Assembly: GCA_963971305.1 (NCBI GenBank)
Contig: OZ020308.1
Coordinates: forward strand, 16,773,092-16,837,091
Direction: 5' to 3'
Length of the DNA stretch: 64,000 bases
Source of the DNA: Arcuatula senhousia
Lineage: Eukaryota; Mollusca; Bivalvia; Mytilida; Mytilidae
Position 1 is the stretch's first letter; every line of letters begins with the position of its first letter. Position numbers and translations under genes: made by a program. Shown piece by piece: positions 1 to 64,000 of the stretch. A model generated the notes under the pieces. It saw nothing but the letters and a program-made list of their open reading frames with translations, was not told where the DNA came from and did no database searches.

Positions 1-420
1 AACTTAAGGTACCAAGAAATGGCCAATGCTTTGTTGTTATTTGATGGTTAACTTGATGCACCAGGAGGCCTCTAACAGGGGGTAGCAACTAGCAAGAAAC
101 CATCAATGTTTTGAAGTTACAGGATTGTTAACAGGGTCAAAATTCGAGGTATCAAGAGGCAACCAATGCTTCGAAGTTAGAAAAGTGAAAACTTGCCAGA
201 TTTCCTTAAACAGGAAGTAGGTGAGCAACAGACCAGAAATCAAATCCCTCGTTATGCATTGTAGGACCCAACCCTGATGCAGTAAACCAAATATCAAGTA
301 CTTGAAAACTGTTAAGAAAATTTTTTCCCTGATGCATGCTGCCCAACATTCACCAGTTTATAACCAGGATTATTCACTCCATAAAAACCGGCCAAAAATC
401 AGCTTCCTAGTAAACACAAA
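1..420. other. No gene seen; weak short repeat
   Basis: No coding feature is supported. A loose phrase of the form CAATGCTTTGAAGTTA recurs with changes near 26, 106 and 168, so a decayed short tandem repeat of roughly 70 bp may be present. The small ORF here has no recognisable domain. Confidence 0.4.
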
Positions 421-901
421 TTAAGGTGGGACGTTACGTTAAAAACGACGTTACCGATAAAATTTACCTGTACACTGAAAAATCTGTCAGAACGTTGTAA
501 AACTCGACGTCAATTTTAATTAGATTCTATTGCTATTTTTACGTATAGGCAATGTTTACGAAACCGTATCTTAAAAACGAAGTCCGGTACATATCCTTTA
601 TTTTACCTCATTGCATCGCAAATCCAAGGAGCATTATGTTAGTTTTTGGTCAAAATTTGGATATTGCAAGTCCAATTTTGTGTCAAAAAAGTAAAAATAA
701 AGGGTGTGTAAGTTGCGTTTTTCTTATATGTCTTTGTTAATTTCCCGCCGAAATTGCAGTTTTCAAATGCATATATTTCAAAAACGAGGTCTGGGACCCT
801 CATTTTTTATTTCATATATGGATGTATATTGGTAAGAACTATGTGTCTGTAAATTTTAATTAAAATCTGGATATATGTCATTTGGTATCGTCCCACCTTA
901 A
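421..901. mobile_element. TTAA-flanked MITE, about 480 bp
   Basis: The segment opens with TTAAGGTGGGACG (421-433) and closes with its exact reverse complement CGTCCCACCTTAA (889-901). The ends are therefore a perfect terminal inverted repeat, GGTGGGACG, bounded by TTAA on both sides. A TTAA target-site duplication is known for the piggyBac and Kolobok superfamilies. No transposase is present, so this is a non-autonomous element. A 62-codon ORF inside it shows no domain and is probably chance. The superfamily is inferred from the TSD only. Confidence 0.75.
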
Positions 902-3900
902 CCATACACCAGAAGCTTGTTGAATATGTACAGAATGAACCGAAAATTAGGCAAATTATGTATTCTGCAATTAATTCTACTAAAACCTTGGTAGTGATTA
1001 ATATGCCTCACCTGATGCTGACATATTTTGTCAATGCTAGAAAAGACATATAATACAATGCACAAGACCAGATGCAGACTACAACAACATTTCCATAGTT
1101 AGTAAAATTTGTGGTCATATAAAAAAACAGATACAACTCTTGTACTTGTGGATTTTAAGATAAAAACAATCAAGGAGATTAACATCAGAAAGTTGGGACT
1201 GACAATAAAAAATGTTCTTTTAAAATGACAATAAACATATTGGAAGTCATGCAAGAACATTATTGAGACAATTTGAATCATTCAGAAGCTTCTAAAGAAA
1301 TTTCCATATAGTTAACACACTGGTCAGGCAAGTAATTACTAATAGTGAATGTTAACTGCCCAAAGGAAAACTTTTACAAGATTTACAGAACTTGCCTGAA
1401 TTTATGATTACTCTCCAACAGTGAACTAGCCTGAACAATGAAAAGCTAATATGAAGTTACTAGCCAGAATGAATTTTTAGTAAGCCCTGGGCTACCTGGT
1501 TAAGGCAGATGGCCCTAATGCTTTTAATACTGTTGCTTCATTATTATATGTGGGGTATCAATTTTCGTGGTTTTCGTGGGTGGCATATGCATCGACCCAC
1601 AAAATTTGATACCCCTGACAAAAAGGAAATTTAAAATTGATCTATAATATGCTGCAGACTTTAGAACCATGAATTTAAGTATCCACAAACTGGCCCTTTT
1701 TCATCAAACCACGAAAATTTGTACATCAGGTTCATATTTAATAGCTGACAATGTACTCCCTGAAAGAAATTTTAGATAAACAAGAATCTATATTCTATTT
1801 CGTGAAAATTCATTTTCCTTTAGTATCTAGTTATATTAGACCTATGTAAAAGGCAATGTATAACCATCACCCCTTGTCTAGACATACATGTAAGATATAG
1901 TACATGGCAATAACAACATCAAATCTTAATGGGATAGGTTTGGTACATTGCTAAATTCTATTAACAAAGTCAAAACTAAATATCTTCTTTGGCTTTTGAG
2001 GGAGAATAATAATAATGATATTGTAAATGTAAAATTCATTCTAATTTCATATTTGTTTTATTCAAATTTTACAAAGGTACAATATACAGACACCAACAAC
2101 ACCAAATCCTACCTGTTACGACCATACAGGTAGTTATAAACTGTCTGCATGGAGGGTGGCACCACCAAGTTTGGCAATGGTTGGCCATAGTTCGATGAAT
2201 TCCTGTACATATCGTTGTTAGGAAACCAATGTTACGGATATCAATCACAACAGTCAAAATGTTCAAATCAATTGGAAAAATCAACTTAAAATTCTACCGA
2301 AAAATCAAACTGAACAAAATGAAGACAAAATAACGAGAAGTTTGTAGAAGGCACGTGTGAAGGTTTAATGAAGCTTTCTTATGACATAACGATGGAAATC
2401 TAATTTAATTAAAGTTTCCAATTCTCGTCACATGTTGACTATGACATGTATATTAAACCAATCATTTCCTCTGTCAGCTTCTTGTTAATGCTGTTTTAAT
2501 CCACGTTAAACTTCAACTAATTGTTTCCCTAATGATTTCATGAAACAAAGCAGCAAGGCTGCATCATGATCCGTACTGTCAATCATCCTGCTTATAAAGT
2601 CATTTTAATTTGATCAATAAGACTAAAACTGCTTCTTTTTCAAATATTAGGCATATAAAGCGAAAATATGAAGCTCAATTCTGTCTGGAGACTCAAATTT
2701 CATTTCCTTTTATGTCTATTTGACTTTAATAATAGATTAAGTTGTCAGTCTCATAATACATTGTACTAATAATTTAAATTCGAGAAAAATTTGATTCAGT
2801 TTCAATTAAAGGACTCTATAATGGCTTGAACATGTCCATCATTTCCATCCAAGTTGCTTTGCTGTGGTACAACAATTCATACTCTGTTAAAATATAGTAT
2901 ATCCATTCATATAGTCCTAAAATTTATCTTTCTATATTGTGAAACCTGATTTCAATTCCAACTGAAACCTCACTATTCCATTAAACTTATCTTGTTAGCT
3001 ACAATTATTTCCTCATGCAGATTTTTAGATAATGATTTCCATGACATAACTTTCTTCAATCTTGTAATTCTAGTAGATATAGACAAGAAAATCCAATTAT
3101 TTGTCTTCCGAAGGAATAACTATTCAATCAAATATCTATTACATCTCAAACGTATGCAGCAATTAAATTTAAATTGAAAATCATCCTCTTATACGACTTA
3201 AAATTTGCAGCCATTTTTCTAAATCTGGCTCCTTGCTATAAAAGTCTTTATGTTGACCAGTGACATGTTTTGTCTATATTTGTACAGCATACGAGATGTC
3301 TATTTCTTCCACAATTGGAAACAACAGGTGCTCCCAACAGGTGATAATATACTGCTAATTAACTGGCTGATCACATGCCACTAGCATTGGTCAACTTCCA
3401 GTCTCTCATTACCAGAGCTAATAAATAGTCTGCATAAAAATCAATGATATTTTTATAAATGTTTTCCTCTTTATGATGACATTGTATATTTATATACAAA
3501 AGGTATCTTTATTTTCTTCGTCTTTACAACCCACACGTTTTCCGACCGCTAGCTAGCATCAATATCAGAGAAGGAACTTGCTTTTGAAATTGTAATCTTG
3601 GAATGAACAGATTTAAATTGATCCTGAAGACAATGGTTTCTATTATACATCTATCTTTTACATATTTTTCTAATTAATAAAATTTGCATGCTAATCTGAT
3701 TCAAAGATGGATCAGAAAAGGTCTTAAAACATGTCTAAAGCAGCTCAATAATTCATCCTAACACAAGCTATATATGGTAATGTACTTAAAAGGAAGTGGT
3801 GGAAGTAAAATTCTAAATCTCAAATGCATATGGATTATGGATTAATATACATATAAAAAAAAATCTTCTTTGCTTTTAAATGCACATCAATTGTCTAACA

Positions 3901-4049
3901 TCATGAGCTGGAAATCTAAATGACTTGAAGTTTTCATGAAAAGAATGTTTGATAAAAAAAACTCAGACTTTGGTCTTTCAACACAGTCAAGGGTATGATG
4001 ATAAAGTGAAAAATAAATATAGAGGTATAAACATGTGTATCTTGTTCTC
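902..4049. other. Gene-free AT-rich stretch
   Basis: No ORF with recognisable domains and no convincing exon was found on either strand. The stretch is AT-rich with simple runs. The ORFs present are about 60 codons and low in complexity. I see nothing else to annotate. Confidence 0.5.
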
Positions 4050-4995
4050 TTACAAGGACAGACTAGATAATGTGTCTATGAGCCACAGGATGGCCCTCCC
4101 GTTCTTGAAATATCATTGACCCTCAATGTGTATTACCTGGGATATGGACCTTTACCAAGAAATTGATCAAAAGTGTTCATGTGTAAAATATAGGTCGCTG
4201 TGACCTTATTTCTGATGGGTGGTGCCATGTACCAAGACTCATCGAGAAGTGAAATATTATTGACCCCTAACATGTAGTATTCAAGATATGGACCTTAACC
4301 AAGAACTTAACCAAAGTCATTAATGCGTAAATATAGGTCACAGTGACCTCATTTCTAGTGGATGGTGTCACTTTACCCAAGACACATCTAGTGGTGAAAT
4401 ATCATTGACCCCCAACATCCAGTATCCAAGTTATGGACCTTAACCAAGAACTTAACCGAAGTCGTTCATGCATAAAATATAGATCACAGTGACCTAATTT
4501 TTATTGGGTGGTGTCATGTTACCCAAGACACATCTAGTGGTGAAATACCATTGACCATCAACATGTAGTATCTGAGATATGGACCTTAACCAAGAACTTA
4601 ACCAAGTTCATTCATGCGTAAAATATAGGTCACAGTGACCTAATTTCTAGTGGGTGGTGTCACCTTACCTAAGACACATCTAGTAGTGAAATATCATTGA
4701 CCCCCAACATCTAGTATCCAAGTTATGGACCTTAACCAAGAACTTAACCGAAGTCATTCATGCATAAAATATAGGTCACAGTGACCTAATTTCTAGTGGG
4801 TGGTGTAGCCCTACCCAAGACCCATCTGGTGGTGAAATATCGTTGACCCCCAACATCTAGTATCCGAGTAATGGACCTTAACCAAGAACTTAACCAAAGT
4901 GTTACGGACGGACGTACGTACGTACGGACGTACGGACGGACGGACGGACAAGGGTAAAACTATATGTCCGATCCACATACGTGGTCGGGCCATAA
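4050..4995. mobile_element. Bivalve-type element with about 146-bp internal tandem units
   Basis: A phrase containing GGACCTTAACCAAGAACTTA recurs near 4275, 4435, 4581, 4728 and 4874, giving degenerate tandem units of about 146 bp. Each unit also carries TAGGTCACAGTGACC and ACATCTAGT-type blocks. The right end is an ACGGACGG/ACGTACGT-rich stretch (about 4902-4950), then a closing block with CCGATCCACATACGTGG and GGGCCATAAAAA. A reverse-orientation relative lies at about 26881-27775, which supports a dispersed mobile family. No coding capacity is seen, and the exact left boundary is uncertain. Confidence 0.6.
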
Positions 4996-7900
4996 AAATA
5001 AGAAACTCAAGACTTTACAGCATTATTCCTACAGTACAACCTGAAAATTTCTGTCATTCTAAATAATATTATCTAGCATTAAATCGACTGAAAAGGAGCT
5101 TCAAATATTACATTTTTATACAAAGTTCAACACAATCAGCAGTAATTCAAAATGGAAGAGGAAGGTTTGGCACAATTAAACCTGGTCAGATTGACCGCCA
5201 TGTTTGGTAGTTTTTGTTAGTACCATTATTTTCCTTTAACAAAAAAATAAAATAATTGCATTTGCAATGCACTCCCATGTACAGCCTTTTGATATTCACA
5301 TTTGTTAAGGCAGCAAAATGAGAAATTTCTGATAGACAATGAAAGGAAGTTGAGAGTGATTTATATCAAAGAACAAAGATTAAGGGTCTTATTTCAGGTG
5401 AACAGGAATACACAAATTGGCCTTATTAATTACTTGTATTTCAATATCAGCCATTAAATAAGAAATTATATAAACTCTGATGACAAACTATTTCATTTAA
5501 ATATCAAATCAATGTTTCCATGGAAACGGATATAACTAGGGAAAAAGATTCAAAAGACAAAAAAATTAATTGGAGAAGCTTAGATCAAAGACGAAAATAG
5601 ACTAATTCCGTAGGCATAAAGGCATCAATATATAAAGAAAAACACAAGTCAACAGTACAGATGTCTCTAACAGAAATGTCTGCACTTACTCAACTAAATT
5701 ATGGCTATTTCCAAAGTTCTGTAAATGAGATGCCATTAAAGGACTTTCTATTACCTAGAGCCTTGAAAATCAGAAATTAATAGGAAATGCCTAATTTCAA
5801 TTAAAACAAGATGGATTTATGCTTAATTTGTTGTCTCCTCAACCATTAGCATGCTAAAATGTTTTATAGAGAGAAACCCATTAGAAAACAAGGAAGTTTT
5901 TCCTTAAAGAAGATTTTTCTTACTTCTAAAGTGAGAGAATCAAGATCAATAGAATTTCAGCAATCAAGGTAACAGATACATTATACATTTTATACAAGCA
6001 GGAGAATAGTAACTGGTTCTTAGATTTCAAATTTGAAGTACATAGATGTACAATGTACATGTACAATGCAGCCAACAGCAGCATTTGTAGGACACTTCAA
6101 GCATCAGAACTATCAACTCAGTGGCAAATCCAGATTGGGGATCTGAGGGTCTCAACCCCTTTCATAGTGAAATTTTGTAATTTTTGTGCAGATTTTTAGC
6201 AATCTCCTTTTGTTCTCAGTACACTATAGACAGAACATCCCCTATTCAAAAAGTTCTAGATCCACCCTTCCAACTTCATTGTTACATCCTGACAATACTT
6301 GGAACAGGACAAAACAATTATGTCCCCCACAAAAGTGGGGAAAGACATAAATATCAATATACAGCATTACCAGAATTAACCTTTTTATACCCATTTTTGG
6401 TATTGTATTTTGAAACTACTGGGTGATAACCGCTGCTGGTGGACCAGAGATCCCGGAGGGTAATCACAAGCATGATCATCAGACTTGTCTGCCACGATTT
6501 TAACAATAAATTTCTGATATTTTTGTCATTGAAATTTCTGATTGTTAAATTCAAAATTGTTTAAAACACCAGGTTTCTTTCCTTGTAATGCACATGGTCG
6601 ATACCTTTGGTGCTTGATTTGGTTTCCTGTTTGAACTTTTTGGTTTTGAGAACTTTTCATTGAATACTTTTGGTGTTTTGATTTTCCAATGTTCTGATTG
6701 AGAGGTTATTCCTTAAAATATCGATATACAGCATTACCAAAATGAACTGTTTTTTTCCCACTTTTGGTATTGTATTTTGAACAGATTCAACAAGCTAGTG
6801 TGTCTTGATGTTACACACTTTCTGCTTGATATTAAATTTTCAACTGACTTTTCTGTGATAACTTTTAGTTTGTAAGTACCTTAGATCTCATGTTTATAAT
6901 ACAATAATGTTTTTGCACAAAGTTTCATGAAGATCAATCAAGAGGTTCAATAAGTACCGGTAAGCTTAAAATGTGCCTCATAATAAAGTGTAAATTTATA
7001 TCATGAGGGTGATTAAACCCACTTTGTGTTTTCAACATAACATTTTTTATTTTCATTTACAATATTTCCATTTGTGTATTATCATCGTGGAATTAAAGAC
7101 ATTTTCTCTTATGATATCAGATAACAGGTAATAAGTTGAGAGAAGCTGCAATTAACAATGTATTTTACTCCCATATACAGTCTTTTTGTTTTTTGATAAA
7201 ACCAAAAATACAAGTACACAACATTACCAAAGAACCTGCCTCAAAGACATAAGTGTCAAACAAACGGTACACATATCTAAATAAAATCAATAATTTAAAA
7301 CAGTACTTCTATTTTATTTTAATTTAATACAGGGTAAGAAATTCGCTGAAAAAGTAACCAGCCCTGATTTGAAATTGTCCTGTTTTTGCTTTATAGCCAG
7401 TCAAATTTTCATGAATTTTAGCCAGCCCTGCCCAAAAGTTACCAGTCTCGGACTGGCAGGCAGGCTGTTATTTCCAACTCTGATTTAATATAATGAAGTA
7501 TTTGATCATCATTAACCAATGCAAGAAAGATAACTCTAGCTTAAATTGCCGACTCTTCTGATTGCATCAATTGTTTTCATCCTGTTTTTAACATGCACAG
7601 CCTGCCAATATATTAAACAAGATGAATGAGGGCGGTATAGGGGAGAAGAGAAGGAGAGGAATTGCAAAAAGAACATCCCATAGGGATTTACATGTACATG
7701 ACATCACACCGCTAAAAAAAATCAGTTTCTCAGGATAAACTTTAATTCTAGTTAAGAAAAAGATTCATTCAGAGACTTAAGACTCTAATATACAAATGGC
7801 ATGTACTATGAATCAGTTTCAGTTCATACATGTACATGAACAGTATTAAAACCATTTCACCTTAAGGATGGTCACTTATACATATTTTTATTAAATATTT

Positions 7901-10175
7901 AAAAAATTGTGATGGAAATGATAGATTAGTGTCCACTCTATAAAATGACAAATAGAAAATCATATGTCCATGTAGTTGATTAAGAGAAATGTGACATCAA
8001 CAGTTTGGTGGAATAACAGATTCCTCTAGTTTTAACACTTTAACATTGTGACATGTTTGGCCTTTAAAATACTGAAATTGTGCATACAGTAGATAAGCAT
8101 TTTAAAATATTTTATACAGTGGAATTTTAAGGATGTATTCTGGACATGTTTAGGTCTTGTTGAAATCTGATTTGGAAATAACTTTAAAACTGCTCAAAAT
8201 GTACATGTATGTACAATAACAATAGATTTATAAAATATATATGCATATCATAAAACTGTGTGAAAAAAATTATGATTTTTGTCAAGTAGTTTTGGAAAAA
8301 TTGCCATTAAAAATTTATGCCTGAAATTGCTGGTGAATCTGAAAATAGGGATTCATCTCATGAAAAAAATATTCACTAGTCATTAATTTTTTGATTCCTT
8401 ACACTCTTAATTAGATATTTTATTTAATAAGAAACCAAACAACAAATGAACTTGAGGAAATAAAGAAAAACCTGCATTTTTAAGGAAATTTGGAACGACC
8501 AAAAATTTTCTTTATTGCAATTTCATAAGCCAGGACTTCAGGGGTCACTACACTTCTGGATGACAGGGAGAAGTGACAACAAATTAGGGAGAAGTGACAG
8601 GTGCACGACACTAACTACCTTAGAAACAAATTAACTACATGTACATGTAATGATTTTCAATATATTGTATAGGTGTTTGGTAGTGCAAACATCAGGACTT
8701 TCAATAGAAGCAGGAAGGCGGCTATTTTATCTGTCTACTTTTTAGAAATTTCTACCAATCAAATTATCCAATAGGAAAATAGCCACCTACTCTTGAATGA
8801 GAAATGTCTACTTGAAAAAGTGTTGAAAAACCTGTAACATATGAAATCTCAATGAATTTATTAATATGTAAGTTAGTTAGGAGGTGGTATATTCATAACC
8901 ACGGTACCAGGGAGATTGCTAATACAATTGAAGTCTTTATTCAGCAACCATGCATTAATGAAAAAACACACGAAAATGGTATACCCCTGCCGACATCTTA
9001 TAATAGTGAAAGTTCTTACAACAGTTTGCTAAATAAACATGTTAGTTATAATTGGTGAAAGAAAAGAAAAGCACAATCAAGTGCATGTCTAAACCATCAA
9101 TTGATGTAAGCCACATAGCAAATAAAATCGACAAATCATAACCATTTTGTAAAGTACATCGATCTTTCAATGTTTTAATGAAAAAAAAAAAACTAAAAAT
9201 TAGATTTTTTGTTATTAAATTCCTGATTTTCTGTCAAATAATTGGGTGTCAGTTACTCAACTTCAAAGTATCAAACTTGACTTTGTTTGTTGCAGTAAAC
9301 ACAGCTATTTCTCATGAAAAGTCAAGAAAAATGTTACGGAGTGAAGTGCCGAAACCTTAGATATCATATGTAAACCAGGGTAAAATTTAAGATAATCTTC
9401 AACATGGAATTTACTCTGTCCCTACATATCTTTATTTTATTTGTTTATTTTAGTTTCATTGCATTCCAAATAAAATTTATTTTATGTTTGTAAACAAAAG
9501 ACATGCAAAGGAAAAAGACTTCGAGCAAAATCGAAATTTAGGACTTTGCATCGTAAGTTTTGTATGCATATATAAAAAGGAAACAGTACTTATAATTCAT
9601 GATTATTAGATTTCAATGTTTTATTGCTACCTTTCATTAGGAGGGCGACCTGACATTTTCCAAATACATTTTTAATTCGCCATTTTCTGCTTGACGTAAT
9701 GGAAATTGTAAACAACGCCCGTTTCAGGATAGAACACAAATAGATTTCCGGAAAATTAGCATTGATCAAATACAATCTTTTTATTTCGATTCAGATAAAA
9801 TGTTCAACTGAATGGTATAAATCACAGAATGAATTAAAAGATTGTAAACTACAATATTTTTTTTCAAAATTAAACACATTTTGGTTTTGAAAATTATTTA
9901 CAGGGATTAAATAAAACTTGGCCATCCCTGTTATTTACAAGAAACAAAAAAGTTTGAAACTAAGAAAAGCTATTTGTAAACTTAGAATTATCATATCTTC
10001 ACATAAAAAATCATAGACCTGTATATTTGATTTACAGGTCTATGCATAAATTAAAAATTGAGATTGCTAGACATGTCAATATTCCTGAAACAGAACGTGA
10101 TTGCAAAAAAAAAAAATATGCAATACGGATGCAATTGAAGACGAAATTCATGTCACGTTTTAATTGATTGAAATC
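4996..10175. other. Gene-free stretch left of the hammerhead array
   Basis: No exon or gene is supported. A phrase near 6345 (ATATACAGCATTACCA followed by TTTTGGTATTGTATTTTGAA) recurs near 6715, probably an old dispersed-repeat duplication. A perfect 12-bp hairpin is listed separately. The remaining ORFs of 60-80 codons are low-complexity and unconvincing. Confidence 0.45.
10012..10044. repeat. Perfect 12-bp stem hairpin
   Basis: CATAGACCTGTA (10012-10023) is followed after 9 bases by its exact complement TACAGGTCTATG (10033-10044). The core ACAGGTCTATG also occurs singly near 25426 and 58940, so it may belong to a dispersed repeat. No function is assigned. Confidence 0.6.
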
Positions 10176-13100
10176 ATGTCTGGAACTTTGTTGTCATTTG
10201 TATTTCGAACACACGTGAAGGTTAGCACTGCTGGTGGAGTGTAAATTCCCTGAGGTTAGCCCGCTCCGGCACCAACACTTTTGAGTTGGAGAATACATCA
10301 AAGCTTTAAATTATCCGTCTAAATTTCAAAATTGTCAAAACCCTAAGGTTCTTCCTACCCCAGACATAGGTTGAATATCTTAGTAATAATTTGGTTCCCC
10401 AGTTTGGTATTTTTGGTTATACTGTTCTATGCTCTTCATATTCAAACAGTGTTTGGCATTTTCAATATTTTTGGTAGAGCGCCTCTGATGAGTCTCGAAT
10501 AGACGAAACGCGCGTCAGGCGTAGCAAAATTTAATGTCTGGAACTTTGTTGTCAATTGTATTTCGAACACACGTGAAGGTTAGCACTGCTGGTGGAGTGT
10601 AAATTCCCCGAGGTTAGCCCGCTCCGGCACCAACACTTTTGAGTTGGAGAATACATCAAAGCTTTAAATTATCCGTCTAAATTTCAAAATTGTCAAAACC
10701 CTAAGGTTCTTCCTACCCCAGACATAGGTTGAATATCTTAGTAATAATTTGGTTCCCCAGTTTGGTATTTTTGGTTATACTGTTCTATGCTCTTCATATT
10801 CATACAGTGTTTGGCATTTTCAATATTTTTGGTAGAGCGCCTCTGATGAGTCTCGAATAGACGAAACGCGCGTCAGGCGTAGCAAAATTTAATGTCTGGA
10901 ACTTTGTTGTCATTTGTATTTCGAACACACGTGAAGGTTAGCACTGCTGGTGGAGTGTAAATTCCCCGAGGTTAGCCCGCTCCGGCACCAACACTTTTGA
11001 GTTGGAGAATACATCAAAGCTTTAAATTATCCGTCTAAATTTCAAAATTGTCAAAACCCTAAGGTTCTTCCTACCCCAGACATAGGTTGAATATCTTAGT
11101 AATAATTTGGTTCCCCAGTTTGGTATTTTTGGTTATACTGTTCTATTCTCTTCATATTCATACAGTGTTTGGCATTTTCAATATTTTTGGTAGAGCGCCT
11201 CTGATGAGTCTCGAATAGACGAAACGCGCGTCAGGCGTAGCAAAATTTAATGTCTGGAACTTTGTTGTCATTTGTATTTCGAACACACGTGAAGGTTAGC
11301 ACTGCTGGTGGAGTGTAAATTCCCCGAGGTTAGCCCGCTCCGGCACCAACACTTTTGAGTTGGAGAATACATCAAAGCTTTAAATTATCCGTCTAAATTT
11401 CAAAATTGTCAAAACCCTAAGGTTCTTCCTACCCCAGACATAGGTTGAATATCTTAGTAATAATTTGGTTCCCCAGTTTGGTATTTTTGGTTATACTGTT
11501 CTATGCTCTTCATATTCATACAGTGTTTGGCATTTTCAATATTTTTGGTAGAGCGCCTCTGATGAGTCTCGAATAGACGAAACGCGCGTCAGGCGTAGCA
11601 AAATTTAATGTCTGGAACTTTGTTGTCATTTGTATTTCGAACACACGTGAAGGTTAGCACTGCTGGTGGAGTGTAAATTCCCCGAGGTTAGCCCGCTCCG
11701 GCACCAACACTTTTGAGTTGGAGAATACATCAAAGCTTTAAATTATCCGTCTAAATTTCAAAATTGTCAAAACCCTAAGGTTCTTCCTACCCCAGACATA
11801 GGTTGAATATCTTAGTAATAATTTGGTTCCCCAGTTTGGTATTTTTGGTTATACTGTTCTATGCTCTTCATATTCATACAGTGTTTGGCATTTTCAATAT
11901 TTTTGGTAGAGCGCCTCTGATGAGTCTCGAATAGACGAAACGCGCGTCAGGCGTAGCAAAATTTAATGTCTGGAACTTTGTTGTCATTTGTATTTCGAAC
12001 ACACGTGAAGGTTAGCACTGCTGGTGGAGTGTAAATTCCCCGAGGTTAGCCCGCTCCGGCACCAACACTTTTGAGTTGGAGAATACATCAAAGCTTTAAA
12101 TTATCCGTCTAAATTTCAAAATTGTCAAAACCCTAAGGTTCTTCCTACCCCAGACATAGGTTGAATATCTTAGTAATAATTTGGTTCCCCAGTTTGGTAT
12201 TTTTGGTTATACTGTTCTATGCTCTTCATATTCATACAGTGTTTGGCATTTTCAATATTTTTGGTAGAGCGCCTCTGATGAGTCTCGAATAGACGAAACG
12301 CGCGTCAGGCGTAGCAAAATTTAATGTCTGGAACTTTGTTGTCATTTGTATTTCGAACACACGTGAAGGTTAGCACTGCTGGTGGAGTGTAAATTCCCCG
12401 AGGTTAGCCCGCTCCGGCACCAACACTTTTGAGTTGGAGAATACATCAAAGCTTTAAATTATCCGTCTAAATTTCAAAATTGTCAAAACCCTAAGGTTCT
12501 TCCTACCCCAGACATAGGTTGAATATCTTAGTAATAATTTGGTTCCCCAGTTTGGTATTTTTGGTTATACTGTTCTATGCTCTTCATATTCATACAGTGT
12601 TTGGCATTTTCAATATTTTTGGTAGAGCGCCTCTGATGAGTCTCGAATAGACGAAACGCGCGTCAGGCGTAGCAAAATTTAATGTCTGGAACTTTGTTGT
12701 CATTTGTATTTCGAACACACGTGAAGGTTAGCACTGCTGGTGGAGTGTAAATTCCCCGAGGTTAGCCCGCTCCGGCACCAACACTTTTGAGTTGGAGAAT
12801 ACATCAAAGCTTTAAATTATCCGTCTAAATTTCAAAATTGTCAAAACCCTAAGGTTCTTCCTACCCCAGACATAGGTTGAATATCTTAGTAATAATTTGG
12901 TTCCCCAGTTTGGTATTTTTGGTTATACTGTTCTATGCTCTTCATATTCATACAGTGTTTGGCATTTTCAATATTTTTGGTAGAGCGCCTCTGATGAGTC
13001 TCGAATAGACGAAACGCGCGTCAGGCGTAGCAAAATTTAATGTCTGGAACTTTGTTGTCATTTGTATTTCGAACACACGTGAAGGTTAGCACTGCTGGTG

Positions 13101-15218
13101 GAGTGTAAATTCCCCGAGGTTAGCCCGCTCCGGCACCAACACTTTTGAGTTGGAGAATACATCAAAGCTTTAAATTATCCGTCTAAATTTCAAAATTGTC
13201 AAAACCCTAAGGTTCTTCCTACCCCAGACATAGGTTGAATATCTTAGTAATAATTTGGTTCCCCAGTTTGGTATTTTTGGTTATACTGTTCTATGCTCTT
13301 CATATTCATACAGTGTTTGGCATTTTCAATATTTTTGGTAGAGCGCCTCTGATGAGTCTCGAATAGACGAAACGCGCGTCAGGCGTAGCAAAATTTAATG
13401 TCTGGAACTTTGTTGTCATTTGTATTTCGAACACACGTGAAGGTTAGCACTGCTGGTGGAGTGTAAATTCCCCGAGGTTAGCCCGCTCCGGCACCAACAC
13501 TTTTGAGTTGGAGAATACATCAAAGCTTTAAATTATCCGTCTAAATTTCAAAATTGTCAAAACCCTAAGGTTCTTCCTACCCCAGACATAGGTTGAATAT
13601 CTTAGTAATAATTTGGTTCCCCAGTTTGGTATTTTTGGTTATACTGTTCTATGCTCTTCATATTCATACAGTGTTTGGCATTTTCAATATTTTTGGTAGA
13701 GCGCCTCTGATGAGTCTCGAATAGACGAAACGCGCGTCAGGCGTAGCAAAATTTAATGTCTGGAACTTTGTTGTCATTTGTATTTCGAACACACGTGAAG
13801 GTTAGCACTGCTGGTGGAGTGTAAATTCCCCGAGGTTAGCCCGCTCCGGCACCAACACTTTTGAGTTGGAGAATACATCAAAGCTTTAAATTATCCGTCT
13901 AAATTTCAAAATTGTCAAAACCCTAAGGTTCTTCCTACCCCAGACATAGGTTGAATATCTTAGTAATAATTTGGTTCCCCAGTTTGGTATTTTTGGTTAT
14001 ACTGTTCTATGCTCTTCATATTCATACAGTGTTTGGCATTTTCAATATTTTTGGTAGAGCGCCTCTGATGAGTCTCGAATAGACGAAACGCGCGTCAGGC
14101 GTAGCAAAATTTAATGTCTGGAACTTTGTTGTCATTTGTATTTCGAACACACGTGAAGGTTAGCACTGCTGGTGGAGTGTAAATTCCCCGAGGTTAGCCC
14201 GCTCCGGCACCAACACTTTTGAGTTGGAGAATACATCAAAGCTTTAAATTATCCGTCTAAATTTCAAAATTGTCAAAACCCTAAGGTTCTTCCTACCCCA
14301 GACATAGGTTGAATATCTTAGTAATAATTTGGTTCCCCAGTTTGGTATTTTTGGTTATACTGTTCTATGCTCTTCATATTCATACAGTGTTTGGCATTTT
14401 CAATATTTTTGGTAGAGCGCCTCTGATGAGTCTCGAATAGACGAAACGCGCGTCAGGCGTAGCAAAATTTAATGTCTGGAACTTTGTTGTCATTTGTATT
14501 TCGAACACACGTGAAGGTTAGCACTGCTGGTGGAGTGTAAATTCCCCGAGGTTAGCCCGCTCCGGCACCAACACTTTTGAGTTGGAGAATACATCAAAGC
14601 TTTAAATTATCCGTCTAAATTTCAAAATTGTCAAAACCCTAAGGTTCTTCCTACCCCAGACATAGGTTGAATATCTTAGTAATAATTTGGTTCCCCAGTT
14701 TGGTATTTTTGGTTATACTGTTCTATGCTCTTCATATTCATACAGTGTTTGGCATTTTCAATATTTTTGGTAGAGCGCCTCTGATGAGTCTCGAATAGAC
14801 GAAACGCGCGTCAGGCGTAGCAAAATTTAATGTCTGGAACTTTGTTGTCATTTGTATTTCGAACACACGTGAAGGTTAGCACTGCTGGTGGAGTGTAAAT
14901 TCCCCGAGGTTAGCCCGCTCCGGCACCAACACTTTTGAGTTGGAGAATACATCAAAGCTTTAAATTATCCGTCTAAATTTCAAAATTGTCAAAACCCTAA
15001 GGTTCTTCCTACCCCAGACATAGGTTGAATATCTTAGTAATAATTTGGTTCCCCAGTTTGGTATTTTTGGTTATACTGTTCTATGCTCTTCATATTCATA
15101 CAGTGTTTGGCATTTTCAATATTTTTGGTAGAGCGCCTCTGATGAGTCTCGAATAGACGAAACGCGCGTCAGGCGTAGCAAAATTTAATGTCTGGAACTT
15201 TGTTGTCATTTGTATTTC
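10176..15218 (+). repeat. 358-bp hammerhead-ribozyme tandem array, 14 units plus a 31-bp stub
   Basis: The word ATGTCTGGAACTTTG begins at 10176 and recurs exactly every 358 bases to 15188, giving 14 complete units. A 31-base partial unit then ends in CATTTGTATTTC at 15218, after which the sequence becomes unrelated. Copies 4-14 look identical by eye. The differences I see are in copies 1-3: T for C near 10251 and A for T near 10446 in copy 1, CAATTG for CATTTG near 10554 in copy 2, and T for G near 11146 in copy 3. Every unit has a hammerhead ribozyme core near its 3' side. Tandem hammerhead repeats in animals are known from satellite DNAs and from retrozymes, which are non-autonomous retroelements propagated through small circular RNAs. 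The array fits that class. No ORF crosses the unit and no clear target-site duplication flanks the array. Confidence 0.95.
10479..10522 (+). ncRNA. Type I hammerhead self-cleaving ribozyme (first of 14)
   Basis: The conserved core reads in order: stem I 5' strand GCGCCT (10479-10484), CTGATGA (10485-10491), stem II GTCT-loop CGAAT-AGAC (10492-10504), GAAA (10505-10508), stem III ACGCGCGT (10508-10515), cleavage-site C (10516), and stem I 3' strand AGGCGT (10517-10522). Stem I forms six pairs, one of them G-U. All invariant core bases of the family are present, and the cleavage triplet is GTC with predicted cleavage between 10516 and 10517. Beyond stem I, ATTTT upstream can pair with AAAAT downstream across an internal loop, as in natural type I forms. 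Stem III is very short and self-complementary, a known sign of hammerheads that cleave as dimers. The same motif starts at 10837, 11195, 11553, 11911, 12269, 12627, 12985, 13343, 13701, 14059, 14417, 14775 and 15133. Cleavage would release 358-nt monomers. Confidence 0.92.
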
Positions 15219-15559
15219 AGCAGGAAAGGGAAATTTTGTTTACATTTAGTAAGAAAGAAAAAAAAATTGAAAGTCTGAACAAAAATTTATTTTTTTACTT
15301 ACTTCTGAAGATCCAATGGTGTTAGATGCAGTGGGTGAATTTATTTTCTAAATACTTATAAAATTTATATCGAATAAATATTATGATATTAGTGTGATTT
15401 TAACTCTCAGATTATTGTTCTTTTCTCTTTAAATGTTGTATTGTACTCATACTGCCCCTTGTTGGACCCTTGATTGCAAAATTAAAATATGTTCAAAATT
15501 TTATGTTCTATAAAAGCCTTCCTTCTGTATATAGATCAAAACATTAAAAAAAAACACTA
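15219..15559. other. Unassigned flank right of the array
   Basis: AT-rich sequence with poly-A and poly-T runs between the end of the hammerhead array and the next repeat. No ORF, exon or repeat ends are recognised. Confidence 0.4.
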
Positions 15560-16275
15560 AATTATTGACTATTTGTTAGCTTTAAAGGACCATAACCTCA
15601 ATAAGGGGTCATCTGACAGCTTTGATCCAATGGAAACTTTTTAAGAGCATAATGATCTGAAGGTTTAAGCAAGTAACAGCTTTTCTCTATCTGCAATAGT
15701 TTTCATTCTATAGGCCAAAAAAAACACGAAAAACTAAATTGTTGACATGTTTGTTTAAAGGGACATAAGGGACGGACCATTTAACTTGAAGGGGGGGGTC
15801 TTGGTTTTTTGTTTTGATCAGAAAATTTTTTTCCGCGCAGAGCGCGGACAAAATATTTATTTTTCGAAGGCGTCACGACAGAATATTTTTTTCATTATCA
15901 GCACTATTTTTTTATAGCAGAAATCCTTCTTCAGAATATTTTTTTTCTTACCCTCAGCTGCCAAAATATTTTTTTTTCATCAAAAATAATTTTCAGAAAT
16001 TTTTTTAGGAAAAAACCAAGGCCCCCCCTTCAAGTTAAATGGTCGGTCCCTAACCCAAATAAGGGGTCATCTGACAGCTTCGCCGGACCCAATGAAGACT
16101 TTGATAGAGCTTAATGAGATGACGGTTTAAGATAACATCAGCTTTTCTCTATCTGCAATAGTTTTCATTTTATAAGGCAAAACTATAAAAATGCTATTTT
16201 TGTCCATCAAAGGGCCATAACCCCTGTCAGGGGCCATCTGACAACTTCGACCCAATGGAGACCTTTATAGGTCTT
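15560..16275 (-). mobile_element. AGCTCACCTG-family internal fragment, reversed
   Basis: Read on the minus strand, this matches the internal units of the family seen at 51212-52389. Shared phrases are AAGGGGTCATCTGACAGCTT, TTTTCTCTATCTGCAATAG and TTTTCATTCTATAGGCC. Both terminal blocks are missing, so this is a truncated copy. A TAA-flanked MITE interrupts it at 15769-16050. On either side of the MITE the host repeat continues, with one TAA duplicated. Confidence 0.65.
15769..16050. mobile_element. Harbinger-like MITE with 29-bp TIRs and TAA TSD
   Basis: The left end GGGACGGACCATTTAACTTG continues into a G-run. The right end is its complement, finishing AAATGGTCGGTCCC, with one mismatch over about 29 bases. 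TAA flanks both ends (15766-15768 and 16051-16053). A 3-bp TWA-type duplication is typical of PIF/Harbinger elements. The interior is built of T-rich blocks such as AATATTTTTTTC and encodes no transposase. The 64-codon ORF inside is an artefact of the T-rich repeats. Confidence 0.8.
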
Positions 16276-16830
16276 TTGATGTTGAAGAAGGATGGCTGCA
16301 ACATATTATCTCTTTCTTCTACAGTTTTTGATTTACAAACTAAAAACAGTAATTTGACCCCTGGTCTTTTTTTATATTTGTCATATTTGTCACATATGGA
16401 CGAGATTTTTCAACAAGAAGTTGGCATTCAAATGGGCACAAATTGTGCCCTCTCCTCGCCGACTTGTTTTTATACTCTTAAGAGACTGAATTTCTTCAGC
16501 AACTCTTTAAGAACAAGAAGATGAAAGAAGCTAGATCCTTTAATCTCACTTTAAGATATATTGATGATGTCCTCTCTGTCAACACCGCTTTGTTTGCCAG
16601 ATGGATTCCTTCAATTCATCCTCCAGAGTTAGAGATAAAAGAAACCACAGAATCTACTTGCTTCATTTCTTTCTTGGATTTGCATCTCGAATTTGACTCG
16701 GGTGGTCATCTCAGTATAGAAATATACGACAAAAGGGACGATTTAAATTTTCAAATAATTCATTTACCTAATCTGGAAAGTAGCTTACCCTACTCACCAG
16801 CATATGGGGTGTATATTTCAAATGTCTAAG
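16276..16830 (+). pseudogene. Broken reverse transcriptase fragment (YIDD type, possibly Penelope-like)
   Basis: Two overlapping reading frames together cover an RT palm region. The first (to about 16450) has a block ending FQQEVGIQMGTNCA. The second has ADLFLYS, then RYIDDVLSVN (YIDD catalytic motif, near 16555), and ends near SPAYGVYIS. A one-base deletion near 16450 moves the frame, and an in-frame TAA lies at 16479-16481, so the gene is dead. N-terminal and C-terminal parts are missing. The motif order resembles Penelope-like RTs and a related metazoan group, but I cannot settle the clade. It lies about 1 kb downstream of the hammerhead array. Confidence 0.7.
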
Positions 16831-17003
16831 CAAATAAAAAAATCTAATGGCCACTATCAACACTTAGAATATCCAATTATCATTTTATTAACTCAATAGG
16901 GAGATCATGTAGGTAGACTGGGCGGACAACATCTTTCATCGGGCGCTTGGGTCTAGGATTTTATATTTTATTTATTGTTTTGAACTTATAAAAAGCAGCA
17001 GAG

Positions 17004-17403
17004 CCAGATAGCAAAAAACGTTGGTATTTGATCGACAAGGTTAGCAGATGGTTGGCCTGCATTCATGGCGCCAACGTTGAAACAACGTATCAATTAAAAC
17101 AGATGGTAGACTAGTCCATTTTAGGCCCAACATTGGACCAACGTTCAAATAACAAATGTTGGAAGTACACTATTGACCCAATGTTGGCCCACCAAAGTAT
17201 AGCCATCGGTTGGTAAACGTTGTGTAAGCGAGGATGTAGTCATTTTTTCAGTTCCAGTGAGTAATTTTACGGATAACATCGTTGCGGTCATAACGTGGGG
17301 CCGATGAGCAAAATGATGTTTAGACAATATGATTTGCCATCATGGGGCCAATGAGAGGTCCAACCAAAATCCAACGTTTGGCCAACATACATTTGCTATC
17401 TGG
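17004..17403. mobile_element. MITE-like element with CCAGATAGC ends
   Basis: The left end CCAGATAGCAAA and right end TTTGCTATCTGG are inverted copies (17004-17015 and 17392-17403). The interior is rich in AACGTTGG and CCAACGTT dyads and related ATGTTGG blocks, so the element could form many small hairpins. No coding capacity is present. The target-site duplication is not clear. Confidence 0.65.
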
Positions 17404-17924
17404 GAATATCTTCACACATATGAACGGTCTCCCTATAGTATTTCTAAAAACACGCAAATTTCTTAAAGTCTCACCAACAATCATATTCAGGTTTGTTAGT
17501 ATTAAATGAGACCTTTGTTATTGTCGTTTGAATTTTGTTTATGTGTTACATCTATTAATATTTAAATAAAACGTCTGAGAGACAGATGAAACCTATTAAA
17601 GTATGTATAGTAAAGATATGATAGAAGAAAATGAGATGTGGAATAAGTGTAAGCGACACAACCTACATTATAAACGTATATTTTAAAGCTATTGAGATTT
17701 CAATCATTTTTCTTTCTTTTTCTTTTCTTTTAACTGAGGAGGCAGCATCCTCTGCATTTATGTAATTTACGCGACCCTGATGATTTTCTATATATTTATA
17801 CCTTTTTAAAACTATACATTAATAATTCCCATATTCTTGTCTTGATTTTGAAAATTTAACTTCAACACTCACTTTATAAAGAGAGTACAATGAATAGCTA
17901 CAATTATGTACCTCCTTTGACATC
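17404..17924. other. No gene seen
   Basis: AT-rich spacer. A stretch near 17610-17660 (AATGAGATGTGGAATAAGTG) resembles one near 53595-53620, which points to a dispersed-repeat remnant. Confidence 0.4.
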
Positions 17925-20294
17925 TTTGTAAATAAATAAATAAATAAATATCTTTATTTCCTAATCATAGGGCCCATCATTGGGCATATAAATCAATCTA
18001 CAAACATATAAGTCATACAAGTACAGAACAATGATTAAGAATGATTGGAACACAAATAGGCACAATTATTATAGAGAGAGAGAGAGCCAGGTGGGGTAAG
18101 GGGAGTAACTCTATCTAATATTACATCTACATATTAATTATGTTACTTGTACAATCTATATCAATTATTTATAGTATTTTGTCTTATATAATAAAGATCT
18201 TCTATCAGATTACATAAATCATTAATGAATTCAAGATCTTCATTGATCATAAACCAAGAAAATAATTGTGAGTTGTTTAATTTTTTTAAATTTACATGCT
18301 GTTTTAGTAGTTTTTCTATAAAAGGTTTTCTTTTATGCTCATATGCATTGCATTCAAGCAAAAAGTGTACTTCGCTTTCAATTGAGATATTATTGCAATA
18401 TTTGCAGATTCTCTCATCCCTTGGCAGAACCTTAAATTTACCATTTTCTAGTACTCTTTCATGTCTTCCTGTTTCTATTCTAAGTATATGATTACTAGTC
18501 CTGAATTTTGCTAAAGTTTTTCTTTTTTCCATCTTAATAACAAGGTATGGTTCAGGAGTGAAATTGTTTTTAAATGTAAAGTAGGTATCCAGTTTTCCTT
18601 CCTTATTAGTTAAATAACCTCTTTTAATCTCTTGCCAAGAATCAAGAAAGTTTATTTTTAAACATTTAAGTAATTGAGATTTGAAACTTCCATGACTTAG
18701 CTTCTTACAATATGATAGATCAAGATTTAAAAGTCTAGCAAAAAGCAATATATTGCTGTACCAGGAAGAGCATTGGGGATCATTTTTATATTCTTGTAAA
18801 GCACATGTAAGTAGTTCTGAAGGTAAGCTTTCAAGTCTATGCCAACACATAAATATGTTACATAGAATATTTAAATACAAAGGGTATCTACCAAGTTCTG
18901 AGAGAACCGCAATATTGGTACACGTTTTTGATACCCCAAGAATATATTTACAAAATTTAATGTTTAGCTTTTCAGGTTCCCAGTCCTTAAAAATATTGTA
19001 AAGGGACATTTCTTTTCTTTTAGGGGTAATATTTATGGTTCCCCATATTTCACTTCCATATAAGGCTATTGATTGGTTTTATACAGTGATCAAATATATG
19101 AAGAAATGTTTTAATACTAGGATCTGCTGATTTCATATCTTTGTATAGTTTAAAACAAGCTTTCAGACTTTTTTGATATAGATGCTTCCTTGCTTCAATA
19201 AATTTACCTGTGTTATCTAACATAATTCCAAGATATTTGTATTGTTTAACAGATTCTATAATTTCATTTCCAATATTAAATTTTTCTTCAATGAGTCTCC
19301 CATTATTGTTAAAAATGATAATTTTAGTTTTCTTACAGTTAACTTCTAAACACCAGTCATTACAATAATTTGATAATACATCAAGTTTGTGTTGGAGAGC
19401 ACTTTTTGAATCAGACATAAGTACAAGATCATCAGCATATAAAAGACATGGTATGGGTGTATCATTAAGGTTCACTGAATCTGTCTTTTCTAGCAATAGC
19501 TTAGGTAAATCATTGACAAAAAATTTAAACAGGTTAAGGCTTAGTACATCGCCCTGTCTGACTCCTACTTCTGACGTAAAAAAAATGGTAATTTTGTTTT
19601 CGGTTCGTACACATAGTTCATCATTCCAATACATGGATTTCAATATCTTATAAAAATTCCCATTTATGTTAGCCTTTTGAAGTTTATACATAATTCCAGT
19701 ATGAATAACCTTATCAAACGCTTTGCGAAAGTCTACAAAGCAAGTATACAATTTTTTACATCCTTTCTTCAGATATTTTTGTATAATGCATCTTAACACA
19801 AATATGTGATCAGAGGTGCGACATTTCTTTGAAAAGCCAATTTGTGTTTTGTGTATAATATTATTATCTTCTAAATAGGTATCAAATCTCATGTTCATAA
19901 TCATATTGAACAGTTTCCCTATGCTGTTATTGATGGCAATGCCCCTATAATTTTCTGGTTTGTTGGGATCATCAGATTTATAAATAGGTGTGATAAAGCT
20001 TTTTGACCAATGTAATGGGTAATTTCCAGATAATAAAACTGCATTAAAAAGTTTAGCAATGCTTGAGCTAATATAACTTTGTGAGGCTTTCAGCATTTCA
20101 TTACTTATATTGTCCAAACCAGGACTCTTTCCATTTTTTAGCCTCGAGATGGCTTTGTGTACCTCACTTAATGAAATTTTGAAATCTAGAGAGGAAAAAC
20201 TTTTAGGTCCTGCCTCTAATGTTTGAAGTTTTGTTTTTAGGTCTTCAATTTTTTTCCTAAAATTATTAGATATAGAAGATAAATTAGTAAATTT
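17925..20294 (-). mobile_element. 5'-truncated non-LTR retrotransposon (LINE)
   Basis: Read on the minus strand, the element begins abruptly inside the RT domain near 20294 and runs through RT and a C-terminal region. It ends after about 200 bases of 3' UTR in an (ATTT)n-type microsatellite tail (AAATAAATAAATAAATA on the + strand near 17930-17960). Truncation at the 5' end and a simple-repeat tail are standard signs of target-primed insertion. No endonuclease or ORF1 part remains. Confidence 0.85.
18161..20294 (-). pseudogene. LINE reverse transcriptase ORF, frameshifted
   Basis: The open frame 20117-19050 (355 codons from its first Met, and open upstream to about 20290) has RT motifs PENYRGIAI (about residues 54-62), DFRKAFD (129-135), RQGDVLSLNLF (187-197) and the catalytic YADD (227-230). 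Near 19075 the frame breaks just where the family normally continues LYGSEIWG, and that phrase is present in another frame. Translation resumes there and runs to 18161, ending in a C-terminal domain with a C-x2-C...H-x4-C cluster (ICKYC...EVHFLLEC). A single small indel therefore separates two otherwise good halves, suggesting a fairly young insertion. The clade is not assigned. Confidence 0.85.
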
Positions 20295-20587
20295 GTAGGG
20301 CGGAGCTACAATGCGGTCCCATTACTCGTAAAATTTTGGAGCAACGCCATAAGCGAATCACACCGGGCTTACCTTTATTCATTTGACAGTGAACCATTTT
20401 GAAGCTTTGTGCGAGTTAGCCTTAGAAATTAGATTTGCTCCAATAGGACTAATGTAGCTCTTTCCAGCCAGTTAAAGGACGTTTACAATGGTTCAAAATC
20501 AGCTGTATGCAGGCTAATCCGGATGAGTTTTAAGCTATTGCTGTGGGTACAAGAACACATGGTAAAAAAACCTTTTAGAAAACACAA
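20295..20587. other. Unassigned segment
   Basis: No homology is recognised between the LINE 5' end and the next repeat copy. A 61-codon ORF starting at 20523 runs into the repeat and is not credible. Confidence 0.4.
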
Positions 20588-20882
20588 GAGATATTACCAT
20601 CACTTGGCGTCCGTCGACGTCTGTCGTCGTCGTCTGTCGTCCGTTAACAATTTTTCAAAAATCTTCTCCTCTGAAACTACTGAACAGAATTTAATGAAAC
20701 CTGAATGAATGAGCCTTAGGGTGTCCTGCACCAAAATTGTGTTTCGATTTTTGATCCGTCAAAAAACATGGCCACCGTTACTAAAATATAGACAATGGGG
20801 TCATACTGCTGTTTTTGGCTTGTAAATCAAAAAAGGATAAGAGACAGAAGAAATCTGATGTCACCCTACTGCTTCAGCATCA

Positions 20883-21610
20883 CAATACAAATACCTCCTG
20901 CATGGCCACGAAATTGAGCATGTTGACTCCACCAAATACCTAGGTGTGACTATTCAAGCCAATTAAAAAATGGGACAGTCACATAAACAACATCACCAAT
21001 AAGGCTAACAAACTTTAGGGTTCCTACGCAGAAACATCAACATTAGTTCCACCACAGTAAAAACGCAGGCATACAAATCACTAGTTAGACCTTTAGTGAA
21101 GTATGCCTGTTGCGTATGGGACCCATACACACAGGAAGATATTCAAAAAATCGAAAAAGTCCAGCGCAAGGCTGCTAGGTATGTCACTAGTCGCTCCATA
21201 ATACATCAAGCGTTAGTGACATGATCCCCGATCTAAACTGAAGATCCTTAGCAGACCGTAGAACAGACTCCCGTTTAACCAGTCTATATAAAATATCAAA
21301 CGAAAAAGTTGCTATCCCCACGGAAAATAGGCTTATTAAACCAAACCAGCTCACTAGACACATGCAATGTCTTCACTGAAATCCGACAACAATCCTTTTT
21401 CCCAGAACAATTCGAAACTGGAACAACTTTCTCTGGACACTGTCCTGAGCGACTCAGTTGAGTCATTCAAGGCTTCTGTCTCAGTAATCCAACATATATT
21501 TTAAAAATGTATTATGTTTTTATTAACCTTCCTCTTGCGCTGTGCTCACATTGGCGGAATTTATTCAATATATTGAAGGCGGCCAATCATACAGTAGAGG
21601 TAGAAAATTC
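20883..21610 (+). pseudogene. LINE RT C-terminal fragment inside a repeat
   Basis: Conceptual translation in shifting frames gives TKYLGVTIQ, then KWDSHINNITNKANK, then AYKSLVRPLVKYACCVWDPY, then KVQRKAARYVTSR. This is the usual order behind the YADD motif in jockey/CR1-like LINE polymerases. Frameshifts occur near 20950 and 21015, and stop codons interrupt further on (near 21230). The flanking repeat resumes on both sides at matching positions (after CAGCATCA and before TCTACAAAAGTCTCC), so this is a discrete insertion. Confidence 0.75.
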
Positions 21611-21738
21611 TACAAAAGTCTCCATTTAGTCGAAGTTGTCAGATGACCCCTTATAGGGGTTACAGCCCCTTAAAGGTGAAAAATATCGTTTTTTATGTTT
21701 TTTGGCTTATAGAATGAAAACTATTGCAGATAGAGAAA

Positions 21739-22357
21739 TATAGCTTCTACAACGCGATCGAGTTGATAATGGAATTTCTCTAATTTTCGTCCGATTTATC
21801 AACCTCTCAACCAGTGTTGGAAAAATATTTCTCACCTCTAGAGAGAAAATTGTTCTCAGCGTAATTGCACGTGCAATTGGTGAGCGTTTTTTGCAATTTC
21901 TTACCTGTAAACATTAGAGAAAAACCTTCTACAACTTAATTCTCGATGATTATGGAATTTCTAACATCTCGAGAAATAAATTTGATATTTTAATCGCTCG
22001 GCAAGCCTCGCCATTAAAATAATCAAATTTATTTCTCTCGATGTTAGAAATTCCATTATCAACTCGATCGCGTTGTAGAAGCTATATTTCTAACATCGAG
22101 AGAAATAAATTTGATTATTTTAATGGCGAGGCTTGCCGAGCGATTAAAATATCAAATTTATTTCTCGAGATGTTAGAAATTCCATAATCATCGAGAATTA
22201 AGTTGTAGAAGGTTTTTCTCTAATGTTTACAGGTAAGAAATTGCAAAAAACGCTCACCAATTGCACGTGCAATTACGCTGAGAACAATTTTCTCTCTAGA
22301 GGTGAGAAATATTTTTCCAACACTGGTTGAGAGGTTGATAAATCGGACGAAAATTAG
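21739..22357. mobile_element. 307-bp element with an inverted copy of itself inserted
   Basis: The outer element spans 21739-22357 and is flanked by AGAAA at 21734-21738 and 22358-22362. Inside it, at 21780-22086, lies a second copy in reverse orientation, flanked by TTTCT at 21775-21779 and 22087-22091, which is AGAAA on the other strand. Removing the inner copy and one duplication leaves 307 bp, exactly the inner length. The two copies look identical by eye, giving arms of 276 bp around a 36-bp spacer. Each copy has an internal foldback (from CTTCTACAAC to GTTGTAGAAG) plus a tail of about 150 bp, and no ORF. The ends TATAGC...ATTAG are not inverted repeats, so the transposition class is unclear. 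Confidence 0.88.
21780..22086 (-). mobile_element. Inner copy of the 307-bp foldback element
   Basis: In its own orientation it runs TATAGCTTCTACAAC to GAAAATTAG and is bounded by AGAAA on both sides. It appears to have inserted at an AGAAA site that occurs naturally 36 bases into the older copy. Confidence 0.85.
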
Positions 22358-22789
22358 AGAAAAGCTGTTGCTTGCTTAAATGTTCAGTTCATTTAGCTCT
22401 ACAAAAGCATGCACAGGATTGAAGTTGTCAGACGAACACTCAAAGGGATTATAGCCCCTAAATTAACATGTTTTTATGTTTTTGGCATATATAATGAAAA
22501 CTATAGCAGATAAAGAAAAGTGGTTGCTTGCTTAAATGTTCAGTTCATTAAGCTCTTAACAAAAGTCTCTATAGAATCAAAGTGTTCAGACGGCCCTTAA
22601 AATAATATTTTGCACGTTTTTGGCATACAGACTGAAAACTATTGCTGAAAGAGAAAAGCTGTTGCTTGCTTAAATGTTCAGCTTATTTAGCTCTACAAAG
22701 TTCTTCATAGGGTTGACATCAAGACCAGGTGAGCGATTCAGGCTCATGGGAGCCTCTTGTTTTATAAATGATTCTGCTAATATATTTAA

Positions 22790-23520
22790 TCAAAGAGACA
22801 TATTGAGGTTTATATAGGGTCATTGCATAAGTCTATGCTAAATTACTGACAATGAAAAAAAATGAACTTTTACAAGATGCTAATGCTGGTTCCAAAAATT
22901 ATTTTAAGAGAAAAAAAAAAGAAAATAATGAGAATCAATTCATTCATAAAACCAATAAAACCAATCATGTTCTGGTTCCATTCACAATATTCAGAACTGC
23001 CATAAACTTAGACAAGAATAGAAAATGAATAAAATCAAAATTTGTGAAATCCTAAAAAAAAGGTATATAAAAACATGGCATCATAAACAAAATAGTGAAG
23101 AAAAGCTCAGACTTATGCGAAAGTGAAAGACAGATTTAGATTTGAAAATGATATCAATATAGTAGAAAAAAATTGAGCTGAATAAAAATTTGTGTAAATT
23201 CAGAATTTCTGCCAATCAATTGCCGTTAGAAAAAGGAAGGTACCAGGGTCTTTTACCTCATCTTAGAATTGCCAGAACTGTATCTCTGGAGAGATAGAAG
23301 ATGAAATACACTTTTTGTTTAAGTGTAAAAAGTACAAAATGAAAGAGAAATTCTAATAGAATATTAATGAAATTTGTATGTCCTTTCAAAATCTTGATTC
23401 AGTACAAAAACTTGATGAAATGACTACTATCATGTGAAAACCTTGATATATCAAAACTACTGTACGAGGAAAATTTCAGATTTCAAAAAAATTGTCAATC
23501 TTTATTTTGCACAAGGAGGG
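22790..23520 (+). pseudogene. Decayed LINE C-terminal fragment
   Basis: Translation of about 23185-23350 gives KFRISANQLPLEKGRY, then QNCISG and EDEIHFLFKCKKYK. This resembles the C-terminal C-x2-C...H-x4-C region of the LINE at 18161-20294 but comes from a different copy or subfamily. Stops and indels interrupt it. The upstream boundary is uncertain. Confidence 0.55.
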
Positions 23521-23739
23521 CATGCAATCGCATAGCCTAAGACACCCCTTGGTGCCATTTGTAGATGACCAAATTCATAAGTTACTGTCATCAGATGTTA
23601 ATATTATTACAATTTGTCAAACACTCCAAATCAATTAATCTGTATAGTCCTGGTCTGTCTCATCTTAATAATGTTATATGCCAAATCAAGTGAAGAAAAA
23701 TTTATTTAAAGTCAGTACATTTTATAACATTTTATTACC

Positions 23740-24260
23740 CGTTGGCTATAATAGGCCGGAAGCAGCACTAAGGCGAGCTTAACTTGTCAGTAAAAGTACA
23801 CTAAAGGGCGCTCCGGGTCAGGCCGCCAAAAAGCGACAGGGATGTGTGTCCTAGTTGGTTGAATGGGACCGAAGCCCTGTCATAATGAATGCCGGGTTTG
23901 TCAGGCTATAATGCAGAAAACCCTACCGCAAACCATAAAGGTACACCGAGTTGGGAAAAAATAACGTTTCTCGCACGTTAAAGAATGCTACTGCAGGTCT
24001 CGGTTAGAACAGGATCCGTAGGATCCCCATGCAGGAGGCTAAATTGCCCATTCCTACCCATCACTCCTTTTTTCAGTGGCAGCCAAAAGGCTCCTCCCCG
24101 ATTGGCCTTGTGTTCCCATTATCTCTACTTCATCATCATTGCCTTGTGTTCCCATTATCTCTACTTCATCATCATTTTATGTTCATTGTATATCATCTCG
24201 GATATAGCCGTAATCGTGCTGCTTGGGAGTAAAGCAATAACTAACTAACTAACTAACATA
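23740..24260 (+). mobile_element. Retroposon 3' end with (AACT)n tail
   Basis: A GC-richer block of about 500 bp stands out from its AT-rich surroundings. It contains GGGCGCTCCGGGTCAGG, AGGATCCGTAGGATCC and a duplicated phrase CCTTGTGTTCCCATTATCTC (near 24108 and 24142). It ends AGCAATAACTAACTAACTAAC. The simple-repeat tail is that of a LINE or SINE 3' end. No pol III boxes were identified with confidence, so LINE and SINE cannot be told apart. Short overlapping ORFs here are not credible genes. Confidence 0.5.
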
Positions 24261-26518
24261 ATTATACGACATAGACATAAATAAACATATAAAGCATGCA
24301 GAACAAGTACATAAGAAGCACAAAGGACAACATAAAACATAATTATATAAGCATATATATAAAGTTATCTATATTATTAAACAAAAACATGTAGCACCAA
24401 AACTAGCAAGTTGGTAAAACATTTAGGTTAGCCACATGCAAATATATACATTGCTAAACAATTAAAACAAGCTCAAATAAGTATGAATGAAAAAAATTGC
24501 ACACCCTGAGGTATCTCCAGACATGAATGAAAATATATGCAAAATATCATTATCAACCTTTTCCCGCCCATTTATTTATCATACTTATTTTTGAAAATGT
24601 TCTTAATTCCCTCCCGCAAGTCGTTTTGTCGTTCATTCCACAGTTTTGCTGTCCCATACCTGTTGACTCTAAGGAGTTTGTATATACATAATATTAAAGA
24701 ATTATGCTGGTCTGGTCGTAATCAAATCATGTAAGTATATATTGGAGTATATTATTTACAATTCTTAAACTGACTTTGCCATAAAACGATCTTTGTTTGC
24801 GTATAACACAACATTGAATTTTGGAGTAAAATATACCTCAGAGCTCTTTCATTGTTTTTTTCTAACTTTTTTGTATTTCCTTATTTATAGATATATGATA
24901 TATCATAGCACCATGATTAGACTAAGTTTAATTTTTTTTAAAAAAACATGCGATCTGCGTGCTAATATCATAGTCCTGTAATATAAATATGGGGCTCCTC
25001 ATGGGGGGTACCAGGAATCAAGTAATCAGCATGTTTTTGGCCAAAGTAATCAAATAATCATATGTTTTTTGGAAATGTAATCAAAAACTTTTTTCCCAAT
25101 GGGAATCAAGTAATAAATAATTCAAACCTTGGAAATCTAATAATCATTAAATATTTGCTCTTGTAATCAAGTAATCACCTTTAAAATGGCCTGGAAATCA
25201 TGTAATCAAAAACCCCATGAGAAGGCAAAAATATCATTATATTACAGGTCACTTATGTTAATATCATTCCGGAATCCTCCTAGGGCAAATCTGGATATCT
25301 CAATTTGTCTTAAGAGAAATTGGAATTCTGATTTATACTGGATTAAATCCAGGGCAAATCAGGATTCCAATTAGCCCTGTAACATATATAGAGAATATAA
25401 GAAACATAGCACCATATATTATTACAGGTCTATGATAGCACTGATGTGCTTTTGACCGACATAAGCAATACGTTAAAGCAATAAATTAAACAATAATTGA
25501 CCGAATTTAGGTTATTTTCTGTTTTCATGACAACTTCTACAAGGAGTTTTATGTCCTTTTATCAAGTTTTTAAAAAATGGCGCGCTTTTGGTGAGTTACT
25601 TCCCGTACCGGAAATCTTCTAAAACTGGAAGAAAGGCGGACTGAAGATGGCGACAGGTTCGAATATTTATTTTTGTAGTAGAAATTAGAGCCTGTTGCAC
25701 TAGTAGACCTCTAAATAGACAAAAGAATTATATATAATATTTTTCTTTCTTTTTCATATCCACCACGTTACCAACAGACGGTAGACAGGTAAGCATTATC
25801 CACTTGAAGTTGAGAAATGACAGCTGCAGAACCAGCATCTGAAACTTGACAGACTACAGGATGTAGTGGCTTCCGGACACATGAGCTGAGGGTTCTGAGC
25901 GGCAATATCTAGAATTAAAACCGAGGCACAAGGTCTCAGGTTTTTAGTATGTAGAGAGCTCAATAATGCAATCAAAGACAGGCTAGACAGCATAGATTTG
26001 TATACAGGTCTACTCTGATGGTGACAATGAATCATACATTTATACCACTCCCAGTCCCGCCCTTATAGTCTATTCTAATATGAGGCAGGTATAACTTTTG
26101 ATGCTTCTGAAGTTACAAAATATTTAATATATTTTAATATATTTTTTTTTAATTTGATTAAAACATGTTTGAATTGCGATGAATTGAAAGAATTCATATC
26201 CAAAAATAAAACCGAACTAGCTTTTCATGTAATAGTACATGTAGGTCAGGTGTTTGCTTAATGATGTACAGAAATTGGAAAGGAAAAACTTTATTAAGAA
26301 ACTGAAAGTTGGGAAAACAAGTGTGCTTAACTGATGAAGGAAAAATCTGCTCATAATACTACATGTACATTGTACCATGACTACAAAAATATTGCACTAC
26401 AACTGTTTACTAACCTGTTATGTAGAAATTTTCATTTACATTTACCTTGGCATTGCCACAAAATATAGCAAAACCAAGTGACAATATTTTATCATCTAGT
26501 TCTAACAAAAAAATATGT
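24261..26518. other. Gene-free stretch with an ATCAAGTAATC-rich patch
   Basis: No gene is supported. From about 25010 to 25210 the words AATCAAGTAATC, GTAATCAAATAATC and close variants recur at irregular spacing, a decayed short repeat. Nothing else is recognised. Confidence 0.4.
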
Positions 26519-26880
26519 ATACCCCCTGCTGACAAAATGCTGTCTGTCAGTGTCAAACTTATATGTTCGTCTGTCTGCATATGGTCTTCATGAAACTTGT
26601 AGGAGCAACTCCTCCTAAATCATGTGATGAATTTGGTTAAAACTTAACTTAAAGGTCAAGAAAATGTGCTTCACATGGAGATGTGTTTGAAGAAAAATCT
26701 TTTAAAGGAGAACTTCCTGAGCCAACAGATTTAGCAGTGTACATAATATGTAACATATTTTATGGCCTATACACAAAATGTGTATCCGACATATCATTTA
26801 ACCCTTGTCCATCCATACATACGTGTACATATGAACATACATGGACCTCTGTAACACTCTTGTTAGGTTCTTGATAAAAT
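26519..26880. repeat. Degenerate fragment of the ATACCCCCCGC family
   Basis: The block starts GTATACCCCCTGCTGACAAA, followed by TGTCTGTC-type and AACTCCTCCTAAA phrases. It resembles the left end and first unit of the element at 59928-60853. It is diverged and lacks a matching right end. Confidence 0.4.
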
Positions 26881-27775
26881 AAGTTTAATTACCTTCACAC
26901 TAGGCGAGGGGGTCAGCGATACAACTACATTTGTAGATGTGTATTGGGTAGGCCCTTAACAACCCACTTGAAATGAGGTCACTGTGACCCATATTTTCTA
27001 CATTAACTTAACTTGGGTTATCTTCTTGGTTAAGGTCCGTTTGTCTTTGTCTTTTTGGAATAATGATGTTTGATTCAGATTGCCTATACAGTACACCTTT
27101 GCTTCTTTCTTAGATACACCACCCTCTAGAAATGAGGTCACTGCAGCCTATATCTTATGCATGAATGGTTGTGATTAGGTTCTTGGTTAAGGTCTATAAC
27201 TTTTAAAAGTAGTATTCCACCTACACGTAAGAATCATGCAAAATTGAAGAAAAGTGATTCATCGATAAAAAGGCTACAGTGGTTTATTTTTAACGTAAGA
27301 TAGTTCAAAGTATATAAAATAAGAAATAAATAACAATTTGCTCATAACTGTCTGGTCCTGGGAGAAATCTTGTCATTTTGATACAATGGTTTCTATTTAA
27401 ATTATTGACAATTTTAAGAGTTATCTCCCTTTCTTACATTTTCCCAATACATTCTATACATTTTTTCTCTCAGGACCAGAGCTAGTTTGAAAAAGAGCAC
27501 AAAAGATCAAAGCAGGATGCTAGTAGGAGTAACATATCAAAAATAAATTGGTGTAGGCTTTCCATCCATGAATCACTCTTTGTATGATTCTTATAAAAAG
27601 TGTCTATGTTTCAGATACTACATGTTGGAGGTCAATGATATTTCACCACTAGATGTGCCTATGACACCACCCACCACAAATTAAGTCACCGCAACCTAAA
27701 TATTATGAATGAACAAAATTGATTTAGGTCCATATTCCTGTGGCTCATAGACACATTTTCTAGTTTGTATTTGAA
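26881..27775 (-). mobile_element. Reverse copy of the element seen at 4050-4995
   Basis: On the minus strand it shows CACAGTGACCTCATTT, AACCAAGAA...AAC and ACATCTAGTGGTGAAATATC blocks, and starts with CTATGAGCCACAGGA, matching the element near 4075. It is more diverged, and the middle (about 27215-27600) is replaced by unrelated sequence. Confidence 0.5.
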
Positions 27776-29120
27776 ATTCTAAATTGATGTTTCTTACAAC
27801 TAAAAGGAGGATTTGATTGATTATGGGGGATTTCATCTTTAGGGTGCCTTAAAGAGGCAAATTAAAACATGCCAATATTTTAATTGTTCCCACAAAAACT
27901 ATTTTTCTGGTTGACCAAAAATTATGAAAATCTTCATTAATGTATTTATCAGGTAAGAACATGTACAGATGAGATTGAATTTGGGGGTCCTTTCTTTAAG
28001 GGGCCCAGCCGCCCTGTCCCAAAAGGGGCAAAAAAATAATGCACGTTTTTATCATTAGATGCTTTAATATTTATTTTGAATTGACTGAAAGATTATAAGT
28101 AAAAAAAAATACCAAAGGTTCTCCCCAGAATAAAATGTTTAGCATTTCAACCAATATGCCCTACAATATATTAAATATCATGGAACTACATGCTTATCTG
28201 TTACTCGAAGAAAACATCCTATTTCATACCGATGACTTTCTACAGATGTATGTTTTGTAATATTAAAAAAAAACATGGTTTTTCAATTGTAGTTTTTACT
28301 CATTCTGCAGTAATTTATAAGAACAATGTGTTTATACATGTTCATGTACATTTTGTACTTTATTTCTTAAGCTGGACAAAATATCATTTTTAGCTATTGT
28401 TTTTCTCTATATACCCCCTTGAAAACAAAGTTAAGGTGATACATAGGAACTACATGTACAGTGTCTGTCCATATGTCCAGATAGAACTCATCTCCATCTT
28501 AACCTGGATGCACGGAGGAAGTACATCATATCAAGGTGTGCATGTAAACAAAATAATTGCTTTTGCATTATTATGGACTTATATTTTTGTTTAGTATCAG
28601 TCAGGGGTATTCAATTGTGAGCTCAGTTGAAGTATAGCTTCTTTGATTGTTATTTTTCCTGCATTCTTAGTGATTTGGACCCTTAAACCTATATACATAA
28701 TATAGAAACTTCTACATTTATGATCTACTGAATATCAGAAAGAAACATAATATACATGATGAAATGTCAATAATATATTAATAAAAACACTCATTTCATT
28801 ATTTTATGAATAATAAAACTATGACTGTGTCATGTAAATAATGACTGGAGTCAACAACCCATGCAACTCTTAATCCACATTTATTTACAAAAATGTATGT
28901 TCACAAGTTTTAAGTACATGTGTATCAATGTGTATTGTTTCTTTGTACTAGTATGCAGATGTATGTTGACTTGCCATTGTGTTGTGTGTTTAGACCATTT
29001 TAATGTATAAATATGTAATTTTAATAGATTATGAGACGAGGAACAAGTGTACATGTACATTAATCAGCTGTAACTTAAAAATCCATGATGGAACTGTCTC
29101 CGAGGTGTTTGATGTCTTTA
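27776..29120. other. No gene seen
   Basis: AT-rich stretch. ORFs at 28190-28393 and 28397-28594 are phenylalanine- and isoleucine-rich by base composition and show no domain. Confidence 0.4.
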
Positions 29121-29707
29121 AATTAACCCTTGCTTAAAATTATAATGCATGTATGCTTCACATGTTTACATATAGCATATTCATGAGTCCAGTTTTTTTT
29201 TCATACATGTAAGGTCTTGACAAAAACCTTCCAGATAATAATTTAACCTGTAGGTACAAGACACTTAATATAGTGTTACAAAATGGAGTGTTATATCGAT
29301 CGACATCATTGTTTTTGGTTTATTTTTTGTTTTGAAAAAAAAAAAGTTGTAGGAAATTTAAACAGTGTCTGTACTGAACCCAGTACTCAGTATCTGTTTT
29401 TACTAATACATGTAAATTAACCCTAGCTTAAAAATATAATGCATGTATGTATATGCTTCACATGTTTACATATAGCATATTCATGAGTCCAGGTTTTTTT
29501 TGTAAGGTCTTGACAAAAACCTGCCAGATAATAATTTAATCTGTAGGTACAAAACACTTAGTGCAGTGTAACAAAATGGAGTGTTATATCTATTGACATC
29601 ATTGTTTTTGGTTTATTTTTTGTTTTGAAAAAAAAAAGTTGTAGGAAATTTAAACAGTGTCTGTACTGAACCCCGTACTTAGTATCTGTTTTTACTAATA
29701 CATGTAT
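29121..29707 (+). repeat. Two-copy 294-bp tandem duplication
   Basis: AATTAACCCT...CTTAAAA followed by TATAATGCATGTATG starts at 29121 and again at 29415. The two copies stay alignable through GACATCATTGTTTTTGG and GTCTGTACTGAACCC to ACTAATACATGTA. Differences are scattered substitutions and small indels in A- and T-runs, so the duplication is not brand new. Confidence 0.85.
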
Positions 29708-29906
29708 GCTTAACAGTGCATTGGAATGTTCTCGTAGGTGGATCCTAGCTGCTTACACCCTGCTTTACAGAAAAGTTGGTAGAATGCATAGAAAAGCATT
29801 GCAGGGTCTTGTTTGGTCATTATAAGGGTCTCTACTAAGCAAATTTCTGTACATGTATCTACCACGAGTTTTATTATTGAACATTTTACATTTCATAGCT
29901 TTTTTT

Positions 29907-30873
29907 AGCTCACCTGACCTGAAGGGCCATGTGAGCTATTGTCATCATTTGGCGTCCGTCGTGTGTCGTCCGTCCGTCGTCCGTTAACTTTTCTTTAAAG
30001 ATCTTCTTCTCTGAAACCACTGAAGGGATTGCTTTCAAACTTTGTTCATTTGATCTTTAGGATGTCCTTTACCAAGTTTGTGAAATTTGTGCAAGCCGAC
30101 CAACCAACATGGCCACCGTTGCTAAAAATATAACAGGGGGAGTCAGACTATAGTTTTTAGCTTATATCTCAAAAAGTATAAGAGATAGAGAAAATCTGAA
30201 GCAACCCTCCTTCTTGAGCATCAAAAGCTCTACGAAACTCTCTCGGGTCAAAGTTGTGGTCAACTGCCTATAAGAGTGTTTTCCCCTTAATTGTCAAAAT
30301 TGACCATTTTCACAGTTTTTGGACTTTATCCTGAAAACCGTAAGTGTTAGAGGAAAAGTTAGCATTGCGAAATTGTTAATCTTATTGAGAGCTACAAAAA
30401 TGATTTCAGGTTCAAAATTGTCAGATCAACCGTTTAAGAGTTATCCCCCTTTAACTGTTTTTTATATCAATTTTAACTGATTTTTAAAAATCTTCTTCTC
30501 TGAAACCCCTGAAGGGATTGCGTTTAAACTTTGTACACTTGATCTTTAGGATGTCCTCTATCAAGTTTGTGAAATTTATGCATGCCCACATATCAACATG
30601 GCAGCAAATTTTTTCAGCTATTTGAAATCTACAAAAATGATTTAGAGTCAAATCTGTCAGATCAACCTTTTAAGAGTTAATCCCCTTTTAACTTGTTTGT
30701 TTTTTTTCAAATGAAAGCTTTGTAACCTTGTATTCTTGATCTTAAGTGTGTTTTCTATCGCTACTTGTTGCTTTAATGTTACTTACCAAGTACATGTAGA
30801 CCATGTTGCACACTAGGTAAGAGGATTTAGCATAAGAGATCAGGTGAGCATTCAGGCTCCTGGGAGCCTCTAG
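29907..30873 (+). mobile_element. AGCTCACCTG-family copy with both ends
   Basis: The left end AGCTCACCTG (29907) and right end CAGGTGAGCA (30841-30850) are inverted, followed by TTCAGGCTCCTGGGAGCCTC, itself a short palindrome. The left part has GGCGTCCGTCG...GTCCGTCCGTCG. Internal phrases AAGGGATTGC, GTCAGATCAACC and AAGAGTTA are repeated. This is a more diverged subfamily than the one at 51212. Confidence 0.75.
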
Positions 30874-33800
30874 TCTTCTTTTATTTCCACACCTTTGCAT
30901 TTTTTTCCATTTCCAGGAAATGGGCTAGAACTCATATAACTTCCTTCTCCCATTGGTCCCCCCATGTTAAATAAACTGGAAATTATTTTTAATTGGAAAA
31001 ACTCACTTTTCCATTTGCAACAAAAACTAACCCATCTAGCATGGACTGACTTGTAGTTAGTTTCTATAAACTTACCTAAGGTTGTCTCTTTAGTTGGGTT
31101 AGTTTTTGCTGCAAGTGGAAAGTGAATTTTCAAGTTCCAAGTTGATTTACCGGTAATACTTTGCTTCGGTAGTGAACACAAAAAATGCATCGATGTAATC
31201 AATGTTAAAATAATTGTTGGATTCTAATTTTTGTGGTTTGACTGACTGTCTGAAACCATGAAAAATTGATAACCCAAGAGTTATAATACACTTCATTCAA
31301 ATTTAAGTTGTTCCCCTTTGATCATTTTGTACATGTATTGCACATTTCTTGGTACGAGGCAGACCTGTGTTTTTTCATACATGTTTTTTGATGTTCTTAT
31401 TTTATAATTCTCCTTAGTCCTTGTCTAGATTATGACAAATCTCCAAAATTAAGGCAATGTTTGTGTTTTATGTAAAAAAAGTCTTTAGACATCATTCTTG
31501 AATTTCCGTCATTGTTGTCTCCCTTTGATCATTGGATGGTTTTATAGATATACTGTTTGAATTAATTTCTAGAGTTGCAAAGACCAAGCAATCCTACATT
31601 TCTTTTTTCTGAGGATTTAAAAATGATTATTTTATGATATTTTTCTGTTTGTTGTACGGGACATATTTTGTTGGATGATTTTGGGGGGATTTGTCAGATT
31701 ATTCATGTTATTTCTTATGGAAGTTTTGAACAGTTATTTCTTTAATTTGAAAAAAAAAAATAACAAAAAATAAAAATTTCCAGGTTTATTGTTATAAAAA
31801 AGTGTCTTTATTAGGTGGAGTGATGTGACTCTTATATATTGACTGTTGAATTATTATTTATTTGTATAAGATATAATTTGCTGATTTGGCAAAATCTTGG
31901 TCTTTGATGATGCCACCACTTGTAAGAAAGGTATAAGAACTAAACTGTCACAAGCATTATTGCATAATTTGTTATGTACGTATTTATATATGGTAATTAG
32001 GCAATTTAGATTTCTTCATTTGTCAACCCAGACAAATTATGATGCCCTTTAATGGTTTTACCTGCAGTTTGATTTTTCATTTGAAAGAGGCAAAATCTGA
32101 ATTTATGTTCCAGTTTTCGTTTGATTTCATTGTTTTTGTTTAACATTTAAACTAAATTAATGTTACAAAAAGATTCTTGTTGTTAAAGAATTTCAGCGAG
32201 GAGTTTGCCTTTCTCTTCTTCTCTGGATATGGAAATTCATCAAATCATGAGGATTTCTTTCAGGCATATGCTGAAAGAGTTTGGTTTCTTTATTTTCGGT
32301 GTCAAGACAAGGTGTCTTTATTATCATTGAGCTGAATGAAGTGTGCAGTGTGGTTCTGCCCTACATTTGTAATATTCCATTGGTTGGTTTGATGGTTTTG
32401 CTTTTAGTTTTTACATTCAATGTATATCAACATGGACATAGACTTGTTGGAGAGATATAAAACTAAAGACATAACTTTGATTTTAAAATTCAAGCAAATA
32501 TAAGGGAAAGGTGACACAATTTCACGTTACCCCTGAAGCAACCACATACAAAGTATTCAGTTTCTAATACAAATGTATGTCCTTGCCTTTCCCCCTCCTG
32601 TACAAAAAATATTTTTAGTTGACGTAATAATGTACATGTAGAAGATTTCTTGAATCTGATGAGACCAGGCTCCCCTTTGGCTTTGGTTAGTCAAACTGAA
32701 AGAGTCTCAATTCTGGATCTGCCTCTGTACATACATTGTGGTGTAACATTTTATATTTTTTTTAAAAAGAATAAATATTTAAATCTGGGTTGTCATTACA
32801 TATATTAAGGACCATGATCTTAGGCTTCTAACTATGACTTTGTAATACATGGCTCAGTTACGGAACATTAATTTCCATCGTAATTTGTTTTGGACCGTCT
32901 AATTATATTATAAGTGGTTTTTGCCTGGAAGGAACTGTATAACTAAACAGTGTTCTTGTTTAATAACATATTAGGAGACTTTTAATTCCCTAAGATTACT
33001 CATGTCTCATCTTGACAATGCAGTTTTATGATGCAACTAAATTTGATGACAATTGCCCTCTTGCAAGTTTCATTTCGAAGCCTGTATTTAATATGCTTAG
33101 CACGACCCTAAAGTAAATACTTGTGACGCAATATATTTAATATTAAATTTGGTCCTATATCATTAGTATTTATGCATTTTAAATTGATGACGATTTGGAT
33201 CTTATTTAAATGTAATACTAAGTACACAACTTGTTGAGCACTTTGTGAAAACTTTGAATAGGAGATGTTCTATTAAAGGAAAATAGAAGATACATTGAAG
33301 GATAAAGTGTTTGCTTCATATGTTAATGCTTCACTGATTTAATATTTTCTCATATGCTGCTCAATGATAAACTGATTTTGGGACGCTTGTAGAAAATTGT
33401 TCTTTGCTTTAGACCTGTTCTTGGTTGTGCCTGTGATTTGGAATTTTTATGTGTTTGAAAAAAGTGGACTTAAACTTTCAATTCCTTCAGTTTTGATAGG
33501 GGAAAATTTCTGGCTATTGCTTGGTTTGTGCATGTGTTTTGAAAAAAGGAGATTTGTATGTTCTGTGCTGGAAGTAATTCAATTCCCTTAGCATCATAAC
33601 ATAATATGTTCTTATAACAGGAAAAAGTTATCTCGGCTAAACTTGTTTTGGAATATTTTTTTTAGAAACATTTGTTTTATGTGTTGGAATAAGGAGTGGA
33701 CTTCTACCTTTCATTCCTTTTAATTCTATGTTAGATAATTGTTCTTATACCAGGAAGTTTTTCGGTAAATATATATTGCATGATAACATTTGACCAAAGA

Positions 33801-35074
33801 TTAAAAAAATACTATAAATCATAATTATTTATATGACCGTGTTCTGTTGTGCAAGTGTATGCTCAAATTTTAGGAAAAATTACTTAATTTTGATGGATTG
33901 TCAATTGTATAACTTATCATCTACGCTTTGAAGGAAAAACTTCGGTTGTGATCAAAGGAAAATTTCGTAAACTCAGTACGTTTTATTTTGAGTTGTTCAA
34001 GGTGCAATTTTATAGTGCAAGTATTTTTGTTTATTAGTCTAAGTTTAAATACTATCTGGACATTTTATCTGGGATGCAACAGTTTGTAATTTGTTATGGA
34101 CTAAACATTTTTTTTAATAGGGGACTATAACAAAGTCGTAAAACACATTTAAGCAGAAAATAACCACTTGACGATTTTATGTCCCTGTTATTAAGAAATT
34201 TTATCCAATGTAAATATCACTTATGTTTTGAAGAGATAAAAACAGACCATTTTGTTCAATTTATTTAATTTTTAGATCAAGTTTTTAGGGAAATTTTTCA
34301 CTTCATAAACTAGCAGTATGATTTTCTCCTCTTTATTGGAGTATTGACTGAGCATTTAGATGTTTAAAAGATTTTGATCAGATTTCTTTTGAATTTAAGG
34401 GAGATACCTTGTGTTTAATTTACGATCAGGTGAAAAATTTATCACTGTAAAAGGAGACCTGCGACCACTTCATGCAAATTTTAATTTAGGAGAATTTGTT
34501 TAAATTTTTAATTCATTTATTGCTGACCTTGTGTGGCCTTTGGATACCATATTTTTTCTCCTGCTGTTTTATAAAATTTTCTGAATCGTTGAGTGGACTG
34601 TGAAATTTTTGTGGATGGTGGACTGTGAACGATTGTTGTATTAGCGTGTAGGAGGGAGGTTAAAGTAGAGTTCTGCGTGGTCTCAAGCACTACAACAACA
34701 AGGATATTTGTAAATAAATAGTAGCCTTGCTGGATTAGATTAATACATCTCAGATCTGCTATTGTAATTATTGGAGCCAGTTAGGAACAATATAAAGTGT
34801 ATTGAATCTGCTAAAACTATCTATTTCAACTCGATAAAAAAATTTTGCTCATCATATAAAAATATTATATCTTAATGGAATTATGGCAGTTTTGTAAACT
34901 CATATGAGATATCTGCTTTGGACAGGAGTTTGTGAAATATAGTGAATAGGTTTTTGCATTTGTCAGGGGTAGGTAGATTGACTAGTACTTATACAATAGT
35001 GTATTGATAGAAAGGAAATGATTGTGGATTAACTTGTCACATCAGGAAGTGTTGTATAAAAATTCAGTCACAAT
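30874..35074. other. Gene-free region upstream of the first septin exon
   Basis: No coding exon is seen. The last kilobase before 35075 probably holds the promoter and 5' UTR of the long septin isoform, but I see no dependable TATA box or initiator. The 110-codon minus-strand ORF at 30870-31202 shows no domain and overlaps a repeat end. Confidence 0.4.
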
Positions 35075-35614
35075 ATGGGGGACACGACAATCGAAAACAA
35101 CAGCTTACGTCTCAGTTTGAAAAAGTTAAGAAAAGTATCGTTAACAGGGTCTGAGGATTTCAGTAATGCAAATGGAGATGTTCACAATGTTAAGAAAAAT
35201 TTGGAAACTGAGGACTTAAACCATAAGTTGACCAACAATTGTAAAATAGTCACGGATAATGTGACTGATTTAGCATCAAAATGCAACAACAATAATGACA
35301 GCAAAAACAATTCCCAAGTGACCTTGACATTGAATAATTCTGCCGATTCAGACGAGGAACATAATGAATCTTTAGAAATTTCAAACGTTTCTCTCCTCAT
35401 CGAGGAGCCAGAGGATTTAACTGTTTCAGAAACTAGTAGTCTGTCACAAGATATAAGTGCTGACCAGGTCTCTATAAATAGCAACAATGAGGGTCACGGA
35501 TCAAGTCCTCCTCCAAAAACGAAAAAAAATTGTAAACTTCATAAATCGGAATCATTTGGACCAATCAGGTTGAGGAAAACTGGGGGAGAAATTCTGTTGT
35601 CACGGTATCATAAG
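35075..35614 (+). CDS. Septin alternative first coding exon A (disordered acidic N-terminus)
   Basis: An ATG at 35075 opens 180 codons that end at CATAAG|GTAAGC, a good splice donor, in phase 0. The encoded segment is rich in Ser, Asn, Asp and Glu (for example NNNNDSKNNS and NSADSDEEHNESLE). It becomes basic at the end (PPPKTKKNCKLHKS, then IRLRKTGG). I see no folded domain, signal peptide or membrane segment. It ends in phase 0, and the septin core exon at 61792 starts in phase 0, so splicing between them keeps the frame. Joining it to the exon at 49158 is less likely because that exon has no phase-0 acceptor at its start. The link to the septin gene rests on strand, phase and lack of any other gene between, so it is an inference. 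It could instead belong to an unrelated gene. Confidence 0.6.
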
Positions 35615-38600
35615 GTAAGCTTCTTAAACATAACTGCATATGTGAATATACATGTAAACTCTTCCATCATGAGAAAACAAAATCTTGCACTTCTCATTGA
35701 CTAAGTCAACTATCTACCATAACACATTGCTTTCTTTACTTTTAAGTATGGTGACTTATTCTTTATTTGGGGAGAAAGCTTATTTAAGTTTTAATTTAGC
35801 ATTTATATTTAATTAAGGTTTTCATTTTGATGATGCTGTAAACCCCAACTACATGAATTCAATCCTTTACCTTTTCGAGATTCTTTTTTGTTTTCATGGT
35901 GAATCACATGCATGCTTTCAAATTCAGCAGGTTGATACAGATTATGCAGGTGCTGTACAATTATAATGTAATCCCAATCAGCATCATTAAGATGTCATCA
36001 TCATGTAATCACAAATATTAAGTGGTATCATAATAACATATGGTGCAGCCTTTGTTTTCATAACATGGTCTTGACAAGGCAGCCAGATTGTACTTTCAGT
36101 AATGTTTGCAAAGATGCAGATTGTTGGACAACACTGAAGTGATTTGTACATGTACATGTATGATATGCATTTACATTGCATGCACATGCAATTCTAGCTG
36201 TTTATTGAACTATATGGGGTACGTTTTGTGTTGATTTCAAACTTTCTGCATATGCAGGTGTTATTATAAACATGCTGTTCTTCTCTCAGCTAGAACATTT
36301 TGTTATCAAAAGAGACTAAAAAAGACACCTCTTGCATCATTTTACAGCTGAAGACTTATTTGTTAACATAAATCTCAAATTTACATTGCATACATGTATT
36401 TAATGTTATTTTTGCAAATATTTTTATGTCCCCACAACAACTTGTCGAGGAGGAGTTAATGAGTGAAATTTAAGCTTTGGATAAAAAACTGTGTTCTAAT
36501 ACTTTCCATATTGTGGTTCTAGACTGATGTTCCTTCGTTTGAACAGACATGTGTGGAACAATGCATAGAAAATTTTAATTAATATTAAAAAAAAAGAATA
36601 TTGATAAATATAAAATAATTATAGGAAGAAAATGTTAGTTCACAATCATTATTGTAACTTTAAAGCCTAAAAAATCCATTAACTTAGGTACATAAATGTG
36701 TAGGTATGTTGTGACAATTTCTAAGTAGTAGATGTTTTAGATAATGATCTTAGATTAAACGATTTAAATAAATGATGTATGGTTCTGATGACCCATGAAA
36801 AACTTACAACAATATAGGTGTTAACCTTCAGTATATATGGTAAGGTTTCAAGGGCCTGACACAGGATATACATAGTACAAAGGGCTACTTGAGTTACTTA
36901 ACAATATTATAGAGTGTGGTGTTTTGTAGATCTATACTCAATTACAAATCTGAAATATATGATATAGTATTTTTCTTAAAAATGCTAAGTTAAAAATTTG
37001 ACAAAATCTAGTTGTATATATTTGTGCATAAACTTAATCCTCCTGTAAAAAAGTTTGAAAGCATGTAAACTATTAATGCCATTTACAGAGTCTTGAAACT
37101 TCTAGGTTTAAGGCTTCAAGTTCGATTAAAGCTTTTGAATTTGACTGGCTAATATTTTTATACCCAATGTAAAGAAGTTGCGGAGTATTTTTCAAGTTGG
37201 TTTTTTGCTCTTGTTCTTTCATTTTTGTCAATTCAACTTCAAGAAAATCTCTTTCTATAAATAAAATCAAAATTAACAAACTTTTGAATGCATCTTAAAT
37301 GACACTCTTAATCAGCAATGAAATGAAAGAAAATTCAGCATTGGAATTAACTAAAGTTATGCTATTGTTTAGGGTGTTTTATTATAGAGTGGGGTCCAAT
37401 TATAGCCTTTTAAAAAGACGGATGCTTCAATACATGCAATGGGATTGAAGTTGTTTGAGTCTCTAAGGGTCTTTTATAGAAATATTAGGTCAAAGTGACC
37501 TTAATTATAATATTAAACATTTGACAAGTGCCAACATCACCTGTTTGATGTTCAGATTTAGAGAAAGAGGGCAATCTTTTATCTCTTTCTCAGGGGCGCA
37601 AAGTGTGAACATTCAGATTAACATTGTCCTCCCTCTAGGCAGAGAGTTGTGTCCACATCGGCCACGATAAACGGTTGAAAGTAAAATACAAAAGTTGTTT
37701 GTCTTGGACTCTTATATCATTTAAATACAAATATCAGGCAGCAACGGGTAGTCCTGGTTGGAATGGGAGTGTGTTAATCTACTCGAGATATTTGATAAAA
37801 ACTTGTAGGAATGACTTGACCGATGAGATTAGTATCCAAATATCAACATTAATATAAAAGATTTATGGATAGATCTATTCTTAAGGTTAATTGAAAGCCA
37901 ATATGGGAACAATGGAAGAGATTTATTTTTAATTTAACCTACCATACTTAAGTGGACATGGTACATATATAAGTTAAGTAAAGTAAATAAGCAATAGCTA
38001 AGTGTTATCAAAATTTTATTAAAAGTTTGAAGGAATTTTATCCATGTAAGGAAGAAAAAGAATTTAGGTCATGTAGTAAGCCTGGACATCAAAGTAACCA
38101 AGCCCAAAGTTCAGATGATCCAGTACATTTGGCGTATTAAAAAAAACAGATTTACTGATCTTCAGATCTCAAACAATTTTAATTGTGGCTTCCATAAGTC
38201 TGATTTTAGAGTGGATAATCATAAAAAAATGCAAAATTTGTTTACTTGTGGGTAACTTAGCTTACAAGCCAAAAAATATAATTCTTAAATGATAAGGATA
38301 TGTCCAAAAAGACATAATGCTCAATCTCGCAACATTTGGGATAGACAGAGCAGAACACCATATGCCCCCTTCTTTCATAGATGGGGCATAGAAAATGCAA
38401 AAGTTCTCAGAATTTAATCCCCGGGGGAAGGGGGGGGGGGGGGGCTCATATGCCTTAACTGCTTTCTTCTTCAAACATCAAAACATTTTAGTGTTGTCAT
38501 AAAAAAAATGTGTATAAGAAGGTCAATATGTACTGGTTCTTCTTAAACACCTCCTTTCTTCTGCCGTCATCTAAAGAATTTCTATATCTACCCCCTGATT

Positions 38601-41394
38601 ATATCAATAGAACCTGAAGCTATAGACCTTCAGTGGATCCTTGGTCAGTGTAAACAACAATACCACATTAATGACAGTAAATTGAATGCTGTACATTGCC
38701 CTATCAATCATTCTAAATTGGATTTCTTTTGAGGAAAATCTTGTATAAATAAACTGCTGAAAATTAGTTCTATATAGTGGCCAGAATGTTACCAAACTGT
38801 ATGTATTTACTGTTTGCCATGGATTTACATGTTATATAGAACCCGTAGCTGACCCATAGCACATAGTGAGGGGTTGTTTAGCCCTCGAAGTATTGCAAAT
38901 TATTTGCAAAAAATGACCTGCCTGGACCATGTGGACCCCATCTCCCTTGTGGATTTTTCATTTTAAGATTTTTTTGCCAAAACAAATTCTTTAACAAGTA
39001 TTAACTGATTTATTATTCTGTTTCAAAGTTTCAAGTACAGGTATATATCTTTCATTTTCCCTGTTTTTAAGATACACAAGAACTTTGAGGATCATGTTCA
39101 AGATGATGTTTCAGTTTTGATTAAAAAGAATTTTCATTGAAAAACATAATCCAAAACCTTAGGATAAATCAAACATTACAGCATGGCTCTCATGAATTTT
39201 CAGCCTCAATTTCAATTCTCTTTTTTTAATCACTTATAACCCCCTGTCTGAATCTCTTTTTACCTCACCTGATTAGTGGTATGAAATATTACCCATGATG
39301 CACTCTGTCATCCTCATCTACATTTGTCATTGTATACCTACATGTTAGGTTTCAACCCTGCTATGAAATTTCATTACATTCCATCAAGTGGATAATACAA
39401 ATTCATTTTCGCATGCTAGAGGTGTATAAAACTTGAACAATGGGCAGGTTTTCTTGTGTTGAGAACAGCGTGGCTCGTATGGGGTCATCTGTACTTGTAT
39501 ATAATTACCACTACATGTATTTAGATTAGGGGATGTTGTATCTTATGTTTCATGCCTATACAACTTAGAGAGGGTGTAATTTTATGTATATTTTTAACAC
39601 AGTTTGTGGGTGAATAGATTCATTTCGGAGAAAGCTATTTACATGTACTTTAAACTTTACTTTAAGGTTTTAAAACTTCGAGTTAGAAATGCATTTAACT
39701 GCGCCAAAGCTATAAATTTGACATTATCCATGTAAATACACCAATGAGATCCTTTAATGGGGTATTATATTTTTTAAAGTGTAACACAAAATAAGAATAT
39801 GGTCTATTTTGGAAATAGAATATTTTTATGACTCAATAAAGTCATATATTATGGTTTATAAGGATAAGACTACTTGCTTCATCATGACATTGAACACTGT
39901 GTACTTTTGTGGAATGTTTATCCCAAATATGTGTTTGTATTGTTAAAATAAGGGCTAAGTTTGTAGTAATTTTGTGTAAACTTTCATACTTAGTGTGGTT
40001 TTGTTTTTAAAAAACAATAAGATAAGAAATTATGATGCATCATGCTTGATGCCCACCTGTTCTTTTAAAATTAAGATCTATATATAATTAATGAAGATGA
40101 CTATTTTTTTCTCTCCCCATCATAAAAATCAGAATTATATGGTGAGGTTAAGGACCATTGTCAGAGTTGAAGGGCAAATTGTCCCTGCCTTAAGGGTATC
40201 AATAATAAATTTGGAATCTACATGTAAAGTGCAGTTAACTTAAATTGTTCTGAAAAGTTGAATGAAGCTTATCATATTTTCATGTTCTAAAAAATAAATG
40301 GTCCTTTAAATTTATTCATGAATTTGGTGATGTTGACATAAAATGATATGGATCTTATTGCATTATAGATATATAAAATTCTTATCCACAAAGGGAAACA
40401 AATTGCATATTTCCAGATTTTTTTTTTCTGCTAAATTCTGCTTAATAATTAACAAGCTTGTGGGAGATATTTTTTTTTAGGAAACTTTTAAGCATATTTA
40501 TGCTCACATTACATGTATGAGTGAGAGTGGCATAAAAACTTTGTGTCCATCTCTAGCTCTCCCTCCATCCCAAGTTAGGTTGACCTATATGCATGTACAT
40601 TTGAATTCATTTCCATGTAATGATGTCGGGCATCATAACATCTTATGGACATATATTTGGCCGGATATTCCACGGAGTAAAAAATTCTGGTTATAAAATG
40701 GTGACTGTTGGGCAGGCGGGCTGGAAAGAAATTATTCATACCAGTTTTCTCAGCAACTACTAATCACAGCCATTTGTGGGATTTGATTTCAGGTCTGTCG
40801 CTCAACTGCTTCCTGTTTAACAAAATCCGGCCTTTTGACTTCAACAGATTTATGTTCTTTTAAGTCTGTATCATTCATTCAGCTGTGATTCTATACTGAT
40901 TGTTTACATTTAACTCTAGATTCTTTTGGTTTTGTTTTTTGTCAAAAATTTTACAAAAACTGTAAATATGGAAAATTACAAACTTTGTACAACTATGCAT
41001 TATCATGACATGAACTTAGAAATAAAGGGGTATTTTAGTGACTGAGATATACTGAGATGTTGTAGAGAAATTTCCTGACATACTTGTGGTCAGACCATCA
41101 TGTACGGGAGTCCTCGGGGGTATTTAGTCCTATCAACTATTGCCTGAGTGTTATCTACTTGTTCAGGCAGACAGGGGTAAATTTGTGGTTGAATCTCTCT
41201 AAAAATTGTATATTATTTCAAGTGTTCAAACATGCACCTTTATTGTGTAAGTTCAGAAAATATAACATGTATTGTTATATACTTAAGTTATAGACTAATT
41301 GTGGTTAAACTGTTAGGTTATTCAACTAAAAGTTAAGAATGATAATTTTGTTTATGTTACTAAGTTATCTACTAGATCAGGAGTCTAGGGGACT
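35615..41394 (+). other. Intron of the septin gene, no other feature
   Basis: No further exon is supported. A G-run at about 38431-38444 and several CCCC blocks occur. Short ORFs are not convincing. The stretch ends at the CATGGTC-rich element. Confidence 0.45.
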
Positions 41395-42906
41395 ACCCAG
41401 GCGAAAAGTCATGGTCACTGTCCATGGTCAACCATGGTCGACCATGTTTGACCATGGTCTGGTGACCATGATCGACCATGGTTATCTATGGTCGACTGCC
41501 TTCCGTTAATTGGCACCATGGTCATTAACCATGGATGACCATGTGTGACCATGGTCGACCATGGTCAACCATGGTCAACATGGTTCTATTATTTTCAGAA
41601 AAAAAATAATGTATCAGTTTACAATCCAAATTAACAATATAATTTAATTTTCTAAGGAACAAAATTGATTTGTTAATGCGAATTCTGCATGCAAATTGTA
41701 GGTAAATCTATTCCAAAACATGACTAAACTGAAAAATAATTTAATGTCTACAATTTGTAGTCACTGTTTAATGTTGCCATGATTTCTCAACAGTCCTTTC
41801 CATTATACATGTAGATTAAAAGAATTTACACTGATCTTGATTTGACTGTACATTTTGTTCTTTATCTCTTAGTTATCTACACATCTGCACATTTGTTCAC
41901 AATCATATCCTACTTGGCAACACCATAGGTTCAAATCTCCATACTAATAGTAATTCCCAATCCATATATATGTGGAACTATTTCTGTAAAATGCCTCAAA
42001 AGGTCTCCAACTGACAGGTTTAATGCACAAATATAAGAAATAAGATTACTATATGCCCAAACAAGGTTTTAAATAAAAAAAGAAAGAATTATCTCATTAA
42101 GTTATACTACTTGTAAACCCATTTCAAGTTCTCAAGATTAAAAAAATAAATATTATTGGTAAAAGCAAAGGGAGATAATTGTCTACCATGGTCAGACCAT
42201 GGTCACACCATGATAAACCACAAAATTTATACCATAGTTCTCCCATTCATGATTGACACTGGTAGGTGAAATGTAAGCAAATTTTAATTATTTTATTGTT
42301 ATGTGCAGCAATCAAGACTTGATTAGGTCTTGTTAAAAATGTCAATAGAACATTAAAACCAAACACCAGTTGGGTAGCTGAAAACAAACATGTAGTCAAT
42401 TAGCCTTACATTTGTATAAGTGAAATAAAGTCACCTCAGGTTTGATATTCTATTAAGTCTTAACCATTATGACAAAATATTATATTGTTTTATTTAAAAA
42501 ATGCAATTTAAATTTTTTATGGACCATTGTCAACCATGTTAAGTACTTTGTGACCATGAACTACCATGGTCAGCAATGATTGACCATGATTTTGACCATG
42601 TTCAACCATATACTGACCATGGTCAAAAACTATGGATCATGGTTGACCATGGTCAGTTTTGATTTTGACCATGGTCAACCATATACTGACCATGGTCAAA
42701 AACTATGGATCATGGTTGACCATGGTCAACTGAAACTGACCATGGTCAACCATGATGCAGACATTTTGACCATGGTCAGTATATGGTTGACCATGGTCAA
42801 AATCATGGTCAAATCATTGCTGACCATGGTAGTTCGTGGTCAACCATCTTGAACCATGAAATACCATGGTGACCATGGTCAACCATAGTCATCTTTTCGT
42901 CTGGGT
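41395..42906. mobile_element. Element with ACCCAG-CGAAAAG ends and GACCATGGTC dyad clusters
   Basis: The left end ACCCAGGCGAAAAGTCATGG and right end, read in complement, ACCCAGACGAAAAGATGAC are inverted repeats. Behind each end lies a cluster built almost only of GACCATGGTC and GGTCAACCATGG words (about 41409-41585 and 42520-42890). The centre is ordinary AT-rich DNA. Within the right cluster a block of about 80 bp (ATACTGACCATGGTCAAAAA...) is duplicated near 42609 and 42683. The 90-codon ORF here is a translation of the repeat. No transposase or clear TSD is seen. Confidence 0.7.
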
Positions 42907-43511
42907 GTTTGTGGTCGAGTCTAAAGGTTTAACTTCCAGTCATATATTTTAAGTCATAAGCCAGTTTCATACTATTTACATGTATCTATTGTATAGAATG
43001 TTCAGTCCTATTAACTTTAAGGACAGTATCTCTAAGTTATCTACTTTATACACAGACCGACAGACTATGTTTGGTCAGCATTATGGTTGGACTCTTCATG
43101 TTGAGTGTTTAAGTACTGGTATGCAAAAATTTGAATGAGTTGAATTAAGGCATACATCAATACAAGCTTTTTCTGAAGAGTTTTTGTAACTTTTTGTAAA
43201 GCTTTAATCATTTTATTACCTTCTTATATTCCAAGTTTTTCATATTTTCTACAGTTGCTATGGAACATAATTGAAATGTATAGGGGGCAATGTCATTGAA
43301 ATATATTGGGCTTGCACCATGAAATTGTAAATTTAAATTCAGTTGCAGAGTTGGAAATTATAGCTGGATCACCAATCACCAGCTTGAGAACAGCAAATTT
43401 TTTGCAGGGCTGGCTAAAATATATGAAAATTTGACTGGCTATTTAGTAAAAACAAGTAGAATTTATATTCAGAGTTGGGTACTTTACCAGCAAATTTCCT
43501 ACCATGAGCCA
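42907..43511 (+). other. Septin intron, no feature
   Basis: No exon, repeat end or RNA gene is recognised in this stretch. Confidence 0.4.
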
Positions 43512-43520
43512 TGCATTTGT

Positions 43521-43962
43521 CATCTTAGCTAGCCAAGGGTTACGATCCGCTAACTGTCATCTTCACCCTTGGCAGATCTAGCAGGTTTTTGTAATCTCAA
43601 CATTTTAATTATCTCCCTTGAAGCAATATCTATTCCAAGTTAAAAACATATTTTCATCCAGATAGTTGCAAAAATAGGTGAAATTTTATTCCATTAACGA
43701 CAAACATTTATCTAAAGACACAATAAAGAAATTTTGGTAAGATTTGATCAAAACTGCTTATATTTTTTGCAAAAATAATAATTATTTATCACCTTTGTAA
43801 ACCCACATATTTGTTAACAGATTTTTAAAAAATGGAAATAGAGCAATTTGATTGGATGCAGCCAACTTTCACTGCATCCAATCAGATGAGAGAATGTATG
43901 ACCACAAAAATCCTTCTATATCTGCCAAGGGTGAAGATGAGAGGCCTTGGCTACCGAAGATG
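43521..43962. mobile_element. MULE-like MITE with 9-bp TSD
   Basis: The left end CATCTTAGCTAGCCAAGG and the complement of the right end CATCTTCGGTAGCCAAGG differ at two of 18 positions. TGCATTTGT is duplicated on both sides (43512-43520 and 43963-43971). A second inverted block lies inside (CATCTTCACCCTTGGCAGAT on the left, its complement on the right). A 9-bp duplication is typical of Mutator-like elements. No ORF of note is present. Confidence 0.82.
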
Positions 43963-44250
43963 TGCATTTGTGGTAGCGGGTAACTGAGTGATAAGTGGCT
44001 AACAGATTCCTTGTTGTATGAATAAAGAGTATTCCATATTAAAGATGCATGTGAAAAAGTACCAGTAACAACATGTATGAACAATAACTTAATTCATACA
44101 GGTTTCATGTTTTAATCTTGTGGTCACATTTTTCTTACAGCTTGAGATATAATCTAATTATATAAGTCAAGTATTGAGGCATGCATGTATCAAGGAAGTT
44201 TGATTAAAGTACATGTAAGGCAAACATAAACTAAAATAATACTTGTTTTT

Positions 44251-45658
44251 GTCTCGCCTGGGGAGACATAGGTATTACTTTCCGCCGGCGGCGGCGACGT
44301 AAACTTTTTTGTAAGACTTTTGTGGAAAATGAATTCCAAGAAAAGTAGAGTAGCTAGGCATCTGATATTTGGTATACAGACAGTACAGGTTATGGTCTAC
44401 GCAACTGGCACCATGCCGTTTGACCCTGACCCCAATTTCATGGTCCAGCGACTCTGTGAACTTAGATGTTTTTTCGGGCCAAAAAAACCCTTTGTAAGAC
44501 TTTTGTGGAAAATGAATTCCAAGAAAAGTAGAGTAGCTAGACATCTGATATTTGGTATACAGACAGTACAGGTTATGGTCTACGCAACTAGCACCATGCC
44601 ATTTGACCTTGACCCCAATTTCATGGTTCACTAACTCTGTGAACTTAGATGTTTTTTCGGGCCAAAATACCCCTTTGTAAGACTTTTGTGGAAAATGAAT
44701 GAAGTGAAAACTATAATAGGGAGGCATCTGATAGCTGGTATACAGACACTTTTGGTTATGGTCTATCCAACCGGTGCCATGCCGTTTGACCCTGACCCCA
44801 TTTTCATGGTTCACTGACTCTGTGAACTAAGATTATTTTTGGAGCAAAAAAACTTCTTTGTAAGACTTTTGTGGAAAATGAATTAAGTGAAAAGTATAAT
44901 AGTTAGGCATCTGATATTTGGTATACATACATTTAGGGCTATGGTCTATGCAACTGGTGCCATGCCGTTTGACCTTGACCCATTTTCATGGTTCAGTGAC
45001 TATATAGACTTAGATGATTTGTAAGACTTTTGTGGAAAGTGAATTAAGTGAAAAGTATAATAGCTAGGCATCTGATATCTGGTATACAGTCACCTGGAGT
45101 TATGGTCCATGCAACTGAAACCATGTCCTGTGACCTTGACACAATTTACATGGTTCAGTGACTCTGTCGACTTAGATTTTTTGGAACAATTAAAACTTTT
45201 GTGGAAAATAAATTAAGTTAAAAGTATAATAGCTAGGCATCTGATATTTGGTATACAGACATTCAGGGTTTTGGTCCACACAACTGCACCATGTTGTGTG
45301 ACCATGACCCCATTTTCATGGTTCAGTGACTTTGTGAACTTAGATGATTTTTGGGTGGAAAATGAGTTAAGTGAAAAGTATAATATTATAGCTAGGTATC
45401 TGATATTTGGGGATTATGGTATACACAACTGACGTCACCTTGTCATGTGACTTTGACCTCATTTTCATGATTGAATGACTTAGTTAATGTTGGTCTTTTT
45501 TCATTGTTTCTCAATAACTATGGTATCTAGAACACACTTCAGACATTTTTGAGATGGTTAAATGGAATTCTGTCACCTGTCACATGGCCTTGACCTTAAG
45601 TTTTCCAAAGGCCCGCTAGACCTTCAATTAGTTCTGTGATGGCGCCGACAGGCGAGAC
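44251..45658. mobile_element. GTCTCGCCTG-family element with 183-bp internal units
   Basis: The left end GTCTCGCCTG (44251-44260) and right end CAGGCGAGAC (45649-45658) are exact inverted repeats. The interior is a tandem run in which GTAAGACTTTTGTGGAAA begins at 44311, 44494, 44677 and 44860 (exactly 183 bp apart), then at 45021, with decay to the right. Each unit has ATCTGATATTTGGTATACAG and a TTTGACC(C/T)TGACCCC block. The 179-codon minus-strand ORF and the 104-codon plus-strand ORF are translations of these units and not genes. A GC-rich GCCGGCGGCGGCG patch follows the left end. Confidence 0.78.
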
Positions 45659-47502
45659 ATACTTTAGTGTCAACTCTTGTTTTTCTATGGTGTGTGCTGA
45701 GGTATTTATTTGTACTTGCCATGTGTCAGGAATGAAGTCTTTGGACATGTGTCTGTAGTGATGATACTGGTCATAGAAATAATACCAGTAACTCCGATAC
45801 AGTTGGCTTAAAATCTGAACTTTCAATTAGTTTTGAATGAAAGTTTGCCTTTCATATTCAAGCATTAAAGGGAGTGGTGGGTGGAGGGGGGGGGGTGGGG
45901 GAGGGGGGGGGGGGGGGGTTGGGGGTTTACTATGGTGAATTTTGAAATAAAAAGGCAGGATGGCAAAAATCCAGTAATAAAAAGAGTGGAAAAAAGGCCT
46001 GATGGTATTTTTGACTGAAAATTTTTTAGTAGCTTTAAAAAAAAAAATGAGAACACCAGCACTTAAAAAAATGCAGGCTTGTTATTTCCCAAATAATAGC
46101 CAAGACGAAGAAAATATCCATAGCCAACCCCCGTTAGAATCAAAGCTTTGCTACCTGAATGGTCTAACTCTCTTGTGTTGCACTTATATTTACTTGCTTG
46201 CATAATGGGGCATTGACTGCACATAAGATGTGTTGTACTTGATTCTTTAGAAAGTACATTGTACATACAATTGTCGTTAGTACATGTATAGAAATTGTAC
46301 TGACAAGTATAACAATGTCTTGTGATAGTTGTAACTTAATCTTGGGTTCTATGCCATTAATTTATGACCTTTTGTCAGCCATCTTTATAGAATAAAAAGC
46401 ATGGAAATTAGTTTGTCCTAAAAAAAGACGTGTCATATTCAAATTTTAAGATTCATGAATTTTGTGAAAGAGATATTAGAAAGTTATGGAAGTTTAATTT
46501 TTATCATAAAATTTTTAATGTTCTGATGATGCGAAGGTAATATCAGAATCTTTCCATTAAATTTCAATTCTAGATAAAATCTATTGCATTTTTATCAGTA
46601 ATGAGATATTTTGTAAAAGATATCTAAATGTTGGTTTAACAGAGTGAAACCTGTTAATGTATGATGCATATAGTCAAGACTTTTGAATGACTCATTAATC
46701 TGATATCAAATTGAAACTTGGTGACATTGAAGGTACTATCTACAGTCAAAACAAGGCCATCGAAACAGGGTATGTGTTGGGTAGGTGCAATCGCTACCCC
46801 TGTAGCAAAAAAATATGAAGAAAAACCTTCCAGGAACGCACCAAAATTTAAAGATGGGTTCAATTAAAAAAAAAATTATGCAGCTTGGAGGGGTCTTCCC
46901 CCACACCCTCCTTTGCCAGAAAGCTGGGAACAGCCTTGCAAGAGGTAATTCAGGCATAGTCATGGGGATGGGATAGCTGAGTCCTGATATTTACAATGTC
47001 CTGTCATGAAATATGGTTTAATTTGCAGAATAGTGGGTGCAAATTTCAGGGTTTTTTTTATCCTATAACAGAAAGCTGACAAAATAAATTCCTCTAAATT
47101 TTACACTGAAAAATAGCATGTTTATTGTACTTCATGCCTACATCAATAAAAGATCACATGCTGATGTTGCATTCTTACTGCAGTTTTCTATTTAAACTAT
47201 TTCGGTCCTTTTCTTAAGCATTATTGAAATATTTTAGATTATGTAAGTTGTAATCATGGCAGCTGTCTGTAGATTTTAAACTTTGTTGGTATGATGCTGT
47301 GTTTATTTGTGATTCATTCCATTCAGTGTTAAGGCAGTTAGAGTTGTTCCCCTTTGACTGGAAATATGAAAAGAGTTAAACTTTGAAAGATTGAAGAAAA
47401 AGAAATCCACAGTCACTTGGTTTTCAACATTTTTGCAAATGATTTCAAGGTCAATTCAAATGCATATGAAAAAGCATTCCATTTTTGTGGAGCAAATGAT
47501 CA
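45659..47502 (+). other. Septin intron with a long G-rich tract
   Basis: From about 45870 to 45925 the + strand is almost pure G (runs of 4 to more than 15), able to form G-quadruplexes. No exon is supported elsewhere in the stretch. Confidence 0.55.
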
Positions 47503-47504
47503 TA

Positions 47505-47696
47505 TAGCGGGTTATTTCTGTGGTGGTATAATTTTCGCTTATTTTCACCGGTAAACAGAAACGGCGAAAATATCCATCTAACACAAATCATTTACAAACA
47601 CATTCACAAACTGCCAAAATGAAACCCGCAAAATGTTTTCACATACCCCATTACACAAAAAATGTGAAAGTTTACCCACATGATAATAACCTGCTA
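47505..47696. mobile_element. Short MITE with TA TSD
   Basis: TAGCGGGTTATT at the left and AATAACCTGCTA at the right are inverted with one mismatch. TA flanks both sides (47503-47504 and 47697-47698). Length is 192 bp. The TA duplication points to the Tc1/mariner group. It is non-coding. Confidence 0.72.
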
Positions 47697-47698
47697 TA

Positions 47699-49157
47699 CT
47701 GTATGATATTGCAAAACATTAGACTTGAAATTGAAGCTCTACCAATTTGATGATTTGCTGTACAAGTATGCTCTACTTACATTGTTTAAATTATTTCAAC
47801 TTTAAAATTATTCTTTTTATAAGGCAAAGACCCTCATGATAAGCCTTGAATTAAGCATCTAGTTCATTTGGTGCAATGCTTTGCTATATTTGGCTATTCA
47901 ATATTTGTATTGAGCATTGCTGATGGTCCCTAGTTGACAAAATTGTCAGACACAGTATTAAAGAAACTTTTTTGTAATTATGTTATCTAAATAAGGTATA
48001 CAAAATCTGAGCATACAAGTTATTAACAGTAATTTGAGCATGAATGTACATATATTATGTAATATTTTGAAAGGGTTGAAAAATTTATAATTTTTGCGAA
48101 ATGCATTTCACCGATATTTGATTTCAATTAGAATTTAGATATCAGCAATTTGACCCAGGTTGTGCAATGATACATGTACAAATATTATCTTGATATCCTT
48201 GACCTGTGACCCTGTGCATAATATTACTGTTTAAGTCCCCAAAATATGTCTGTTTTATGAATGAAGTATATGAGGCATTACAAAGATGACTGCTTATTAA
48301 GTTAATAGCATTTTACTTTTTCCCCTATAAGAGGCAAGGTAAAAGTGAGGAAAAAATGAGATCTGCTTAAAATGAAATGTCAGAATTGTTAGTTAAACTG
48401 TTGACATTAAAAAGATAAAACATCTCTTCTCTTAAAGTAACCAAAGTGTTTGTATAATGAACATTAGATAGCGAGAGGCCTAAATGGGGATAACTATATT
48501 TGGATGCATTCTATAGAAAACTTTTGAGTAGGATTACCATCTTGATTCCTTTAAAGGTCTTTTTCTATCTTGAATAAAGTCCAAATCAGTTTCTTATGCA
48601 AATTGAAAAGTTTCATTCTATTATGAAGCTGTCACTTATCCACTAATCCTATGTAACCTTAATGAAATTTTAAACTTTTAGTTAAATTTCAAACTTAGAA
48701 ATTAAATACTGGTGATACCTGTGCTTTGTAGAAGTGTAAAGCGTAGTATCATGTTTATAACTTGATAAAGATTTCAAGATGTTAGGGTTAGATTGGAGTG
48801 TAAAGTTTAGCCCTAGAGGGTTGTAGCGGCAATACTGGAAGGGAATTTCCCTTAAGCACCTGTAATGTTTATCTGAAATACATGTGTGGCTATATACACT
48901 ATAGGTGTGTAATAAATTGACTCATCAGACTTTTGTCACAACTTTTTGGGACCATAATTTATTGGACTATAAGTCTGTCATTGTACTAAGTTAGAACTTG
49001 TTTTAAGTAGAAACTATCATCCGTCAACGTCAAAATGTTGTAATGACTTGTATTATATTGCGCCTAATTTGGAAATGTGATAAAATGACTAAATTTAATT
49101 TGGATCTTATAATATAAGGATAATTGGATTATAACATAAGAAAATTGTGATGTCGAC
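47699..49157 (+). other. Septin intron and probable promoter of isoform B
   Basis: No exon is seen before the ATG at 49158. An in-frame stop (TAA at 49137-49139) lies 21 bases upstream of that ATG, and there is no pyrimidine tract before it. The flank is therefore better read as 5' UTR than as an intron end. No TATA box is convincing. Confidence 0.4.
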
Positions 49158-50336
49158 ATGAATTCTAGGAAACCAGTCTGGTCATCAAATACAAGGACTA
49201 CAGCAGCAGGTCGAAATCCCAGATCTCCTACATCTCCAACCCTGCCTGATGCTACAAGACAGGTTGGCAGGGGACCAGTCCCAAAACCCGTACCAGGAGA
49301 TGGAGCTAAAGCTAGGAAGGTCTCTGATGACAGTTCAAGTTCAGTAAGGTCATCATCCAGTTCCATAGATAACACAGAACTTCACATCTCTGAAGATAAA
49401 GTCACAGCCCCTAAAAAGAAAACATTCCAAAACATTGAGTCCAAGCAAAAGGTTACAGATTCTGAGGACAAATCTTCAGCTTTCCTCATAAAGAAAAGAA
49501 ACAGTCTAAGAAAAACTGAAGGACCTGAACGTTCAAACATTCCTAGAAAGTCCAATAGTTTTAGGACAGAAGATTTAAGCATTGGTGAAAAATTCAGAAC
49601 TGCAGCTCAATTACGCAAAACTAGCATTGAGAGTGATTCTCATAGTGCTGTGTCCTTTCCTAGAAAACCAAGTGTTGGAGCTCAGCCAAAAACAGAAACT
49701 CAAACTGTAACTTCCCAATTAAGGAAAACAAGTTTGAAAAACGGTGCAAAAGAACAATCCAAAGCTACACCAGTATCAAGTGACAGTAGCTCAACTAAGC
49801 ATCATTCAAATGGTGTGACTAATGATAAAAGCTCAAAGACAGCTAGGATAGATAGTTCCAATGCTGTGGTGAAAGAGGAAAACAATTCAGACCTATCAAA
49901 AAATGTTGTTGACTCCAGTAAAGAAAGTGCAAATGAAAATAAATTTCATGAAGCTGTCAAGGAATTTAAAACACATGAACCGAAAGATATCAGCAGTGGA
50001 TCCAAAGCTGTCATCTCCAGTGCAGAACTCATTAACCAATCTAAATCACATGAACCAGAAGAAATTGTCAATGAATCAAAAGCACATGAAGTGGTAGAAA
50101 TCGTCAATGAAGCCAGAATCGTCAGTGAAGGCTTTGACTCAGCCAGACAAGCAGTCAATGGAGAAAGGAAATCTGATAATCCAACAGTGAGTCATGCTTC
50201 TTCTAATGTTATTGATAGTAAAAGTGTTGATTTTCAGAGATCCACCATGAACGATCAATCTAGTGATCTTCCGTCACCTATTGAGGCTACTGGGATACAT
50301 TCGTGTCTCCACGACAGACCTAAAATTTTTACACAG
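49158..50336 (+). CDS. Septin alternative first coding exon B (long Ser-rich, RKxS-repeat N-terminus)
   Basis: An ATG with G at -3 opens 393 codons that end at ACACAG|GTTCGT in phase 0. The frame stays open only ten more codons. The segment is disordered: Arg/Pro/Ser-rich at the start, then SSSSVRSSSSS. Basic-Ser motifs follow (IPRKSNS, LRKTSI, PRKPSV, LRKTSL) that fit basophilic kinase sites such as PKA. A Glu-rich stretch then shows internal near-repeats (SHEPEEIVNESKA, AHEVVEIVNEARI). It ends DRPKIFTQ, joining in frame to [12 protein letters not shown] of the 61792 exon. The donor GTTCGT is not ideal. A stronger GTGAGT donor, also phase 0, lies within the exon after NPT near 50187 and may be used instead. 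No folded domain is visible. Assignment to septin is by strand, phase and position. Confidence 0.65.
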
Positions 50337-51211
50337 GTTCGTCTTTTAATTTTTAAAATCAAATAATTTTTTTTCGAATTTTAAAATAGTTTAATTTTAT
50401 GGTGTAAATGAAGGCGCTGTGTTTTCTTAGATCAATATTATGTAATGTTATTAAAGAACAAAGAGACTATGATTCATGTGTCTGGTCATTAATACTTTAT
50501 TAAGTCGAGACTTTTTCCGTTTGTTGAGTTTATTCAATATTAGAAATTTTATCATATTTGATAATCCAGTGCGTAGTAATGTTTAGGTTCCGAAGTTATT
50601 AACATGTTTAAGGCATTCTTTGCAACATTTTGAATGATGTTATTAAATGAAAGATTAGCATTTCTTTTAAAAGATAAAAGTTTTACATTCATGATACATG
50701 TATGGACATAATAATTTTTCATTCCATTGAAGTATACTTTCACAGAGTTGTCGTGCAGTCTCGTGTGCAGTACAAATTTAATACTGTTTACATATATAAA
50801 GAACCGGAAATCCATTAGAGGTGTACATGTTTGTTTTCTTTAGAATTCAGAATTATAGTGATACCTATTAATTGGTCAACTTTGCTCAGGTTTCTACAAA
50901 ATTACTGGGTTACAAAGATTTTATCTTTTGTTCAGTAACCTGATACAGAGATGTTTTAAAGTTTAAAAGTCAATGTCAAATTTAACAGTTGTTTGTGTTT
51001 CTCACTATCAAAACTATGGGTAGGAACTATTTACCCTCCCAGATCACCTGATGTCATTTGTTTATATGCCAGGAGAGTCACCTTAGATCACTTTTCATTT
51101 AGGTCTGAATTAGGATAGCTTGTGTTCTTTGTGTTGAATTCAAGATTTGAATGCCGCTTTATATAATGGTTCTTTTGCTTCGCTTTGTTAACTGCATTAT
51201 TTAAGGTTTTT
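50337..51211 (+). other. Septin intron, no feature
   Basis: AT-rich intron. The 87-codon minus-strand ORF has no recognisable domain. Confidence 0.4.
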
Positions 51212-52389
51212 AGCTCACCTGGCCAAAGGCCATGTGAGCTATTGCCATCACTTGGCGTCCGTCGTCGTCGTCCGTCGTCGTCGTCGTCGTTAACTTTTCT
51301 TCAAACTTCTTCTCCTCTGAAACGGCTGAACAGATTCGAACCAAATTTGGTCTGATGGTACCTTAGGGTATCCCCCACAGAACTGATGTTGGGATTTTTG
51401 ATTCGTCGAAAAACATGGCCGCCGTTGCTAAAAATAGACCAGGGGGGTCAGACTACTGTTTTTGGCTTGTAAATCAAAAAGTATAAGAGATAGATGAAAT
51501 CTGATGCCACCCTACTGCTTCCGCATCAAAAGCTCTACAAAAGTCTCCATTTGGTCCAAGTTGTCAGATGATCCCTTATAGGGGTTACAGCCCCTTAAAG
51601 GTGAAAAATAATGTTTTTTTCATATTTTTGCCCTATAGTATGAAAACTATTGCAGATAGAGAAAAGCTGTTGCTTGCTTAAATGTTCAGCTCGTTTAGCT
51701 GTACAAAAGTCTCCATAGGGTTGAAGTTGTCAGATGAACCCTTATAGGGGTTACGGCCCCTGAAATAATGTTTTTTCATGTTTTTGGCCTATTGAATGAA
51801 AACTATTGCAGATAGAGAGAAGCTGTTGCTTGCTTAAATGTTCAGCTCAATTAGCTCTACAAAAGTCTCCTTAGGGTCGAAGTTGTCAGATGACCCCTTA
51901 TAGGGGTCACGGCCCCTAAAATAATGTTTTTTCATTTTTTTGGCCTATAGAAAGAAAACTATTGCAGATAGAGAAAAGCTGTTGCTTGCTTAAATGTTCA
52001 GCTCATTTAGCTCTACAAAAGTCTCCATAGGATCAAAGTAGTCTGATGACCCTTAACAGGGCTTACGGCCCCTAAAATAATGGTTTTTCGTGTTTTTGGC
52101 CTATAGAATGAAACTATAGCAGATAGAGAAAAGCTGTTGCTTGCTTAAATGTTCAGCGCATAAAGCTCTACAAAAGTCTCCATAGGGTTGAAGTTGTCAG
52201 ATGACCCCTTACAGGGGTTACGGCCCCTAAAATAACGGTTTTTCGTGTTTTTGGCCTATAGAATGAAAACTATAGTAGATAAAGAAAAAACTGTTGCTTG
52301 CTTAAATGTTCAGCTCATTTAGCTCTACAAAATATAGGGTTGACATCAAGACCAGGTGAGCGATTTAGGCTCCTGGGAGCCTCTTGTTA
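51212..52389 (+). mobile_element. AGCTCACCTG-family copy, complete, with 156-bp internal units
   Basis: The left end AGCTCACCTGGCC and the right CAGGTGAGCGATTTAGG are inverted. The right end closes with GGCTCCTGGGAGCCTC, a palindrome. After the left block comes a GTCGTCGTCCGTCG tract. The interior has tandem units of about 156 bp: AGCTGTTGCTTGCTTAAATG begins near 51665, 51821, 51977 and 52132. There is no ORF. It is the best-preserved copy in the window and the reference for the other three. Confidence 0.8.
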
Positions 52390-53439
52390 AGATTATAAAG
52401 TGATTTGAAATACACCCACTCAGTAGAAAAGGGGCTATATTGCAATCAGCATGTCTGTCTGTCTTTCCAGAACCAACTTTTGTAACAAATTGTTGACTAT
52501 TATCCAAAGGATTGATATCAAGAGTGTTACGCACCTATTAGAATTTGTCATCTACTTCCTGTTTTCTGAGCAGACTTAGGCTGTTGAAGAGTCAAAAAAG
52601 GAAAATTTTTTATAACTGATTTCTTACCTTCTACTAAAGGGATTGATTTTCAAATTTGGTACACAGCACAGCATGTAAATTTGTTTGGTGCCTGTCTTTC
52701 CAGGTTAGTCATCTTTTTCCCCCACTTAAGCTGTTTGAAGTGTCAATGATGGATACAATTTTGTAACATTTTTCTCGGCTGTTTCAAATTTGGTACACAG
52801 CTAAAGCTTGTAAAGTTGATCATCCTCTTCCTGTTTTATAAATGATATTATGCTTAGCACAATTAAGTGCAACCCTTTGTTAAACCTGTTTGATGTAAAC
52901 ACTTAAATTAAGACCTTATCTTATGATTTAGAATAAACTAAGATCTTTAAACCCTGAAATTTATTCCATTGAATTTGCATTTGAAGACTAACTCTGAGTG
53001 GAATAGGGATGTTCATTAAGATTCTAAAAACTTATTTTAATCTATAAATTTTATTTTATATTCCTTTCTTTTATTTTATTCTGACTCATGTGATGAATTT
53101 TAAACCACGTTGCATCTGATTAGAATAATCTACCGGGTGATATACTGAGACATATAAGATGTGAAATTAAATCTGAATCTTCACAATACATTACATAACC
53201 TTTGGTGGGTATCTGTGTGGTCCTTATTATAATATGGGTGTCTATTGGTAAGGTTAGGTCATCTATAATAGTATTTGCTTTCCTTGACACGACAATGCAT
53301 TTTTGTGCAGCTGCTGGCTGTTTTCTATTGCACATTTAATAACGGACATACATGTAATGTTTGAATGATGGTTTGTCATGAAGTTTTATTGGACTTTTCA
53401 TTATTACTGTAAATGTTTTCAAATAATCAGTCTAATGAA
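52390..53439 (+). other. Septin intron with a weak internal repeat
   Basis: No exon. Phrases of the type TTCAAATTTGGTACACAGC recur near 52655 and 52785, so an old repeat with units of about 130 bp may be present. Confidence 0.4.
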
Positions 53440-53565
53440 GGGTTGTGTGTTATATGCACCAGATTGCTTTGGGCCTCTTCAATTTTTTTTTTCATATTCA
53501 TCGCCTCTTAATAACCTATATAGCGATGCATGGGCGTAAAACACCAACTCACTCACTTATATTTA
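53440..53565 (+). mobile_element. Retroposon 3'-tail remnant with ACTC repeats
   Basis: The block GCATGGGCGTAAAACACCAAC is followed by TCACTCACTT. A GCGTAAAACNCCAA block with an (ACTC)n tail is, from memory, a frequent 3' end of bivalve LINE/SINE elements. The body of the element is not recognisable. Confidence 0.45.
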
Positions 53566-53570
53566 CTGAA

Positions 53571-53910
53571 ACTGGTTCTATTGGAAATAGAAAATAATGA
53601 GATGTGGAAAAAGTGTACGTGACACAGCCCCCAATTAAGCGGCAATTTAGAAAAAACACAATGGACAACCGCCAGCAGCCTTCAACGAGGCCATTTGGCA
53701 CTGCACACGGTTCTGCAATTGGCCCATGGTCTAAATAAAATGTATATAATTCAAATCCAGTCCTGAAATAGTCACAGATAGACCCCCTTCTTAAACAAGG
53801 AACATTAAACATCAAAAAGACAAGTACAAACGAAAGTTTCCTGGCTTAGGACAGGAACATATAATATGTGGCGGGGTTAAACTAGTTTTTTGGGCCCAAC
53901 CTTCCCCCTA
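53571..53910. repeat. Dispersed-repeat fragment
   Basis: A GC-richer patch contains CTTCAACGAGGCCATTTGGC, CTTAGGACAGGAACATATAA and TGTGGCGGGGTTAAACTAG. I associate these phrases with a common mussel repeat, but only from memory. The two minus-strand ORFs (88 and 68 codons) show no domain. Ends and class are unknown. Confidence 0.4.
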
Positions 53911-54247
53911 TCAATATTCCTAGACAAAGCACAACAACTAAACACACAATAAAAATCTAATCTCCACTTACAAAATGTAGAACACTCCCTGTTACTGACA
54001 GCTACATGTAGCAGAGAATCATCAATATCTTCTGAGAATAGCTGAGAATCATCAATATCAAGAATATCAATGAAAATCTTCATTTCAGAAATAAAACAAG
54101 TTTACCAAACATTTTCTGTTTTTATCATTTTGGTCTTTTAAATCTTTGAAATGGTTGAAGACCCCCCTTATTTTCCTTCATGTTTGTGCAACATTTGCTT
54201 CCTTTTAAAAAAAACTTTTTCTGCATTTTGGGTTCTTTTAACCATAC

Positions 54248-54471
54248 AAATACAAATGACAACAAAGTTCCAGACAATAAATTTTGCTACGCCTGACGCG
54301 CGTTTCGTCTATTCAAGACTCATCAGAGGCGCTCTACCAAAAATATTGAAAATGCCAAACACTGTATGAATATGAAGAGCATAGAACAGTATAACCAAAA
54401 ATACCAAACTGGGGAACCAAATTATTACTAAGATATTCAACCTATGTCTGGGGTAGGAAGAACCTTAGGGT
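54248..54471 (-). repeat. Single truncated copy of the 358-bp hammerhead unit, antisense to the septin gene
   Basis: On the minus strand this runs from ACCCTAAGGTTCTTCC through the hammerhead to GTCATTTGTATTT, 224 bp of the 358-bp unit. The part of the unit with the AACACACGTGAAGG and CCGCTCCGGCACC blocks is absent. The few differences from the array include TTGAAT for TCGAAT in stem-loop II and ATTG for AATG after the ribozyme. Its downstream end falls at nearly the same unit position (CATTTGTATTT) as the right end of the array at 15218. Confidence 0.9.
54289..54332 (-). ncRNA. Hammerhead ribozyme core, isolated intronic copy
   Basis: All elements are intact on the minus strand: GCGCCT (54332-54327), CTGATGA (54326-54320), GTCT-TGAAT-AGAC (54319-54307), GAAA, the palindromic ACGCGCGT (54303-54296), C17 at 54295, and AGGCGT (54294-54289). 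The only core-region change from the array is one base in the stem II loop. Because it is antisense, it would not cleave the septin pre-mRNA. It could act only in a minus-strand transcript. Confidence 0.85.
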
Positions 54472-56793
54472 GAACTTTAATAGAAGTAAATGTACTATAC
54501 AATATCCAAGAAAAATTATGATTAATTTTTATTGGTACTTGAAATGTTTCATAGTTTTAAATAATATTCATAAAAATTGACAAAGGTCTTCTTAAATGGA
54601 GAGAAAAACATAAAAATGAATCATAAAGTGTCATAGACTTTTTATTTATGTGTGTTTCATTAATATAAGTGTCTTCTTCTGCATAAATTAAAAACATTGC
54701 ATTGAAAAAAAAAAGGATTTTACAGCACATGAAACCAATGATATTTTTCCAAAAAAAGTGGAAGTAATATATGCATCAGGAGAACTCTTTTACATATGTA
54801 GTGATTATATTGTCTTGAGGAGACCATGCATACATCAAAACATTTCTTATTGAAGAAACAGATCCTGCACAGACATTATCCCCCACAGGCCACAGGTCTA
54901 TATTAGCTCATACCCCTGCCTGCCCCAAATTAGCATTGTCTCCCGCCTACCCTAACATTGCGCAGGATCAAGTGTATTGACCTGTCAGAAATGCAGAAAT
55001 GTTATTTGAACATCTGTAGCATGTATTTCAATTTTCTTATCTTGCCATCCTAACCCACCTTCCCATGTCCTCCCCCCCTTAAAGAAAAGAAGATTCAATG
55101 TTATGACTCGTCAGAAATGTCATTATCTCAAGGACATTAATATCTGTCATCATCTGAACATCTGTAGTAAGAATTCCTTATCTATCAAGAATGTCTAAGT
55201 GTATACCATTTCTACACAGAGATAAACTTCCTGCTTATCTGGGGTGTGGATATTGGCAAAAAAATAATATTGAGATATTTGTTGGAGTTCACATGGAATA
55301 TTAATCAATAGTTTGTTTGGATTAACATTTTGTGTATTGGTTCTCAGTGTGTTTTCACCATGGAAGAGTTGGTAAGAGTTTTTTTTTCTCATTTACATTT
55401 TATGATGGAATGATGTGTATTGATATATCATAATTTTGCAGATGATGATGATGCATCACTCAAATATTTTGCCAACTTTTCTTACTACTGTTTGCTTGCT
55501 CAGCAATTAGATGCATTAAATTTTATTAATGTCAAAAACAAAGTATATGGGAAAAGTTCTTGTGTTAAAATGTTTATTTTTCCGGCTTCTTTTGATCAAA
55601 GAAAAACAAAAACAAAAACAGTAAAAGGTGTGGTGTGTTTTGCACCTGATGGAGGGAACAGATGCCAAGATTTGGGGGTTTTCTGGCATATTTGTTCATG
55701 AATTCTTCTCTCCACAATAAGTAATATTGTCTCATGTATATTTATTTACATAGATTTGATTAACCTTCAACATGCCTTATGTAAACAAGATAAGACTTTG
55801 AGAACCACTTTAAACTAATGACTGTACTTAACTCTGCCCATTAACAACTTGCACAACATGCAGTTTTTGACATGTATCAAGTGTTGGGAACACCTGTAGC
55901 TTGTAATTACATTATAAAGGTGATATATTAGGAGAAAGGTGTTTTATAACACAGGTTTATTCTGTATGAGAGAGATAAGTTATAAAGGGTGGTATTTGTT
56001 ATTCTTAAGACATTGGATTATGTAATATAATTTTTGAAGTTAAAAAGTCTGTAATTTTGCATTTTGATTTTTTTTCCCTTGGCTGTTGTATTGCAGACTT
56101 TAAGCAAACAGGTGGAGCATTATTGGCATCTGTCAAAATGAAGCTAAGATTTCATTCGTACAGTCCAAAAGGTAGTCTTCTCCATCTTATCACAGGCTGG
56201 GTTCAGGGCCTGTGCCAACAGTAGGCTGAAAATTTGAAGGAAAAAACCCTAAGTACATTAGGTTTATAACTTGATCACCTCACAAGTAATAGCAATTTAG
56301 TTTGCTATACTCCTAAAAAAAATGCCAAAGATTAGCTTTAAGCTATAGAGGAATCCTACTTATTCTGCATTTATATTGAATACTTTCTATCTTTTCTTTC
56401 TGTTTCTTGAATCTTCTTCTTTATTTTATTTTGTTGGCATGTGTTGCTTATAATTTGCTATTTCTTGTTTTAAAGATCCAATACGTTTTCACATCATATT
56501 GGCAGTGTTACAACTTGGCTTCTAAGAGAGAACCTTTGTTCTGTATTTCAAACTTTCTGAAGAAACAAAATAATTTGTTGCAAAAAAAGATTCAATCACT
56601 TGCTTTGTCAGTCAATTACTAATAATCAGTTATAACACAGCATTTCCAACTTCTTTGAAAACCTCTGATCAAATTGAAATTAAAAGATACTTGAAATGTG
56701 GAAATAGTTCCTTTGTGTTATCTTCCTCATACATAAAGAAAATATCTAGTGGGTGGGAAGAGAGACTGTAGTGAGGGCAAGGGAGGGGGGGGG
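54472..56793 (+). other. Septin intron; possible starter exon inside
   Basis: Apart from the four-codon candidate exon at 55360, no exon or repeat boundary is seen. The ORF at 55420-55701 has no recognisable domain, and its Met lies in AT-rich sequence without a good context. Confidence 0.4.
55360..55371 (+). CDS. Candidate four-codon starter exon (MEEL) of a short septin isoform
   Basis: CACCATGG, a full Kozak context, starts the codons ATG GAA GAG TTG, followed at once by GTAAGAG, a strong splice donor. It ends in phase 0, as required by the exon at 61792, and would give a short septin starting MEEL followed by FTCPEQPG. Most SEPTIN2-group proteins have short N-termini, so such an isoform is expected. 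The evidence is only local signals and phase, and chance occurrence is possible. Confidence 0.4.
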
Positions 56794-58218
56794 CATAGGT
56801 GTTAACCTTTTGGGACTCCAATGAGGGAGATCTCCCTGAAACCAGTTTTAATTTCAGGGAGATTTTGCGTAGCGACATTTTTGTCTTAAAAATTGTGCAT
56901 ATATGAATAAAACCATGCTTATTCCCAGGCACTGATATTGTGTATTATCACCTGTAATCATAAACATCTAATATATTTTCTTTTGGTTCAGAGAATCATA
57001 CTTGAATTTGATTGTAAATTCATTTCATTCAGCTGCAGACTCTACTTAGAGTAAATTAGCTTTTCTTTTTCTAAAAAATAGGTATTTAAGGCAAAGTCTT
57101 TGGGTAAATTTGAATTCAAATAAAGCACAGCAAATTCAAAGGTGTTAAAAATGTTCATATGATCAAACTTATAGCCAAAATCCTTCTTTTTGTGCACTTT
57201 TGTTCCATTTCTTAAAAGTGATAAATAGTTTCCATAAAGAAAGGGAAGTAATTTTGGTAATTGTTTCATTATTCCTAGTTTCTATCCCCCTTACTCCGGT
57301 CTCCCTATTTAGCGACAAGAAGCGTCAAGAGCCGACAAGAAGCGTCAAGAACCGACAAGAAGCGTCAAGAAGCGACAAGAAAGTTTAATTACCGACAAGA
57401 ATTATTAAAAAGTTAAATATTAAGTTGAGCATTAAAATAAAACAAATCAAATGCATAAAAAAACGAAAAAGGTTTTTTTTTTAATGCGGGTTTCCTATAA
57501 ACTGAGACAATAACTATAAATAATTTTCTCAGCTATAAATAAAAACAATATTAAACACGAACAAATAAATAAAAATTTTTGGTAGAAAACTTTCATTTTT
57601 TTCATTAAATAATCATAAATAACATCAAGTTATGATTTAAGTAAGAAATTTCTTTCTTTTATAAATTCCCAGCAACTGTTTAGTAATAAAGATAGATGTA
57701 CGCTAATTACTAATCAAGAAAGTGGTCATATGATTGATTGGTTCCACGCGCCGTTAATGATCATTTATGACCCTGTAATCATATTAAATTATTTTACAAA
57801 TAGCAACCAACATTATTAACGGCACGCTTATTGATTGTTTTGATTATTCCTTTTGAAGAACCGCGAAGTTTATATCACGGTAAAACAACAAACTTGAGTA
57901 TAATATAGGATAAAAGATTATTAGAAATGAAAAAAAATCTTTTGAAGATTGTTTCTGTTGTTTTTAAAAAGCGTTCAATGTTTTGCATATTTTTATAACA
58001 TTTCTCTAATTTTACTTTTATCTTGGATTAATCATTTGTTTATTCTTTGCATGATTTGAGTACTTTTAAAGAAGTTTCATTGGTTTAAGGAGAAAAACCA
58101 ATGACGATAGACTTCGTGTTTCTAATTTTCTTTATAAGATTTGGTTTTATCAACTTTGAGGATTCTTGCATTTTTCGTGATAGAATCTGTGTGTCTTTGT
58201 GTCTTTTTCAATAAAATT

Positions 58219-58411
58219 TCTCTTTGGGCAAGAGAAAGTGTTACGTTATTAGCACGGTGTTTCTTGTATCAGCCCATACTAGTTACACAAGCTATATTTT
58301 CTCCTTGGGCAAGAGAAAAGAAATATATTCTCCTTGGACAAGAGAATATCAACAAAATTGATTCTCCTTTGGCAAGAGAAACAAAATTATATTCTCCTTG
58401 GGCAAGAGAAT
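58219..58411. repeat. Five near-palindromic TTCTCCTTGGGCAAGAGAA sites
   Basis: Copies with small changes lie at about 58219-58238, 58298-58318, 58328-58346, 58362-58380 and 58391-58410, spaced about 30-80 bp. TTCTC...TTG pairs with CAA...GAGAA in each. They stand just before the PHD-finger ORF and could be protein-binding sites or hairpin repeats. No function is shown. Confidence 0.65.
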
Positions 58412-58423
58412 AAAAAATACCAA

Positions 58424-58621
58424 ATGTACCCTTGTGGTACATGCAATAAAAATTGCACACGTTCGTGTGTATATTGTGAGAAATGTGAAACATGGTTTCA
58501 CAGCAGATGCCAGAATCTGAACAAAGATCAATTTACAATACTTAATGAAAGTAAAAATGTGACTATATATGCATTGAATGTTGCAAAACAGCAAATGAGT
58601 TTGACTATGCTTTATCATTAA
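58424..58621 (+). pseudogene. PHD-finger remnant carried by the transposon
   Basis: From the ATG at 58424, residues 2-30 contain CGTC, CVYCEKC and WFHSRC, the first part of a PHD-type C4HC3 zinc finger, followed by the usual N-x-D-Q hinge (NLNKDQF). Where the final C-x2-C pair is expected (after TIYAL) there are no cysteines. The frame ends soon after at 58621. PHD fingers fused to recombinase or transposase-like proteins are known in invertebrate mobile elements, but none is identifiable here. Confidence 0.6.
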
Positions 58622-58695
58622 GGCATTAGTCAAGGCTATAAAGTCTAGTTTTCCTGATTCAGAGTTAACTCTATGCACTAGACATTTGAGCGAAA

Positions 58696-58935
58696 ATGTG
58701 GCATTTACGTTGTAAAGTTGGTGTGAATGACCACCAGGCAAAATATTATCAGAAATGTTTGGTGACAATGGTCTTATATATAGAACATGACACAACTGTT
58801 GACTTTACCACAGTCACAGAAATTGAACGCAAATATGGTACTATGTTTGTTGGATATTTAACAAACAAAGTCATCCCAACTATCAGGGATTATGTGCACA
58901 AGGCACGCAAAAATGACTCAAGAATTCCTTTGTAA
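58696..58935 (+). pseudogene. Unrecognised 79-codon ORF in the transposon
   Basis: The product has charged, helical-looking segments (TVTEIERKYGTMFVGYL, then IPTIRDYVHKARKND) and seems denser in real-protein composition than chance AT-rich ORFs. It follows the PHD remnant on the same strand after about 75 bp in another frame, so it may be the decayed C-terminal part of the same protein. I do not recognise the family. Confidence 0.4.
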
Positions 58936-59927
58936 ATATACAGGTCTATGTCACACACCAAGATAAAATAAACCTGAATAAAATACAAGTTATTTACAAT
59001 CCTACCAGACATTAAATTAATCTTATTAACTATCATAATTTTTAAATTTAATAAAAATATTTATTTTTTGACTTTTTGTCTATAGAAATCTTCCTTGTGG
59101 TTAAAAAAAATCTTTCTTGTCGGTTCTTGACGCTTCTTGTCGCTTCTTGTCGGTTCTTGACGCTTCTTGTCGGTTCTTGTCGGTTCTTGACGCTTCTTGT
59201 CGGTTCTTGACGCTTCTTGTCGCTAAATAGTGAGACCCCCCTTACTCTGTTACCCCTGATCTATAATTTTTCAATGGAGATCGTAATTTTTAACACTCTC
59301 TGTATTCATTCAAAGTGTGGAAGCAATAAATATGTCACCCAGCAGATATAATGGGATTAAATTTCAACTCATTTATTGTTCTCAACTCACTAATTAACAC
59401 TTTTTCGTGTGTTTTGATAACACTGACAGGTAAACAATAGGACAGATTATCAATTTTCAATCAGCTGATTGAGTAAATTCGTTTGTTGTTTCTTAAACTT
59501 GTAAAAAAAGAAAGGAAAGAATGATTTTGGGACAAAAAATTTAAATACGGGAGATTATGCGGGAGGGTATTAAAAGTCGGGAGTTAAGTGTCTCCCGCTC
59601 GGGAGTAATTTATTTCTCGGGAGATAGCTTAAATTTTCGGGAGGCTCCCGCAGGATTCGGGAGGGTTAACACCTATGGGGGGGGGGGGGGGTCAGGTAAT
59701 TATAGGTTTTGGGGTGTGATGATATCCTCACATGAAAACTTATGTTAACAATTATTTAAAATCATATCTTTTAAATTTATATTTTCTTCTATGAAGTTAT
59801 GTTGTTCATTAATCTGATAGTTATACAAACCAAATAGGTTAAAGAACTTCAGTGTGCAAAATTGGTGGTAGACCTATAGCCCCTGGCTATGAAAAATACC
59901 GTCGGGCTATGTAGAATTTTAATTATT

Positions 59928-60853
59928 ATACCCCCCGCAAATAAAGTTTGGGGGGGTATATAGGAAACACCCTGTCTGTCTGTCCGTCCGTCTGTCCACA
60001 TAACTCGTAAGCGCTTCTCCTCCTAAACCGCTTGAAGGATTTTGATGAAACTTTACCTAAAGGAAGTACATCATATGTAGATGTGCATGAAGAATTTTCA
60101 TTGCTCTTGAATATCATTCAGGGGAGATAATTGGACTTAGACTTTTTGAATACATTATTCAATGGGAGACCTCGTAAGCGCAACTCCTCCTAAACCGCTC
60201 AAAGGATTTTGATGAAACTTGACATGAAGGCAGTACATCATATGTAGATGTGCATGAAGAATTTTCATCGCAATCAGACATCATTTAGGAGAGATAATTG
60301 GACTTAGACTTTTTAAATACATTATACAATGGGAAACCTCGTAAGCGCTTCTCCTCCTAAAATGCTTGAAGGATTTTGATGAAACTTAAGCCAAAGGAAG
60401 AACATCATATGTAGATGTGCATGAAGAATTTTCATCACAATCAGACATCATTCAGGGGAGATAATTGGACTTAGACTTTTTAAAAACATTATTCAATGGG
60501 AAACCTCATAAGCGCTTCTCCTCCTAAAACGCTTGAAGGATTTTGATGAAACTTACCCTTAAGGAAGAACATCATATGTAGATGTGCATGAAGAATTTTC
60601 ATCGCAATCAGACATCATTCAGGGGAGATAATTGGACTTAGACTTTTTAAATGCATTATTCAATGGGAAACCTCGTAAGCGCAACTTGTCTTAAAATGTT
60701 GGATGGGTTTTGTTGAAACTTTACTTGAAGATAGTACATCATCTGTAGATGTGCATGAAGAATTTGTATTGCTCTCAGTTATCATCGAGGGAAAATAACT
60801 GGATATGAGATTTTTCTTTTACAGTACAGAGTCCAATATGAAGCGGGGGGTAT
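59928..60853. mobile_element. ATACCCCCCGC-family element with 167-bp internal units
   Basis: ATACCCCCCGC (59928-59938) and GCGGGGGGTAT (60843-60853) are exact inverted ends. Inside, CTCGTAAGCGC or a close variant starts at 60004, 60171, 60338, 60505 and 60672, exactly 167 bp apart. Each unit repeats GGATTTTGATGAAACTT, CATCATATGTAGATGTGCAT and GGGGAGATAATTGGACTTAG. A CTGTCTGTCTGTCCGTCCG tract follows the left end. It is non-coding. Confidence 0.78.
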
Positions 60854-61791
60854 CCTTTTGTGAGCTCGCTCACAGTATTACTTGTTTATAAAAGGCGGCC
60901 TATGGGAATTTGTTTAAATTTGCTACTTAAAAATTTAGTTTCACACACTGGAACTTTTGAGAGTTTCCTACAAACTTTACCAAAGCTATACCTATACTCA
61001 AGTGTAGTATTGTTGGTAGCTGTAATAGATTTCACCTGTGTGTCACCTGTAACGGCCATATGATAATAAAACAATAATCTACCTGTCAGTGGTTGTCAGG
61101 TAACCACTTGACCAGTCGTTAAACTGAATTACTGTGTCCTACTATTATACTTCAGTGCTATAAAACAAGTTTATAGAAAGATATTTTGACAATGATTTGT
61201 ATTTTTATGTTCATCTTCCCCAAACTTGGATGCAAACTAAACAAAGAGGCAAGGGTCTTTCTCCCATCTGCCTTTCAACAATGCCATGGGAATCTAAAAA
61301 GTTAAATGTTATTCATGCTAAAATCTAATCAACAGTTTGCATTCTGCATGAGGACGCTTGGTCTTTTATACTGACAAGAAAAAAAAATAGATGCTTTTAT
61401 GTCACCTGCAAAGTGTTGCAAAGCACTATATAGGGGACACTTTCAGCTTTCAGTATCCTGTGTTTTCCAGCATCACAAAAAAAATTCTGTAATAAACAAT
61501 TTTTTGAGGTAATATATGCAACAGCCTCTTGATATTTTGTATGTAGCTTTGTCCAAAACAACTTAATTGTGTAAGGTGATTTTATGCCTGTTATTGACAT
61601 CTGAAAACTTTTATATTGATAATAGTAAGTTTTCAGAGCAACTACAGCCTTGATATTTGGTATGTAGCTTTGTAGGCGACCTACATGTATGACTTCCATT
61701 GAAGACTGAAATTTTAATTGAATATTAAGCTATAAAACTCTGAGATTTGTTATGCTTTAATAGAAATTATAAAATCTCCTTTCTCTTGCAG
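60854..61791 (+). other. Septin intron 5' of the core exon
   Basis: No exon before 61792. A phrase TGATATTTTGTATGTAGCTTTGT recurs near 61530 and 61650, an old repeat that also generates the 100-codon minus-strand ORF. A pyrimidine tract CTCCTTTCTCTTGCAG precedes the acceptor at 61791. Confidence 0.45.
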
Positions 61792-61897
61792 TTTACATGT
61801 CCTGAACAGCCTGGCTATGTGGGATTTGCAAATCTACCCAATCAGGTTCACAGAAAATCGGTCAAGAAAGGGTTCGAGTTCACACTCATGGTGGTTG
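61792..61897 (+). CDS. Septin core exon: N-terminal polybasic region and start of P-loop
   Basis: The acceptor TCTCTTGCAG and donor GTTG|GTAAGT bound 106 bases. The peptide reads [15 protein letters not shown], then [15 protein letters not shown], then TLMVVG. This is near-identical to the start of human SEPTIN2: the [20 protein letters not shown] region includes the polybasic, phosphoinositide-binding part, and TLMVVG is the first strand of the GTPase domain leading into the P-loop. The exon ends after the first base of a Gly codon, completed by GA of the next exon. Septins are GTP-binding proteins that assemble into hetero-oligomeric filaments at membranes and the division site. The 3' half of this exon and its donor have been copied into a tandem array just downstream. 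Confidence 0.93.
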
Positions 61898-62292
61898 GTA
61901 AGTTCACAGAAAATCTGTCAAGAAAGGGTTCGAGTTCACACGCATGGTGGTTGGTAAGTTCACAGAAAATCTGTCAAGAAAGGGTTCGAGTTCACACTCA
62001 TGGTGGTTGGTAAGTTCACAAAAAATCAGTCAAGAAAGGGTTCGAGTTCACACTCATGGTGGTTGGTAAGTTCACAGAAAATCAGTCAAGAAAGGGTTTT
62101 GGTAAGTTCACAGAAAATCAGTCAAGAAAGGGTTCGAGTTCACACTCATGGTAATGGTTGGTAAGTTCACAGAAAATCAGTCAAGAAAGGGTTCGAGTTC
62201 ACACTCATGGTGGTTGGTAAGTTCACAGAAAATCAGTCAAGAAAGGGTTCGAGTTCACACTCATGGTGGTTGGTAAGTTCACAAAAAGTCTG
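61846..62292 (+). repeat. 56-bp minisatellite of the septin exon end and its splice donor
   Basis: Units beginning GTTCACAGAAAATC start at 61846, 61902, 61958, 62014, 62070, 62106, 62165, 62221 and (partial) 62277. The spacing is 56 bp, except one unit shortened to 36 and one of 59. The first unit is the real exon 3' part and donor. The later ones lie in the intron and each repeat the coding phrase plus TTGGTAAGT, so eight GT donors stand at 61898, 61954, 62010, 62066, 62102, 62161, 62217 and 62273. Copies differ by few bases, for example TCG, TCT or TCA at one Ser codon. Confidence 0.92.
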
Positions 62293-63743
62293 TCTTGGAT
62301 AAAGGAGCAGGTTTGGTAGGAACCAAAATTGGCCCAAAATTTCAACTCCGGAGTAAACTTTCTGAAATTACTGCCAATGTGTTTTGAAATGTTATAATTT
62401 ACAAAAATAAAAGGTTTAAAATATTCAGCAGCTTTGAGAAAACTGATCTAGAAATCATACAATTTTATGAAATTTATTTATATTTGGCAATTTATGATCA
62501 TTTTTGGTTAGAAATCTCTTGATTTAACATACAGCGCATGCATCGACAAAAACGATTTTGTAATGACATGCTTATTTTTAAAAGACAAATAGATGGGCAA
62601 AGGATTAAGGTTGTCGATGAATGCGCTCTGTACTAATTTCTAGAAAAACCTCTCGAAAACTGTCAAAAATGAAGCAACTATTGATATTTTCCGAGTTATC
62701 AGCACGTTTATGACGTCATAATATCATGCATATTGTCGCCAGCATGTGGAATCGGCTGAAAATGTAAAGTTTGTTTATCTTATGACTGAATTACCTCTAA
62801 TTCATTGAGATGGTACAAAGTTGAAAATCTGTGGAAATATGGGGCCGATTTCAGCACTTCCTGAACATACCCCTTTATTGAATAAAACATAAGCTGGTGT
62901 ACTTTTAAAGTTTGAATGAACTTATTGTTGTTTTAAATGATTTTTTTAACAATAAACTCATTTAAATAAATTCAAATTCTCAACATTTTCATTAAACAAA
63001 ATTATTTTATAAGTCATCATTATGTAACACGATATAAAATGGTCCAAACGAATTACTATGTACTTTCTACAAGGATTGATTTCATTGTAAAAGTACTTTT
63101 CTTGTCAGCAACTTATTAATGAAGAAACCCTAAACCCCCTAGTCAGATCGGAACAACCAGTTCATTGTCAATAAAATTAGATTGGGGATTTGTAATGAAC
63201 ATTTTTACATTGGTCAATTAGTAATTGGATATGGAAAACTAAATGGTTACATTTTACACCTAGTTTGCCTATGTACTTAAGACTTATTTTCTTGTCCAAG
63301 CCATTGATCAACCCTATAACAATAAAGTGTGTAACAACAAACTTACTTAACATTATATGACAATTCAGTAATAGTGCTGTCAAGTGCAGTGTATAATTAT
63401 GTTGGCAGAAAGCCTTAAAAACTTACACAAGATTAAATGATATCTTTATCACTTTTCCTTAGGGGTGTAAAATTTTACATAATTAAGCATAAAGTTCATG
63501 TCTGCAACTTGGGGGAGAGATGATGTCAAAACTTTTAATGTTGTATTATTATCCTAGAACTGCCATTGCATGGAATAACTTTACATGTGACAATTTATAG
63601 CAATGCTGACACTATTTGAAATCTGCAGAGGGTACCATATTGTTGGATTTGATTTTAATTCTGTTGCTTATATACTTCCTATTTAATTTGACTTTCACAA
63701 ATTTTTTTTTGTTCTAACAAATCCTTCTTTTCTTTATTTGCAG
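62293..63743 (+). other. Septin intron, no other feature
   Basis: No exon or repeat ends. The intron closes with a strong T-rich tract (TTTTTTTTGTTC...CTTTCTTTATTTGCAG) before the acceptor at 63743. Confidence 0.5.
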
Positions 63744-63830
63744 GAGAGTCTGGGTTAGGAAAATCAACACTAGTCAACAGTTTATTTTTAACAGATTTAT
63801 ATCCAGAGAGAATTATACACTCAGCAGCAG
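63744..63830 (+). CDS. Septin core exon: P-loop (G1) and switch approach
   Basis: Bounded by TTTGCAG and GTATGT, this exon starts with the last two bases of a Gly codon and gives [20 protein letters not shown], then [17 protein letters not shown] is the GxxxxGK(S/T) P-loop that binds GTP phosphates. [10 protein letters not shown] is typical of the SEPTIN2 group (human SEPTIN1/2/4/5, fly Sep1). It ends after the first base of a codon. The switch regions, G3, G4 and the septin unique element must lie to the right of the window. Confidence 0.93.
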
Positions 63831-64000
63831 GTATGTCTGTCTGTGTAAACTACAAACCAAATTGATCTACTGAAAAAATTACATGCAAAACAAATTGCTG
63901 CTTCCAACTGTAAAGCTAGCCAATGTAGATTTTTATGGAAAAAAAACTATGTAGTCTAATACAGGATACATTGAAGGATCAAAGTTCCTGCATAAACAAC
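63831..64000 (+). other. Start of the next septin intron
   Basis: Intronic sequence up to the window edge; no further exon begins before 64000. Confidence 0.6.

Follow-up and report, generated by a model that had tools for sequence, protein, structure and literature searches.

In the mussel Mytilus galloprovincialis, non-LTR retrozymes are reported to consist of units of approximately 350-390 bp and to give rise to circular RNA (Cervera and de la Pena, 2020, PMC7229834). Self-cutting and circle formation have been established for the transcripts of these retrozymes, according to the same account (PMC7229834). Published models propose that animal retrozymes are copied from such circles by an unknown helper, and state that the repeats are not known to contain any conserved motif by which it might be recognised (PMC7761336). 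Plant LTR retrozymes are also described as non-autonomous elements with a hammerhead and circular RNA, but they differ from animal retrozymes in having a type III ribozyme, LTRs, PBS, PPT and 4-bp duplications (PMC4918200, PMC7761336).

The element described here lies in a window of 64,000 nucleotides of the genome of the mytilid mussel Arcuatula senhousia, the window being the whole stretch of DNA analysed. By description, it resembles the M. galloprovincialis retrozymes in its type I hammerhead, repeat length (approximately 350-390 bp), thousands of copies and mussel host (PMC7229834). In the 1.04-Gb host genome, exact copies of the ribozyme core number 14,344 (0 in the reversed control), compared with about 5000 type I hammerheads reported for M. 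galloprovincialis (PMC7229834). Similarly, salamander and newt satellite or retrozyme repeats (330-350 bp) are, by description, alike in size, in another host, and share a weak stem III, which is reported to consist in their case of one pair and a palindromic tetraloop favouring dimeric cutting (PMC7229834). Penelope-like elements also occur as tandem copies, some with type I hammerheads, and a further likeness lies in their genomic tail, which is explained by an internal start of reverse transcription (PMC11167929). Unlike these elements, the retrozyme unit encodes no protein. Nor was any LTR, PBS or PPT noticed within its 358 bp.

A metazoan non-LTR retrozyme is thus an already known kind of element, and what is new here is the evidence from insertion ends in the host genome. 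In particular, most insertions examined have a common internal 3' end, a feature not described in the sections of the M. galloprovincialis account cited here (PMC7229834). The array in the window very probably represents a non-autonomous non-LTR retrozyme, recently inserted and mobilised via transcription, self-cleavage, circularisation and reverse transcription from an internal start.

The tandem array and its ribozymes

The array (Table 1) has a period of 358 with 14.1 copies and 99% matches (TRF). Unit-by-unit comparison revealed four substitutions in total, two in unit 1, one in unit 2 and one in unit 3, while units 4-14 are mutually identical; both analyses bear out a sequence-only reading of this DNA as a nearly perfect 5-kb array of fourteen 358-bp units. 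GC content is 0.39-0.40 across the two 2-kb bins mostly or wholly occupied by the array, and the unit shows the combination by which retrozymes are recognised, a type I hammerhead within tandem repeats of 150-450 bp and less than 50% GC. With a mean distance of 0.0016, against 0.0112 for the next row, the window array varies least of the 20 rows compared, which suggests that it is young. It is very improbable that the assembler merely inflated a run of identical units. Although 11 identical units cannot be distinguished by an assembler lacking spanning reads, variants mark units 1-3, neither flank is repeat sequence, the 3' end is the usual end of the family and similar runs occur elsewhere, e.g. 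in C1 from 16295801 (18 matches).

Table 1. Retrozyme features in the window
Feature	Position	Strand	Details
Tandem array, 14 full 358-bp retrozyme units + 31 bp	10176..15218	+	One insertion; 3' end = unit position 31
Type I hammerhead, unit 1	10479..10522	+	RF00163, 38.5 bits; predicted cut 10516/10517
Type I hammerheads, units 2-14 (10837-10880, 11195-11238 ... 15133-15176)	10837..15176	+	RF00163, 13 matches of 38.5 bits; spacing 358 bp
Terminal 31 bp of 15th unit, ending TATTTC	15188..15218	+	3' end common to most examined insertions
Dispersed copy, 5'-truncated, 224 bp, 0.63 unit (unit positions 165-358 + 1-30)	54471-54248	-	2 differences in 224 bp vs array unit
Type I hammerhead of dispersed copy	54332-54289	-	RF00163, 36.5 bits; cut-off 34

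The sequence-only reading had also placed a type I hammerhead with a six-pair stem I in every unit and had named a covariance model as a check. All 14 units match Rfam RF00163 (Hammerhead_1, type I) above its gathering score of 34 (E 3.4e-6 per match over the window), six pairs were found in stem I (five Watson-Crick and one G-U), and the cut predicted here falls at the position given earlier. The core is complete (CUGAUGA, a 4-bp stem II of GUCU/AGAC, GAAA and GUC); the sequence and the Rfam alignment show every conserved base of the core as well as the three helices. A fifteenth hammerhead, on the minus strand in the dispersed copy, had been overlooked. A correction is that stem III is minimal: within one molecule, the only pairs available to ACGCGCGU are A-U and C-G, which enclose a GCGC loop. 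The same sequence is self-complementary between two molecules (duplex -13.3 kcal/mol), and for this reason cleavage as a dimer appears likely from stem III, while a single-molecule hammerhead with such a stem III would probably cut poorly. In ViennaRNA, in which stem III did not form, the ribozyme-like fold (stems I and II) lay approximately 6 kcal/mol above the best fold.

The longest ATG frames on the 358-bp circle encode 22 (plus strand) and 37 (minus strand) amino acids, compared with a shuffled mean of 39, and with frames of at most 37 amino acids the unit contains no Penelope-like ORF (RT and GIY-YIG endonuclease). The best SINE-type Pol III A and B boxes in the unit, scored against the box consensus, were no better than those in shuffles. 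The stability of the unit RNA is not unusual (z = +0.84), and words of the unit gave 0 matches in IMG/VR and GTDB genome contigs. A small, non-coding, ribozyme-bearing unit might suggest that the genome had captured a circular RNA agent, viroid-like or delta-like. This is scarcely credible, given frames of that size, thousands of genomic copies and a ribozyme on one strand only, no other Rfam match having been found on either strand of the unit up to E 5. The reading was dropped for want of a minus-strand ribozyme and an ORF.

Insertion ends across the host genome

Retrozyme loci are scattered over many chromosomes, and their ends were compared in two samples. The first consists of loci L001-L050, taken by Rfam match with the best scores first, plus the two window copies; exclusion of 8 rows touching a locus edge, 2 pieces shorter than 60 bp, 4 duplicates and 1 short flank left 54 distinct insertions. 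The second consists of 20 loci chosen by position along C1 from the list of core matches, with arrays and some other loci skipped, and all of its 22 pieces were counted. The 3' end lies at unit positions 28-36, approximately 47 nt beyond the ribozyme cut, in 39 of the 54 insertions, and the usual 3' end recurs in 19/22 pieces of the second sample; other 3' ends account for 15/54 and 3/22, respectively. The 5' end falls at positions 28-36 in just one of the 54 and is evenly distributed along the unit (four bins with 13, 15, 14 and 12). Insertion lengths are continuous from 0.20 to 14.09 units, with 25/54 shorter than one unit, and 18/54 are sub-unit-length copies with the usual 3' end. The printed lists of both samples contain no insertion with a start or an end 3 nt or less from the cut (0/54 and 0/22), so a linear monomer is not the usual template. 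The two pieces excluded as too short (39 and 35 bp) have the usual 3' end as well and do not extend to the cut. Sequence, Rfam and genome-wide anatomy thus support the earlier naming of the array as tandem hammerhead DNA of the retrozyme kind, an interpretation that had missed the thousands of dispersed copies and the 3' end common to most insertions examined.

A whole-genome word count gave a similar indication. The 24-mers ending at the 3'-end site are extended by the next 8 nt in 55.9% of cases (7,652/13,687), versus 87.0% (9,513/10,939) for the same continuation at a mid-unit control. This corresponds to roughly 3,900-4,900 terminal ends genome-wide, depending on whether internal 8-nt retention is taken as 78%, as in the fetched loci (63 classed internal and 1 misclassed, of 82), or as 87% by the control. 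Within the fetched loci, exact end words are terminal in only 10/92, below the genome-wide estimate, owing to over-representation of overlapping pieces of long arrays.

Target-site duplications, which in metazoan non-LTR retrozymes exceed 4 bp where they occur, are not apparent in most insertions. In the first sample, own pairs scored 7.07 and mismatched pairs 6.40, and three outliers exceeded the 99.9% level of the controls; the corresponding scores in the second were 6.27 and 6.17. Candidate duplications of about 20-29 bp, with mismatches, occur in 3/54 insertions. A hairpin predicted at positions 19-43 would place the start site in its loop, but 77.8% of cells are paired versus 76.7% in shuffles, and it is not claimed here, being without covariation support.

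Relations among units and the template

A tree was built from 91 of the 123 units, omitting four loci from the stretches of L011 and L015, which they overlap or adjoin. Of the 15 listed loci with more than one unit, 13 hold together as groups in the tree; one of the grouped loci, L039, is two separate pieces and not an array. A four-unit array, L044, does not group. The 16 locus labels require 15 changes, the minimum, versus a shuffled mean of 56.0. Judging from these sequences, the units within an array go back, for the most part, to one parent unit, although gene conversion could alternatively lie behind the within-array grouping. Among the 12 distinct arrays with at least three units, 10 show variants common to only some of their units, an indication that some arrays are reshuffled after insertion through DNA-level exchange.

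Such exchange is also what an ordinary satellite would require, in which one chance insertion was amplified by unequal crossing-over or slippage and the ribozyme is a relic. The subset-shared variants of older arrays, and the confinement of all four substitutions in the window array to units 1-3, with units 4-14 identical, fit this explanation. It is nevertheless improbable, as neither 18 dispersed sub-unit copies with the usual 3' end across many chromosomes nor 14,344 intact cores would be expected. A stronger but still unlikely alternative is that the template was a linear, uncut multimeric transcript and no circle, which leaves the fixed start and random stops unchanged. Such a multimer is likewise continuous across the cut, and an anole Penelope-like element has been inserted in vitro without need for ribozyme cleavage (PMC11167929). 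Against it stand the mostly single parentage of units within arrays and the differences of the window array from the family consensus (11 in all 14 units, 4 private and 0 subset-shared); mixed units would be expected in a multimer transcribed from a mixed array, although not in one from a uniform array. We infer that the template is a circle rather than an uncut multimer.

Mobilising enzyme and proposed replication cycle

The mobilising enzyme could be a reverse transcriptase of LINE type and not of Penelope type, though this is doubtful. Two candidate target duplications of approximately 20-23 bp, in L024 (where the flank is itself repetitive) and L001, are consistent with it, as are the LINE-like 15-bp duplications reported for Nematostella repeats (PMC4918200) and a LINE with an RVT_1 domain inside the window at 18161-20321. 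However, the listed junctions show no poly-A or simple-repeat tail, the unit and the window LINE have no tail in common (score 14 versus a shuffled mean of 17), and internal initiation without end homology has been described for a Penelope-like element (PMC11167929). Penelope-like copies with long open frames are present in the host genome. In 12 of their loci examined, from 140 GIY-YIG matches, neither an Rfam hammerhead (0/12) nor similarity to the unit above chance (none in 12/12) was found. Thus, on present sequence comparisons, Penelope-like elements coexist with the retrozyme, and no firm tie between them was found.

In the proposed cycle, a tandem array would be transcribed, its hammerheads would cut the transcript into 358-nt units, probably as paired dimers since stem III is minimal, and a host RNA ligase would circularise the monomers; these three steps are adopted from what has been published for the retrozymes of mussel, coral and axolotl. 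The reverse transcriptase of another element would then start at one internal site, unit position 30/31, approximately 47 nt past the cut, copy round the circle for 0.2 to 14 laps and join the product to target DNA. The genomic copies fit a fixed start, a variable extent and a template continuous across the cut. We tentatively suggest, as a proposal somewhat short of even probability, that a Penelope-type reverse transcriptase copies the circular RNA from one fixed internal start over many laps, and that lap number, not DNA-level amplification, sets array length at birth.

From the insertions it can be read that copying mostly starts at one site, extends for any distance and follows a template continuous across the cut. 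The start site is concrete and testable for naming the helper enzyme, and laps round an RNA circle offer a simple origin for tandem satellites of the hammerhead type. If true, Penelope-type multi-lap copying would explain the tandem hammerhead satellites of animals and point to their long-sought helper.

Hammerhead units in the window

The array had been described in the sequence-only reading as fourteen nearly perfect tandem units of 358 bp, each with a complete type I hammerhead, and this description held up on a recount of its extent and repeats (see the table). Units 4-14 (11 units) are identical, and the four private substitutions fall in unit 1 (two), unit 2 (one) and unit 3 (one). These three 5'-most units (10176-11249) hold 4/4 array substitutions, a clustering with a chance of ~0.002-0.004, worked out post hoc; later exchange and joining from other templates are offered as alternatives.

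Features of the window
Feature	Position	Strand	Remarks
Retrozyme array	10176-15218	+	14 full 358-bp units head-to-tail and 31 bp of a fifteenth
Dispersed retrozyme copy	hammerhead 54332-54289	-	224 bp; 2 differences from array unit
Animal reverse-transcriptase element remnant	16189-16829	+	YIDDVL type (by eye); ~1 kb downstream of array; 546 homologues of 16482-16826
LINE with RVT_1 domain	18161-20321	-	TTTA simple repeat past 3' end (by eye)
ORF	49158-50363		resembles part of septin-2B-like proteins of Mytilus californianus, coruscus and edulis (44-54% over 43-59% length)
156-bp tandem repeat family	51531-52332		5 copies
Relatives of 156-bp repeat	15570-15734, 16045-16328, 21609-21738, 22355-22716		dispersed; some shortly 3' of retrozyme array
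Tandem array, 146-bp unit	4106-4900		relatives at 26934-27202 and 27602-27730
Tandem array, 183-bp unit	44308-45385
Tandem array, 167-bp unit	60004-60765
Tandem array, 56-bp unit	61846-62294

Covariance-model matching with Rfam placed a type I hammerhead above the curated cut-off in 14/14 array units, with a further one in the dispersed copy (minus strand). No Rfam family besides the hammerhead (three found) was obtained from 10100-11300, both strands, down to E 5. The hammerhead core (4-bp stem II, GAAA, GUC) is intact, as claimed, and the proposed six-pair stem I consists of five Watson-Crick pairs and one G-U. A second short helix, TTTTG/CAAAA, is read from the sequence beyond stem I. Stem III is ACGCGCGU, which within one molecule forms just A-U and C-G round a GCGC loop, and between two molecules an 8-bp duplex computed at -13.3 kcal/mol. 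It resembles the single-pair stem with palindromic tetraloop of the amphibian hammerhead, which is poor alone and efficient as a dimer, according to the available text of PMC7229834. The fold with ribozyme stems I and II lies ~6 kcal/mol above the best fold, circle and linear alike, in a model whose ribozyme-like fold lacks stem III and which leaves out tertiary contacts and dimers.

A dispersed family and its insertion ends

The assembly searched comprises 1,036,387,356 bases, the window being G000:C6:16773092-16837091. Judging by the septin-2B-like match of the ORF at 49158-50363, it probably belongs to a mytilid, though perhaps one outside Mytilus. Exact matches to the 32-base ribozyme core, with two positions left free, number 14,344 genome-wide (reversed control, 0), and those to a 24-mer from the element's 3' end 13,687. 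All loci returned by the Rfam genome search (30/30; 74 scored among 145,145 candidates) carry the family, with best-match identities of 75-98%. Over 16.3 Mb of C1, the first 100 24-mers listed fall into 54 loci, 37 of them single-match. Long arrays lie at C10 2690809-2703676 and C2 51317647-51326792; six 3-kb pieces of these, with stretches between some of them left out, are each entirely repeat (8.5 units). Three loci (L029, L033, L045) share one and the same 0.39-unit fragment with identical flanks, perhaps carried by another dispersed repeat. In L028 and L039, retrozyme pieces lie inside or beside ORFs of a YIDDVL-type reverse-transcriptase element.

The first sample comprised 54 distinct insertions, mapped in the window and in 50 fetched loci, some of which overlap; edge, short and duplicate pieces were left out. 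The 3' end falls at unit positions 28-36 in 39/54 (position 31, 16; position 30, 10), and the 5' end in 1/54; 5' ends are even across the unit (13/15/14/12). Lengths range from 0.20 to 14.09 units, with 25 insertions shorter than one unit, 18 of those having the usual 3' end, and 12 longer than two. In a second sample of 20 C1 loci, chosen by position rather than score and skipping arrays, the usual 3' end was found in 19/22. Both window copies end there, at positions 31 (array) and 30 (224-bp copy). Genome-wide, 24-mers ending at the 3' site run on into the next 8 nt in 55.9% of cases (7,652/13,687), against 87.0% (9,513/10,939) at a mid-unit control site. With variation in these 8 nt taken into account, this points to very roughly 3,900-4,900 insertion ends. 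Of 92 such words in the fetched loci, a set in which long arrays are over-represented through overlapping pieces, 10 are terminal.

The usual 3' end lies 47-48 nt past the predicted ribozyme cut. Copies made from a linear 358-nt monomer with its 5' end at the cut could therefore only be of that length. The cut is spanned by 53/54 pieces (the exception being a minus-strand piece in L046), a share favoured by leaving pieces <60 bp uncounted, and no start or end lies within 3 nt of it in either sample (0/54 and 0/22). Thus, the template was continuous across the ribozyme cut, and was therefore a circle or an uncut multimer.

Similarity of units within one array

Laps round one RNA circle would yield array-wide shared variants and uniform units. 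When 91 units are placed in a tree, units from one locus group together in 13/15 loci listed; the exceptions are L024, one of whose units comes from a separate inverted piece, and L044, whose four units scatter without explanation. Over all 16 locus labels, 15 changes are needed, the minimum, against 56.0 in shuffles. The window array, the most uniform among the rows compared, differs from the family consensus by 11 differences common to all units, 4 private and 0 in subsets. Since subset-shared variants occur in 10/12 distinct arrays with at least three units, gene conversion could add to within-array similarity.

A candidate helper and the mode of copying

The available text of PMC7229834 puts Penelope-like elements forward as strong candidates for the helper of animal retrozymes, and one such enzyme begins copying at internal RNA sites, giving a genomic tail (PMC11167929, available text). 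A Penelope-like element may also be the helper here. At least 140 GIY-YIG matches occur in the genome (from scoring 150 among 1,106 candidates), with several in frames 900-1,087 codons long and arranged as tandem or inverted pairs; a single translated Penelope-like piece joins RT and GIY-YIG in one frame (domains read by eye). At L070:704-1141, two retrozyme pieces are joined head to head, their 5' ends overlapping by 3 bp and the usual 3' ends pointing outward. This is expected from copying off both nicked strands, as described for the anole enzyme, but is one case. Against such a helper, most insertions lack a target duplication, and the best candidates, of at least ~20 bp, are those at L024 (repetitive flank), L001 and L047, which has a 3' end other than the usual. 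Neither an Rfam hammerhead nor similarity to the retrozyme unit was found in the 12 Penelope-like loci fetched. Upstream of a Penelope-like ORF, L059 (~1825-1870) holds a hammerhead-like stretch with a broken core (by eye), ATGATGG..GAAAGCGCTA between AAAGTC and GACTTT, without an Rfam match.

The retrozyme kind itself is already published; the host is probably new for it. Neither the end anatomy, with its fixed start and variable extent, nor template continuity across the cut is mentioned in the available text of PMC7229834, PMC7761336, PMC4918200, PMC3846280 and PMC11167929; supplements and subscription papers, outside the search, may describe the end anatomy. As read from its insertion ends, the retrozyme would be copied from a fixed start, over a variable extent, along a template continuous across the ribozyme cut.
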